From an uncultured Clostridia bacterium (GTDB lineage Bacteria > Bacillota > Clostridia > Oscillospirales > Ruminococcaceae): DNA of 51,157 nt. The notes below the pieces were generated by a model. The model did not search any database. It saw only the letters and a list, made by a program, of their open reading frames with translations, and had not been told where the DNA came from. The DNA lies in the NCBI GenBank assembly GCA_947626755.1, contig CANQTP010000013.1, forward strand, positions 1 to 51,157, in the 5' to 3' direction. The position numbers and the translations under genes are program-made. The number at the start of each line of letters is the position of its first letter. Position 1 is the stretch's first letter. Shown piece by piece: positions 1 to 51,157 of this stretch.

Positions 1-192
1 TCACTCCTATAAATCCCGATTTGTCGGATAAATATCCGATAATATTATATAGTCGTTTTGTTTGACACTTACATATAGCACCTAAACGTGAAGTGTATCT
101 TTTGTCTATGAAAATTTTGCGCCTACTCTCCACAAATTAGATGTTGTCTATATGGAAATGAACAATATCGGCGCCGTCGGCAGTATCATATA

Positions 193-648
193 TTATTCCA
201 CTACTTCCGTACTGACAATGTCAAATCCGTTTTTTAAATACATCTTGATCGCCCCTTGATTCCAATCGGCGACATGAAGTATGATCGGGGCGATATGGCT
301 TCTTTGCAGAAAAGAGACCGCAAACTGCAGCAACGCCTCGCCATGACCTTGCCGTTGAAAATCCTTTGCCACGATCAAATCATCAATTTCATTTCCGTAT
401 ATCGCAACAGAGCCGATCAATTTTCCGTCGACTTCATGGATATAGATATTACCTTTTTCCTGTTCCAGCTTTTCCCGACTCGCGCAAATATCGACAGGAA
501 ACCGCTGCAATGCCGTTCTCATGTCATGGAAACATTCTTCGTAAACTTTTCTGTATTTTTGATAATCTGAGTTGGAATAATATCTCAGCCGCAAATCAGA
601 CACCATTTGTCCGCCTTTATACTCCATTTCGTGAACGATGACTTTCAT
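193..648 (-). CDS. GNAT-family N-acetyltransferase
   Basis: A 151-residue protein of normal GNAT length that probably transfers an acetyl group from acetyl-CoA to an amine; the substrate cannot be told. The acetyl-CoA binding motif A is visible as DDLIVAKDFQRQGHGEALL, with the Q/R-x-x-G-x-G loop, followed by a motif B-like end (NQGAIKMYLKNGF). The start used has an AGGAGA ribosome binding site about 10 bases upstream; a second ATG at codon 15 has a weaker AAGGCGG site. The gene has its own consensus promoter at 706-734, so it is probably not part of the large minus-strand locus to its right. The family call is firm; the function is open. Confidence 0.85.
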   Translation of the reverse strand: MKVIVHEMEYKGGQMVSDLRLRYYSNSDYQKYRKVYEECFHDMRTALQRFPVDICASREKLEQEKGNIYIHEVDGKLIGSVAIYGNEIDDLIVAKDFQRQGHGEALLQFAVSFLQRSHIAPIILHVADWNQGAIKMYLKNGFDIVSTEVVE

Positions 649-705
649 CTGTTTTTATGTCTCCTCCATAGATTTCGATTTGTCAGGCAACTACCCGACA
701 GTATG

Positions 706-734
706 ATTATATCATAAAAACACCGACTTGTCAA
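706..734 (-). promoter_or_regulatory. Consensus sigma-A promoter for the GNAT gene
   Basis: On the minus strand there is TTGACA (729-734), a 17-base spacer and TATAAT (706-711), all matching consensus, about 58 bases upstream of the GNAT start. It separates the GNAT gene transcriptionally from the TPR protein gene that ends at 908. A small perfect hairpin (arms GATTTTGT/ACAAAATC, 749-768) lies just upstream. Confidence 0.85.
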
Positions 735-817
735 GTTTTACTAAGACCGATTTTGTCCCCACAAAATCTATGCTTGCTAAGAGAATACAATTATTCTTCC
801 AAGTTGAACGGCAGACA

Positions 818-845
818 TTTTCGCAAAAGTATAATAATTTTCTCG
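818..845 (+). repeat. Degenerate copy of the recombinase inverted-repeat site
   Basis: The stretch contains TTCGCAAAAGTATA, nearly the left half of the 26-base repeats at 31737-31762 and 33111-33136, followed after a short AT-rich gap by TTTTCTCGAA, a damaged form of the right arm TTTTGCGAA. It lies just beyond the last gene of the 31-kb minus-strand locus. It could be an old recombination site or a chance match in AT-rich DNA. Confidence 0.3.
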
Positions 846-907
846 AAGGCAGAAATACGCGATAAACGCGTATACGCCATAATAGAATACGCAGTTTCAA
901 GTCCTTT

Positions 908-2182
908 TTAATATTTTTCCTGCCAACTTATTGTACCGTCACCTTTATATCCTGTTGAAATAAGTATATTGCCCAAGCCATCATGTGTATATGTTGCTTT
1001 AAAAGACATTACTTCATTTCCTTCTTGATCAATGTAATATGATCTTTCTTCAACTAATCGTCCATTATCATCATAAAAAAATTCGCCTCGTCCCGAATAT
1101 TTTTCTGATTCACCATTATCTGAATTATATGATTTGTATGAGATCCACCTGCCATCTTCATCTAAATTATATATATAATGATTATAATAATCATTGTTAT
1201 TTTGATAAACACTATAAGCATAACATTCTGTTATACCTATGCCGTTGCCTAATACCAGTCCTCCAAAATTTCCTCTGGCAGAATATGTATATACGATTGT
1301 ATAATCGTTATTATATTTTACATCCCACGACACTGTTCTTTCTTCTTGCATACTTTCATCCGTATATGTTTCTTTACTGTATCTAAGACTATCGTAATGT
1401 TCCGTGTATATTTCATAATTATTTTCATCATATTCCTGTTGAATGCGTTGTCTTAAACTGTTATCATCACCATAATATGAAGCATTCATTGTCATATTTC
1501 CGTTTTGGTCGTACTCATTTATCTCATAATAATAAATACTTCCATCAGAATTATAATTAGTTCGCTTTAAAAATTTTCCGTTTTCATCATATTCTTTGAC
1601 ATAATATGTGCCGTCCTCACGATAATAGGTTTCCGATCTTTTATTTCCGTTCGGATAATATTCAACGTCAGCACTGCCCCAATTATTACCGTTTTCGTCG
1701 TAGAAATCTTCGTGGATAATATCACCGTTAGTATTGAATGCCATTTCATAATAGCCGCCGTTGTCAAGCTCAACTATATCGTTTTCGGGAACAATAGCAG
1801 CAGTGGCTGTTTCCGTAGTCACAGCTGTCGTTTCTTCCGATGGAGAAAGCTCATCAAGTTTGTCTTTCAGCCGTTGGTCACCTGTTTTTTCATATCCTGT
1901 TTTCAGAGTTTCTATTGCTTTGTCAATATCGCCTTTGCCTTGATATGCCTGCGCAAGACCTATGTACGCATCAACATTCATCGGGTCAAGTGAAATTATT
2001 TTATTAAAGATCGCAATTGCTTCGTCAAAATCTCCAACATCATTGAGATAATAATAACCATCTTTTATAAGGGAATCAATATCGCTCATTTGGTTTGATG
2101 TAAAATTTATTGTCAATGCTGCTATGATAATCGCCGCCACGGCAACAATTATCGGGATTATTATTTTTAATTTTGTTTTCAT
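908..2182 (-). CDS. Membrane-anchored TPR protein with YwqK-like repeats (copy 1)
   Basis: A 424-residue protein. Residues 5-27 form one membrane anchor (IIIPIIVAVAAIIIAA) with a short basic N-terminus, so the rest is probably extracytoplasmic. Residues about 36-112 carry TPR helices (DEAIAIFNKIISLDPMNVDA; DIDKAIETLKTGYEKTGD). After a Thr/Glu linker the C-terminal half is built of Tyr/Asn/Gly-rich beta repeats of the form YYPNGNKRSETYY and YDENGNMTMNAS, resembling YwqK/MORN-2-type repeats. It is a close paralogue of the genes at 4600 and 5894; long stretches are nearly identical at DNA level to copy 2, so the duplication is recent or maintained by gene conversion. It is the last gene of the minus-strand locus and follows the kinase and small membrane protein genes. 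Function unknown; a partner or extracytoplasmic ligand of the neighbouring receptor kinase is my inference. Confidence 0.75.
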   Translation of the reverse strand: MKTKLKIIIPIIVAVAAIIIAALTINFTSNQMSDIDSLIKDGYYYLNDVGDFDEAIAIFNKIISLDPMNVDAYIGLAQAYQGKGDIDKAIETLKTGYEKTGDQRLKDKLDELSPSEETTAVTTETATAAIVPENDIVELDNGGYYEMAFNTNGDIIHEDFYDENGNNWGSADVEYYPNGNKRSETYYREDGTYYVKEYDENGKFLKRTNYNSDGSIYYYEINEYDQNGNMTMNASYYGDDNSLRQRIQQEYDENNYEIYTEHYDSLRYSKETYTDESMQEERTVSWDVKYNNDYTIVYTYSARGNFGGLVLGNGIGITECYAYSVYQNNNDYYNHYIYNLDEDGRWISYKSYNSDNGESEKYSGRGEFFYDDNGRLVEERSYYIDQEGNEVMSFKATYTHDGLGNILISTGYKGDGTISWQEKY

Positions 2183-2215
2183 AAAAACATTCCTTTCAAT
2201 TAAATAACTTTAAGT

Positions 2216-2386
2216 TTATTTCCTTTCAAACTCACTTTCAATCTTTTTGATGGTTTTTCTTTTTGAAATTGAAAGCGTAAGAGCAAAAATTATCAGCAGA
2301 ATAACGGACACGCACGCTCCTATTATTCCTCCGTAAAAAAGTGTTCCACCAAGAGTTGAAAACATTTCTGCAAAGTTAATTTCCAT
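2216..2386 (-). CDS. Small single-pass membrane protein beside kinase 1
   Basis: A 56-codon gene with a strong TAGGAGGA ribosome binding site directly before ATG. The protein has a short N-terminal segment (MEINFAEMFSTLGG), a hydrophobic helix at about residues 18-40 (GGIIGACVSVILLIIFALTL) and a very basic/acidic tail (KRKTIKKIESEFERK) that should face the cytoplasm. It lies 11 bases downstream of the kinase gene and 33 bases upstream of the TPR copy 1 start, so it is in the same transcript. A protein of the same architecture (17770-17925) precedes the other kinase. No family recognised; it may be an accessory subunit of the kinase complex, which is inference. Confidence 0.7.
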   Translation of the reverse strand: MEINFAEMFSTLGGTLFYGGIIGACVSVILLIIFALTLSISKRKTIKKIESEFERK

Positions 2387-2397
2387 AAAAAATCCTC

Positions 2398-4584
2398 CTA
2401 TTTCAGCCAGCCGAGTTCGACCATTTCGTTCCGAAGCTGCGTAAGTCTGTCCATTTCGGGATCGGTTTTTCCGTTTGCCGAGTAAACTTTATACGCTTCC
2501 GCAGCAGAATTATAATAAACATCAAATTCGGAATAATCCCTTTCGGAAACATCTTTTTTCCCTTGAATATCCGCTTCACAGTAGGCAAGGCGATTATATA
2601 TTTTATACATATCATTTGCATAATTTGGATTTTCCGACATTTCTTTAAGCAATTGTATACTACGCTCCGTGTCACCAAGTCTGTCGTATAATACTGCAAT
2701 ATTCATTTCATTATCGTAACTTTTTGAAGTAATTGAGTCAAGAATATTCAGCGCTTTAGAAAAATATTCGCTTTCGCTGCTTATTTCGCCCCAATCAATA
2801 TACGCCTGTGCAAGATATTCACGGAACTGTTCATTTACATCGTTAAGATCAATTAAAGCTGTTTCAAGCAGATCAATATTTTCCAGTAATGCTTCCGAAT
2901 TTCCGCTTTTTGCAATCTCATTGTATGACTGACAGCAAAGAAAATAAGCATTCTCTTTTACCTCTTCATTACTTGTGCTTTTAATACACTTTTTCAGGGA
3001 ATCAACAGCATTGGAAAATTCTCCGCGCATAAATTGTATCTCTCCTGTTACCATGTAAACACCGTCATCGGCAAGTCCGTGATCTATAGCGATCTGCATT
3101 ATTCTTTCGGCATTTTCCACATCTCCGGAACGGGCAAGCGAAGCCGCATAATCACGGTAAATATCAGGATCTTCCGGAGAATATGCTATCGCTTTTTCGT
3201 AATATTTTGCCGCTTCCGAAAAATTTTTCCGTTTATAATTTATATCCGCCGCAATAAAATTAATATCCGACTGCATTTGTGCGGGAATCGAGGATATATC
3301 CGAAAGATCTTCCGATATATATTTTAATGCTTCATCAAAATTATTTTCGGAATATAACTTCATTGTCATAAAATATGCGGGTTCAAGCCTGTCCGGATAT
3401 TCGCTGACAACAGCATTGTAAATTTCGTCAAATCCCGAATAATTTCCGCTTTTGGAAATCTCGTTCAGCTGTGAAACATAATCAATATATTTGTCGTTAT
3501 TTTCTTTTACCATAAGACGGCTGCCCGCAATTACGGAAATTATTGAACCCGTCAGCAATGCAATACAGAAAATATATGCGATTGTTTGTCTTAATTCAAA
3601 ATGCTTGTAACGCTTGTCAAGCTTAGTTATATTTTCAAGAGTATAAAGCATTTCGGCAGCAGAAGAAAATCTTTCTGACTTGTCTTTTTTCATTGCTTTT
3701 TCAATTATAAAGACAAGCGCGTCGGGGATATTTTCATCAATTTTCTTCAAAGGTCTTATATTTCCGTTTGAATTATTCGGTTTCAGTCCCGTAATCATAC
3801 TGTACATTACCGCACCTATGCTGTAAACATCGGAACGCGCGTCAAGGACTGTGCTGTCGGTAAAATGTTCATTTTCGGGCAAAGAAATATTTTCCGATTC
3901 CGAAAGCAAAACCGTTGTATCTCCCGATAAAATTTCCGTTTTATCATCGTCAATTATCTCTGTTTTGTCATCAGGCAAATATTCTGTATTCTTGTGCTGC
4001 GGCTTATTTGATGAATTATTATTAAAATTTTTTGCCGCTTCTTTTTTGACGATATACTGTTCCGGCGGAGAATATCCATCGCTGCTTCCGACAGTATAGA
4101 CGCCGTTTCCGAAAACAGATGAAATGTTAAAATCAATAAGACAAAGTTTCCCCTCGGAAGTTACCATAATATTCTGCGGCTTTATATCACTGTGGATAAT
4201 AGGCGGTTTTCTGCTGTGGAGATACGCCGCCGCAGAACACAACTGCTTTGACCATTCAATAGTCTTTTTATACGGAATTTTCTTTTTCCGTACAATTTCA
4301 TCAAAAAGCGAACTGCCGTCAATAAATTCCATGACGGTGTAAACATCGTCGCCGTCATTTACAAAGTCATACACCTGTGGGAGCCCTTCATGCTTTAAAT
4401 TTTTGAGAATATCCGCTTCGGCGCGGCGGTTGATAATATCCTTGACATTATCTTTTATCAGCTTGACCGCAACATACTTTTCAAGTCTTAAATGGTAAGC
4501 TTTAAAAACAATACCGCCGCCGCCCGAACCGAGTCGTTCCTCGATGCGGTATGTATTATTTAAAATTTGGTTTGTTTGTATCAT
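2398..4584 (-). CDS. Receptor-type Ser/Thr protein kinase with extracytoplasmic TPR domain (kinase 1)
   Basis: A 728-residue Hanks-type kinase. The glycine loop is LGSGGGGIVF (18-27), the ATP-binding lysine is K41 (VAVK), the catalytic loop is HSDIKPQN (131-138, catalytic D133) and the metal-binding motif reads DFN (151-153) in place of the usual DFG. The activation segment ends in SPPEQY (172-177). It is followed by an inserted, acidic and Thr-rich stretch of about 70 residues (DDKTEI, DDKTEIL, TTVLL) before the conserved ARSDVYSIG. One membrane helix lies at about 334-354 and the C-terminal 370 residues are TPR-like (YYEKAIAYSPEDPDIY), probably outside the membrane as sensor. AAGGACTTGAAACT before ATG supplies the ribosome binding site. 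With the phosphatase and FHA protein of the same locus it should form a phospho-threonine signalling system. Confidence 0.9.
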   Translation of the reverse strand: MIQTNQILNNTYRIEERLGSGGGGIVFKAYHLRLEKYVAVKLIKDNVKDIINRRAEADILKNLKHEGLPQVYDFVNDGDDVYTVMEFIDGSSLFDEIVRKKKIPYKKTIEWSKQLCSAAAYLHSRKPPIIHSDIKPQNIMVTSEGKLCLIDFNISSVFGNGVYTVGSSDGYSPPEQYIVKKEAAKNFNNNSSNKPQHKNTEYLPDDKTEIIDDDKTEILSGDTTVLLSESENISLPENEHFTDSTVLDARSDVYSIGAVMYSMITGLKPNNSNGNIRPLKKIDENIPDALVFIIEKAMKKDKSERFSSAAEMLYTLENITKLDKRYKHFELRQTIAYIFCIALLTGSIISVIAGSRLMVKENNDKYIDYVSQLNEISKSGNYSGFDEIYNAVVSEYPDRLEPAYFMTMKLYSENNFDEALKYISEDLSDISSIPAQMQSDINFIAADINYKRKNFSEAAKYYEKAIAYSPEDPDIYRDYAASLARSGDVENAERIMQIAIDHGLADDGVYMVTGEIQFMRGEFSNAVDSLKKCIKSTSNEEVKENAYFLCCQSYNEIAKSGNSEALLENIDLLETALIDLNDVNEQFREYLAQAYIDWGEISSESEYFSKALNILDSITSKSYDNEMNIAVLYDRLGDTERSIQLLKEMSENPNYANDMYKIYNRLAYCEADIQGKKDVSERDYSEFDVYYNSAAEAYKVYSANGKTDPEMDRLTQLRNEMVELGWLK

Positions 4585-4599
4585 AGTTTCAAGTCCTTT

Positions 4600-5877
4600 T
4601 TAATATTTTTCCTGCCACATTATTGTACCGTCACCATAATATCCTGTCATAATAAGTGTATTTCCCAAGCCGTCATAAGTATGGGTTATCCTGAATGTAA
4701 TATTCTCTTCTCCATTATATGAACTATAAGTTATAGCCTCAATTTCTCTACCTTGACTATCATATTTATAATCAGAATGTCCGCTATAACTTTCTGATTC
4801 ACCATTAAATGAACTATATTCTTTACAAGAAATACATTTTTCGTTTTCATCGTATTCTCGTATATCATGGAAATAATCTCCTGATGAACTATACGAATAA
4901 GAAGTTTTTATATTTTTATCTCCATCTAAGTATGAATCTGTTCCTTCAGATGCATATGTATATTCAATTGTATAGTTATCATTATATTTTATTGTCCAAG
5001 AATATGTATTATCTTTCCATTGTGATTGTTCTGTATATACTTCTTTGCGATATCTAAGGCTATCATACTGTTCCATGTATATTTTATAATCATCTTCATT
5101 ATATTCAAATTTTAAATACATTCTTAAACTGTTATCATCACCATAATATGAAGCATTCATTGTCATATTTCCGTTTTGATCGTATTCCCATGTCTCATAA
5201 TAATAAATGCTTCCATCGGAATTATAATTGGTTTGCTTTAAAATTTTTCCGTTTTCGCCATATTCGCTGACATAATATGTGCCGTCCTCACGATAATAGG
5301 TTTCCGATCTTTTATTTCCGTTCGGATAATATTCAACGTCAGCGCTGCCCCAATTATTACCGTTTTCGTCGTAGAAATCTTCGTGGATAATATCGCCATT
5401 AGTATTGAATGCCATTTCATAATAACCGCCGTTGTCAATCTCAACTATCTCGTTTTCGGGAGCAGTGGCAGTGGTGGTTGTTTCCGTAGTTGTAACCGTA
5501 GTCGGAGTTGTAGTTGTGATTGTTGTTTCTTCCGGCGGAGAAAGCTCATCAAGCATATCTTTCAGCCTTTGATCGCCTGTTTTTTCATAGCCTGTTTTCA
5601 GAGTTTCAATTGCTTTATCAATATCGCCTTTGCCTTGATATGCTCGCGCAAGACCTATGTATGCGTCAACATTCATCGGATCAAGTGAAATTATTTTATT
5701 AAAAATCGCAATTGCTTCGTCAAAATCTCCAACATCGTTTAGATAATAATAACCATCTTTTATAAGAGAATCAATGTCGCTCATTTGGTTTGATGTAAAA
5801 TTTATTGTCAATGCGGCTATAATTATTGCTATTACTGCAACAATTATCGGGATTATTATTTTTAATTTTGATCTCAT
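4600..5877 (-). CDS. Membrane-anchored TPR protein with YwqK-like repeats (copy 2)
   Basis: I start the gene at 5877 (MRSKLKIIIPI) because GGAGGAAATTAAC lies just before this ATG and the protein then begins like its two paralogues; the frame stays open further upstream into the previous gene. The product has 425 residues: membrane anchor (about 5-27), TPR region (about 37-113), a linker very rich in threonine (114-140) that may be glycosylated or simply flexible, and Tyr/Asn/Gly-rich YwqK-like beta repeats to the end. DNA between about 5272 and 5430 is almost identical to 1601-1760 in copy 1. The stop codon lies 15 bases before the kinase 1 start, so the two are probably translationally linked. 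Function unknown. Confidence 0.75.
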   Translation of the reverse strand: MRSKLKIIIPIIVAVIAIIIAALTINFTSNQMSDIDSLIKDGYYYLNDVGDFDEAIAIFNKIISLDPMNVDAYIGLARAYQGKGDIDKAIETLKTGYEKTGDQRLKDMLDELSPPEETTITTTTPTTVTTTETTTTATAPENEIVEIDNGGYYEMAFNTNGDIIHEDFYDENGNNWGSADVEYYPNGNKRSETYYREDGTYYVSEYGENGKILKQTNYNSDGSIYYYETWEYDQNGNMTMNASYYGDDNSLRMYLKFEYNEDDYKIYMEQYDSLRYRKEVYTEQSQWKDNTYSWTIKYNDNYTIEYTYASEGTDSYLDGDKNIKTSYSYSSSGDYFHDIREYDENEKCISCKEYSSFNGESESYSGHSDYKYDSQGREIEAITYSSYNGEENITFRITHTYDGLGNTLIMTGYYGDGTIMWQEKY

Positions 5878-5893
5878 GTTAATTTCCTCCTGT

Positions 5894-7255
5894 TTATTCA
5901 TTGCAATATGGACATTCAAAAAGCGTGACGTTGAATTCACTATAATCACTTGAATAATAAATTGAATCTATTATTTTATTACCGTCATATGATGGGACAT
6001 AATATACCATATAATTTTTTATGTCAATTTCGTCTTGCGGATAATGATAATAATCGTGTCGCAATTCCCTCAAGTACATACCTTTATTATCAGTTTCGAT
6101 TGGGATCCATTGATCTACAAAGTTCCCCATTATATAATGAGAATAATAATCATTAATATTATTACTATCCATATTATAAAAACATACACCGAATTTGAAA
6201 TTGTTGTTATTATAGAAATTGTAATACTCTTTTGTTTTTTCACCATTAGCATATTGTATTATCGGATATCCGTTTTCATCGTTTTGGTAGGTGTACATTA
6301 TGTTAATATTGCTGCCATTTTCTATTCCTTCTTCTCTGACCTCATAGCCGCGATCATCATAATAGCAATTTTTATCATAGCTCCAATTTACATTGTCACT
6401 AAAAGAATGTGCCTTTTCAGTTATCCCGTTATTATAATATGTAATAGTTTCTTGTGAATAATCATCAAAAAAGTATTTTGCATCATACTCCAACATTTTA
6501 CCGTTTTCATCATATATTGTTTTAAATTGTTGATTGCCATTGTCAGCTTCCTGAGTTTCTGTAGTATTTGCTTTTCTTTTATGTTTAGCTTCTACATCAG
6601 CCATTATATCTGTAAATATAACATTTTCCTCTTTATAATATTGATCATCAATATATACAGTTCTTTTTACACTTCCGATTTCATATACATAATCTGCTTC
6701 CAATCTCAGTTTTCCGTTTTTATTATAAAGGTACATATTTGTAATATCTTTATTTTCATTATATCTGAAAACAGAATACCAACCATCGGCATATTCCACT
6801 TTGTTTTCAAAGAAGACCTCTTCGATCTGAGAGCTTTCAGAATTATCATTTTCTGCACTGTTATCGGGAACAGCTGTTGCGACAGTTTCTGAGGTTGAAG
6901 TTACCATTTCACCTGTCAGAGAAAGTTCATCAAGCATATCTTTTAACCGCTGATCTCCCGTTGCTTCAATACCTTTTTCCAAGGTTTCAATTGCCTTGTC
7001 GCTGTCACCGATACCGATATATGCCTGCGCCAATCCTATGTACGCATCAACATTCATCGGATCAATATTTATTGCCTTTTCAAATTCGGCAATTGCCTGC
7101 TCATATTTATTTTCATTCAAATAATTTTGTGCCGTTTCAATCAGCGAACTGATATTTACACCATTATCCGATGTAAAATTTATCATCAATGCAGCTATAA
7201 TTATTGCTATTACTGCAACAATTATCGGGATTATTATTTTTAATTTTGATTTCAT
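5894..7255 (-). CDS. Membrane-anchored TPR protein, divergent C-terminus (copy 3)
   Basis: A 453-residue protein. I chose the ATG at 7255 (MKSKLKIIIPI), which has AGAGGAG upstream and matches the paralogues; an open frame continues upstream into the end of the surface protein gene but has no support as coding. Residues 5-27 form a membrane anchor, about 33-110 carry TPR helices (YEQAIAEFEKAINIDPMNVD), then a Ser/Glu linker, then Tyr/Asn-rich repeats (YDENGKMLEY) that are much less regular than in copies 1 and 2. The protein ends in FECPYCNE, a C-terminal CxxC that the other copies lack. It follows the large surface protein gene after a strong hairpin (7288-7314). Confidence 0.75.
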   Translation of the reverse strand: MKSKLKIIIPIIVAVIAIIIAALMINFTSDNGVNISSLIETAQNYLNENKYEQAIAEFEKAINIDPMNVDAYIGLAQAYIGIGDSDKAIETLEKGIEATGDQRLKDMLDELSLTGEMVTSTSETVATAVPDNSAENDNSESSQIEEVFFENKVEYADGWYSVFRYNENKDITNMYLYNKNGKLRLEADYVYEIGSVKRTVYIDDQYYKEENVIFTDIMADVEAKHKRKANTTETQEADNGNQQFKTIYDENGKMLEYDAKYFFDDYSQETITYYNNGITEKAHSFSDNVNWSYDKNCYYDDRGYEVREEGIENGSNINIMYTYQNDENGYPIIQYANGEKTKEYYNFYNNNNFKFGVCFYNMDSNNINDYYSHYIMGNFVDQWIPIETDNKGMYLRELRHDYYHYPQDEIDIKNYMVYYVPSYDGNKIIDSIYYSSDYSEFNVTLFECPYCNE

Positions 7256-7287
7256 GTTAATTGTTTCTCCTCTTTTGTAATTTAATT

Positions 7288-7314
7288 CGGGCAGATCGTT
7301 ATATGATCTGCCCG
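7288..7314 (-). terminator. Strong intergenic hairpin after the 7324 surface-protein gene
   Basis: Perfect 10-bp stem CGGGCAGATC/GATCTGCCCG with a 7-base loop, 10 bases after the stop codon of the surface protein gene and before the next ribosome binding site. There is no clear run of T after it on the minus strand, so it may be a leaky terminator, an RNA-processing site or a 3' stabiliser that sets the level of the downstream TPR and kinase genes. Confidence 0.5.
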
Positions 7315-7323
7315 GATCAAAAA

Positions 7324-10300
7324 TTAATTTCTGCGTTTTCTGCGTACAATTAATACCACAAATACGGATATTCCCGCTGTCAGGACAACGCCCGCAATTA
7401 TTATCGGAAGTTTCCAAGGTGACGCTTTAGTATTGCTGTCAAGTGTAACAGGTGTCGCTTTGACCGTTCCCGCCGAAGATGAAACATCTTCTAAAGCTGC
7501 GGAAATTATTTTTATTTTCGATCCGTCATATTCTACTGCCAGTGAAAGCGTTCCGCCTGCTTTTGCGGTAATAATATCACCGTTCATTTTGGTTTTGCTG
7601 CCGGAAACAAGGGTAAATTTCTTTGAAGCCGTTGAACTGTTGTCTTTATCTCTGATAAATAAAGTATGCCGTCCGAATTCTACATTTTCAAAAGAAACAT
7701 TTCCTTCGCTGTCGGTTTCCGAATACATAGGATCGGAATGGAGTTCAACGGATATTCCCGGGATCGGTTCATTATCAGCGGAAATAATATTTATTTCAAC
7801 ATTTACGGTTCTGCTGCTTGAACCGCCGTTTACAGCACCGCCCAAGCCGACGCTGCCGTTTGTTTTTGATCCGCCATTATTATCGTTTGGTGTATCAATA
7901 TGGGTAGGTCCATCGGGTCCCGGCTGCGGCTCATCTTTGCCGATATAATTCAGATAAACGTTTTGCGCCGATCTTGTAAGCTTTCCATTGCTGTCTTTGA
8001 ATTCTGCGGCAAGGGTGTGACGCGAGCCGTTTTCCATTTTAAGTTTTTTAAACGTCTGCTCCATAACGGTTATCTTTGTAGAACCTTCCTCGGCGGTGTA
8101 ATCCTCATTCTGCATAAGAAGTTTTCCGTCAATATAAAAACCTTTGAAATCGGAATATTCACCTTCGGAATGGAATAAATTACTTCCTATTTCAATGCTT
8201 GTTATATTAGGCAGATCGCCGTCCATACCGTCATAATGCAGTGTTATGTTCCTTGATACTCTGTCTGTGAGCTTTTCACCCTGATCGGGATCGTTATTTG
8301 CGCTGTCAACATTGTTGTCGTCATTTTCTTTAATAGTTATTGTAAGTGTCTTGCGTGCTGTCAGGACTTTTTCATCGCTGAATTTATACTCGGCTTTTAC
8401 TGTAAATGTAAATGTTCCTGTTTCTTTCGGAATACCGTATACTTCGCCTGTTTTAAGCAGTGACAGTCCCTCGGGAAGTTTTCCGCTTTCGAGTGAAAAT
8501 TCCATCGGGTGCTCTGCATCTGTGCTGTTTGTCATAATTATGCTCTGATACGGAACATAAAGTATGCCGTCTTTGATATTATTTTCCGTAGTGATACGCG
8601 GGGTTCCCGCTGCTCCGGTAATTTCGATCTCAACAGGGAGATTTCCGTCAGCCGAAATTGTCAGCAGTCCCGAAATAACAGTAAATTTATCTTCGTCAAA
8701 ATCTTTCGGAATAAGCCGCAATTTTGCAATATTATCAGGATTTTTTGTGGTTGTAAATGCCGCCAATGAACTTACTTTGCTTGATGTTACATTCCAGTAC
8801 GGGTCAAGTTCTACTCCGTTAGCTTTAGTAAGTTCTGCCTTGATGCCTGTCATCTGCTGATCGCCGATATTCGCAAAAAGAATATCATGGTATGAACCGG
8901 AGGAGCTGAAAAATACCTCACGCTGCGGTTTATGTGTTTTCTCGCTGTAATGATCGGTAACATTTGCTCCGTTCACAAATAATTTCGATCCGTTTTTATT
9001 CTGAGTAACATATGTTACCCAATAATTTCCTGTATTGATCTTATTTTCTGCCGCAACTGTATAATGACGCGCTGCTTCGGGAATAAAATCAAGCGGTGTT
9101 ACACCCGAATGAATAGGCGATCCGTCACAGTAAACTTCCGAACCGTCAGGTGAATAAAAGACAGGATATATATTTGTACCTCTCGGAACAGCTTCCTTAT
9201 CGTCCAGAATAAATACTGTACGGTAATTTTTCTGATTATAATAACTGTCATCATAGCTTGAAACAACATATTTGTTATACTTCTCAGCGGTTTTTTTGCC
9301 TTCGGGATCAGTCGGCTCTTTCTGAATATCTCTTATCACAAATGTAGTTTCGTCTGAAGGTGTCGGCTCAATTTCTTCGGCAGTATAGTTCATAACATAT
9401 ACTGTAACATTGTAGATATGTTCATAATAATCTATAAATGTAAGATCCAGAGCGTAAACGGGCATTTCCGTACCGTCTTCGTAATATTTTGTTTCACTGC
9501 GGAGCAAGGATACATCAATATCGGCTCCCTCATAGGAAAAAATGGCGTCCCTGATATTGGTTTTATCCTTTACATCGCTTTCTTTTGAATATGACCCGAA
9601 ACAAGCAAATGTTATGCCGTCATCATCGTGTTTATCGCCGATATAGTCATGATAGGATGCTGTTACCTTGATATCTGCATCTTCTATCTTATCTGTTTCA
9701 TATAAATATAATTCGCCGGTCGGGTACAGTTCATCACCATAATATTCATAGAAAGTCTTAACTTTTTGGGGATCCTGCGGGGTTGCGCCTATACTGTTCG
9801 GCGTTATGTAAACACGATAATGCCGCTGTATAAGTTTAGTACTTCCCGTGGGCATTGTAATGGCAAATGTAATATATTTGTATGCCGATCTGAAAACATC
9901 ATTACTTTCTGTGTAACCGTAATTATCCATTGGGTACGGCGATCTGTCCTTTGCGCCTGTGTAAAGAATTTTATCGGTTATGTCTTTTGAGGGATCAAGA
10001 TCGGATACCTTATCAAACTCACCTTCATAAACTTTTACATTAGCTTCAGAATAGCCTTCCGGAAGAAGGATCAGCATTGAAGGATATTCGCCCTTTTCAA
10101 ATTTTGTATTTGAAAGGTAAATATATTCGTTTGAAAATTCCGCTATCCGTTCGCTATCCTCACCATAGACCCGCACTTTTTCTTTAAAATTATTAAATAA
10201 TTTTAGCTTTACATTTATACGGTATCTTGTTGGAACGCTGCTTCCGTCGCTCAGGAGAAAATATATATATTTGTTGTAAATAAGCGCTTCCGATTCTCTT

Positions 10301-11199
10301 CCATAGTAATCCGTACTGCTTAATTCCATCGTATCATCAGGCTTGATCGGTTCAAAATCCTCGCCGTCGGTTGAATATGAGATATTATATTTTTCCGCTT
10401 GAGGTATATTCTGAAGAGCTTCTTTTACAAGAAAAGTATATTCCGACTTATCCTGAAGTTCTGTCGGCATACCGCTTGTGCGGTCGATCAGCACTTCACT
10501 GTCCTCTGCAACATCAAAATATTTGAATTTCAAACGCACCTTATAACACGGACTTGCAGGATCAAGCTGATCTCCGCCGATGATGAAATAAACATCGGTA
10601 TAGCTTATATAGCCGTATGTTTCATCTGTTGTGTTGTAAGTGTTGTACGGAGTTATAATATCATTCCGGCCTATAAGCGAATATTTGCTCCTGTAATTTG
10701 AAGTATCATAAGAATATGCAATTTTGCTTGAAGGATCGGCTTCGGGGATCCATCTCAACGCTTCACTTACATAAAAAGAACATTTCGGCTGATCTTCAAG
10801 TCCCGAGGGAATACCCGAATAACGTTCAATATATACTTCTTTTCCTTCCGGTTCTAACGGCAGAAGACTTGCAGGAGCTATTCCGTGATCTTCATTTTCC
10901 GTTTCCGATGCAGGCTCGCTTTCGGTTTGCCCGGAAGTTTCTGACACACTTTCGCCTTCTGTGGGAACGGTAGTTTCGGACGTACTTTCACTTTCCGGAA
11001 CAGAAGTTGTTTCGGAAGCAGTTTCGCTTTCCGAAAATAAAATTGTTTCAGCCGAAGTCTCGGCAGTCGTTTCAGCAGGGGCGGTAGTCACAATTGTTGT
11101 CCCGCTTTCCGCTGTATCGTCCGCAATGACTCTCGGAAAAATACACAGCGACAGTGCCGCCGCAAGCACTGCAGCCGATAATTTCCTTGCTGTTTTCAC
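7324..11199 (-). CDS. Large membrane-anchored surface protein (paralogue A)
   Basis: A 1291-residue secreted protein starting at GTG with AAAGGA ten bases upstream. It has a signal peptide (residues 1-26, KLSAAVLAAALSLCIFPRV), a Ser/Thr/Glu-rich stalk (about 28-105), two repeats resembling SGIPSGLEDQPKCSFYVSEAL and SGMPTELQDKSEYTFLVKEAL, a putative Ig domain (LPEGLSLLKTGEVYGIP), a Cna-B/prealbumin-like beta domain near the C-terminus (GISVELHSDPMYSETD) and a final membrane helix with the tail RRKRRN. No LPxTG sorting motif is visible, so it should be held by the membrane helix. The next gene upstream is a shorter paralogue with the same order of parts. Its position among pilus and kinase genes suggests an adhesin or cell-surface partner of the Tad system; this is inference. 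Confidence 0.75.
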   Translation of the reverse strand: MKTARKLSAAVLAAALSLCIFPRVIADDTAESGTTIVTTAPAETTAETSAETILFSESETASETTSVPESESTSETTVPTEGESVSETSGQTESEPASETENEDHGIAPASLLPLEPEGKEVYIERYSGIPSGLEDQPKCSFYVSEALRWIPEADPSSKIAYSYDTSNYRSKYSLIGRNDIITPYNTYNTTDETYGYISYTDVYFIIGGDQLDPASPCYKVRLKFKYFDVAEDSEVLIDRTSGMPTELQDKSEYTFLVKEALQNIPQAEKYNISYSTDGEDFEPIKPDDTMELSSTDYYGRESEALIYNKYIYFLLSDGSSVPTRYRINVKLKLFNNFKEKVRVYGEDSERIAEFSNEYIYLSNTKFEKGEYPSMLILLPEGYSEANVKVYEGEFDKVSDLDPSKDITDKILYTGAKDRSPYPMDNYGYTESNDVFRSAYKYITFAITMPTGSTKLIQRHYRVYITPNSIGATPQDPQKVKTFYEYYGDELYPTGELYLYETDKIEDADIKVTASYHDYIGDKHDDDGITFACFGSYSKESDVKDKTNIRDAIFSYEGADIDVSLLRSETKYYEDGTEMPVYALDLTFIDYYEHIYNVTVYVMNYTAEEIEPTPSDETTFVIRDIQKEPTDPEGKKTAEKYNKYVVSSYDDSYYNQKNYRTVFILDDKEAVPRGTNIYPVFYSPDGSEVYCDGSPIHSGVTPLDFIPEAARHYTVAAENKINTGNYWVTYVTQNKNGSKLFVNGANVTDHYSEKTHKPQREVFFSSSGSYHDILFANIGDQQMTGIKAELTKANGVELDPYWNVTSSKVSSLAAFTTTKNPDNIAKLRLIPKDFDEDKFTVISGLLTISADGNLPVEIEITGAAGTPRITTENNIKDGILYVPYQSIIMTNSTDAEHPMEFSLESGKLPEGLSLLKTGEVYGIPKETGTFTFTVKAEYKFSDEKVLTARKTLTITIKENDDNNVDSANNDPDQGEKLTDRVSRNITLHYDGMDGDLPNITSIEIGSNLFHSEGEYSDFKGFYIDGKLLMQNEDYTAEEGSTKITVMEQTFKKLKMENGSRHTLAAEFKDSNGKLTRSAQNVYLNYIGKDEPQPGPDGPTHIDTPNDNNGGSKTNGSVGLGGAVNGGSSSRTVNVEINIISADNEPIPGISVELHSDPMYSETDSEGNVSFENVEFGRHTLFIRDKDNSSTASKKFTLVSGSKTKMNGDIITAKAGGTLSLAVEYDGSKIKIISAALEDVSSSAGTVKATPVTLDSNTKASPWKLPIIIAGVVLTAGISVFVVLIVRRKRRN

Positions 11200-11224
11200 A
11201 AGATCATTCCTTTCATTTTATGCG

Positions 11225-11257
11225 TAGAAGCAAACCGTAATTATCGGCTTGCTTCTA
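11225..11257 (-). terminator. Intergenic hairpin between the two surface-protein genes
   Basis: Stem TAGAAGCAA/TTGCTTCTA (11225-11233 with 11249-11257) around a 15-base loop, in the 68-base gap between the surface protein genes. No T-run follows on the minus strand. It may reduce or stabilise read-through, like the hairpin at 7288-7314. Confidence 0.4.
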
Positions 11258-11267
11258 TGATAATTTT

Positions 11268-14200
11268 TTAATTATTACGCTTCTTTGCAAACAGTATCAG
11301 TGCCGCAGAAACAGCTGTTATTGACATTAAGATAAGTATAAAATATACACTGACGATGTTCTCTTCAATAATTTCATCTCCGGCATTGATGCTTGCTCCT
11401 GCGGAAACATCTTCTCCCTCTGCCGAAAGGAAAGTTATTTCCGTACCGTCAAATTCTACAGACAGGTACAAAGGTTCTCCTGTCTTTGCGGTGATGACGT
11501 TACCTTTGATATTTACAGCATTTCCCGATACGATCGAAAATTCTTTTTCAGCAAGAGTTTTTCCGCTGCTGTCTTTTATGTAAAGAGTGTGCTGTCCGAA
11601 ATCAATGTTATCGAATGCTGCTGCGCCGCTTGCATCGGTCACTGCTGTCATAGGATCGGAGTGAAGTTCAAGAGCAACTCCCGAAAGCGGATTTCCGTTT
11701 CCGTCAACAAAGCTCATTACAGCGTTTACAGATCTGCTGCTTACAGATGCAGGTTTGCTTTTTGCTAACGTTGCCGCAGGCATACCTACCGCTTGATGTG
11801 AGCCGCTTACACTGCCGGGGTTTCCTGTATTGCCTGAACCGCCTGAAATATCATTTTCGGGGTGCAAATTTACATACTTCAGGTGAATGTTCTGAGCTGA
11901 TCTTGAAAATTCACCATCAGGTTTTTTCTCTGCTCTGAACTCTGCCGCAAGCGTATGTGTGGAATTCTCTTCAATTGCAAGATTTTTTAATGTCTGTTCA
12001 ATTACCGTAATAACGGTTGAACCTTCAACGGCAGTGTAGTCCTGTCCTTCTGTAAGTTTTTCACCGTCAAGGTAAAATGCCATGAAGTCGCTTGCATATT
12101 TTCCCTCTGAATCAAAGAACTCATTGCGGAGCAGACCGCCGGTTGATGTTTCTACTCTGTCAATGCTTATGGGATAATTTCCGTTTCTGCCATTGTAATA
12201 TACGGTAAGATATTTGTCAATGCTCTTAGTAAGTTTTTCACCTTGGTCATCGCTATTAACAGCATCTACATTATCATCTGTATTATCCTTGATAAGAAGT
12301 ACATATGAAGCCGTGCTTGTATAGTCACTGCTGTCTGTAGGAACATTTCCTGTATATGTTGCCTGTACTGTTATGGGGAATGAGCCTGCTTCTTTAGGAA
12401 CACCGTATATTTCTCCCGTGTTCTCATTAAGTGTGAGTCCTTCGGGAAGATTTCCTCTGACAAGCTTAAATGACATTCCATTTGTTTCATACATATTGTT
12501 TGTACCGATAATGCAGGAATACGGAACATATTTTACACCGTCAAAAATTTGATTCTGTGTCGTGGTGATCTTAGGAACACCTGCAAGACCTGAAAGTTCA
12601 ATAGTGCATTCACCGCCGTTGCTTGAAATTGTCAATTTTCCGGAAATCGCACCAAATTTGCCTTCTTTTTCAGGGATAAGACGTATCTTTGCAATACTGT
12701 CGAACTCATTATAACCTAATTTTTTAAAGGGATTCAGGCTGCGTGTGCTGCCGTCAATTACCTGCCAATAAGGATCAAGTTTTACTCCTTTAGTGTCTTC
12801 GCTTAATACAGCTGTAATGTCTGTAAGCTTTTCGCTGCCTGTGTTTGCAATAAAGATATCATGTACATAATTATGTGCACTGTCAAGGAATACTTCACGT
12901 TTCGGAGTCTGATCTTTTTCTGCAGAATTGATTCCGTTTACAAAAAGATGAGCACCCGACTGCTGAGTAATGAATGTTACCCAATAATTTTTTAATCTTT
13001 CGTTGTTTTCTGATACTGCATAGTATTTGACTACTGTTTCCGGAGCGTTAAATTCTACCGTCGAAACCCCGCTCACTTGTTCTTCGTTATCATCTTCTCT
13101 TGTTATTTTTGCCCCGCCGCTTGGTGTAAAAATCGGTTTTATTTCTCCGCTTTTTACAGGACCACCATTTTCATTAAGCATAAAAATGGTCTGATAACCA
13201 TTCATAAAATAGCTGTCATCACCTGAAGGCATGGGATAACTCGATACGGGCTCGCTGCCCCCCCCTGCTCCTGATACATTAAAATATGTATCCTCGGAAA
13301 GATGCGATGAAGCCGAATTTTTATCGGGAGTGATCGCAAAATAAAATGATCTGTGCATAACTGCACCATATTTATCAAATATGGTAAATTTCACTTCTCT
13401 TAATGTTACTTTTGTTCCATCATCAAGAGTATTTTTGGTTTCATCTTTAAAACGTGTAAAATCCACTTTTACACCTTTTACGAACAGATCATCTTTTATG
13501 TTTTTTTCTCCTGCTGATTCAGCTGCTTTTTGGCTGCTGTAATCACCAAAGCACGCAAAATCTACAGCTTCCGGCTTATTATTTCCGTTGTTATTCGTAT
13601 AATCACAATATTTTGCCGTTACATATGCATCTATACCATCAAAATTATTTTTTCCGTAAAAAACATAAAGGTCAGATATATATATATTATTCAATGAATC
13701 ATTTATATAACCATTTCTACCTGAATCGGAGTTGAGTGTAATATAATTAGAATTGATACCTACATAGAAATGTACAGGTATCAGACATTCATATCCGGAA
13801 GAAGTAGTTACTGAAAATGTCATATCTTTACTGCACCACATTGCTCCGGAGTAGCTGCTTGTCATCTGATACGGTTTGCTGTCGTCTGTCAGTTCCTTGG
13901 TTATATCATTTGCCGAAGCCAAAGCTTTTTTGTCATATATAAGTCCGTCATATATTTTTACATCTTCTGTTGTATATTCTTCAGGCAAAGTTATATTAAG
14001 ACCGGGAAGCTTTCCTTTGCCTATCTGTGTAACAGACAGGTCTTTTAAGACATAGTAATAATGATCGCCATCATCATTTGTCATAAACTCTTGTGAGTTG
14101 ATTGGTGAGATTTTCTTTCCCGATTCATCATATAAATTGAATTCAAGATCGTCTACAAATTGCTGACCAAAGCTTGAAAATGTAATATTAACATACCTAT

Positions 14201-14735
14201 AATATGTATTATTTATACTCAGCTGATCACCGTTTCCTACTATAAAATGTGCATAAGTAAAACAATTACCATTATTCGGTAAATTTACATTACTTGGTTC
14301 AATAACTTCATTCCATTCGACTTTTCTGTAATTAATTCCGTCTTCGGAATACATTATTACTTTGTCACAGCTGTCTTTATTGGTTATTTCTTCATATTTA
14401 ACAAGTATATCTCCCAAAGCTTCTTTTACATAATAAGCATACTCGGAATATCCTTCGATCCCGCCTTCGCTTCTGTCAATAGTTACTTTTTCATGGTCAT
14501 GCGATTCTATCGGCAGCAGACTCATCGGAGCAATGCCGTAATCCTCCGAGCCTTCTTCCTCTGATTCTCCGTCGCCGGCTTCGCTTGTCCCGTCGCCTGT
14601 TCCATCGTTTGTTCCGTCACTTATTTCCGTAACCGTGCCGCTCCCCGCTTCTTCTGCTATTACAGAGGACGGAAGAACACAAAGCGACATAGCCGCAGCA
14701 ATTAAGAATGCTGCGATCTTTCTTGCTTTCTTCAT
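11268..14735 (-). CDS. Large membrane-anchored surface protein (paralogue B)
   Basis: A 1155-residue protein. I start it at the ATG at 14735 (MKKARKIAAF) because AGGAAGG lies at the right distance for this codon and too close to the ATG three codons earlier. It has a signal peptide (about 1-27), a Gly/Glu/Ser stalk, the same post-stalk motif as paralogue A (EDYGIAPMSLLPIE against EDHGIAPASLLPLE), a putative Ig domain (LPEGLTLNENTGEIYGVP), a prealbumin-like domain (GVALELHSDPMTAVTD) and a C-terminal membrane helix ending KKRNN. No sortase motif is present. The kinase 2 gene ends 44 bases upstream, so both are probably on one transcript. Binding partner unknown. Confidence 0.75.
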   Translation of the reverse strand: MKKARKIAAFLIAAAMSLCVLPSSVIAEEAGSGTVTEISDGTNDGTGDGTSEAGDGESEEEGSEDYGIAPMSLLPIESHDHEKVTIDRSEGGIEGYSEYAYYVKEALGDILVKYEEITNKDSCDKVIMYSEDGINYRKVEWNEVIEPSNVNLPNNGNCFTYAHFIVGNGDQLSINNTYYRYVNITFSSFGQQFVDDLEFNLYDESGKKISPINSQEFMTNDDGDHYYYVLKDLSVTQIGKGKLPGLNITLPEEYTTEDVKIYDGLIYDKKALASANDITKELTDDSKPYQMTSSYSGAMWCSKDMTFSVTTSSGYECLIPVHFYVGINSNYITLNSDSGRNGYINDSLNNIYISDLYVFYGKNNFDGIDAYVTAKYCDYTNNNGNNKPEAVDFACFGDYSSQKAAESAGEKNIKDDLFVKGVKVDFTRFKDETKNTLDDGTKVTLREVKFTIFDKYGAVMHRSFYFAITPDKNSASSHLSEDTYFNVSGAGGGSEPVSSYPMPSGDDSYFMNGYQTIFMLNENGGPVKSGEIKPIFTPSGGAKITREDDNEEQVSGVSTVEFNAPETVVKYYAVSENNERLKNYWVTFITQQSGAHLFVNGINSAEKDQTPKREVFLDSAHNYVHDIFIANTGSEKLTDITAVLSEDTKGVKLDPYWQVIDGSTRSLNPFKKLGYNEFDSIAKIRLIPEKEGKFGAISGKLTISSNGGECTIELSGLAGVPKITTTQNQIFDGVKYVPYSCIIGTNNMYETNGMSFKLVRGNLPEGLTLNENTGEIYGVPKEAGSFPITVQATYTGNVPTDSSDYTSTASYVLLIKDNTDDNVDAVNSDDQGEKLTKSIDKYLTVYYNGRNGNYPISIDRVETSTGGLLRNEFFDSEGKYASDFMAFYLDGEKLTEGQDYTAVEGSTVITVIEQTLKNLAIEENSTHTLAAEFRAEKKPDGEFSRSAQNIHLKYVNLHPENDISGGSGNTGNPGSVSGSHQAVGMPAATLAKSKPASVSSRSVNAVMSFVDGNGNPLSGVALELHSDPMTAVTDASGAAAFDNIDFGQHTLYIKDSSGKTLAEKEFSIVSGNAVNIKGNVITAKTGEPLYLSVEFDGTEITFLSAEGEDVSAGASINAGDEIIEENIVSVYFILILMSITAVSAALILFAKKRNN

Positions 14736-14779
14736 GAAAAACATTCCTTCCTAAAAGTATATGAATCACGCGTTTCCGC

Positions 14780-17758
14780 TTAATTCCGATAATTTTTTGC
14801 CTGTTCTTTCAGTTCGTCAAGTTCGTAAACAGGCGATAATTTTATTTTCCCCGCAGGATAATCGCTTACAAGCATATCATCAACTACATCACAAAGATAC
14901 GGTATCTTTGCTAAAGGTTCACAATTACTGTTCATGAGAATACCGTAAAATGTGCCGTCGGTGGAAATATACTGTGCAATTATATAATTTCCGCTTTCGG
15001 TTATATATGTCAGGTAGTCCTCGCTGTTAAGATCTGCGATCTTTTCGCCGTCGGCTTTGGAATATACCTCGGGCGTTCCGTGCAGAGGAGCTTTTATGAT
15101 GTAATTTTCTGTTTCAAATTCTTCGTCAAGACTGTCGTCGGGCGGCGGGATCTCACTTTCCGAAACGATCTTTCCCGTTCTTGCGGAATACCTTTTTACT
15201 TTTCCGCTGTAATACGTTACTTCAAGCTCATCACTTTCATGCAGATACTGCTGATCGTATATTTTGTCCGGATCGGGAAGATCCGCTGTCATTTCAACAC
15301 TGCCGTCCGCATTCACGAATGCAATACTATTTATGCTGAAAAGGAATACTCCCGAACGATCCGCAAAAAGCCTTGCTTCACTGTGATAAATGCCCGGATC
15401 ATATTCAATTAAGCATTTTTCGTCATGTTCCTGCATTTCAAGTATTTCAACAGTCGGTGAATTCTTGTCGGCAATGACCGCGTATTCATCGGTTATGAGT
15501 ACAATGTCGGGTCTTGTGTCACGCTTGGTCTCTGTCATCAGTCCTGCATTTTTGTAAAATATCGAATATCCGTCCTCCGCCGCGCAGATAACATATTTAT
15601 CCGAAACATCAAATGCCGTTATGTTTTTGTTTTCCATGTATGCGGCTTCGATTTGTTCAAGAGTGTCCGTTTCAACTTTAAGAACTGTATCGTTCCGCGT
15701 TATATAAAGTTCACCGTTATAAACTTTCAGCTCTACGGGATCGTTTTCCGTCAGATCTCCGATATATTCGGCTGTTGTAAAATCAGCCATTCCGAAAATG
15801 GGATCCGCTCCCCCGAACGCCGAAAATGTAAACAGATCATCACAGAATACCCCGCCGAAAGCGGCATATTCCGATGTGTCATATATTATCATATCACCAT
15901 CGGGATCGTAAATATCAAGCATTCCCAGAAAGCCGCCTTCAAGACTTACCGCGCAGAGACTTCCGTCCTCATTGAGTTCAAGCACGTTCCTTTCCGCATC
16001 GGCAAAATTGTCATTTTCGGGAATACTCATGTGTCTGCCTTCAAGTTCACGGTATGAAACGAGCTCTCCCGTTTCGGTATCATAAAAATTTATCAGATCG
16101 TCTTTTCCGTTTATTGCCGCCGCAGTACTGCCGTCTCCCGAAACAGAAATTGCAGTTGCGGGAGCAGTCTGCCACAATATTTTGTCGTTTTGAAAGTCAT
16201 ATGCGGTGAGTCCGTCTTCCCCTGCATAAATAATTTTATTTCCGTCAATAAATTCTGCTTCGCACAATGCCGATTTAAGGGTCGGAAGAGTTTTTACCGC
16301 ATTTCCCGTTTCTATATCGTAAATTGCAAGTTCATACGCATAGCATATAAAAAGCTTTGTCCCGTCCGGTGATTTCTTTATCCTGAACGGTGCGGAAGGC
16401 AGTTCAATAACGCTGTGTGGTTTGAAGCTGTCCGACAGATCGTAAACGCCCAGCGCGTTGGTAAGTGCAAACTGCGCTTCCGCAGTGTACGGAATGTCAA
16501 ATGTTCCGGGATCGTCTTTAAGTGCCTGCATTGCAAGATCAAGTGCCGAACGGACATTTCCCCCGGAAAGCGCTTCCGCAGAATCCGCCGCCAGAACGTG
16601 CGCCGCCTGCAAACGTTCGGTCTGTTTTATTCCCATAAATACAGCCGCTCCGCCTATAACTGCCATTACCGAGAAGATCGCTGCCGCAGCGGTAAGCTGC
16701 CTTTTTCTGCGCCTTACACGGGGATCGTTTTTCCAAAGCCCGTTTATTGCCTCCAGCATTTCTTCCGCCGACCCGAATCTCAGATCGGGATTCGGGTCCA
16801 TGGCTTTTGTGACAATGTCCGCTATAAGCGGGCTGACTTCCTTATCCGAAAGCCTTTTAACATCTTTTGCATCTCTCGGCGGCTTTCTGCCGCTGAGCAT
16901 ATGGTACAATGTTGCGCCGACGCTGTAAATATCCGAGCGAGCATCGGGGACTATTACTTTTTTCACCGAAGACGAATAACTGCTGTTTGCCTTGACGTCA
17001 TCTTCTTTGACAGGTGTTGCTGCATTATTTTCGGGAACAACGTCATTCTGATCGGCAAGTTCTGTTTTATCAAGCAGTACTTCTGTTTCTTCATATATAA
17101 ATTCCGTTTTTGCATATGCAGATCCTGTTTTCTGCCCGGTAAATTCTTCCTTTTCGTCTTTTGCCGATGTGTTTTCGTATGTGTAGTTCGTATTTTTCCC
17201 GCCGAATGAATAGTCAATGCCATAATGTTCGGGAGAAGAATAACCATCGCTTTTGCCGATAACTGTTTCAATGCCTATGGCAAGGGAAATGTTAAAATCG
17301 ATCAGACATATATTCCCATCGGGACGGATCATGATATTTGCAGGCTTTACATCACTGTGAACATATCCCCGCGGCGGATCGCCGTGAGTAGGACTGTGAA
17401 GATAAGCAAGCGCTTCAAGGAGCTGTCTTATCCAGAAAATTGTCTTTGCCTGCGGAATTTTATTTTCTCTTTTAAGTATCTTGTCAAGGCTTTCGCCGTC
17501 AACAAAATCCATTACCGTATATGATGTATCATCTTCAATAAAATAGTCATACACCTGCGGGATATATGTATGCCGCAATTCTTTAAGAACATCAACTTCG
17601 CGGCGCAGAAGCGTCTGCCGTGTGTTGGTGCTGCGCTTATCGGCTTTCAGGACAACTCTTTTGCCAAGACGGATATGATTTGCCAAATAAACAACACCAC
17701 CGCCTCCGGCACCGAGTTTACCTATTATTTCATAGGTTGAATCAATTATTTCCGACAT
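14780..17758 (-). CDS. Receptor-type Ser/Thr protein kinase with extracytoplasmic beta-propeller (kinase 2)
   Basis: A 992-residue Hanks-type kinase: glycine loop LGAGGGGVVY (15-24), ATP lysine K38 (VVLK), helix-C glutamate E54, catalytic loop HSDVKPAN (134-141), DFN (154-156) instead of DFG, and SSPEHY closing the activation segment. An insert of about 90 residues follows, with KTEF, EETEVLL and DKTEL, before ARSDIYSVG. A membrane helix lies at about 355-376. Outside, after a helical stretch (ALDLAMQALKDDPGTF), about 550 residues look like WD40/PQQ-type propeller blades (SPDGTKLFICY, YDIETGNAV, AISVSGDGSTAAAI, ARTGKIVSESE). GGAGGATATT precedes the ATG, and the small membrane protein gene stops 11 bases upstream. 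The propeller probably senses or binds an extracytoplasmic partner, perhaps the neighbouring surface proteins (inference). Confidence 0.9.
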   Translation of the reverse strand: MSEIIDSTYEIIGKLGAGGGGVVYLANHIRLGKRVVLKADKRSTNTRQTLLRREVDVLKELRHTYIPQVYDYFIEDDTSYTVMDFVDGESLDKILKRENKIPQAKTIFWIRQLLEALAYLHSPTHGDPPRGYVHSDVKPANIMIRPDGNICLIDFNISLAIGIETVIGKSDGYSSPEHYGIDYSFGGKNTNYTYENTSAKDEKEEFTGQKTGSAYAKTEFIYEETEVLLDKTELADQNDVVPENNAATPVKEDDVKANSSYSSSVKKVIVPDARSDIYSVGATLYHMLSGRKPPRDAKDVKRLSDKEVSPLIADIVTKAMDPNPDLRFGSAEEMLEAINGLWKNDPRVRRRKRQLTAAAAIFSVMAVIGGAAVFMGIKQTERLQAAHVLAADSAEALSGGNVRSALDLAMQALKDDPGTFDIPYTAEAQFALTNALGVYDLSDSFKPHSVIELPSAPFRIKKSPDGTKLFICYAYELAIYDIETGNAVKTLPTLKSALCEAEFIDGNKIIYAGEDGLTAYDFQNDKILWQTAPATAISVSGDGSTAAAINGKDDLINFYDTETGELVSYRELEGRHMSIPENDNFADAERNVLELNEDGSLCAVSLEGGFLGMLDIYDPDGDMIIYDTSEYAAFGGVFCDDLFTFSAFGGADPIFGMADFTTAEYIGDLTENDPVELKVYNGELYITRNDTVLKVETDTLEQIEAAYMENKNITAFDVSDKYVICAAEDGYSIFYKNAGLMTETKRDTRPDIVLITDEYAVIADKNSPTVEILEMQEHDEKCLIEYDPGIYHSEARLFADRSGVFLFSINSIAFVNADGSVEMTADLPDPDKIYDQQYLHESDELEVTYYSGKVKRYSARTGKIVSESEIPPPDDSLDEEFETENYIIKAPLHGTPEVYSKADGEKIADLNSEDYLTYITESGNYIIAQYISTDGTFYGILMNSNCEPLAKIPYLCDVVDDMLVSDYPAGKIKLSPVYELDELKEQAKNYRN

Positions 17759-17769
17759 AATATCCTCCG

Positions 17770-17925
17770 CTATCTGCTTTTCTTGCCATATTCATTTTCA
17801 AGACGCTTTTTCAGCCGCTTTCCCGACAAACAGAAATATACCGAAAATATTGCTGCCGCGATCAGCAGCATCACAAGCAGAACTATGCCTGCATTAAGCA
17901 ATTCTTCACCGTAAAGATCCAACAT
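17770..17925 (-). CDS. Small single-pass membrane protein beside kinase 2
   Basis: A 51-residue protein preceded by TTGAGGTG. It has a short N-terminus (MLDLYGEELLN), a hydrophobic helix at about residues 12-34 (AGIVLLVMLLIAAAIFSVYF) and a basic tail (GKRLKKRLENEYGKKSR). The stop codon lies 11 bases before the kinase 2 start and the kinase ribosome binding site begins at once after it, so the two are translated together. Same architecture as the 56-residue protein at 2216-2386 beside kinase 1, although the sequences differ. No known family recognised. Confidence 0.7.
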   Translation of the reverse strand: MLDLYGEELLNAGIVLLVMLLIAAAIFSVYFCLSGKRLKKRLENEYGKKSR

Positions 17926-18019
17926 AAAACACCTCAATACTTAAACATAAAACTGCAATTCCTGACAGTTTAAAGCAGACTTCAGAAATATAATAACGAA
18001 CAATAAATATTATTGATTT

Positions 18020-18721
18020 TTACAAGCATTTTATAATATACGCAGTGATATTATCACGTTCACCGTATTTTTTCATGCGTTCTATCTCCTTTTTGATCAC
18101 TTTTCCGACATTGGTATGACGGCGGATACCGCGGCATTTTTTTGCAATATGCTTCTGATCCATATGCTTGTAAAATCCGTCAGAACACACAAGCAGGCTT
18201 TCATTTTTGGTTATGCGTCCGTAGTATGTATTGATGAAAAGTTTTTCATTGAATCCTATGCATTGTCTTAATGCGCCTCGCTTGCTCCCATTGGAAGGCA
18301 GAACATCGTCCTCCGTGACCTGTTCGGCTTTTTTCAGAATATGATAGACCCTGCTGTCACCTACATTTGCCGCCATAAAATTTTCTTCGCTGACTATTAC
18401 TGCAGACATTGTGCTGCCTGTTTCAAGGGAATTCACCTTGCTGTGGCGGCATATTCTTTCATTAAGATCATAAATATGTTCAAGGAACGACATTATGACC
18501 TGATCAAAAGTGCTGCTGCTCTTTAAATGCAGCGACCATTCCTTCACACTTTCCGTTATTATCCCCGAAGCGATCTCACCATCTTTAAGACTTCCTATAC
18601 CATCACAGACAATACCTATAAAAATCGGTATATCGGTACTGCATTCTCCTGCAAAAAAGCTATCCTCGTTATTCGGACGGGAAGTGCCTATATCGCTGAA
18701 AGCTCCATATATGTAATTCAT
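18020..18721 (-). CDS. PP2C-family Ser/Thr protein phosphatase
   Basis: A 233-residue PPM/PP2C catalytic domain with no extra domains and no membrane segment, so cytoplasmic. All metal-binding motifs are present: NNED (17-20), CDGIG (39-43, where many relatives have DGMGG), a GDSRVYHI strand, CSDG (169-172) and RDN (222-224). It should remove phosphate from Ser/Thr residues placed by the two receptor kinases of the same locus and so reset the FHA-dependent output. It follows the FHA gene by 20 bases. Beyond its stop codon, about 95 bases without a gene contain a small hairpin (CAATAA/TTATTG, 18001-18015) before the next small gene. Confidence 0.9.
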   Translation of the reverse strand: MNYIYGAFSDIGTSRPNNEDSFFAGECSTDIPIFIGIVCDGIGSLKDGEIASGIITESVKEWSLHLKSSSTFDQVIMSFLEHIYDLNERICRHSKVNSLETGSTMSAVIVSEENFMAANVGDSRVYHILKKAEQVTEDDVLPSNGSKRGALRQCIGFNEKLFINTYYGRITKNESLLVCSDGFYKHMDQKHIAKKCRGIRRHTNVGKVIKKEIERMKKYGERDNITAYIIKCL

Positions 18722-18741
18722 AGCAGCTCTCCTCCGAAAAA

Positions 18742-20100
18742 TTACATTTCTTTGAATTCGTAAACATACAAACTGTCGCCGAACACTATCATATCTCCGT
18801 CTGAAATTGTATATGCCGTATTCGGCTGAAGGATCTGTCCATTGATAAACGTTTTATTTGCCGAATTCATATCCGTAACCGAATATTCAGTACCAACGCG
18901 CTTTATAAGCACATGGCGGCGGCTTATCTTTTTAAAGTCGGCGCTGAATTTGTATCCGAAGTAATTTGAACTTTCCGACTGTCTGCCTATATACATTTCG
19001 CCGTTTGCGTCAAAAGAAAGCTCAATTCTTTTCGGAGCATCAAGAGGACCGTTATTTTCTTTAAGAGCAAGATAAGGATCCGCACCCGCGATCTCGGTAA
19101 CGCCGTCATCATATGCACCCGCAAAAACAGTTTCATCGTTTGCAGGAACTTCTGTCATATTATTGCTTGGTGCAGAAAATTTATTTGGAGCGGCTTTGTC
19201 CTTTTTAAGGAAAGACAGTATAGAATCCACGCCCTTTTCTTTGCTTTTTTCCTTGCCCTTTTCCTTGGTTTTCAAAACAGATTTAGAAGCGGTCTTTTTC
19301 CCGCCGAAAAGTTCTTCCATAGCCCTGTCCCTTTCAGAGGAAAGCGGATTTACAGCATCGGGCTTTGCTTCTGCAGGTGCGGGCTTTTCCGGCTTAGGCT
19401 GCGTAGCAGGCATGATCTTAGGGAATCCGACACCGCTTTTTGATTCTTTATGAATAGGTTCGTTTGATGGAACTGAAGCTTCTCTCTGCGGCTGACGAAC
19501 AGACTCTTTCTGAGGTTGTATTTCTCTTTTTACGGGAATATCTTTTTTGCTTCTGTCATCGTATTTTCCTATCAGATCAAGCAGCGATGCTACTGAAACA
19601 TTTCCGTCAACGACCATTCGCAGCAAAATATTGCTAAGTTCCGCAGAGTCGGTCAGCCGCACATTTTTAATGATCTCTGCAAAGAAACCTGATATTTCAG
19701 CATCGGAGCAGAAATTGTCAAGATCAAAAGAATATATGTACCTTACATTATAATCATAGGATCCCACAAATACCAACTGCGGCGTCAGCATGAAATAATG
19801 GCTGTCGATCATCCAATCGGAACATTCGATCATAGGGTTTATAAGATTTTTCAGAAGCCGGATAAATTCACTGCCTGACATTTTCATTATCAGATTTTCT
19901 ATAGGCTTGAAATTACCGAGTTCATATTTAAGGAATGACTCGCCGTTTATAGTAACTTCATTTACCGGCGCAGAAAAATACGGACAATCATTCCTGAATA
20001 TCTTCATAGCAAGTTCGTCATATCTTCCGCCGCGTTTTTTAGGGATATTCAAAGTATTATTAGCAAGAGAATTTACTATCCTATAGCCTTCTGTATTCAT
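18742..20100 (-). CDS. FHA-domain signalling protein with GarA-like phospho-site region
   Basis: A 452-residue cytoplasmic protein. I use the ATG at 20100 with AAAGGA nine bases upstream; a TTG six codons earlier overlaps that site. Residues 1-180 form an N-terminal globular domain, of a type I associate with Clostridial FHA proteins (possibly DUF6382). Residues 181-310 are a Lys/Pro/Glu-rich linker. The FHA domain is at about 358-449 with the conserved GR (372-373), SRRH (393-396) and SANKTFING (413-421), and should bind phospho-threonine. Just before it come NDETVFAGAY (321-330) and DGVTEIAGA (332-340), which resemble the phosphorylated ETT motif placed ahead of the FHA domain in mycobacterial GarA and corynebacterial OdhI. 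It is probably the main substrate/adaptor of the two kinases. Confidence 0.85.
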   Translation of the reverse strand: MNTEGYRIVNSLANNTLNIPKKRGGRYDELAMKIFRNDCPYFSAPVNEVTINGESFLKYELGNFKPIENLIMKMSGSEFIRLLKNLINPMIECSDWMIDSHYFMLTPQLVFVGSYDYNVRYIYSFDLDNFCSDAEISGFFAEIIKNVRLTDSAELSNILLRMVVDGNVSVASLLDLIGKYDDRSKKDIPVKREIQPQKESVRQPQREASVPSNEPIHKESKSGVGFPKIMPATQPKPEKPAPAEAKPDAVNPLSSERDRAMEELFGGKKTASKSVLKTKEKGKEKSKEKGVDSILSFLKKDKAAPNKFSAPSNNMTEVPANDETVFAGAYDDGVTEIAGADPYLALKENNGPLDAPKRIELSFDANGEMYIGRQSESSNYFGYKFSADFKKISRRHVLIKRVGTEYSVTDMNSANKTFINGQILQPNTAYTISDGDMIVFGDSLYVYEFKEM

Positions 20101-20133
20101 AATATCAGTTCCTTTCAAAAAGATATAATGATT

Positions 20134-21453
20134 TTATTCATAATAATCAAGATAAAGTGTTCCATAACCGTCATTGTCCTGCACAAAAGCGCGTTTTTCA
20201 TAAAACGGTTCGGCATATGAATATTCTGCAGGGATCACAAATTCATCCTTGTAACTTATATAACCCCATTGACCGCCTTTTTTGACCGCTGCCAGACCGC
20301 ATGAAAAAGATCTTGCGTCATCATAATTGCAGGGTATGACAATTTCGCCGTTTCTGTTTGTAAATCCCCATTTCCCGTCTTTTTTTACTGCCGCATATGA
20401 ATTTTTTTCAATAAACGGGTAAGCATCTTCAAATACGGCGTCATTTAAAGTTTCACCTTCGGTATTTATCATTCTGTACGATCCGTTTTCCGAAACAAAT
20501 GCTATCCCGTTGAAAAATGCTTCATACCTGTCATTCATGGCAATATCATCATATTTTCCAAGAGCTGATTCTTCCCCATTTTCATACAAAAAGATCCATT
20601 TTCCGCCTTTTTGTGCAGGACGCAGACCGTCGGAAATTGCTCCTATAAAATCATAAGGTTCGCTTATGACTTCCATTTCATAATTGCAGAGAAGATATTT
20701 GTCCTTTGCAGTAACTATCGGGTTGGCACCGTCATAAATGAATACACCGTCAACAGTTTCGTCATGGCATAGTGAATACCGTTTCATAGAATTGTTTATA
20801 AGACTTACCTTTCCGCCAAGACAAACAGCAGCATAATTATTGCAGAACGAAGTGGCATCGTCATACAAAAAATTTGCAGAACCGCTTCCGTCATGTGAAA
20901 CATATCCCCATTTTCCATCGGAACATATGGCTATTTTGCCATCAAAAACAGGGGATTTTTCCTTGAAACTCAGTTTGCTGTATGAATATGAATATATAAG
21001 TGAATCCCTTATTGATATGATTTCTTCCGATCCGGGATAGATCGAGAGCCCGCTGTTAATTACTGACAGCATCATATCAAATTTTTTCTGACCGCGATAG
21101 TATTCAATTACCTGTATTACTTCACTTTCGGAAGCCGAAGCATTATTAATGCGCTTCTGTTCAAGTGAGAGCCAATTTTCAGGATCGTTATCGGCGGAAT
21201 AATATTCAAGCAGTTTAAGTTCGATCTCGTTTTTGGAATTGTCATCGCCGACTTTGATATTAAGTGCATTTTCAAGACATTCGGCAGCGCGGAAATATAC
21301 TTCATCGCTTGCAAGTTCTTCGGCTCTTGCGATAAGATCTTCGCGGCGTTTAAGGAGCTGCTTTTCTTCATCGTCTCCGGAACCCAGAGTTCCGAACGCT
21401 ATAATAATAAGTATCACAAAAGGAAAAATAAGCATAAATCTGTATTTTTGCAT
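20134..21453 (-). CDS. Membrane-anchored WG-repeat protein
   Basis: A 439-residue protein with an N-terminal membrane anchor (FMLIFPFVILIIIAF, about 6-22), a charged helical region (about 30-140) and a series of WG (KWG) beta repeats: GKWGYVSHDG, GKWIFLYENG, GKWGFTNRNGEIVIP, GQWGYISYKDEFVIP. Such repeats build extracytoplasmic beta structures; their ligands are mostly unknown. It sits 13 bases from the prepilin peptidase gene and 33 bases before the FHA gene, linking pilus assembly and phosphorylation genes in one transcript. It may be a surface or scaffold component of this system (inference). Confidence 0.75.
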   Translation of the reverse strand: MQKYRFMLIFPFVILIIIAFGTLGSGDDEEKQLLKRREDLIARAEELASDEVYFRAAECLENALNIKVGDDNSKNEIELKLLEYYSADNDPENWLSLEQKRINNASASESEVIQVIEYYRGQKKFDMMLSVINSGLSIYPGSEEIISIRDSLIYSYSYSKLSFKEKSPVFDGKIAICSDGKWGYVSHDGSGSANFLYDDATSFCNNYAAVCLGGKVSLINNSMKRYSLCHDETVDGVFIYDGANPIVTAKDKYLLCNYEMEVISEPYDFIGAISDGLRPAQKGGKWIFLYENGEESALGKYDDIAMNDRYEAFFNGIAFVSENGSYRMINTEGETLNDAVFEDAYPFIEKNSYAAVKKDGKWGFTNRNGEIVIPCNYDDARSFSCGLAAVKKGGQWGYISYKDEFVIPAEYSYAEPFYEKRAFVQDNDGYGTLYLDYYE

Positions 21454-21466
21454 TTTCGGTTCTCCT

Positions 21467-22114
21467 TTACATTACGGCAACAGCAGCCGCTGTTCCCAGA
21501 AATAAAAACGGTGCAAACGGCATACTGTCCTTCATTTTCATTTTTTTGGAAATCAGAGCAATTGCCGCAAACATCAGGCTGAGAATCAGAGCGTATATCA
21601 GTGCTCCGAACACTGCATCTCCCGTAAGGACAGCACCCATGACGATCGTAAGTTTAACGTCACCGCCGCCGAGTTTGTTTTTCATAAGGATATATCCCGC
21701 TCCGAAAACAAGAAGTGAAAATAATGCTCCTGTTATTGACTTTATAAGTTCCGATATTCCTTCGTCAGGAGATAATATTATCAGAAGTATGATATATACT
21801 GTCCATATTCCGAAGAGCGTCAGGACAAGCCGATTGGGAATTATCTTTTTTTTAATATCAATGACAGCGGCGCAGGCAAGAAATATAAACAGAATATAAA
21901 ACATCAACGATCTGTACGGCGGATTGCTGTCCGTTCCCAGATAAAGCCCGACGCAGGAGATCACTGCACATACCGCACACATTACAGTAATATTTTTTTC
22001 TGAAAAGACAAAAGCTTTCGGATATCCGATCTCTGTTTTAAAATATTTATTCATTGAAAAACAAAGGACAATGTAAAAAACAAGTGCGGATAGAATTGCA
22101 ATAAAAATCATCAT
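21467..22114 (-). CDS. tadV: Tad prepilin peptidase (A24 family)
   Basis: A 215-residue polytopic membrane protease. The two catalytic aspartates are visible: D86 in AAVIDIKKKIIPN and D152 in LGGGDVKLTIVMGA (the GxGD motif). At this length it lacks the N-terminal methyltransferase domain of classical PilD, as usual for TadV/CpaA. It should remove leader peptides from the Flp-like pilin and the pseudopilins of this locus at the conserved glycine. AAAGGG lies about nine bases before two successive ATG codons. The next gene upstream stops 14 bases before it. Confidence 0.9.
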   Translation of the reverse strand: MMIFIAILSALVFYIVLCFSMNKYFKTEIGYPKAFVFSEKNITVMCAVCAVISCVGLYLGTDSNPPYRSLMFYILFIFLACAAVIDIKKKIIPNRLVLTLFGIWTVYIILLIILSPDEGISELIKSITGALFSLLVFGAGYILMKNKLGGGDVKLTIVMGAVLTGDAVFGALIYALILSLMFAAIALISKKMKMKDSMPFAPFLFLGTAAAVAVM

Positions 22115-22128
22115 GTCCGATTACCCTT

Positions 22129-23118
22129 TCAGTGTTGTTCGCCGTCTTCGTCATTGCCGCCTGAAGATCCGCTGCCATGAAATATGTAATTAAAACCGCG
22201 CTTGGCAACGCCGTTATATTCTGATTTGCCCTTGCCGTCGCCGTTTATCCAGCCGTAGCCTGACGCTCTTTGTACAACAAGCAAGGAATTATCATACAGC
22301 GGACCATCGTTTCCGATTGCCCAGCCTGAAAGATTGAACGGAAATTTTATGCGGTAATATACTATCAGATCTATCTGCCTTGATCCCTCGCCGCCGAGAA
22401 AGTTTGAATGTGTAAAGTCTATCCCGCTTATTCCGGAAAGATATTCGCCGTTTTTCAGTGTTCCGTTATATTCGGTAGAGACTACGCCGCAGTTTTCAAG
22501 AATAGCATTGTCTATATACTTTTCAAGCATGATCTTTCCGAGAAAGCCTCCGAGAAGCGAATGCCCCGCGTCTTTCAGCTCTGCAAACAATTGTGATGAA
22601 AGCTGCGTAAGAAGCTGCTTCGGATTTTTGGCAAAATTCTTTACCATATCCCATACTTCCATGACTTTTCCCTTGGACTCAATAGCCTGATCCTTGACAT
22701 CTACAACGCCGGAAACGCATTTTTTGATGTTTGCTATAAGTTCATTGGCATCAAATCCGTCCGAAAGATCATCAAACGCATCTACAAAATTGCCGGCAGC
22801 CTGACCGCCACCGCTGAGAGTATCAACAACACTTGAATAAGCAGAAGTAACGGTTTCAATATCTTTTTTATTTTGATCGGTAGCTTTTTTCAGAGCACCG
22901 TCTGCACTGTTGCTAAGATCGATAAGACCGAGATAGTTAAGATAATATGTGTAATTTCCAAGTTCGTTCACCGTTTGGTTAAGACCGTACTGAACAAGGC
23001 TCTGCACCACAAAAATATTTACAAGATAGATAAAAAGCAGCATAACGACCATAAGCAGAGGGATAACAACTGTTGCTTCAATAATAATAGCACCGTTTTC
23101 ATTTTCGGAAAACTTCAA
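22129..23118 (-). CDS. TadE/TadF-like pseudopilin
   Basis: A 329-residue protein starting at TTG, supported by GGAGGAGA about seven bases upstream and by the absence of another start before the pilin motif. Residues 1-30 give the prepilin-like sequence NENGAIIIEATVVIPLL: glycine for cleavage, Glu at +5, then a hydrophobic helix. The remaining 290 residues are predicted outside the membrane and end in a Gly/Ser/Asp-rich tail (SGSSGGNDEDGEQH). TadE-type proteins are minor pilins needed for pilus assembly. It lies 15 bases after the TadG-like gene. Confidence 0.85.
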   Translation of the reverse strand: MKFSENENGAIIIEATVVIPLLMVVMLLFIYLVNIFVVQSLVQYGLNQTVNELGNYTYYLNYLGLIDLSNSADGALKKATDQNKKDIETVTSAYSSVVDTLSGGGQAAGNFVDAFDDLSDGFDANELIANIKKCVSGVVDVKDQAIESKGKVMEVWDMVKNFAKNPKQLLTQLSSQLFAELKDAGHSLLGGFLGKIMLEKYIDNAILENCGVVSTEYNGTLKNGEYLSGISGIDFTHSNFLGGEGSRQIDLIVYYRIKFPFNLSGWAIGNDGPLYDNSLLVVQRASGYGWINGDGKGKSEYNGVAKRGFNYIFHGSGSSGGNDEDGEQH

Positions 23119-23133
23119 TTTTATCTCCTCCGA

Positions 23134-26100
23134 TCAGTATTCTTTGACAGCGACATACGGATAGCTGCTGATGCTGCTTTCGGTGCCGTTCATTTCGTCA
23201 GCAAAGTCTGCAACATTGTCATATCCTGCGTTTCTGAAATTGAATACTTTTCCCGTGAAAATAAAATCACGTTTTACATTGCAGGTAACTTCAACGGCTG
23301 TGTTTGCGCTTGTCATGTGGAATTTATCTATGCTTACGGTATCATTATCAGTGGTTATCGTATTGCCCAGAAGATCGATCTGATGCTTAACGGTACTGCC
23401 GTTTATGTAATAATTCATGTTTACCTCTATCAGATCGGACGTTCGCTCTAACATTGTTTCACTATCGACAAATATCATACTTAAAATTATCAGATACTGT
23501 TTATAATTGATCTTTATTCCGCCATCGTCGTCATCGTCATCCGAAAAATTAAGATCATTGCCGTTATTGCCATTTTTTGCATATTTGTTTAAAACATCAA
23601 ATGTGTTATCGTCGGTAACCTCTTTTATCTGACGGATAAATGACATATTTGATAGTTTGTTTTTATAAAAAAGAACGTCCTTTCCCTCATAAAGCTGATT
23701 AAGATCGCACCATGATTCAAGGCTTGCAATTGCGATCCTTATTGCCTGTCCTGCGACTATTGCCGCAAGCGGGCACCATGACAGAGCGCTTTCAATTGCT
23801 TTTACAATGTTATTTATTTCTGTTATTGTATATGTACTTATGTAATTGGGTACAAATCTTATTACAGCCAACTTATCTCGTACAGATTTAAAATTGCTTT
23901 TAGGGTTTTTGCTTCCGTTAAAAATGTATTCAAGTTCACCATACAGCAAAAAATTTGTCGAGGAGCTTTCCGTATTATCAGGATCAGCAAGCGTTATCCC
24001 TTGATATGAGATAGGTGCTTCGGGAATTATCTCTCCATTGACCTCTTTCTTATCGCTTGTCTGGCAGGTAAACATTCCGTAATCGTATACCATAAGAAGG
24101 AGCTTATTTACTGCTTTTGTACCAACATCAGTGTTATCGGGCAGGTCAGGTACTTCTGTGAAACTTGTTATATCGTCAATTTCTATATTGGGAAATAAAC
24201 CGGTCTGCTCATGAGGCATTACTTTATTTTCAAGGCATCCGCGGAGCTTGATATTATTCATATCAAATTTTTTCAATATGTTCTTAAGATTATCTTTAAG
24301 TTTGTCTATCTCATCCTCTGTTGCTTCATCGCTGCCGTCTTTTGACGCATTGTTCCAGTTTGCAAGAACGTCATATAATTTGCTGCAAGTGCATTGGCTC
24401 ATATTATTTTTAGAATAGACATTATAATTTAGTGCGAATGGAGTATAAAAATCATTCAGAACATTTGAAGTTATATCATATATATCTGTGTCCGGAAAAT
24501 CATTTTCTTCTATTATTTCTGTGCTATCCATCCATTTTAATACTTCAGCTGCAATCTCTGACGGATCCCCATCATCGGAATAGAAATCATCAACAAAGCC
24601 TTTAATTTTGTCATTCATATCTTTAAGGTATTCGTCATATCCACGCAGTCCTGTTTCGCTGTTTTCAAAAGCGTCTGCCAGTGCTTGCTGAATATTTTTT
24701 TCTGAAACGACTGCATAACCGGCATCATTACTTGCAAAATCTTCTGCAAAACCTTTATAATCAAAATTTGCTATAATATCTATATCGGCTGCATCTTTGT
24801 TTACGTCGCCTGTTTTATCTTCGGGCAGCCGCATATTTACAGGCAGAAGCGGAGCATAATCTTTTTTTATACCGTTAAGGAATGTCTTTGTCCTTTCTAA
24901 TTCTTCATTTTCCGCATCGGTTCTTGAATTTTTATTTTCCATTTCACTTATATCTTTTTCCATCTCATTTACAAGATCTGCTATATTACTTTTTATGTCA
25001 TTTAATGAAGATTCAAAACCCTCTAATTCGGATTTAAGAGACTTTCTTGCATCTACAACAGGAGCATAATAACTTTCATCAACATTTGTATAAATAAATC
25101 TATTGATTTTTTCCTTCATTTTATTATAATTAACTATTCTTCCTGAATTTGTTTCTTTTTTTATATTTAAATAATCTGTAATATAGGTTGGAATATCCAT
25201 CTTATAAATTTCATCTGCATCGGTAAAGCAATATTTTATACCCACTGTAGAAGATGAAAAAAAATAGTTGAAATTGTTGTCTGTATTGTAAGGCATCAGA
25301 TATTCTCTGCCATATAAGATCCTTTCTAAGATGGCAAGATCTGCAAGACCAAGTTCATATGTCTCACCGCTGTCCTCATCGGTATTATTCTCATTATCGC
25401 TATCGTCATCGCTATCGGGATCATCTGTATCATTCTGAGGCGGTGCCGCTTGACTGTTTATGATATTCTCACAAAATATTTTGAGAATATCATAATTATC
25501 TTTGGTCACCTGCAAAGCCCCACGATATGATTTAACTTCTTCTGAAGCATACAAGTGAACGGATTTTTCATCTGACCCTATTCTTATACTATCGGTATCA
25601 GCGTAATACTTATTTAATTTATATTCATATTTTCCCATTGCATTGTAAAGTTCTTTTATTTTTTTATCAAGTTCACCAAGTGCTTTGTCAATATCATCTT
25701 TATCCTTTATTCTTTTATAATTTTTATTTGTATTTGCGATCGCACTTTCTGCTTCGTCTCTGTCCTTCGTATCCTGCCCGTTGTCATCGGGTTTGATAAG
25801 GCTTTGTATTCCCGTTGCGATCAGATCTGTAGGACCGATAAATTTTGTATATTCCGAGATCTGCATTTGCAGTGTATTATAATTTTTTGTGCCGTTCTGC
25901 TCAAGAACAAGCGGCTTGGCGGGACGTGCTTCCATGCTGTTAAGAGAACTTCCCATAAGCGCAAGCGCATCGGAATATTCCGTGCCGAACCATTCGGAAT
26001 TATATGTATTTGCAGTCCGGATCTCGTCCTTTGATCCCGGAGTAAACGATGCTGTCATGTACTCTTTAAGCTCGTCCAGTACGGCTGTATCAGTCTGTGT

Positions 26101-26313
26101 AACGGCAAATAATCCGTAAAGTTCGTTAAGAAGTTCATCATATACGCTGAGATAAGAATTTGCATATGTTTCTGCTGCAGCGGCAGCCTGTGCTTCCGCT
26201 GCTTTTGCCCGTGCGAAATCTATCATAAGGCTCGAAATTATTATCAGCGGCAGAAGCAGCAGCAATGTAAACAGCGATAAAGCACCTTTATGATCGTACA
26301 TGAATTTAAGCAT
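23134..26313 (-). CDS. Very large TadG-like pseudopilin
   Basis: A 1059-residue protein with the TadG-type N-terminus DHKGALSLFTLLLLLPLII: glycine then a hydrophobic helix without Glu at +5. Its length is well above the few hundred residues common for TadG. The body contains long acidic and coiled-coil-like stretches (an Asp/Asn/Glu-rich run near residues 290-315 and DDDDDDGG near 940) and many repeated Asn/Asp segments. It may belong to the DUF5702 group seen in Clostridial Tad loci, which I judge from memory only. The start overlaps the stop of the TadE-like gene by one base (TAATG), indicating coupled translation. Expected role: minor pilin or pilus-tip/secreted component. Confidence 0.8.
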   Translation of the reverse strand: MLKFMYDHKGALSLFTLLLLLPLIIISSLMIDFARAKAAEAQAAAAAETYANSYLSVYDELLNELYGLFAVTQTDTAVLDELKEYMTASFTPGSKDEIRTANTYNSEWFGTEYSDALALMGSSLNSMEARPAKPLVLEQNGTKNYNTLQMQISEYTKFIGPTDLIATGIQSLIKPDDNGQDTKDRDEAESAIANTNKNYKRIKDKDDIDKALGELDKKIKELYNAMGKYEYKLNKYYADTDSIRIGSDEKSVHLYASEEVKSYRGALQVTKDNYDILKIFCENIINSQAAPPQNDTDDPDSDDDSDNENNTDEDSGETYELGLADLAILERILYGREYLMPYNTDNNFNYFFSSSTVGIKYCFTDADEIYKMDIPTYITDYLNIKKETNSGRIVNYNKMKEKINRFIYTNVDESYYAPVVDARKSLKSELEGFESSLNDIKSNIADLVNEMEKDISEMENKNSRTDAENEELERTKTFLNGIKKDYAPLLPVNMRLPEDKTGDVNKDAADIDIIANFDYKGFAEDFASNDAGYAVVSEKNIQQALADAFENSETGLRGYDEYLKDMNDKIKGFVDDFYSDDGDPSEIAAEVLKWMDSTEIIEENDFPDTDIYDITSNVLNDFYTPFALNYNVYSKNNMSQCTCSKLYDVLANWNNASKDGSDEATEDEIDKLKDNLKNILKKFDMNNIKLRGCLENKVMPHEQTGLFPNIEIDDITSFTEVPDLPDNTDVGTKAVNKLLLMVYDYGMFTCQTSDKKEVNGEIIPEAPISYQGITLADPDNTESSSTNFLLYGELEYIFNGSKNPKSNFKSVRDKLAVIRFVPNYISTYTITEINNIVKAIESALSWCPLAAIVAGQAIRIAIASLESWCDLNQLYEGKDVLFYKNKLSNMSFIRQIKEVTDDNTFDVLNKYAKNGNNGNDLNFSDDDDDDGGIKINYKQYLIILSMIFVDSETMLERTSDLIEVNMNYYINGSTVKHQIDLLGNTITTDNDTVSIDKFHMTSANTAVEVTCNVKRDFIFTGKVFNFRNAGYDNVADFADEMNGTESSISSYPYVAVKEY

Positions 26314-27056
26314 TATGTTTCCCCTCCGTTATTATCTGAGACTCCGAACCACTCTTTTATCTTATTTATGTATTCCCCGACTGTATCTTTTACACCTTTT
26401 ACAATGTTATTTCCTCTTGAATCAAGATTAAACCTGTACAGCAAAAAATCAACGTATTGCAGATTCCGTATAGTTGAAGTATTGTCGGAAATTACCCCCT
26501 CGGTGTGTACCGTAAACGTAGGGTGATTGAAATATTCTCCGCCTATATAGGAAAAATTTATAAACTGCTTCATTTTGTATGAAACATCAATGTCAAGCTG
26601 TGTAAATAATACATAATTATGTACATCGGCTTTAAGTTCAAAATCTCCGTCGATCGTGCCAAGCAGCGGAGTTTTTAAATAATAATCGAATATCTTTTTT
26701 ATTCCCGCACCGTTATTATCATTCAGTTTTCTTGCCCTTGAAGCCGGCGTGTCAAAAAGTGTAGAATATACATTATATATTTCACCTGTGTCATTAACAC
26801 CCGGAGTCGGTATTTTCATTCCGTTTTCGGGATCGTATAATTCTTTATTATCGCTGAATTTTGCACCTAAAGAATAATTCCCCGAGCAGACATATTTCAC
26901 ATAAACCATAGTCTGTTCTGCCGCAGAAACCACCTGCGCCCTTTGTGCGGTAAGCAGAAGTATATAAAAAAGGAACAAAACAATTACCATATATATAGGA
27001 AATATAAAAGCCGCCTCTATCATCAGATAGCCGCTTTCACTTTTCTTTTGTGACAT
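26313..27056 (-). CDS. tadE: TadE-like pseudopilin
   Basis: A 247-residue protein starting at MSQKKSESGYLMIEAAFIFP, with AGGAAGG upstream; an open frame continues 32 codons further upstream, across the hairpin after the pilin gene, and is rejected. Gly-Tyr-Leu-Met-Ile-Glu gives the canonical prepilin cleavage glycine and Glu at +5, followed by the hydrophobic helix (YMVIVLFLFYILLL) and a 205-residue extracytoplasmic domain. It should be processed by the prepilin peptidase at 21467 and act as a minor pilin. Confidence 0.85.
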   Translation of the reverse strand: MSQKKSESGYLMIEAAFIFPIYMVIVLFLFYILLLTAQRAQVVSAAEQTMVYVKYVCSGNYSLGAKFSDNKELYDPENGMKIPTPGVNDTGEIYNVYSTLFDTPASRARKLNDNNGAGIKKIFDYYLKTPLLGTIDGDFELKADVHNYVLFTQLDIDVSYKMKQFINFSYIGGEYFNHPTFTVHTEGVISDNTSTIRNLQYVDFLLYRFNLDSRGNNIVKGVKDTVGEYINKIKEWFGVSDNNGGET

Positions 27057-27077
27057 ATTCTTTCCTTCCTTTTGTAT

Positions 27078-27095
27078 ATATTTTTGCAAAAATAT
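27078..27095. repeat. 18-bp perfect AT-rich palindrome
   Basis: ATATTTTTGCAAAAATAT is a perfect palindrome in the leader of the TadE-like gene, directly beside the hairpin at 27096-27143. It may be part of the same RNA structure or an operator-like site; nothing else identifies it. Confidence 0.4.
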
Positions 27096-27143
27096 CACAC
27101 GGCTGCACTTAACAACTGCAATAATAAAAAGTGCAGCCGCGTG
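27096..27143 (-). terminator. Hairpin (partial terminator) after the pilin gene
   Basis: A stem of GGCTGCACTT/AAGTGCAGCC (27101-27110 with 27129-27138), extended by four more pairs with one mismatch, around an 18-base loop. On the minus strand ATATTTTTG follows. It lies between the Flp-like pilin gene and the TadE gene. The likely role is to terminate most transcripts after the pilin or protect their 3' end, so that pilin is made in excess over the assembly proteins. Confidence 0.6.
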
Positions 27144-27180
27144 TATTATCAAGTAATATCAAGACGAAAATATAATAACA

Positions 27181-27474
27181 TTATGTAGTCGTTGGATCTG
27201 CGAAAGTATCTTTGACCTTTTGGATTATAGAACCTATAATACCTTGTTGATCAGCTTCAGTGGCACCATTAGGATCTCCAAAAAGTGCCTTTCTGAAAAC
27301 AAGGGCAGCTACTGCAGCAAGACCGATGAGGATAAGCGAAACAACGATACCGTCTACACCGCGTTCATCATTTGAAAAAGAACTGAGACCCGATCTGATC
27401 TTGTCCTTTGCCTTATCAAAAGCCATTGAAGCCTTAACATATGCCAGAGTGGTAAGAGTATTGATATCAGACAT
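27181..27474 (-). CDS. flp: Flp-like major pilin candidate
   Basis: A 97-residue protein whose position between tadC and tadE, small size and single helix mark it as the pilin subunit. The N-terminal 38 residues are hydrophilic, then NDERGVDGIVVSLILIGLAA forms the cleavage region and helix (about 37-62), followed by a Pro/Thr/Asp-rich tail ending DPTTT. Unlike TadE and most Flp pilins it has Val instead of Glu at +5 after the glycine in ERG. The leader is unusually long. GAAAGGA lies upstream of the ATG. The call as pilin rests on context more than on motif. Confidence 0.75.
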   Translation of the reverse strand: MSDINTLTTLAYVKASMAFDKAKDKIRSGLSSFSNDERGVDGIVVSLILIGLAAVAALVFRKALFGDPNGATEADQQGIIGSIIQKVKDTFADPTTT

Positions 27475-27504
27475 TATGTATCATTCCTTTCTTGTAATTT
27501 CACA

Positions 27505-28560
27505 TCAGAACGAACCGACCATATCCATAAATATGGGTACAAGGATAAAGAGCATTATTCCCGTAAATATCATAAGCGTGGGAATAAGAAGATTACCCTG
27601 TGCCTTTTCTCCGAGCCGCTTGGCATTATGCTTGCGCTCCATCCAGCTTTCGCTTGACATCTGCATAAACAGCAAGCCTATTTCCTCGTTGCCCTTTGAA
27701 AGGTTCTGCATTATGGACGTTGCCAATTTTGATGTATATTTATTATTGCAGTTGTTCATAAATTGAGTGTATGCGCTTACAGGACTAACGTTGCTGTTCT
27801 GTAAAGCAACAACGGTCTTCATTTCCTCATAAAGAACGTCCTGTGAGGAATTTGCCGTCAGCTCCCAAGCTCTTGAAACTTCCATTCCCGAATTTATAAG
27901 CATGGCAAGCTTTGAAACAACATTGGGAAATTCCGCTTCAATGCGTTCCTCGCGGTATTGTGCTTCCTGCCTGAGATTGCTGAGAGGAACATAGCATAGA
28001 ACGATTATAAGGAACAGGACTACCGCGCCTATCGAAAGCGCATCTGGATTGCCCGTGCTTTCAAGAATGGAAACAAACGCAGCGTCAGCCATGACCCCTA
28101 TCATTATATATGATATTGTAGAAGCAAGCAGATATTTTGCCCTTGTAAAAGCATTTTCCTTTCCATCTGTACGGGTAAAATTATCCACAAGTTGGCGGAA
28201 TATCTTATTATCGGCATTAAATCCGAGTTTCCTCATTACGGCATATCCGCAGGCAGGCATTATATCTATGATCCCGGGAGCTGAATTATTTGCCTTGTCA
28301 AGACTCTTTTGCGCGTCTTTCATTTTCTTTGCAAATTTCTTGTGTATTTTTTCAGCTTCTTTGCCTTCCTCATCGCCGCCGCTTTTGATAAAAGTGTTCA
28401 TCTTTTTGCTTTCATCTTTCATGATCTTCTTTACCTTTGCAAGGGCATTTTTTCTTTTTGCAATGGTAATTTCAACAATATCTTCCTTTGTTATATTCAT
28501 CGCCAGATATATCCATGCCGCAAGAATAACAACGGCAAACAGCAATAATGCAACAGCCAT
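27505..28560 (-). CDS. tadC: TadC inner-membrane platform protein
   Basis: A 351-residue GspF/T2SSF-type membrane protein: N-terminal helix (VALLLFAVVILAAWIYLAM), a cytoplasmic coiled segment rich in lysine (about 30-90), further helices (about 140-195), the conserved platform region (ERIEAEFPNVVSKLAMLINSG; QMSSESWMERKHNAKRLGEKA) and a final helix pair (LIPTLMIFTGIMLFILVPI). It pairs with TadB under the ATPase TadA to move pilin subunits. GGAGGG lies six bases before the ATG, and tadB stops 12 bases upstream. Confidence 0.9.
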   Translation of the reverse strand: MAVALLLFAVVILAAWIYLAMNITKEDIVEITIAKRKNALAKVKKIMKDESKKMNTFIKSGGDEEGKEAEKIHKKFAKKMKDAQKSLDKANNSAPGIIDIMPACGYAVMRKLGFNADNKIFRQLVDNFTRTDGKENAFTRAKYLLASTISYIMIGVMADAAFVSILESTGNPDALSIGAVVLFLIIVLCYVPLSNLRQEAQYREERIEAEFPNVVSKLAMLINSGMEVSRAWELTANSSQDVLYEEMKTVVALQNSNVSPVSAYTQFMNNCNNKYTSKLATSIMQNLSKGNEEIGLLFMQMSSESWMERKHNAKRLGEKAQGNLLIPTLMIFTGIMLFILVPIFMDMVGSF

Positions 28561-28572
28561 GATATTCCCTCC

Positions 28573-29349
28573 TTAAACATCGATATCTGTCATTTTCTGA
28601 CCTAAAATATATGAAGCTATAAATATTGCCACGGATATTGAGATAACTATAAATCCGTAGAACTTTGTATCTTCGGCATACAGCCATGTGAGGAATCCTC
28701 CGCCGCCCGAGCCGAGCATCAGCACTAACAGCACAGGCATAACGAGCATGATCTTATTTTCGTTTTTCGGAGCGGTAAGAACAGTTTCTATCTCCTCTTC
28801 GATCTCTATTTTGTCGGAAATTATCTGCTGCGTCTGTTTTATAATATCGGCAAATCTGTCGCTTCTTCCTTCGATTATCTCGTATATTTCTCCGAAGCTT
28901 TTTATATCCTCTATACCGCTGCGCTCTCCGAAATCCTTGAACAGCGTTCTCAGCGGAATACCGTTTCTGTTTCTGTCGATAATATTTTTCATTTCGATTA
29001 TAATATCCGTGTTTTCACTGTAAGTCATTTGCAGATCGTGATATGCGGATTCAAGGGATTTAAGTTCGTTATTTCCGGCTCTTGAAGCAACGCTCATTGC
29101 TTCAAGCATATCACAGAACTGTGTCCTGAGTTTCTTCTTGCGCTTTTTTACCTGTGCCCTTGCAAATTCTCTTTCAAATGTAGGAGCAATAAACACGGCA
29201 ATTATCACTGCGATCATCATATTCTTGTAAAATATGTTCAATATGACCGTTGCTGCCGCCGCAAAAACTATGTACATAAGAATATGCTGCCATTTCGGCA
29301 TAGCACATTTCTTATAATTTGGCATTTCGGTTCCATTATTCCTGCTCAT
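28573..29349 (-). CDS. tadB: TadB inner-membrane platform protein
   Basis: A 258-residue protein. I start at the ATG at 29349, six bases after GGGAGGACGG; a TTG six codons earlier would overlap the tadA stop and lacks a site. It has an N-terminal helix pair (ILMYIVFAAAATVILNIFY; MIAVIIAVFIAPTFEREFA), the GspF-like cytoplasmic domain (RTQFCDMLEAMSVASRAG; DIKSFGEIYEIIEGRSDRF) and two C-terminal helices. It is the partner of TadC in the pilus motor platform. Confidence 0.88.
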   Translation of the reverse strand: MSRNNGTEMPNYKKCAMPKWQHILMYIVFAAAATVILNIFYKNMMIAVIIAVFIAPTFEREFARAQVKKRKKKLRTQFCDMLEAMSVASRAGNNELKSLESAYHDLQMTYSENTDIIIEMKNIIDRNRNGIPLRTLFKDFGERSGIEDIKSFGEIYEIIEGRSDRFADIIKQTQQIISDKIEIEEEIETVLTAPKNENKIMLVMPVLLVLMLGSGGGGFLTWLYAEDTKFYGFIVISISVAIFIASYILGQKMTDIDV

Positions 29350-29363
29350 ATCCGTCCTCCCGA

Positions 29364-30644
29364 TCAAAGATAATTATAAATACCCGCATTAATGAATTTA
29401 TCCGGGTGGATCATTTTATTTCCGGTGCGTTTAAGTCCGCCGACCACCTTGCTGACGGTACTTTCGGGGGATTCTTCAAATCTGAACAGCGGGTTAAGGA
29501 TAATATCCCCATGCTCGTCGATCCTGTCGACTTCCGTGATCTCCAATGTCTTTCTGGAAAAATCACGCAGTCTTGACAGATGCACTATTATATCCACAGC
29601 GGAAGCTATCTGCTGACGTATAGCAGGAAGCGGCAGTCCCGGAGAACCGCTCAGCACCATTGTTTCCAGACGGCTGAGCATATCATGTGAAGAATTGGCA
29701 TGACCTGTGGAAAGCGAACCGTCATGACCTGTGTTCATAGCCTGAAGCATATCCAGAGCTTCACCGCCTCTGACCTCACCCACGACAATACGTTCAGGAC
29801 GCATTCTCAGCGATGATTTGATAAGATCCCTTATCGTGATCCCTCCCTTTCCGGCAGAATTGGCATTTTTTGTTTCCAGCCTTACAAGGTTAGGAATGTT
29901 TTTGATCTGGAGTTCAGCACTGTCCTCAATGGTTATTACACGCTCATATGAAGGAATAAAGTTTGAAAGGGCGTTAAGAAAAGTGGTTTTTCCGCTTCCT
30001 GTACCGCCGCATACAAATATATTATACTTTGCTCTTACAAGCTTTTCGAGGAAATCTGCCGCTTCCTGAGTAAGGGAACCGTAGTCCAGAAGTTTCTGTA
30101 TTGTCATGGCTTCCTGCGGGAAACGCCTGATGGTCACTATCGGACCGTTCAGCGCAACAGGTGGAAGAACAACATTTACACGGGAACCGTCCTCAAGCCT
30201 CGTATCAACGATAGGATTGCTTTCGTCAACGCTTCGTCCTGCCATGCGGACGAATTTAATGATTATATCGGTAAGCACTTCCGTGCTTTCAAATCTTTCG
30301 GGAAGTTTCTTTACCTTTCCGTTCTGTTCAACGAATATGTTATCGTAGCCATTTATCATGACTTCGGTTATGGTCTTGTCTTCAATGATAGTCCCGAGAA
30401 CGTCAAGACCGCGTATAGATTCAAAAACGCTGTTTTTAATGCTGTTTTTGTCACGAAATGTTATAGAGCCTGTTTCACCGTGATAGTTTTCATCTGATGA
30501 AGCAAGCTCTTCAAGCTTTACCTCCATGAACCCCTCTATAGCATCATAGAGTTCATCATCACTCATAAGCGTAAGGTTTGGAAGCTCCTGTATTTTATTT
30601 TTTATATCGACAGTTATTGCCTTGAAAAGATCTCCGCTGATCAT
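29364..30644 (-). CDS. tadA: TadA/CpaF pilus assembly ATPase
   Basis: A 426-residue secretion ATPase of normal family length. The Walker A motif GGTGSGKT is at 213-220, the Asp box and Walker B region reads RPERIVVGEVRGGEALDML, and the His box follows (TGHDGSLSTGHANS). The N-terminal domain contains VMINGYDNIFVEQNGK, typical of CpaF. It powers polymerisation, and in some systems also retraction, of the Flp-type pilus from the cytoplasm. A near-perfect ribosome binding site (GGAGGTGATT) precedes the ATG. It lies 22 bases downstream of tadZ. Confidence 0.95.
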   Translation of the reverse strand: MISGDLFKAITVDIKNKIQELPNLTLMSDDELYDAIEGFMEVKLEELASSDENYHGETGSITFRDKNSIKNSVFESIRGLDVLGTIIEDKTITEVMINGYDNIFVEQNGKVKKLPERFESTEVLTDIIIKFVRMAGRSVDESNPIVDTRLEDGSRVNVVLPPVALNGPIVTIRRFPQEAMTIQKLLDYGSLTQEAADFLEKLVRAKYNIFVCGGTGSGKTTFLNALSNFIPSYERVITIEDSAELQIKNIPNLVRLETKNANSAGKGGITIRDLIKSSLRMRPERIVVGEVRGGEALDMLQAMNTGHDGSLSTGHANSSHDMLSRLETMVLSGSPGLPLPAIRQQIASAVDIIVHLSRLRDFSRKTLEITEVDRIDEHGDIILNPLFRFEESPESTVSKVVGGLKRTGNKMIHPDKFINAGIYNYL

Positions 30645-30666
30645 TTAATCACCTCCGGACAGAACA

Positions 30667-31707
30667 TTATGAGATCAACATATCCATATCCAGCAGTGAA
30701 TATTTGCTGATATAAGATACAAGTTCATCAGGATCACATTTCTTTTCGGGTATTCGTCCGGCAATCTCGTAACCTGCTGCGCTCATATCGGAAGCTCCGT
30801 TTGAAAAGTTTATTACTGAGCATATCTTATCGGAATATTCGCGCATGACTGTTCTGTGTTCCGAAAACTTTTTAATTTTTTCTTTTGCAGTCTTATCGGG
30901 AGTTTCTGCCAGCACTATCTTATCGGAAATATCCAGAATACTGCGGTCAAGCTGATCAAAGCTTATACCCATGTCAATGATTATGTAATCTGCCGTTCCG
31001 GTTTCATTGATCTTGCGGATAAGCTTTTCGATATCCTCGGAAGTTATCTCATAAATATCAAGTATATTCTCGAATTTTTCAAAATAAATAATGCCCTGAG
31101 GAGTTTTCTGCATAAGGCTTTCGAGTTTAAGGCTGAAGCTGCCGCTGCTGTCAAGAGCAGCCATCAGTTCGCCCATTCCCTTGCTGCCTTTCAACGGCAT
31201 ATAAGCACCATATGAAGCTATAGGTTCAAAATTCAGATACATAACGCTTCGTCCTTTGTTGGCAACGGATCGCGCCACTGACAAAGAGAGGGTAGTTTTG
31301 CCGCTTCCTCCTACGGGAGAATAGAAGCTTATCACCTTGCAGTGACCTGTAGAATTTGAAAAAGGATCGGAAACGTACTCCGAATATATGCCGATGACTT
31401 CTTTGTAAATAGTACTGCCTCTCTGGAACTTTTTTACAAACGCAAATTTGCCTGCAAATCCGGAAGGAAGTTCGTTATCCTCATCATACAGCATAACAGC
31501 AAGTTTTGAATTTTTGAAAAGGTTATCGCCGGAATACATGGAATGATCGAACAGGATAATATCATATCTGACAGAAGTTATTTCTTTTTCCATTTTTTCC
31601 TTATTTGTATAAACAGAAATGGAAAGATTCTCCTGTTTTTGCAACGCATCAAAAAGTCTTGCAGCGTAGGTTTCATTTGAGTCGGCTATTGCAATTTTTA
31701 TTTTCAT
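30667..31707 (-). CDS. tadZ: TadZ/CpaE pilus localisation ATPase
   Basis: A 346-residue protein with an N-terminal receiver-like domain (about 1-110, acidic D54 in ILFDHSM) fused to a ParA/MinD-type ATPase with the deviant Walker A motif PVGGSGKTT (131-139) and a conserved IIIDMG segment. TadZ positions the Tad machine in the cell and recruits TadA. It is the first gene of the minus-strand locus. AAGGCGGG before the ATG serves as ribosome binding site. Its leader begins at the left inverted repeat of the recombinase segment (31737-31762), so the transcript reaching it depends on which end of that segment faces it. Confidence 0.88.
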   Translation of the reverse strand: MKIKIAIADSNETYAARLFDALQKQENLSISVYTNKEKMEKEITSVRYDIILFDHSMYSGDNLFKNSKLAVMLYDEDNELPSGFAGKFAFVKKFQRGSTIYKEVIGIYSEYVSDPFSNSTGHCKVISFYSPVGGSGKTTLSLSVARSVANKGRSVMYLNFEPIASYGAYMPLKGSKGMGELMAALDSSGSFSLKLESLMQKTPQGIIYFEKFENILDIYEITSEDIEKLIRKINETGTADYIIIDMGISFDQLDRSILDISDKIVLAETPDKTAKEKIKKFSEHRTVMREYSDKICSVINFSNGASDMSAAGYEIAGRIPEKKCDPDELVSYISKYSLLDMDMLIS

Positions 31708-31736
31708 TCTTAACCCGCCTTAAAATATGTAATAAT

Positions 31737-31762
31737 TTTCGCAAAGTATACTCTTTTGCGAA
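31737..31762 (+). repeat. Left 26-bp inverted repeat (recombination site)
   Basis: The site has two 8-bp inverted arms, TTCGCAAA (31738-31745) and TTTGCGAA (31755-31762), around a 9-base centre GTATACTCT, plus one more matching T at the left edge. This is the layout of a tyrosine recombinase core site. It is the exact reverse complement of 33111-33136; flanking bases differ on both sides. It lies 29 bases upstream of the tadZ start. Confidence 0.85.
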
Positions 31763-31763
31763 C

Positions 31764-31793
31764 AATATAACAAAAATGCTGTAATTAAAACAA
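31764..31793 (-). promoter_or_regulatory. Weak promoter candidate facing tadZ in the present orientation
   Basis: On the minus strand TTGTTT (31788-31793), an 18-base spacer and TATATT (31764-31769) lie between the recombinase gene and the left repeat. The match is only moderate. It may give basal transcription of tadZ, or read-through from the recombinase gene may do so. Confidence 0.3.
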
Positions 31794-31835
31794 ATAATGC
31801 AGATCCGTGACGATGATCCCGACGGTCAAAAAACT

Positions 31836-32933
31836 TTATGCGGCTTTAAAATTATCGGAAAATATTTTCATGCAGTTTCGCTTTCTTTCAATGGACGAAT
31901 GAACATATCTGTCAAGCGTTACTTTTACCGAACTGTGTCCGAGAATTTCGGAAAGAGTTTTTGCATCTATCCCGAGACCGGCACATTTAGTGGCAAACGC
32001 GTGTCTAAGCGAATGAAAATTTACTTTAGGAAGTTTCAGCTTTTTAAGAATTGCTGCAAATCTGTACTGCATTGTACGCGGTTCAATAAATTTTTCGCTG
32101 CCTGTAAGAAAATAATTTTTGCCGTCAGTCCGTATAGCTTCTAATTTTGGTACAAGGAAATCAGGTATCGGGATCTCACGAACGGAACTCCTGCTTTTGG
32201 GAGATGTGACGATTATTTTGGTAGAATGTTTATTTACGCTTATCCTTTGTAAAGTTTTTCTGACGGTGATAATACTTTTTTCAAGATCAATGTCAGACCA
32301 TTTCAATGCGCAAAGTTCGCCTATTCTTATGCCTGACGAAAGCGACAGAAGTATCCCGGCATTGCTTGGCGAAAAATTATCCATCAGATCCTCTGCAAGG
32401 ATATTCTGTTCCTTATCTGTCAGCAAAGTCTTTTCCGCATATTTTCTGTCTCTTGGCAGGCTGAGATATTCCGCCTTGTCTGCATATCCGAATTGACGAT
32501 GAACAAACTTAGTTACAGATTTTATAAGGACAGCTATATCAGCAGTATATTTTACCGATAAACCGCTTGAAAGACGATCTGAAACAAGATCATCAAGCTT
32601 TTTGATCGTCAGCTGTTCGTAGACAATATTTCCCAGATAAGGCATAATGTGCTTATTTACTTTCATAAGATAGTTTGCATATGTAGATTCTTTTACATTA
32701 TTGCGGATAGTTTTAAGCCACATCATCGTCAGTTCACCGAATCTGAGACGGCACACCGGGACATTTTCCTGTATTTTAAGCCTTTTTTCGCAAAGAATAG
32801 AACGGACTTCCGAGTAACTTTTTCCGTAAACGGAAGAATATTTTGCTTTTCCGTTAGGTTTGAAACCGTTTTTGTAACGTCCTTCCCAGCGTCCGTCCTT
32901 GCGTTTGTAAATATTTTCTCCTCTTTTTGCCAT
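31836..32933 (-). CDS. Tyrosine recombinase (phage-integrase family), candidate DNA invertase
   Basis: A 365-residue recombinase with a complete catalytic set: R193 (SGIRIGELCAL), K236 (SPKSRSS), H297 and R300 (FHSLRHAFATK), H323 (LGHSS) and nucleophile Y333 (LDRYVH). The N-terminus has an AP2-like/arm-binding region (KRKDGRWEGRYKNG) and a core-binding SAM-like domain (about 65-160). AAAGGAGA lies about eight bases before the ATG. The gene is alone between two 26-bp inverted repeats, so I infer that it inverts this segment. Nothing suggests a larger phage or conjugative element around it: no excisionase, relaxase or direct repeats seen. Its leader has a TATAAT-like box but no convincing -35. 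Confidence 0.9.
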   Translation of the reverse strand: MAKRGENIYKRKDGRWEGRYKNGFKPNGKAKYSSVYGKSYSEVRSILCEKRLKIQENVPVCRLRFGELTMMWLKTIRNNVKESTYANYLMKVNKHIMPYLGNIVYEQLTIKKLDDLVSDRLSSGLSVKYTADIAVLIKSVTKFVHRQFGYADKAEYLSLPRDRKYAEKTLLTDKEQNILAEDLMDNFSPSNAGILLSLSSGIRIGELCALKWSDIDLEKSIITVRKTLQRISVNKHSTKIIVTSPKSRSSVREIPIPDFLVPKLEAIRTDGKNYFLTGSEKFIEPRTMQYRFAAILKKLKLPKVNFHSLRHAFATKCAGLGIDAKTLSEILGHSSVKVTLDRYVHSSIERKRNCMKIFSDNFKAA

Positions 32934-33056
32934 ATTTGAACTCTCCTTTTATTTTGACGGTGTTTCTGACGGCTTTTGAGCGACAAAATCACAATGTTTC
33001 AGCGATATGGTTTGTCGGTCAGCGGCGCATATTAAAAAAATTATATAATTTGCATA

Positions 33057-33085
33057 TTGACAACGATGTCATAATATGTTAAAAT
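33057..33085 (+). promoter_or_regulatory. Strong outward-facing promoter of the invertible segment
   Basis: TTGACA (33057-33062), exactly 17 bases, then TAAAAT (33080-33085): one mismatch to the sigma-A consensus. It points right, through the right inverted repeat, into a short stretch without a plausible gene and then a hairpin. After inversion it would start transcripts roughly 90 bases upstream of the tadZ start codon. Confidence 0.7.
33058..33071. promoter_or_regulatory. Palindrome overlapping the -35 box
   Basis: TGACAACGATGTCA is an inverted repeat with arms TGACA/TGTCA and a 4-base centre, covering the -35 region of the strong promoter. It could be the operator of a repressor, for instance an autoregulatory site for the divergent recombinase gene. 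Half of the left arm is simply the -35 consensus, so chance cannot be excluded. Confidence 0.35.
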
Positions 33086-33110
33086 ATATAAAATTAGCGT
33101 ATTATTGCCT

Positions 33111-33136
33111 TTCGCAAAAGAGTATACTTTGCGAAA
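33111..33136 (-). repeat. Right 26-bp inverted repeat (recombination site)
   Basis: Exact reverse complement of 31737-31762 over 26 bases, with arms TTCGCAAA and TTTGCGAA around AGAGTATAC. It lies 25 bases beyond the -10 box of the strong promoter. Confidence 0.85.
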
Positions 33137-33154
33137 GGCGTTTTCAATTGAAGC

Positions 33155-33210
33155 ATAAAAATAAAAACGGGATACTGCATATCCTCCATAAACGGGCTAT
33201 GCAGTATCCC
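33155..33210 (-). terminator. Terminator of the NSS transporter gene
   Basis: A perfect 12-bp stem, GGGATACTGCAT (33169-33180) with ATGCAGTATCCC (33199-33210), and an 18-base loop. On the minus strand it is followed by GTTTTTATTTTTATG, a good T-run, 40 bases after the transporter stop. Seen from the plus strand it faces transcripts from the promoter at 33057 but lacks a strong T-run in that direction. Confidence 0.85.
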
Positions 33211-33249
33211 TTAAAACCGGATTGTTTAATTGTAATACAAATAATTTTT

Positions 33250-34647
33250 TCAGAAAACTCCCAACGATCTTAAAAGCAGTACGGTAAGCATTATTGGAGC
33301 AAGGAATTTTATCATTACCATGAAAAGACCTTTTCGCCCCATTTTAGTATCTGTTTTTTCAACTTCGTCAACTACAGTTTCAGGTTTTACGATCCAGCCG
33401 ATAAGTATGCAGGTGCCTATGGCAACTATTGGCATGAGAATGTTGTTGCTGAGATAGTCCATAATATCAAGGATCTGTGCGGTGCTTCCGTTGGGAAGTA
33501 CTGCTTCAAAGTAAAGCACATTGTATCCGAGACAGACTATAATGGCAAGCACAGCAGTTATCGCAGTGACGATCAACGCCGCCTTTGTTCTTCCTAAGCT
33601 GAATTTGTCTATAAGACTTGAAACAACGGCTTCCATTATGGAAATTGCGCTTGTAAGGGCGGCAAAGAATACCATTGCAAAGAACAGTGCGCCGATAATT
33701 TCACCCACCGTTCCCATTTTGTCAAAAACTTTGGGCAGCGAAACGAACATCAGCCCCGGACCTGATGCGGACATTCCTTCTCTTCCCGAAAATACATACA
33801 CTGCGGGTATGATCATTATTCCCGCGAGGAATGCAACTGCGGTATCGAAAATTTCTATCTGATTTACCGAGGAATTGAGGTTCGCATCATCGCGTACATA
33901 TGAGCCGTATGTTATCATGATCCCCATTGCAACGCTTAGACTGAAAAACAGCTGCCCCATTGCATCAATAAGTACGGTCATGAATTTTTCCAAGGTAAAT
34001 CCGCTGAAGTCGGGTATAAGATAGATCGCCAGACCTTCCATGCCTGTTCTTGTAATGCCGCTGTCATCGGTGTGGTCAAGAGTTATTGAAAAAACGGCTA
34101 TCACTATCACAAGGACAAGAAGTATCGGCATAAGTATTTTGGAAAATGATTCTATGCCTTTATTAACGCCGCGTATAACTACAAAGACCACCGCTGCAAG
34201 GAAAACAAGCGTCATAATCAAAGGTTCTGCCATTCCTGAAATAAAAGCGTTGAAATATCCGTCCTGTGCGGCTGCCGAGCCGTTGAACGTCACATACCCC
34301 AGAAGATATTTCAGCACCCAACCGCCGATAGCACAATAATAAGGAAGTATCATTGCGGGAATGATACATGCAAGTATCCCAAGATGACGCCATTTCTTAT
34401 TAAGGGCACCGTAAGCAGTCAGAGGACTTTGCTTGGTTTTACGCCCGATGGCTGTTTCGGTCATAAGCAGTGTAAATCCGAAAGTGAGTGCAAGAACAAG
34501 GTAAACAACAAGGAACATTCCTCCGCCGTCCTTGGTGGCAAGGTATGGGAAACGCCATATATTTCCCAGACCGACTGCACTGCCTGCGGCGGCAAGGACA
34601 AATCCCAGCGATCCCTTAAAAGTGTTTCTTTTTTCGTTATTCCCCAT
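33250..34647 (-). CDS. Sodium-dependent transporter, NSS/SNF family
   Basis: A 465-residue polytopic membrane protein of about 11-12 helices. The family signature is at the N-terminus (GSLGFVLAAAGSAVGLGNIW, then RFPYLATKDGGGMFLVVY), with the unwound substrate-binding region of helix 1. Later segments (AMGIMITYGSYVRDDANL; GPGLMFVSLPKVF) also fit NSS transporters such as LeuT or Tyt1. It should carry an amino acid or related amine inward together with sodium; the substrate is not evident. It has its own consensus promoter (34683-34711) and terminator, so it is a single-gene unit, not part of the pilus locus. Confidence 0.92.
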   Translation of the reverse strand: MGNNEKRNTFKGSLGFVLAAAGSAVGLGNIWRFPYLATKDGGGMFLVVYLVLALTFGFTLLMTETAIGRKTKQSPLTAYGALNKKWRHLGILACIIPAMILPYYCAIGGWVLKYLLGYVTFNGSAAAQDGYFNAFISGMAEPLIMTLVFLAAVVFVVIRGVNKGIESFSKILMPILLVLVIVIAVFSITLDHTDDSGITRTGMEGLAIYLIPDFSGFTLEKFMTVLIDAMGQLFFSLSVAMGIMITYGSYVRDDANLNSSVNQIEIFDTAVAFLAGIMIIPAVYVFSGREGMSASGPGLMFVSLPKVFDKMGTVGEIIGALFFAMVFFAALTSAISIMEAVVSSLIDKFSLGRTKAALIVTAITAVLAIIVCLGYNVLYFEAVLPNGSTAQILDIMDYLSNNILMPIVAIGTCILIGWIVKPETVVDEVEKTDTKMGRKGLFMVMIKFLAPIMLTVLLLRSLGVF

Positions 34648-34682
34648 AATATTTTCTCCCCTTGTTAAAAAATTACTAAAAA

Positions 34683-34711
34683 ATTATATCATAAATATCC
34701 GTTTTTGTCAA
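34683..34711 (-). promoter_or_regulatory. Consensus sigma-A promoter of the NSS transporter gene
   Basis: On the minus strand TTGACA (34706-34711), a 17-base spacer and TATAAT (34683-34688), 36 bases before the transporter start codon. All twelve bases match consensus. Confidence 0.9.
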
Positions 34712-34843
34712 CAAAATTTTAAGCCGCCGAGGAGTTTACGGGTAGATTTGTCAATGATATGTTACACTTGCCCTCAAAAATAAAGATGTTAATAATGCGG
34801 CTGATTGCGGCGGCTCACAAAACAGCCGGATAATCGGCTAAAA

Positions 34844-34999
34844 TCACATTAGGACTGCGATAACCATGACAGCTTTTTGATACGGTTTGGGCTCGCGAGG
34901 CTTTCTTGCATATGGAGCTTTATCAAGCTCAATTCTGCGAATTGCCCTCAACATAGTCTGATAACATCTTTTATAGCCTTTTCCCGGAGTCTGTCCCAT
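34844..34999 (-). pseudogene. Short basic reading frame, possible transposase C-terminal remnant
   Basis: The only coding-like signal in the 470-base gap between the transporter and Rpn genes. It encodes 51 residues, MGQTPGKGYKRCYQTMLRAI followed by a Lys/Arg/Pro-rich segment (RKPREPKPYQK) and a short hydrophobic end. The basic composition recalls the C-terminal tails of DDE transposases, and a stop lies in frame five codons upstream of the ATG. No ribosome binding site is evident. I could not assign a family, so this may be a decayed insertion sequence end or chance. Confidence 0.3.
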
Positions 35000-35118
35000 A
35001 GCATTGTCATATCATCATGATACGCGCACCTACAACAAATCTAATTAAAAAAACTATTGATTTTATTGCCCTGTTGTGATACAATGAAATAGAAGAAAGA
35101 CGTAAGGGAGATAGCAAA

Positions 35119-36186
35119 GTGGCAGAAGCACCTACATATGAAGCCGATGTAATAGACAGCATTTCCGATATCCCGGTAGATCCCAGATGTGATGCCGCCT
35201 GCAAGAAAGTCCTTTCCTGCAAAGAATTTGCTGCTCCAATACTAAAATATGTCTGCACGGAATATGAGGGCATGGAAACATCTGACATTATTGCTCTTAT
35301 GGAAGACGGAGTAATTTCAGAGATTCCCCTTGACTCTGACGCTCCGCAGACCAAACGAACACCTGTTATAGAGCAGTCAAACAGTGAAAGTTCCACTTTA
35401 AAAAACGGAACGCGGTTCTTTGACATACGGTTCAATGTAAAGGCACCAAGCGAAGACGGTTACATACAGTTGATAATAAACCTTGAGGCGCAGAATGCCA
35501 ACAGACCGGGGTACAGTATCCTGAAAAGAGCACTGTATTACTGTTCAAGAATGATCTCAGACCAGTACGGAACGGTATTTACAGGATCGGATTACGGAAA
35601 GATACGCAAAGTTTATTCCATATGGGTATGTTTGCATCCGAACAAAGCTTACACTGACACAATTGCACGTTTCAGCGTGAAAAAGGAGATAATTCACGGA
35701 GAAACAAAACTTACACTTGAAGAAGAAAACAAAGAACGGAAAAATTACGACCTTATAAACATGACTATAGTAGGGTTGAAAGATTTTGATTTGGCAGCAC
35801 AGTCGGAACATCCGCTGATAAGAATGCTGAGTCTTATCTTTACACAGGAACTGACCACCGGACAGAAAAAAGAACTGCTCGAAAATGATTATAACATACA
35901 AATGACCGAGAATGTAGAGGAGGCGTTTGAAGATATGTGTGATTTTAGTACAGGATTTTATCAGGACGGGCTTAATAAAGGCGTTGAACGTGGTATTGGC
36001 ATTGGTGTTGAACGTGGTATTGGCATCGGCAGAACTGAGGGCATCAGCATCGGTAAACTGGAAGAACAATCCAATACCATCAAAAAGCTGCTGCTTCATA
36101 AGCTTGACCCAAGTCAGATTTCTTCACTTCTTGAAATTCCTCTTGATGAGGTGGAGAAGGTCAAACGGAGTATCGCTCAGAACTGA
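35119..36186 (+). CDS. Rpn-family PD-(D/E)XK nuclease / transposase-like protein
   Basis: A 355-residue protein starting at GTG with AAGGGAG upstream. The nuclease core is visible in RFFDIRFNVKAP and IQLIINLEAQNANRPGY, giving the D...E-x-Q pattern of the PD-(D/E)XK Rpn/transposase_31 group. The middle (YSIWVCLHPN; RMLSLIFTQELTTGQKKELL) and the C-terminal helical tail (PSQISSLLEIPLDEVEKVKR) also fit. E. coli RpnA-type proteins cut DNA and promote RecA-independent recombination; cellular roles are poorly known and include phage defence proposals. A tandem 8-residue repeat VERGIGIG occurs at 289-304. It is flanked by a good terminator and stands alone. Confidence 0.8.
   Translation: MAEAPTYEADVIDSISDIPVDPRCDAACKKVLSCKEFAAPILKYVCTEYEGMETSDIIALMEDGVISEIPLDSDAPQTKRTPVIEQSNSESSTLKNGTRFFDIRFNVKAPSEDGYIQLIINLEAQNANRPGYSILKRALYYCSRMISDQYGTVFTGSDYGKIRKVYSIWVCLHPNKAYTDTIARFSVKKEIIHGETKLTLEEENKERKNYDLINMTIVGLKDFDLAAQSEHPLIRMLSLIFTQELTTGQKKELLENDYNIQMTENVEEAFEDMCDFSTGFYQDGLNKGVERGIGIGVERGIGIGRTEGISIGKLEEQSNTIKKLLLHKLDPSQISSLLEIPLDEVEKVKRSIAQN
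35983..36030 (+). repeat. 24-bp in-frame tandem repeat inside the Rpn gene
   Basis: Two adjacent 24-base units (22 of 24 positions identical) encode VERGIGIG twice, followed by a third decayed version (RTEGISIG). Being a multiple of three it can expand or contract without shifting the frame. Such G-x-G repeats are common in the tail linker of Rpn-type proteins. Confidence 0.85.
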
Positions 36187-36233
36187 TGATCAAACGAATA
36201 ATTTTAACACAGCTATGCTCAACCAAGAGAAAA

Positions 36234-36277
36234 CGCCCGAATTACGCGGTTTGCGGAGTTCGGGCGGTTTTGTTTTT
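36234..36277 (+). terminator. Bidirectional terminator between the Rpn and XRE genes
   Basis: Stem CGCCCGAA/TTCGGGCG (36234-36241 with 36259-36266) followed by GTTTTGTTTTT on the plus strand; on the minus strand TTTTCTCTT follows. It can serve both the Rpn gene and the convergent regulator gene ending at 36307. Confidence 0.8.
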
Positions 36278-36306
36278 ATGAGATCGTCAACGGATATTCA
36301 AACCAT

Positions 36307-37287
36307 TCATTTCCTCTTACGGCGGAAGTGGGTTATGAATATGTAGTAAAACGGTATGGAAGCCAGTATCGGTATCCATGCAAGCGCAATCCACATTTCT
36401 CCGTGATGTACCGAAAAATGCATTATAAACATTCCCATGCCCAGATATATTATCAGGCAGAGAACAGGATAGCAGAATATCAGCGGATTATGCTTCTTTA
36501 TGGCAAAATATCCCGTGTAATAAAGCGGTATCGTCAGAAAAACAAGCCACATGAACCCATACCATTCGCCGCTCCAACGCGGTTTGAAATCATCTATTAT
36601 CCCGCCGCAGAAAAAGTAGAAAAACGCGCACAGCACCGGATAACAGAAGATCATCGGATTTTTCCTTCGGATCGCCGCCATAAACGTATAGTATAACGGT
36701 ATCAGCAGGAAAACCGTCCAGCCCGGGTGAGCAAGTCCTATGACCGCCATGGCCGCAAACAGCAGCACTATCAGCAGCGGGAATGTTTTGTCAAATAATG
36801 ACAGTCCGCCTTGCCGTCCCGACCGACCGTCTATCCTGTCGGACAGCTTGTCCATGCCGCTTTCTATCTTCCTGCCAAGCTTTTCCATGCTGTTTTCCAG
36901 ACCGTATTCAAGCTTTTCCATAAACTTTTCGTAGCCGCTTACGCGGCTTTTTGGGGAAACGTTCGCCGCCGCAGATCTTTGCGGGTAGATTTCCTCCGCA
37001 TCGGCATTTTCGGGAAAAATTTCAACAGGCGTTCTTGTATAATTTTCCTTTTTAAGGGAAACGCCTTCTTCGGGGAAATGCACGCTTTCCGAACGGAGAA
37101 GTTCGTCCAGAGAAACGCCGTAAAGCCTTGCCAGCAGAACGAGATTATCCGTATCGGGCGAAGCCTCGGCGCGTTCCCATTTGGAAACAGCCTGTCTTGA
37201 AACGCCTATCTTTTCCGCAAGTTCTTCCTGCGACAAGTTATATCTCTTTCTTAGTTCATACAATCGGTTTGCTATTTCAACATTCAT
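36307..37287 (-). CDS. XRE-family regulator with C-terminal membrane domain
   Basis: A 326-residue protein. Residues 1-62 form a Cro/C1-type helix-turn-helix (RYNLSQEELAEKIGVSRQAV, SKWERAEASPDTDNLVLL). A charged linker follows, with an amphipathic segment (LEYGLENSMEKLGRKIESGM), then about six hydrophobic helices from about residue 172 to the end (FPLLIVLLFAAMAVIGLAHP; IPLYYTFMAAI twice in similar form). It is a membrane-tethered transcription factor of a kind common in Firmicutes; signal and targets are unknown. AAAGGACG precedes the ATG, and the direct repeats ACTCATACTCAT in its leader may be an operator. Confidence 0.85.
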   Translation of the reverse strand: MNVEIANRLYELRKRYNLSQEELAEKIGVSRQAVSKWERAEASPDTDNLVLLARLYGVSLDELLRSESVHFPEEGVSLKKENYTRTPVEIFPENADAEEIYPQRSAAANVSPKSRVSGYEKFMEKLEYGLENSMEKLGRKIESGMDKLSDRIDGRSGRQGGLSLFDKTFPLLIVLLFAAMAVIGLAHPGWTVFLLIPLYYTFMAAIRRKNPMIFCYPVLCAFFYFFCGGIIDDFKPRWSGEWYGFMWLVFLTIPLYYTGYFAIKKHNPLIFCYPVLCLIIYLGMGMFIMHFSVHHGEMWIALAWIPILASIPFYYIFITHFRRKRK

Positions 37288-37324
37288 ATTATCGTCCTTT
37301 CTTTGTTTTTATGAGTATGAGTAT

Positions 37325-37353
37325 ATTATACAGCATATATCATCAAGAAACAA
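37325..37353 (-). promoter_or_regulatory. Promoter of the XRE regulator gene
   Basis: On the minus strand TTGTTT (37348-37353), 17 bases, TATAAT (37325-37330), about 38 bases before the start codon. The rest of the 400-base divergent gap to the CorC gene holds a perfect 7-bp hairpin (CGCAACC/GGTTGCG, 37387-37403) and the opposite promoter; I see no gene in it. Confidence 0.75.
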
Positions 37354-37588
37354 GCACTTTTAGTTTGCAATTCTTTCCGCAGAAAACGCAACCTGCGGTT
37401 GCGCCGCAAAAATCTTTATGATCGGCAGAATTTTGGAAAATTTTGTCTGATAAAATGGTTACAAAGTGGTTACAATTTGGATAAAATTCGGTTACAGCAA
37501 TTGCCGATACTTCTTAAATCACGCAAATACGCCAAAAAATCGTCTCAATTCTATCCGTTTTTCGTAATATTTGGACTGTCTCCGCATC

Positions 37589-37617
37589 TTGACATTTGCG
37601 GCGAAATGTTGTATAAT
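37589..37617 (+). promoter_or_regulatory. Consensus promoter of the CorC-lipoprotein operon
   Basis: TTGACA (37589-37594), 17 bases, TATAAT (37612-37617), all matching the sigma-A consensus, 72 bases upstream of the CorC start. It probably drives the CBS protein and the five transglutaminase-like lipoproteins, since no comparable promoter is visible between them. Confidence 0.88.
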
Positions 37618-37688
37618 TTTTAGTGTCTCAATTTGTGTATAATTTTGTACGCGCAGATCTCTGATATTTTATCGGAAGGAAGTTGATT

Positions 37689-39056
37689 ATGGATTCTGAC
37701 GGGTATCCCGGGCTTGTGATCATTATTGTAACAGCAATTTTCAAAGGCTTTTATACCGTCTGCGAAGCGGCAATAACCGAAACAGGCGACAGAAAACTGA
37801 AAAATGCCGACAAGAACGGCAGGACCAAGCTGCTTTCGGAACTTCTGGAAAAACCTTCGCGGCTTATGACCGCTTTTTCGGTAAACAGAGTGCTGACGGC
37901 AGTCATAATAGCATACTCGGCAGCTTTCACATATATGTCCCCGCTGTCAAAAACGTTTTTTGAACTGTTCGGGAACATGACAGCGGCGCATATCCTTTCC
38001 GCTGTATGCATTGCACTTGTGATCGTGCTTATGCTCACCGTCCTTTGCGACGGCGTTCCCAGAAAAGCAGCTGCTGCGGGAAATGCCGAAAGTACCGAAA
38101 AACTTGCGGTGTTCTGCGCTCCCTTCGTAAAATTCCTGCTGACGGTGCTTACTCCCCTGACAGCGCTTTCTTCACTGCTGATACGCCTTATCTCTGCTCT
38201 TTTCGGAGCAGGAAACGTTTCGGAAAAGGACGTTGTCACCGAGGAAGAGATCCTGATGATGGTAGATGCGGGCAACGAAACAGGCGTTATCGAAGAATCC
38301 CAGCGGGAAATGATAAACAACATCTTTGAATTTGACGACCGAGACCTTTCCGATGTAATGACGCACAGAACAGACATAACTGCCGTAAAAATGCCCGCTC
38401 CTGTATCGGAGATCGTAAATACGGCAATAAGCAGCGGATTTTCAAGAATACCTGTTTACGAAGAGTCTATCGACCACATTGTGGGAATAATATGCGTTAA
38501 AGACCTGCTTTGCTTTGTGGGTTCGGAAACTCCCGAAAATGCCGTGGCGGATAGCTTCGTGCGGGATATACTGTATTTCCCCGCCAGCGTTTCATGCAGA
38601 GAAGCTTTCAAAAGGCTGACCGCAAAGAAAATGCAGATGGCTGTCGTTATAGACGAATACGGCGGAACTGCGGGACTTGTCACAATGGAGGATATTGTTG
38701 AAACTATAGTCGGAAACATTCAGGACGAGTACGACGATGAGGAAGAAGAGCTTATAAAAATTTCCGACGACACCTACACCATCGCGGGAACTGCCGACCC
38801 GGAGGAGATACTTCCGAAACTGGATGCGGAGCTTCCCGAAAACAGCGATTTTGACACCATGAGCGGATTTATAGTCGAACTTCTGGGACGTATCCCCGAA
38901 GAAAACGAAAACCCTTCCGTAACATACGGAAATATTATCTTTACCGTGCTTGTCACCGAAGATAAATGCATTACCAAGATAAAAGCGGAAATTTTAAATA
39001 ACCAAGAAAATAATATTCAAAAGGAGAGCTTAGAAAATGATGAAGAAGAAACTTAG
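37689..39056 (+). CDS. CNNM/CorC-HlyC family membrane protein with CBS domains
   Basis: A 455-residue protein starting at ATG 37689, with GGAAGGAAG upstream; a TTG two codons earlier is less likely. The N-terminal DUF21/CNNM membrane domain has four hydrophobic helices (about 5-185; VIIIVTAIFKGFYTVCEAAI; LSAVCIALVIVLMLTVLCDG). A CBS pair follows (MTHRTDITAVKMPAPVSEIV; GFSRIPVYEESIDHIVGII; MAVVIDEYGGTAGLVTMEDI) and a C-terminal CorC_HlyC domain (about 360-435). The family is linked to magnesium or other divalent cation export and stress resistance. Its last 20 bases overlap the start of the first lipoprotein gene, so the two are translationally coupled. Confidence 0.9.
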   Translation: MDSDGYPGLVIIIVTAIFKGFYTVCEAAITETGDRKLKNADKNGRTKLLSELLEKPSRLMTAFSVNRVLTAVIIAYSAAFTYMSPLSKTFFELFGNMTAAHILSAVCIALVIVLMLTVLCDGVPRKAAAAGNAESTEKLAVFCAPFVKFLLTVLTPLTALSSLLIRLISALFGAGNVSEKDVVTEEEILMMVDAGNETGVIEESQREMINNIFEFDDRDLSDVMTHRTDITAVKMPAPVSEIVNTAISSGFSRIPVYEESIDHIVGIICVKDLLCFVGSETPENAVADSFVRDILYFPASVSCREAFKRLTAKKMQMAVVIDEYGGTAGLVTMEDIVETIVGNIQDEYDDEEEELIKISDDTYTIAGTADPEEILPKLDAELPENSDFDTMSGFIVELLGRIPEENENPSVTYGNIIFTVLVTEDKCITKIKAEILNNQENNIQKESLENDEEET

Positions 39057-40716
39057 CCTTGCACTTGCGTTCATTCTCGCAGCGACAATGATGGCAGGCT
39101 GCAAGAAAACCGACGACGCCTCATCGGGGCTTCCCGATACCCAGACAACGCCGTCTCTGACAACAATGACCATGCCGCCCGAGGAGACCGAAGAGACGAC
39201 AGAGCCGCCGGAGGAAACTACCGAGTCTGAGACCGAGTCCGAAACTACTACAGAAACCGAAGAAACAACAGAGTCCGAAACAACAACTACTTCCGTGACT
39301 TCCGAAACAACAAGCGTTTCAGCAACAGAGACCGCAACAGCTGCTGCCGCAAAGGAATGGAACGAAACAGAGATCAGCGAAACACTCTACATAAAGTCCG
39401 ACTGCTATTCAAGAGTAAGAGCTATCGTCGGCTCGGATTCCGTTAAGAAATACACCAAAGGCACAAAGATCAACGTAGTTGCCGCAACCGATACAGGCTA
39501 CTACAAGCTCGCCGACGGAACATTTATCCATTCCGATTATGTTACCGAAGAAGCTCCTTCTCAGGGCACGGAAGCAACAACTACAAAGAAAAAATCCGAA
39601 ACTACAGCAAAGCAGGAAGATCCCGATAATGACAAGACTTCCTCGTCAACGCCTATAAATGCAAACTATAACAAGGATCACACCGAAAGGTATCCTTACA
39701 AACAGCTCAGCAAGTCCCAGCAGAAACTTTATGACAATATCCTGAACGCTGCCGAAAACTTCAGCAGATCGGCTTCTGTTCCCGATGGTCTTACATCAGA
39801 TGATGTGTACAAAGTATATCAGATACTTTACAATAACGAGCCGCAGCTTTTCTGGCTCAGCACAACTGTTCCCACAAATTTCGGCGGGGAACTGGATATA
39901 TCCTATTCCATCTCCCGCGATGAAGCTGCAAAGGTTCAGAAAACCATTGACAGCACCGCTTCAAGCATTCTGAAAAAAGCAAACGGCTACAGCAGCACAG
40001 TAAGCAAACTTAAAGTTATCCACGACTGGGTAGTCACAAACAATACATTCAGCCTTGAAGGAACATTTGCTACCTGCAGCATTTATGACGGAATTGCAGG
40101 CAACGGAAACTTACAGTGCGCAGGATATGCAAAATCCGTGCTTTACCTCTGCGACCTTGCAGGTATCGACTGCATGGTTATCCTCGGCACAAATCCCGAA
40201 GGAAGCAGCCACGCATGGAATATCGTGTACTGTGACAACGGCTACTATATCCTCGATACCACATGGGACGATCCCTACGGTCTGAGCTATAAGGACGAAA
40301 GCAGCTACGTCCGCTATGAGTATTTCCTTTCAAACGATGACAACGTAAAGAATTATTACAAGAATCAGAACATTTCCACAAAGAGAGACGGCACACGCAT
40401 AAAGCTTTTTGATCCTCCTGCCTGCACAAAGACTGCCTGCTATTACTTCAAAGCTTACAACAAGGAATACAGCGATCTTGATTCCGCAGTTGAAGGTCTT
40501 TATGCCGAAATAGATGAGGCTATTGCAAATCACAAGCAGGTGGCTCATGTAAGAGTTACAAAGTCAAGCATATATGACGACATGGTATCAAATAAATACT
40601 GGAAAAAGTTCCAGGATCACGCAAGATCCGAGAGTTCCGATGTTGATAAGCTTATCCAGCAGAAATCCCTTGTTTCGGATACTCTTGTAGTACATTACGA
40701 TATTGTATATAAATAA
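39037..40716 (+). CDS. Transglutaminase-like lipoprotein 1 with SH3-like domain
   Basis: A 559-residue lipoprotein: lipobox MMAGC (Cys22), a long Thr/Glu/Ser linker (about 40-105), a bacterial SH3-like segment (about 114-172; YIKSDCYSRVRAIVG, KLADGTFIHSDYVTEE), a second linker, then a papain-like transglutaminase core with C361 (LQCAGYAKSV), H392 (GSSHAWNIVY) and D407 (ILDTTWDDP). All three catalytic residues are present. Possible activities are protein cross-linking, or peptidase action on cell-wall peptides or proteins. AAGGAGAG precedes two successive ATGs inside the end of the CorC gene. It is the first of five paralogues and the only one with the SH3-like domain. Confidence 0.85.
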   Translation: MMKKKLSLALAFILAATMMAGCKKTDDASSGLPDTQTTPSLTTMTMPPEETEETTEPPEETTESETESETTTETEETTESETTTTSVTSETTSVSATETATAAAAKEWNETEISETLYIKSDCYSRVRAIVGSDSVKKYTKGTKINVVAATDTGYYKLADGTFIHSDYVTEEAPSQGTEATTTKKKSETTAKQEDPDNDKTSSSTPINANYNKDHTERYPYKQLSKSQQKLYDNILNAAENFSRSASVPDGLTSDDVYKVYQILYNNEPQLFWLSTTVPTNFGGELDISYSISRDEAAKVQKTIDSTASSILKKANGYSSTVSKLKVIHDWVVTNNTFSLEGTFATCSIYDGIAGNGNLQCAGYAKSVLYLCDLAGIDCMVILGTNPEGSSHAWNIVYCDNGYYILDTTWDDPYGLSYKDESSYVRYEYFLSNDDNVKNYYKNQNISTKRDGTRIKLFDPPACTKTACYYFKAYNKEYSDLDSAVEGLYAEIDEAIANHKQVAHVRVTKSSIYDDMVSNKYWKKFQDHARSESSDVDKLIQQKSLVSDTLVVHYDIVYK

Positions 40717-40774
40717 TTAAAAGAATCGGTAGGGGCGGGGTATTCATACTCTGCCTCTGCCTGCAATTTTTGTG

Positions 40775-40819
40775 AAAGGAGACGCACAGGAACAGCTTTT
40801 CCCTGTGCATAACTGTATG
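40775..40819 (+). promoter_or_regulatory. Ribosome binding site separated from its start codon by a hairpin
   Basis: AAAGGAG (40775-40781) is 35 bases from the ATG at 40817, too far for direct use. Between them lies a hairpin with arms GCACAGG (40784-40790) and CCTGTGC (40802-40808). If folded, it brings the ribosome binding site to an effective distance of about 10 bases. No other site precedes the ATG, and the lipoprotein signal begins exactly there. Confidence 0.5.
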
Positions 40820-42193
40820 AAAAGAAAGATCAGTATTCTTGCCGCGATAATTGCAGCAATGTCCATCATGCTCACAAGCTGCGGCAGTCCCGACAGCAGC
40901 GAAGCGGATACCACATCAATGAACGTTATCGGCGGTCCCGACAGCAATGAAGCAGAAGGCGAAGGATCTTCTGCGGAAGGCACCTCCGCGGTAACATTTG
41001 AAACCGTTGCAGTAACGGACGAAAACGGCGAAACAGTCACAAACGCCGAAGGCGAAGCAATGACCGAACCGGTGCTTCCCGAAATAGATCCTTCCCAGAC
41101 TTTAAACGAACAGGAGCTGCTGGACGCTATGACTGCGACCACTCCTCCCCCTCAGCTGAACATCAATCAGTATTCCGGAAAGCGTTACGGATACGATACT
41201 CTTACCGATGAGGAAAAGCAGCTTTATGATGCTATCAAGGTATGCGCCGAGAATCTCCGCTACAGAGTCTGCCCCGAAGATGCATTCACCATGGAAGAAT
41301 GGGCAAAAGTTTTCGGAATGGTATATAATCAGGAACCCCAGCTTTTTTATCTAAGCAGTAAAATGAAAGTAGGCAAGCTTTTCTACATAACAAAGGATCC
41401 CGATACGATAAACAGTATGCAGGCTTCCATAGACGCAACAGCGGATAAGCTGGTAAACGAAGGCTCGGGAAAATCCACATTTGAAAAGCTGAAAATTTTC
41501 CATGACTATCTCGTCCTTAACTCTACATTCAACCTTGAGGACGACAGCGCAAACTATAACGCTTCCATCTACAACGCTCTCGGAAGCAGCGATGCGCAGA
41601 AAAACGTGCAGTGCGCAGGATACGCAAAATCTATCCAGTACCTTTGCGACAAAGCAGGCATCACCTGCATGGTGGTAACAGGTCAGAATAATGAAGGCAG
41701 CTCCCATGCATGGAACGTTGTGGACGTTGACGGAACATGGTACAATCTTGATGTCACATGGGACGATCCGATCCTTTCAACACCTATTTACAACAACGTA
41801 AGGTACAAATATTTCCTTATCCCCGACAGCTGGGTTCATGATATCGAATATTTCCACATAAACGAAATAAGACTTTCCGATGGAAGCTATGTAAAATATT
41901 TCGATCCTCCCGCCTGCACAGCGACCGACAAGAACTACTTCAAACAAAGCGGATTTGTATACAATGACTTTGAATCGGCAGACAAGGCTCTCCGCGCAGA
42001 AATAAAGGAAGCCGCCGAGGACGGTTCAAGAGCCGCGCATATCATGTGCGGATCGCAGGAAGTATACGACGCGATCTTTGACGTAAGAATGGATTACAAT
42101 AATTACGCAAAGGAATTTCCCGGAGTAAGAGGCGTTGCCGATGAATGCGGCAAGGAAATGCTGTTAATAGAATTTGATGTTCTTTATGATTGA
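40817..42193 (+). CDS. Transglutaminase-like lipoprotein 2
   Basis: A 458-residue lipoprotein. I start it at the ATG at 40817 (MKRKISILAAIIAAMSIML) because it gives a standard lipoprotein signal with lipobox LTSC; the GTG 15 codons upstream would put non-signal residues ahead of it. After a Ser/Glu/Thr linker comes the helical pre-domain shared by all five paralogues (LTDEEKQLYDAIKVCAENLR) and the transglutaminase core: Cys in VQCAGYAKSI, His in GSSHAWNVVD and Asp in NLDVTWDDP. Close relative of lipoprotein 1, including the end region (FDPPACTATDKNYFK). Confidence 0.85.
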   Translation: MKRKISILAAIIAAMSIMLTSCGSPDSSEADTTSMNVIGGPDSNEAEGEGSSAEGTSAVTFETVAVTDENGETVTNAEGEAMTEPVLPEIDPSQTLNEQELLDAMTATTPPPQLNINQYSGKRYGYDTLTDEEKQLYDAIKVCAENLRYRVCPEDAFTMEEWAKVFGMVYNQEPQLFYLSSKMKVGKLFYITKDPDTINSMQASIDATADKLVNEGSGKSTFEKLKIFHDYLVLNSTFNLEDDSANYNASIYNALGSSDAQKNVQCAGYAKSIQYLCDKAGITCMVVTGQNNEGSSHAWNVVDVDGTWYNLDVTWDDPILSTPIYNNVRYKYFLIPDSWVHDIEYFHINEIRLSDGSYVKYFDPPACTATDKNYFKQSGFVYNDFESADKALRAEIKEAAEDGSRAAHIMCGSQEVYDAIFDVRMDYNNYAKEFPGVRGVADECGKEMLLIEFDVLYD

Positions 42194-42202
42194 TGAGCGA
42201 TT

Positions 42203-43357
42203 ATGAAAAATAAAATTATTGCAGTTATATTATGTATAGCCTGCATGGCTGTACCCGCAGGCTGCTCCAAAGTATCGGAGCAGCCCGAGGAAACTACATC
42301 GGAGGTAACTTCATCGGCAGAAGAAAGCAATGAATTTGTTTCTCCGGTGTATTCCGCGCTTTCCGATAAGGAAAAGGCTCTTTACGATACCCTTGTTGAC
42401 GCTGTAGTGAATTTCAGGGAATCCGCCGAGTTCGGCGAAACAGTAACAAGAGACGAGATACGGAAGATCTACCGCCTTGTCTACGCTCAGGAAAGAAAGT
42501 ATTTCTGGCTGAGCAGCTTGTTTTATGCGCCTGAAAGCGAAATGACTTCCCTGCACATCAACTATCTTTACGAAAAGGACGATGCGGAGCTTAAACGCGC
42601 CGAGCTGGACTCGGCTGCTTCCGCGATCGTAGGTGAAGTGCCTGAAAATGCTACGGATTTTGAAAAAATAGTATATTTCCACGACAGGATAGTTACAGGC
42701 TGTTCCTTCTCAAAATCCGAGGAACACGTCAATTCCGCATACGGCGTTCTCATTACCGGATACGGTCAGTGCGAAGGCTACGCAGCGGCAATGTCCCTGC
42801 TTTGCGATACAGCAGGGATCCCTAACTTTACTGTCTGCGGAACTAACGAAAACGGTGAAACTCACGCATGGAACAAGATACTTTTGAACGGCAGCTGGTA
42901 CAATTCCGACTGCACATGGGACGATCCTATGCTGAAGCGCGATGATCCCGATTTTGTAAGGCATGACTACTGCCTTGTTACCGACAAGGAAATAAACGGC
43001 GTTACCCATTTCCCCGATGAACTTTATAAGAATGTGCCTGTTGCCGATTCGCAGGAACTCAACTATTTTTACGGCAAGCAGCTTGTTTACGATTCGGTTT
43101 CCGAGGCATACGATGTTATGTATGAACAGATAAAAACGGCGGGACTATCGGGAAAGCGGGAAGCGGAACTGCGTTTCTCCTCGGAAGATGTTTATTACGC
43201 GGCTCTTGCAAGGTTCTTTGACAGCGGCGAAATAAAGAAAATGATTGAGGAGATAAACGGCAATTTCGGTACAAAGATACGCTCCGCTTACAAGCACAAC
43301 AACGACGAACTTTATATAGTACACATTTCCCTGATATACGAATCCGATGAGGAATGA
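42203..43357 (+). CDS. Transglutaminase-like lipoprotein 3
   Basis: A 384-residue lipoprotein, the shortest of the set: lipobox VPAGC (Cys21), a short Glu/Ser linker, the shared helical pre-domain (LSDKEKALYDTLVDAVVNFR) and the core with Cys in YGQCEGYAAAM, His in GETHAWNKIL and Asp in YNSDCTWDDP. The start lies 9 bases after the stop of lipoprotein 2, and only a weak GATGAG ribosome binding site is visible, so translation may depend on coupling. Confidence 0.83.
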   Translation: MKNKIIAVILCIACMAVPAGCSKVSEQPEETTSEVTSSAEESNEFVSPVYSALSDKEKALYDTLVDAVVNFRESAEFGETVTRDEIRKIYRLVYAQERKYFWLSSLFYAPESEMTSLHINYLYEKDDAELKRAELDSAASAIVGEVPENATDFEKIVYFHDRIVTGCSFSKSEEHVNSAYGVLITGYGQCEGYAAAMSLLCDTAGIPNFTVCGTNENGETHAWNKILLNGSWYNSDCTWDDPMLKRDDPDFVRHDYCLVTDKEINGVTHFPDELYKNVPVADSQELNYFYGKQLVYDSVSEAYDVMYEQIKTAGLSGKREAELRFSSEDVYYAALARFFDSGEIKKMIEEINGNFGTKIRSAYKHNNDELYIVHISLIYESDEE

Positions 43358-43397
43358 ATTCTTAACACTATGCCTTTAAGCCGAAGGGAGATTTAAA

Positions 43398-44951
43398 ATG
43401 AAAAAACACTTCCGCGCATTATCGTTCATGATCTTTGCGGCGATGCTCACATTGCTGTCCGCTTCGTGCAGAACAGGACGCGGCGACTGGGAAAACACTC
43501 TCCCCGAAGTCGCCACCACTTCTTCACAGCCTGCGGTAATCTATGAGACCGAGGAAACCACTACTTCGGAGTCGCTCAGCATAACTTCCGCCGAAAAGAT
43601 CTCCCGTACGGCTGCAACAGTTTCCGAACCCGAACTTGCCACAACTACCGCTACAGTCTCTTCGGAAACAGAAGAACCGGAGATCTCCATAGTTTCAGAT
43701 GTTCCGAAAATCCCTATATCGGAATTTACAAGCTCCACTGCTCATATGCCCACCGCATCTCAGGCATCATCGTCGGAAACGCCTTCGGAAACGGGCGGCG
43801 GCAGTCTCAACGAAATAACCGAAAGCCGCTTTCAGAACACGGAAACGATCGTTGAGGACATAGTTGCCGTTGGCAGCAGCGACCCCGATCCCTCATATTC
43901 GGGAAAGGAAAAGAGTCTCCGCCCATACAGCTATGATTTCCTCAGCGAAAAACAGCTTTATATCTATGATGCGCTGATAACAGCAATAGAACAGCGAAAG
44001 ACAAGCGTAAAATTCTCCGAGATCATCGGAGTAACTTCCGACGACTACTGCGATGTCTACCAGATACTTTACAATGACGAATGTTCACTGTTCTATCTGG
44101 ACACAAAAATGCAGTATGCCGTAAACGCAAGCACAAAAAATGTTGCTTCGGCAAATATCTTCTACAGTCTCAGCGATGAGGAGATAGACCGCCGTCAGAA
44201 CGTGATAGATAACGAAACAGCCCGCATTATTTCAAAAATAATGCCTTCAATGACGGAATACGATATAGTAAAACTTTTCTACGACTATCTGGCGGAAAAT
44301 GTTGTTTACGATGAGAATGCGGAAAACTGCCGCAGCATCTACGGCGTTTTCGGAGAAAAGAAAGCCATATGCGGCGGATACGCAAAGGCTTTTGAGTATC
44401 TTTGCAGCAAAGTCGGCATAGAAGCCATCACCATTACAGGCGATGCGGACGAAGTTCCCCATATGTGGAACATGGTGCTGATAGACGGCAAATGGTACCA
44501 CATTGATCCTACATATGCCGTTACAGAATCAAAAGTGGGAAAATATGTAAGGTACGACTATTTCTGCGTAACGGACGAAGTTATCTCAAGAACGCGCACC
44601 GTTTATGAACAGTCTTATAAATATCCTACAGCCGATTCGGAAGATTGCAGCTACTATGTAAGAAACGGTCTTATTGCCGACAGCTGGGAGGACGTAAAGT
44701 CAATGCTCACTTCCGAGATAATAAAAGCTTCAAAGGATAAACGGCTTGTGGCGGAAGTACAATGCAGCAGCAAGGAAACATATGAAACATCGGTATATAA
44801 CTTATTTGACCGCAGTCAGGCGCAGGCTATAAATATTATGGAAAGCGCTTTGCAGCAGGCTGAAAATAAATATCAATGCGAAAATATTTCCTACAGTCAG
44901 GATCCCGGCACCTACGTTCTGAAACTTTTCCTTGAATATACCGATCAATGA
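43398..44951 (+). CDS. Transglutaminase-like lipoprotein 4
   Basis: A 517-residue lipoprotein: lipobox LSASC (Cys26), a Ser/Thr/Glu-rich linker of about 150 residues, the shared pre-domain (LSEKQLYIYDALITAIEQRK) and the core with Cys in KAICGGYAKAF, His in EVPHMWNMVL and Asp in HIDPTYAV. The sequence around the catalytic residues (CGGYA, HMW, DPTY) departs from lipoproteins 1-3 (CxGYA, HAW, TWDDP), suggesting another substrate. GAAGGGAG precedes the ATG. Confidence 0.83.
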   Translation: MKKHFRALSFMIFAAMLTLLSASCRTGRGDWENTLPEVATTSSQPAVIYETEETTTSESLSITSAEKISRTAATVSEPELATTTATVSSETEEPEISIVSDVPKIPISEFTSSTAHMPTASQASSSETPSETGGGSLNEITESRFQNTETIVEDIVAVGSSDPDPSYSGKEKSLRPYSYDFLSEKQLYIYDALITAIEQRKTSVKFSEIIGVTSDDYCDVYQILYNDECSLFYLDTKMQYAVNASTKNVASANIFYSLSDEEIDRRQNVIDNETARIISKIMPSMTEYDIVKLFYDYLAENVVYDENAENCRSIYGVFGEKKAICGGYAKAFEYLCSKVGIEAITITGDADEVPHMWNMVLIDGKWYHIDPTYAVTESKVGKYVRYDYFCVTDEVISRTRTVYEQSYKYPTADSEDCSYYVRNGLIADSWEDVKSMLTSEIIKASKDKRLVAEVQCSSKETYETSVYNLFDRSQAQAINIMESALQQAENKYQCENISYSQDPGTYVLKLFLEYTDQ

Positions 44952-44994
44952 TCGGCAGATCTGCATTATTTTACCCTGAAAGGTGGGGAGAAAT

Positions 44995-46212
44995 TTGCGT
45001 AAGGGTTCATGTACGGCGGCAGCGGTGTTCACTGCTGCGTGTATGCTTTTGTGCGGCTGCCGCGGAAAAAACGTTCCCGATACATATCGTGTATATTCGG
45101 ACGGAACATATATTGAAGTTGATAACAGCTATTCGCCGAGCACAAAAAAAAGCGGTTCGGAAAACGCAGATTTCTACGTCCCCGAAGGAATGACCACATA
45201 TTACTACAGAGATACGCTGGACGAAAGCGAAAAGGAACTTTACGACAAGCTTCTGAAGGATCTGGGAACGCTTAAAGAAAGCGTACCGCTGGAAGTGGGG
45301 TCGGACGTTTACTCAAAGCTGCTGTATATGATAAGATTTGAGCAGCTTTCATACACTCAGGTCGCAAACTGGGAATGCGAGTATAACATTGACATACGGA
45401 ATTTTGAAATAAAATTCACATACAGATTTTCCGCCGATGAAGTCAGCAGCATGAACATTGCCGCCGAAAAAGCGGCAAAGGAAATAATTTCTCAGCTTAC
45501 TCCCGAAATGGACGATTACGAAAAGCTGAAATATTTTCATGACTATCTTGTAAAAAACTGCGGCACAAGCACAGCCGACCCGTATTCCGACACGATATAC
45601 GGCGCACTTGTCCGCAAAGAAGCCCGCTGCGAAGGATACGCCAAAGCGTTTTCCTATCTTTGCAATCTTGCGGGCATAGAAAACATGATCGTAACAGGCT
45701 ACACCGGAGTTGCGCATATGTGGAACATGGTGAAGCTCGGCGGAAACTGGTATCATGTAGACGTTACGTGGGACAATCCCGATGACAAGCTTCATGACGA
45801 ATATCCTGATATTATCCTGTACCAATACTTCATGGTAACGGATTCCGTAATAGAAAACAATCATGCAATATCGGTATTTCCTGCCGAGCCGCCAAAGGCA
45901 AACGGAAAAACTGAAAATTACTTTGTGCGCGAAGGCACCGATGTTGACAATGAGGACGAATTCCTTTTCGTATCGGAAAACGCCATCATGAGCGCGGTGA
46001 GCCGCGGCGAGCAAAGCGCAATGATAAAGTTTGAGACGAACGATCTGTTCATCTCCATAACTACCGACATGATGGATCCGATAAACCGTCTGTTTGATCC
46101 GATAGCATCGCAGATAAAGTCGGTCTACGGAAAGGACATAAAACTCAGCTGGACGGATTACTACGGGCAGTATCGGATACTCACATACATTATTGAATAT
46201 GAGGACGAATAA
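44995..46212 (+). CDS. Transglutaminase-like lipoprotein 5
   Basis: A 405-residue lipoprotein. I start it at TTG 44995 with GGGGAG five bases upstream; a GTG four codons earlier sits too close to its purine run. The signal is MRKGSCTAAAVFTAACMLLC with lipobox LLCGC. After a short linker come the shared pre-domain (LDESEKELYDKLLKDLGTLK) and the core: Cys in EARCEGYAKAF, His in GVAHMWNMVK and Asp in HVDVTWDNP. It is the last gene of the operon, ahead of a strong terminator. Confidence 0.83.
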   Translation: MRKGSCTAAAVFTAACMLLCGCRGKNVPDTYRVYSDGTYIEVDNSYSPSTKKSGSENADFYVPEGMTTYYYRDTLDESEKELYDKLLKDLGTLKESVPLEVGSDVYSKLLYMIRFEQLSYTQVANWECEYNIDIRNFEIKFTYRFSADEVSSMNIAAEKAAKEIISQLTPEMDDYEKLKYFHDYLVKNCGTSTADPYSDTIYGALVRKEARCEGYAKAFSYLCNLAGIENMIVTGYTGVAHMWNMVKLGGNWYHVDVTWDNPDDKLHDEYPDIILYQYFMVTDSVIENNHAISVFPAEPPKANGKTENYFVREGTDVDNEDEFLFVSENAIMSAVSRGEQSAMIKFETNDLFISITTDMMDPINRLFDPIASQIKSVYGKDIKLSWTDYYGQYRILTYIIEYEDE

Positions 46213-46248
46213 AAGGAAGATCTGAAACGGATCTTCCTTTTAGTTTTT
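46212..46248 (+). terminator. Bidirectional terminator between lipoprotein 5 and mgsA
   Basis: An 11-bp perfect stem AAAGGAAGATC/GATCTTCCTTT (46212-46222 with 46230-46240) with a 7-base loop, then TAGTTTTT. Runs of T follow in both directions, so it ends the lipoprotein operon and the convergent minD-mgsA transcript. Confidence 0.9.
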
Positions 46249-46272
46249 ATATTAAATTTTACAAATATCTCC

Positions 46273-46674
46273 TTATGCCGGATTGACGATCTGACGCCAG
46301 TCAAGGTCACCCCGTTCAAGCGCATGGATAAGCGCTTCCGCTGTGGCAATGTTAGTTCCCACGGGAATGTTATGCACATCACAAAGACGAAGCAGATCCC
46401 GTTCATTTGGTTCATGGGGCTTCGGCGTAAGCGGATCACGGAAAAAGAGGAGCAGATCTATCTCGTTGCAGGATATACGCGCACTTATCTGCTGATCCCC
46501 GCCCTGGGAACCGCTGAGATACCGCTGTATAGTCAGTCCTGTTGCCTGTTCTACCATTTTGCCTGTGGTTCCCGTTGCACAAAGATTGTGCCGTGAAAGA
46601 ATACCGCAGTAAGCAATGCAGAACTGTACCATAAGCTCTTTTTTAGAATCGTGCGCGATCAAAGCTATATTCAT
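46273..46674 (-). CDS. mgsA: Methylglyoxal synthase
   Basis: A 133-residue enzyme that converts dihydroxyacetone phosphate into methylglyoxal and phosphate, a bypass of lower glycolysis when phosphate is scarce. Signature parts are [15 protein letters not shown] (first catalytic His), [15 protein letters not shown] (phosphate binding), [14 protein letters not shown] (catalytic Asp) and [20 protein letters not shown] with the second His. The final part reads HEPN where I remember HDPD in E. coli and B. subtilis. I start at ATG 46674, ten bases from GAGGGG; the ATG three codons earlier is too close to it. It follows minD in the same transcript, an arrangement known in Clostridia. Confidence 0.92.
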
Positions 46675-46721
46675 TATTACCATTCCCCTCGTTAATTATT
46701 TGCACATCTTTATTCTTTGAA

Positions 46722-47471
46722 TTACTGGAGAAGAACCTTAAAGCTAAGAGGAACGTCCTCGCCCTTTATTCTCTTGGAAATAGCATCAAAAGCCCTGAAT
46801 GCCAGTGAGTTGGACGGCAGCGGCATACCCTTGCCCGTGGAGATCACAACGTCATTGTCGCTGGGGATAACTCCTATAAGCTGAACGCCGACCGTATCTA
46901 TTATTTCGTCCAGATCCATTATAAGGTCTGCCTTGAAAATATCGGGATCGACTTTATTGATAATAAGGCGCTGTTTCTTATTGCCGCGCTTGTAGAATTC
47001 ATCGGACATAAGCCGCGCATCACGCACACAAATGGGATCGGGAGTAGTATTTATAAGAATGAGATCGGACTGCTCCACAACATCAAAAACGCTTTCGTTG
47101 GTACCTGCGGAAGTATCGATGATTATGTATTCATAATACTTTCTCATTTCGTTACAGATATTAGAAATAGTTTCCGCATCGACTTTAGCGAACGGATCTT
47201 CGGGAGCGCAGACAACGCTCAGATTGCTTGCAAAGCTTTTTGCATTTGTGGTAGCCTTGTAAATATCACATTCTCCCTTGAGGACGGAACCCAGATCGTA
47301 TTTTATATCGTCCTTGACACCGAGCATGATGTCAAGACATCTCAGACCGAAATCCAGCTCCATAATAAGAGTTCTATGACCCTGTTTTGCAAGGGCAAAG
47401 CCCAGCTCCGCGCATATGGAAGATTTGCCGGTTCCCCCTTTACCGGAAGTAATTGCAATTATCTTTGACAT
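46722..47471 (-). CDS. minD: MinD-type septum-site ATPase
   Basis: A 249-residue ParA/MinD ATPase with the deviant Walker A motif KGGTGKSS (11-18), switch I ELDFGLRCLDIMLG and Walker B IIIDTSAG. MinD normally recruits the division inhibitor MinC to the membrane. The C-terminus (GEDVPLSFKVLLQ) is only weakly amphipathic and unlike the basic KGFFKRLF-type membrane targeting helix. It lies next to the mre/mrd elongasome genes as in many Clostridia, but minC and minE are not beside it here. It has its own promoter at 47540-47567. A MinD-like protein of other function remains possible. Confidence 0.85.
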   Translation of the reverse strand: MSKIIAITSGKGGTGKSSICAELGFALAKQGHRTLIMELDFGLRCLDIMLGVKDDIKYDLGSVLKGECDIYKATTNAKSFASNLSVVCAPEDPFAKVDAETISNICNEMRKYYEYIIIDTSAGTNESVFDVVEQSDLILINTTPDPICVRDARLMSDEFYKRGNKKQRLIINKVDPDIFKADLIMDLDEIIDTVGVQLIGVIPSDNDVVISTGKGMPLPSNSLAFRAFDAISKRIKGEDVPLSFKVLLQ

Positions 47472-47539
47472 AAGAAACTCCTTTCAAGGATAGACGGCGC
47501 ATAAAAACACCGCGCCCTATAAAAATTTAGCTACTTTAT

Positions 47540-47567
47540 ATTATACCACAATTTAAGGATTTGTCAA
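47540..47567 (-). promoter_or_regulatory. Promoter of minD-mgsA
   Basis: On the minus strand TTGACA (47562-47567), a 16-base spacer and TATAAT (47540-47545), about 70 bases before minD. It allows expression independent of the upstream mreC-mreD-mrdA genes. Confidence 0.8.
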
Positions 47568-47659
47568 AGCGTTTTTGAACATTCTGCACAATTTTGTGAA
47601 CCTGTTGCTAAATGTTTTGTTATTTTTGTATATTTTGTACAACAATTTTTTGATACAAT

Positions 47660-49753
47660 TTATTCACTGACAGCAGTTACGGCAGGGGCGGGAGTTTTGC
47701 CCGCAAGTATATCTTCGGGAGGGGTTATAACAGGTTTTGCGGGAACATAATTCTTGTCATAATATGCTTCAATAATTTGCTTTATGATAAATTTTGAATA
47801 CTCTCCGTGTTCCACAAATCCCGAAAATGCTATCTCGGGATCGTCTGCGGGATAGAAGCCTATGAATGCCGAGCTTGTGTCCTCGGGGGTAAGCTGGGGA
47901 GTACCCGTCTTGATAGCCGCTTCTTTGGGCAGGGAAGTGAGGAGATACTCCGTGTAGTAATCCTTTTCCCGCGGATAGCTGTACTGTGCAAACGCCGCCG
48001 CCTGCTTCATTCCCTGTGTGACAAGACTGAACGTCTCCCCCGTGTTGTCGGGGATCACCTGAACTATATTGGCAGGAGTCTTGTAAATAAGTTCGTCCTG
48101 CGCGTAATTGTAAACGCTGTCCACAACATGAGGCTGATAGCGCACGCCCTTGTTTGCGATAGTACACGCCTGAACCGCCATCTGAAGAGGAGTAACTCCC
48201 GTTTCCGACTGTCCTATCGCCTCCTGAACAACAAGTCCCGCGCTCCATTCAAGATTGCGTTCCGCAAGGCTTTCGGGAGTGGCGATATAACCCTTGCTTC
48301 CGCCTGTTTCAAGGTAGGTGTCCGTTCCCAGACCGTACATATTCGCGTAACGTGCAATAAGTTCGGGACCCATCATTCTGCCCATTTCGTAGAAGAAAAT
48401 ATTGCAGGATTTTTCAAGAGCGGTAACAACATTTATCCTGCCGTGCCAACCCGTACAGCCGGGCTGATAATCGTCCCAGTAGGTGTATTTCTTGTTGCAG
48501 ACTACCGTTGAGGAAGAATTTATATAGCCCTCGTTGATAGCCGCAGTTGCCGTTACGGTCTTGAAAGTCGAGCCCGGACGGTAAAGTCCGTGAGTCGCTC
48601 TGTTGGTAAGGGGAGAATTCTCGCCGTTTACCACCGAAGCGTAATCTGTTATATAGTCGTTCAGATCGTATGTTGGATAAGTCGCCGCCGCAAGAAGTGC
48701 GCCGTCCTTCACATCAAGGACAACTACCGCGCCCGCATCGGCGTTTTCGCCTTTTTTGTTGGTACTTGTCTGGTTGTTCAGCCAGAGAATGTGATTTTCG
48801 AGAATTTCCTGAACGTCCCGCTGATAGTCGATGTCAAGCGTTAAACGGACGGTATTCCCGGGAACGGGTTCTTCCGTCACAAGGTCGGAAGTTACCGCGC
48901 CGTTCACAAGTTCAAGTGTCCGTGTGCCTTTCGTTCCGCGGAGTTCGGACTCCATAGCCTTCTCGATACCCGATTTGCCGATAACGTCATTAAGAGCATA
49001 GTCCTCATCTTTGAGAGAATCGTATTCCTCCGCGCTGATGGCGCCGATAGTTCCTATAAGGTGCGGGGCAACGTCCCCCACATCGTATACTCGTATGGCT
49101 TCTTCGACAATATCCATTCCGTCAAGGGAATAGGCGGCTTCTTTCAGTTTTACCACCGTGTCCATGGGAATGTCCTCCGCGAAGGTGTATCTGTTTGAAA
49201 GGGAAAAGCTGCGCAGGAACATTTCATAGCGTATCCCTGCGATAATGCGCTTTTCCCGTTCGGAATACTCATCATTTATCTCATAGATCCCATACATGGC
49301 GGAAACGCAGTCCTCCGCGGACGCATAAGGCTGAACGCCGATATTCTTGCGGAGTTTCACGATACTGCTGTCCTGCGCTTCAAGATATTCGTAAGGCTGC
49401 TCCATGGTAATGGGAAGTTCGTCTATCCATTCCACGCCGTCGCGGTCGAGAATACGGGCAATTCCCCATATAACGCGGTTTATCTCGCTGTCCTCAGAAG
49501 GGAAAAACGCTTTTTCGATAACAACGTTGAAGCCTGTTTTGTTGCTGACGATATCGTTTCCGTTCCTGTCGGTAATTTCACCTCGGGGAGAAGATATGAC
49601 CTGAGACGCCATACTTGTGGTCTTGGCTTTTTCAAGGTATTCCGCGCCGTTTACTATCTGTATCTTCATAAGATCTATACAGCAGAGCGAAAGCGAGGCA
49701 AGTATCACTATAAAGAAAAACGCCGCTCTCAGGCGTTCAAGGAATTTCTGCAT
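47660..49753 (-). CDS. mrdA: Penicillin-binding protein 2 (elongasome transpeptidase)
   Basis: A 697-residue class B PBP: short cytoplasmic N-terminus, one membrane helix (about 11-30), dimerisation/pedestal domain (SSPRGEITDRNG at 54-65) and transpeptidase domain with S395-x-x-K398 (RPGSTFKTV), S449-C-N451 and K615-T-G617. It cross-links peptidoglycan during side-wall growth together with RodA and MreCD. Length and order of motifs are normal, with an extra helical insertion (about 85-190) as in other Firmicutes. It follows mreD by 9 bases, in one operon with mreC. Confidence 0.93.
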   Translation of the reverse strand: MQKFLERLRAAFFFIVILASLSLCCIDLMKIQIVNGAEYLEKAKTTSMASQVISSPRGEITDRNGNDIVSNKTGFNVVIEKAFFPSEDSEINRVIWGIARILDRDGVEWIDELPITMEQPYEYLEAQDSSIVKLRKNIGVQPYASAEDCVSAMYGIYEINDEYSEREKRIIAGIRYEMFLRSFSLSNRYTFAEDIPMDTVVKLKEAAYSLDGMDIVEEAIRVYDVGDVAPHLIGTIGAISAEEYDSLKDEDYALNDVIGKSGIEKAMESELRGTKGTRTLELVNGAVTSDLVTEEPVPGNTVRLTLDIDYQRDVQEILENHILWLNNQTSTNKKGENADAGAVVVLDVKDGALLAAATYPTYDLNDYITDYASVVNGENSPLTNRATHGLYRPGSTFKTVTATAAINEGYINSSSTVVCNKKYTYWDDYQPGCTGWHGRINVVTALEKSCNIFFYEMGRMMGPELIARYANMYGLGTDTYLETGGSKGYIATPESLAERNLEWSAGLVVQEAIGQSETGVTPLQMAVQACTIANKGVRYQPHVVDSVYNYAQDELIYKTPANIVQVIPDNTGETFSLVTQGMKQAAAFAQYSYPREKDYYTEYLLTSLPKEAAIKTGTPQLTPEDTSSAFIGFYPADDPEIAFSGFVEHGEYSKFIIKQIIEAYYDKNYVPAKPVITPPEDILAGKTPAPAVTAVSE

Positions 49754-49762
49754 AAACTTCTC

Positions 49763-50329
49763 CTATTCTCTTACAATATCGTCTGATTTTTCTTCGATAT
49801 AATCTTCATTTATCACGCCAAACCGATTTACAAGGAATTTTATGATAAAAAACAGCGGCACGGAAGCAATTTCTGTGTAGATCATAACAGGCAGGAATTT
49901 ATCAAGGAAAATTTTTCCGCCGCTGTCATAGCCCCATATCGCATAATAGAAAAAGTAGTGTATGATACCTTGGACAAGCACCGCCGCGCCGTTCAGCATC
50001 ACAATATTTATAACGTGTTTCCGCATGAAGAAATGAAACAGCAGCGAAGTCATAAGACAGCACCACATTAGCATTATCCCGCTTAGTCCTATAAGCGTGC
50101 CCTGCGCCGTATCCAGAAGCAATCCCGCCACAGTTCCGCAGACCGCCGCATCAAAGGGTTCTTCAAAAGCGGCAATGCACATTGCCGTTGGTATTACAAA
50201 AAGTATAACTCTGAAATTAAAGGCGGCAGTCGTCATATAAACGTACTCTACCGCCAGCAGAAGCATATATATTACCCAGCGTATAAAAGTATTCCGCTTT
50301 TCCTTCTTGCGTTTGACATCAATATTCAT
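49763..50329 (-). CDS. mreD: Rod shape-determining protein MreD
   Basis: A 188-residue membrane protein with about five helices (WVIYMLLLAVEYVYMTTAAF; FRVILFVIPTAMCIAAFEEP; GTVAGLLLDTAQGTLIGLSG; HVINIVMLNGAAVLVQGIIH). The DTAQGTLIGLSG segment is typical of MreD. It forms a complex with MreC and PBP2. It lies 18 bases after mreC and 9 before mrdA. Confidence 0.88.
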   Translation of the reverse strand: MNIDVKRKKEKRNTFIRWVIYMLLLAVEYVYMTTAAFNFRVILFVIPTAMCIAAFEEPFDAAVCGTVAGLLLDTAQGTLIGLSGIMLMWCCLMTSLLFHFFMRKHVINIVMLNGAAVLVQGIIHYFFYYAIWGYDSGGKIFLDKFLPVMIYTEIASVPLFFIIKFLVNRFGVINEDYIEEKSDDIVRE

Positions 50330-50347
50330 ATTCCGCTCCCGATGATC

Positions 50348-51157
50348 TTATTCTCTTGATTGTCCGTTAAAACTTGTTATAACAAATACTGTGGAAACAT
50401 TTTCAGGGTCAATGGACGGCTGTATGACAGCATACTGGGAAAGTCCGCTGTCCTCCATTCCCACTTCGACTACAGTTCCCACAAGCTGGCTTGCGGGAAA
50501 AGTTTCGCTTCCCGAAGTAACGATAACGTCTCCCGCTTCAATGTCCGCGCTTTCGCTGATGTAACTCATGCGGCAATAGCCCTGTTCCGCGTATTCATAA
50601 TCGCCTTCGATAATTCCCGTTGCCTTTGTCCGCAGGACAGTCACGCCTACCGCCGTTCTCGGGGAATAAAGCGTCCTCACTCTGCTTGTGCTTCTTGCCA
50701 CGTCATAGCAAACGCCCACCAAGCCTGTTGAAGTGATAACGGGATCATAAGGCGCAATGCCGTCCTGACTTCCCTTGTCGATAGTAAATGAATGGTACGG
50801 ATCGTTGGTCGCCCTTGCAATGACGTTGCAGGGCGCAGAGAAAACATAGTCCTCATGTTCTTCCGTAAGTCCGAAAAGAACGCGGTACTGCTCATTTTCC
50901 CTTGCAAGTTTGTCATAGTCGATAATATCGTTGTATATCTCGTTTAAAGTTTCTTTAAGCTGCTGATTTTCCTCGTAATATTTTTTAGCGTTGAAAAGCA
51001 TATCAAGTGTGGAAGTGACTTTTCCGGAGATGGTATTTGACACTTTCTGGAACGGTTCAAGAACTACGCCGAAAACCGATTCGCTGTCCGAAGCGTAACC
51101 GCCTTTTGTGAGTGAATATATCATAACGCCTATGATAACAGCCATAAGCGCCACAAG
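50348..51157 (-). CDS. mreC: Rod shape-determining protein MreC (5' end outside the window)
   Basis: The visible 270 residues run off the right edge; the frame is open to the last base and the N-terminal cytoplasmic part is missing. Visible are the membrane helix (ALMAVIIGVMIYSLTKG), a coiled coil (about 50-95; YYEENQQLKETLNEIYNDII) and the two beta domains characteristic of MreC (YHSFTIDKGSQDGIAPYDPV; GLVGVCYDVARSTSRVRTLY; DVIVTSGSETFPASQLVGTV). MreC bridges PBP2 and the MreB cytoskeleton outside the membrane. mreB is expected beyond the window. Confidence 0.9.
   Translation of the reverse strand, partial: LVALMAVIIGVMIYSLTKGGYASDSESVFGVVLEPFQKVSNTISGKVTSTLDMLFNAKKYYEENQQLKETLNEIYNDIIDYDKLARENEQYRVLFGLTEEHEDYVFSAPCNVIARATNDPYHSFTIDKGSQDGIAPYDPVITSTGLVGVCYDVARSTSRVRTLYSPRTAVGVTVLRTKATGIIEGDYEYAEQGYCRMSYISESADIEAGDVIVTSGSETFPASQLVGTVVEVGMEDSGLSQYAVIQPSIDPENVSTVFVITSFNGQSRE

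Follow-up and report, generated by a model that had tools for sequence, protein, structure and literature searches.

A 1.4-kb segment upstream of a Tad pilus locus appears to be a self-contained phase-variation cassette that inverts itself and thereby sets the expression of the Tad genes; on the strength of sequence comparison, we give this reading a probability of about 0.8. The segment is part of contig CANQTP010000013.1 (GCA_947626755.1; referred to here as the window, i.e., the entire stretch of 51,157 nt that was analysed) from an uncultured Clostridia bacterium of the family Ruminococcaceae, the genome of which is assembled in 198 contigs. In the proposed mechanism, the integrase-type tyrosine recombinase would bind both inverted sites, strand exchange would take place in the 9-nt core common to the two sites, and the entire segment, its own recombinase gene included, would be inverted. 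A strong promoter near one end of the segment would direct transcription across the adjoining site and out of the segment: away from tadZ in the sequenced orientation (the putative OFF state), and in the inverted orientation (ON) into tadZ and part or all of the Tad-kinase gene set. The features of the locus are as follows.

29364..30644, minus strand: tadA-type ATPase (T2SSE; TIGR03819, 286.7 bits), the second gene of the putative target locus
30667..31707, minus strand: tadZ (PF21194, TadZ-like_ARD; AAA_31), the first gene of the Tad locus and the presumed target
31737..31762, plus strand: left recombination site, arms TTCGCAAA / TTTGCGAA around the core GTATACTCT
31808..31825, minus strand: CGTCA and CGTC motifs that follow the recombinase stop and may be arm-type binding sites
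31836..32933, minus strand: gene for a 365-aa tyrosine recombinase (invertase) of the integrase type, which carries the N-terminal NIYKRKDGRWEGR block (PF00589, PF14659)
32955..32971, minus strand: two CGTCA motifs upstream of the recombinase start, likewise candidate arm-type sites by predicted function
33057..33085, plus strand: outward promoter TTGACA-17-TAAAAT with an extended -10, 11/12 matches, facing away from tadZ
33111..33136, minus strand: right recombination site, inverted, 26 nt, 100% complementary to 31737-31762
33169..33210, strand not assigned: hairpin with 16-nt arms, 94% complementary, and a 10-nt loop (pair I5), in the gap between the right site and the symporter gene

Inverted Sites and the Enclosed Recombinase

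The preliminary description of this DNA had reported perfect 26-bp inverted repeats, each with 8-bp inverted arms around a 9-base centre, that enclose a single complete tyrosine recombinase gene, and this anatomy is directly observed. In the inverted-repeat scan of the window, the two 26-nt arms are 100% complementary and are separated by 1348 nt; both sites have the form TTCGCAAA-9 nt-TTTGCGAA, and the palindromic arms of the right site are 12 nt long (inverted-repeat pair I14). The inverted-repeat (IR) score of the window cassette is 26; none of the 1293 random 1.09-kb intervals from loci of the family reaches 17 (maximum 15), and neither does any of 10 loci of other integrases scored in the same way (maximum 13), namely those with full flanks out of 17 such loci. 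Given these controls, the site pair is not a chance occurrence. Across the 198 contigs of its own genome, with up to 3 mismatches allowed, the window site is present at only its two positions. A looser site pattern gives 11 matches over both strands at six places, all of which adjoin recombinase genes or a recombinase fragment, and the reversed control pattern gives 0 matches in this genome. A further site in the same genome (L062, G000:C143, 312-738) adjoins an N-terminal stretch of a recombinase, the frame of which runs towards the contig end.

The enclosed gene matches the Pfam families Phage_integrase (2.1e-22) and Phage_int_SAM_3 (1.6e-11); shorter overlapping ORFs in other frames between the sites were listed and not counted as genes. 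Among 22 aligned recombinases, R203, H307, R310, H333 and Y343, which we take to be the catalytic residues, are invariant (22/22), and PF00589 together with the R...HxxR...H...Y pattern, likewise found in 22/22, places the protein in the tyrosine recombinase/phage integrase family. The N-terminal NIYKRKDGRWEGR block, conserved across these 22 proteins, presumably resembles the arm-binding domain of lambda/Tn916-like integrases; the AP2 family of Pfam gives a match (0.0042) in only one of the 22. In a subset of the 81 cassettes described below, paired CGTCA motifs within the segment are candidate arm sites: at least two CGTCA motifs occur upstream of the recombinase in 21/81 cassettes and outside the segment in 0/81, and at least two CGTC motifs occur downstream of the recombinase in 34/81 and outside the segment in 1/81. 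Speculatively, such sites might bias the direction of inversion.

The Outward Promoter and the Assignment of States

The outward promoter is the top one of 8 promoter-like sites in the region, with a TG preceding the -10 element. This element ends at a distance of 51 nt from the right site's outer end, and the promoter reads rightward out of the segment. By arithmetic, inversion would place it at 31816-31788, with the -10 element ending 80 nt before the tadZ start codon. Only 29 nt separate this start codon from the left site, and a full promoter would hardly fit in this gap. Since the promoter faces away from tadZ, which begins this close to the site, and inversion would reverse the direction, the sequenced state reads as OFF. 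Inverted sites surround a promoter-bearing segment beside the presumed target gene, which is the arrangement of an inverton, with the promoter recognized by consensus only.

The terminator scans of the window revealed no recognizable terminator between the recombinase gene and tadZ; transcription of tadZ by read-through may therefore occur in the state presumed to be OFF, and a weak 9/12 promoter-like site also faces tadZ in the present orientation. The missing terminator would also fit an unlikely alternative, in which the segment inverts with the states reversed or graded, such that the recombinase transcript would read into tadZ now, with invertase and pilus expressed together, and the outward promoter would serve otherwise. 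The layouts of 89 cassettes fit this possibility in that the commonest one has a same-strand gene downstream of the recombinase, with 33 cassettes of the type (toward, away) and 10 of the type (none, away); a gene on the promoter side only is found in 8 plus 6 cassettes, and genes on both sides are found in 15. Nevertheless, the outward promoter is close to the consensus and conserved, whereas the top inward site upstream of the window recombinase is weak (9/12), and genes on the promoter side can begin directly at the site, as the helicase genes in L048 and L049 do.

Among the 135 cassettes scanned, an outward terminator is present beyond the promoter-side site in 21 and an inward one in 17; terminators beyond the other site and between the recombinase and the site are each found in 5, and none of these four placements was found in the window cassette. 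The hairpin at 33169..33210 was not among the calls of the stricter terminator scans; with the segment oriented as sequenced, it might cause partial termination of the outward transcript. A search of Rfam over 30000-35500 yielded nothing reaching the gathering threshold.

The Tad Locus and Its Counterparts

The presumed target starts with tadZ and tadA; the TIGR03819 score of the latter is under the cut-off of 373 for this family. To the left of these genes are encoded a T2SSF protein, a prepilin peptidase, two Ser/Thr kinases, a PP2C phosphatase, and FHA and TPR proteins; the right neighbour of the segment is a convergent sodium symporter gene. Within 2398-20118 of the window, one of the two Ser/Thr protein kinases carries TPR and the other a WD40-like stretch, and together with the PP2C phosphatase and the FHA protein they appear to comprise a signalling module inside the pilus locus.

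A genome of the same genus, G019, has the same layout at the start of its Tad locus, with TadZ 92% identical and its own cassette in the same orientation. The recombinase genes of the two are 76.5% identical in nucleotides, with the site and promoter block nearly unchanged (2 differences in ~62 nt around the promoter, as counted visually on the alignment). The flanks facing Tad are homologous through 4 kb (85.6%); in the flank beyond the other site, no homology between the two was found, and a forced alignment gives 67.3% with 128 gap positions in 400. L158 is a third, distant Tad locus with a cassette, its TadZ being identified by Pfam, and all three cassettes have one orientation relative to tadZ. 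A search for TadZ at E<=1e-40 among 396 genomes of the family, a sample that does not include G019, returned the own genome only, so that no Tad counterpart in the opposite orientation was found.

The single orientation of both Tad copies of the genus, and the absence of a direct sign of inversion for the window copy, would be compatible with a degenerate remnant of an integrase, the inverted sites of which have ceased to recombine in this strain. We consider such decay improbable in view of the intact ORF with all the invariant residues, the perfect sites and the conservation of the promoter block between species.

A Family of Cassettes with Conserved Anatomy

In the genus, 20 of the 21 genomes match the recombinase somewhere, mostly through distant integrases, and 14 of the 21 loci examined have a perfect inverted pair of 18-29 nt that spans the recombinase. 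Of the seven others, two are cut by a contig end, four have no spanning pair (recombinases 37-44% identical), and one is a fragment with a 14-mer taken as chance. All 14 cassettes with a perfect pair have an outward promoter of 11 or 12/12 on the 5' side of the recombinase, and its distance to the site's outer end is 42-104 nt. The arm TTTCGCAAA is found repeatedly among the genus cassettes, in variant forms as well; the two cores of a copy match, and most copies have different cores.

In the family, 60 of 297 genomes match the recombinase at E<=1e-60, in 101 rows. Eight of these rows had already been collected and 80 of the other 93 were added, the omitted 13 being 36-42% identical; these 80 and 17 loci from the genus search, the window included, make up a set of 97 copies, from which three genus loci (37-40% identity, without a pair) and one fragment are excluded. 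After removal of 9 copies too near contig ends, 73 of the remaining 88 have an IR score of at least 17, and no pair of at least 17 is present in 15. Nine loci from plasmid and phage collections brought the 97 to 106, of which 25 were dropped (IR<15, contig ends or odd spacing), leaving 81 cassettes. An outward promoter of at least 10/12 is present in 71/81 of these, compared to 9.4% of first-order Markov shuffles, and an inward one in 19/81; a clear outward promoter is absent in 10/81. Among the nine plasmid and phage-collection relatives, the IR score is at least 17 in six, 15 in two and 11 in one. In viral contigs, 3 stretches matched a pattern, with a relative encoded in none of them.

At the level of the class, 44 of 391 sampled genomes, from 17 families, match a 22-member profile at E<=1e-80, and among the loci outside the window's family, 17 of 26 have IR of at least 17, 12 of these also with the promoter. 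The holders of the best 80 named loci, some records of which overlap the other sets, include Ruminococcus flavefaciens, R. callidus, Butyricicoccus pullicaecorum, Blautia glucerasea and Dorea; 60 of the 75 testable loci have IR of at least 17, and 51 of them have the promoter. Ruminococcus albus 7 and Enterococcus plasmids carry relatives as well; the one on pRUMAL02 of R. albus 7 (L171) is located between a tyrosine recombinase pair and a serine recombinase trio. Pooled and non-redundant, the collection amounts to 199 recombinases, mostly from the window's class with a few from Enterococcus; 10 are at contig ends, and among the 189 testable ones, 149 have IR of at least 17 and 123 have both the IR and the outward promoter. 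The copies that lack a clear site pair or promoter, within the family and beyond it, weigh against the cassette reading.

Exchange of Flanks Among Relatives

One sign of switching comes from flanks that change sides between related cassettes. This comparison covers one genus with 43 genomes, the assemblies being drafts from different species. In G307, flank C adjoins the recombinase 5' side, as it does in G438 (80-85% identical); in G113, it adjoins the 3' side, and the first 200 nt of the G307 and G113 flanks are 99.0% identical. G445 and G438 carry flank B next to the 3' side and G113 carries it next to the 5' side; the G445 and G113 versions are 94.8% identical over 1277 nt, counted from the base immediately outside the site. 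In both pairs, the second flank differs. Flank A of G445 reappears at the flank-C cassette of G113, which gives G113 the additional look of having arisen by recombination between its two cassettes. In addition, the homologous helicase genes of L048, L049 and L103 adjoin the promoter end and that of L109 the opposite end, and L285 and L306 have a 75% identical flank on opposite sides. On the opposing side, flank pairs fall into 114 rows with the same orientation, many of which are one record counted twice or recently shared elements, versus 6 rows (4 distinct pairs) with opposite orientations.

Across sister genomes, two cassettes have re-paired flanks (L080, L201, L188, L189, L079 and L202), as recombination between cassettes of like core would produce.

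At the right end of L115 (G145:C44:47834), 35 nt of the opposite flank are joined to the segment in a 55-nt exact inverted match that includes the site, at a position where two sister cassettes of the same genome carry another flank. Perhaps, both orientations are present in that sample; this is the one inverted junction among 25 contig-end cassettes checked, and a fold-back assembly error would be another possible source. Cassettes are located within 500 nt of a contig end in 20 of 96 cases, with 5.4 expected, an excess of the kind that mixed orientations or other repeats would cause. Among Enterococcus plasmids, three E. raffinosus records, one of which is the query's own, are 99.7-100% identical over 5.5 kb and have one orientation, a fourth record, 86.4% identical, has the same orientation, and in the plasmid orientation comparison the E. 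faecalis locus was whole in one record only, its own.

Comparison of related assemblies for inverted copies, as the preliminary description had suggested, revealed both orientations across relatives, and a single one for the window copy and its G019 counterpart. The main claim of that description, an inversion switch upstream of the Tad locus, gains strong support from the conserved anatomy, the placement of a promoter that would have to be inverted before it could drive tadZ, and the flank switching in relatives. The inversion of the window copy itself, the position of strand exchange, the putative control of the full 31-kb locus and the effect on pilus expression are inferred.

Copies Elsewhere and the Question of Mobility

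Copies of the 1.4-kb unit elsewhere had been named in advance as a possible mark of an insertion element. Such copies do exist, 4 full ones in the own genome (G000), and they could be taken to mean that the unit is a mobile element with transposon-like ends that came to lie upstream of the Tad locus by happenstance. In the same vein, copies within G113 and within G145 are 94-95% identical in protein, and a cassette with 100% identical flanks is found in three named genera. We regard this explanation as highly improbable, considering that the core differs between copies and matches within a copy, that the copies in the own genome are just 65-68% identical, and that the cassette is kept with Tad in G019, with no homology found on the other side. 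Nor is there an excess of target-site duplications: direct repeats of at least 5 nt flank 2.0% of 147 cassettes, compared to 3.7% for re-paired flanks. A tyrosine recombinase acting on inverted sites inverts the intervening DNA and does not excise it. The within-copy match of the cores, the outward promoter and the lack of a target-site duplication excess led us to reject an insertion sequence or transposon, and the insertion-element meaning of the copies falls with it.

Five cassettes (L146, L300, L301, L302 and L179) have the same site, the same segment length and one orientation, with 100% identical flanks over 3.8 kb on one side and 0.3-3.9 kb on the other. They are found in Butyricicoccus pullicaecorum, Blautia glucerasea, Agathobaculum massiliense, another genome and the phage-filed scaffold MT836186, and their identity points to very recent transfer across genera.

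Diversity of the Putative Targets

From 89 cassettes with IR of at least 15, 30 neighbour genes were picked and scanned with Pfam; for five of these (L097, L107, L118, L155 and L165), the scan gave no match. The matches are as follows.

LytTR response regulators: L044, L046, L093, L114, L147
leucine-rich or dockerin proteins: L050, L051, L056, L123, L137
laminin-G: L104
VWA: L100, L148
pilin: L163
WxL: L172
mucin-binding repeats: L125
Wzz: L101
glycosyltransferase: L106
helicases with HA repeats: L049, L103 (2 and 8 matched stretches)
Eco57I-type methylase: L139
nuclease: L053
signal peptidase: L141
glyoxalase: L170
TadZ: L158

The genes downstream of the Enterococcus cassettes encode WxL proteins (L172, E. 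gilvus) or a regulator followed by accessory-Sec genes (L174, E. raffinosus); the plasmids on which both of these cassettes reside are about 1 Mb in size. Several cassettes have a helicase gene as a neighbour (L048, L049, L103 and L109), and for four helicase-type targets, PADLOC gave partial defence-helicase matches for three and none for the fourth, a fragment; we assign no defence role to them. In L110 (G158:C48), a 181-nt imperfect inverted pair, oriented 5741-5921 and 7153-7333, covers the starts of two different long proteins with a nearly identical signal sequence, which looks like the layout of an either-or switch.

Relationship to Known Inversion Systems

The fimS element of E. coli, with FimB/FimE, is similar to the window cassette in that a tyrosine recombinase acts on inverted repeats around an invertible pili promoter; the fim recombinases, in contrast, are encoded outside the invertible segment and are not known to have the N-terminal block. 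In the profile search, the nearest solved relatives of the recombinase are 6en0, 6emy and 6emz ('Int protein'), which we take to be Tn1549 Int, a likeness to the Tn916/Tn1549-type integrases. These enzymes integrate and excise elements, whereas the window gene sits between inverted sites that bound nothing excisable.

Salmonella Hin, with its H segment and the fljBA switch, shares with the window cassette an invertase gene inside its own segment, and the accessible text of Sekulovic and co-workers (PMC5903667) cites Hin as an example of recombinases that are occasionally found in this position; the orientation of a promoter in the segment is switched (PMC4513852, in its accessible part), and the target is a surface appendage. 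Unlike the window enzyme, an integrase-type tyrosine recombinase with a 9-nt core, Hin is a serine recombinase that acts with Fis (PMC4513852, same part); the window cassette differs further in its candidate CGTCA arm sites and in belonging to a dispersed family with many targets. The RecV switches of Clostridioides difficile (flagella, cwpV) likewise represent phase variation by a tyrosine recombinase in Clostridia with surface targets, but RecV inverts several switches (PMC5903667, accessible text) whereas each cassette here encodes its own enzyme. In the accessible part of an inverton survey (PMC11892184), invertases are linked to nearby invertons and generally cannot be driven by the inverton's promoter, and no description of the present cassette was found there.

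The preliminary description had considered a self-encoded invertase governing a Tad pilus with a kinase module to be undescribed. This claim has to be narrowed because the hin gene already lies inside its own invertible segment (PMC5903667, accessible text). A search of the literature, with most subscription papers outside its range, found no title or abstract that deals with a self-encoded tyrosine-recombinase promoter cassette or with an invertible Tad promoter, nor any paper that links the Tad pilus to both phase variation and inversion; it does not establish that such work is missing from print. According to the accessible portion of a review (PMC11868660), PhaseFinder searched for invertible intergenic regions; if it was confined to these, a 1.4-kb, gene-bearing inverton could have been missed.

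Judging by its relatives, the window cassette is to be seen as a dispersed module rather than a Tad-specific device. It seems reasonably probable, with less confidence than for the switch itself, that there is a portable family of self-encoded tyrosine-recombinase promoter-inversion cassettes in this class and in Enterococcus that exert stochastic control over their targets. Such a family would cover Tad pili, two-component regulators, adhesins, polysaccharide operons and nucleic-acid enzymes, with a distinct core for each cassette and with some cassettes on plasmids and recently shared elements. Cassettes that share a core may also recombine mutually and so reshuffle operons, as G113 suggests. 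If this is correct, Clostridia would set long surface and regulatory operons on or off by means of one self-contained part, and the combination of a per-cassette core with an outward promoter would make the targets and their ON and OFF states predictable from sequence.
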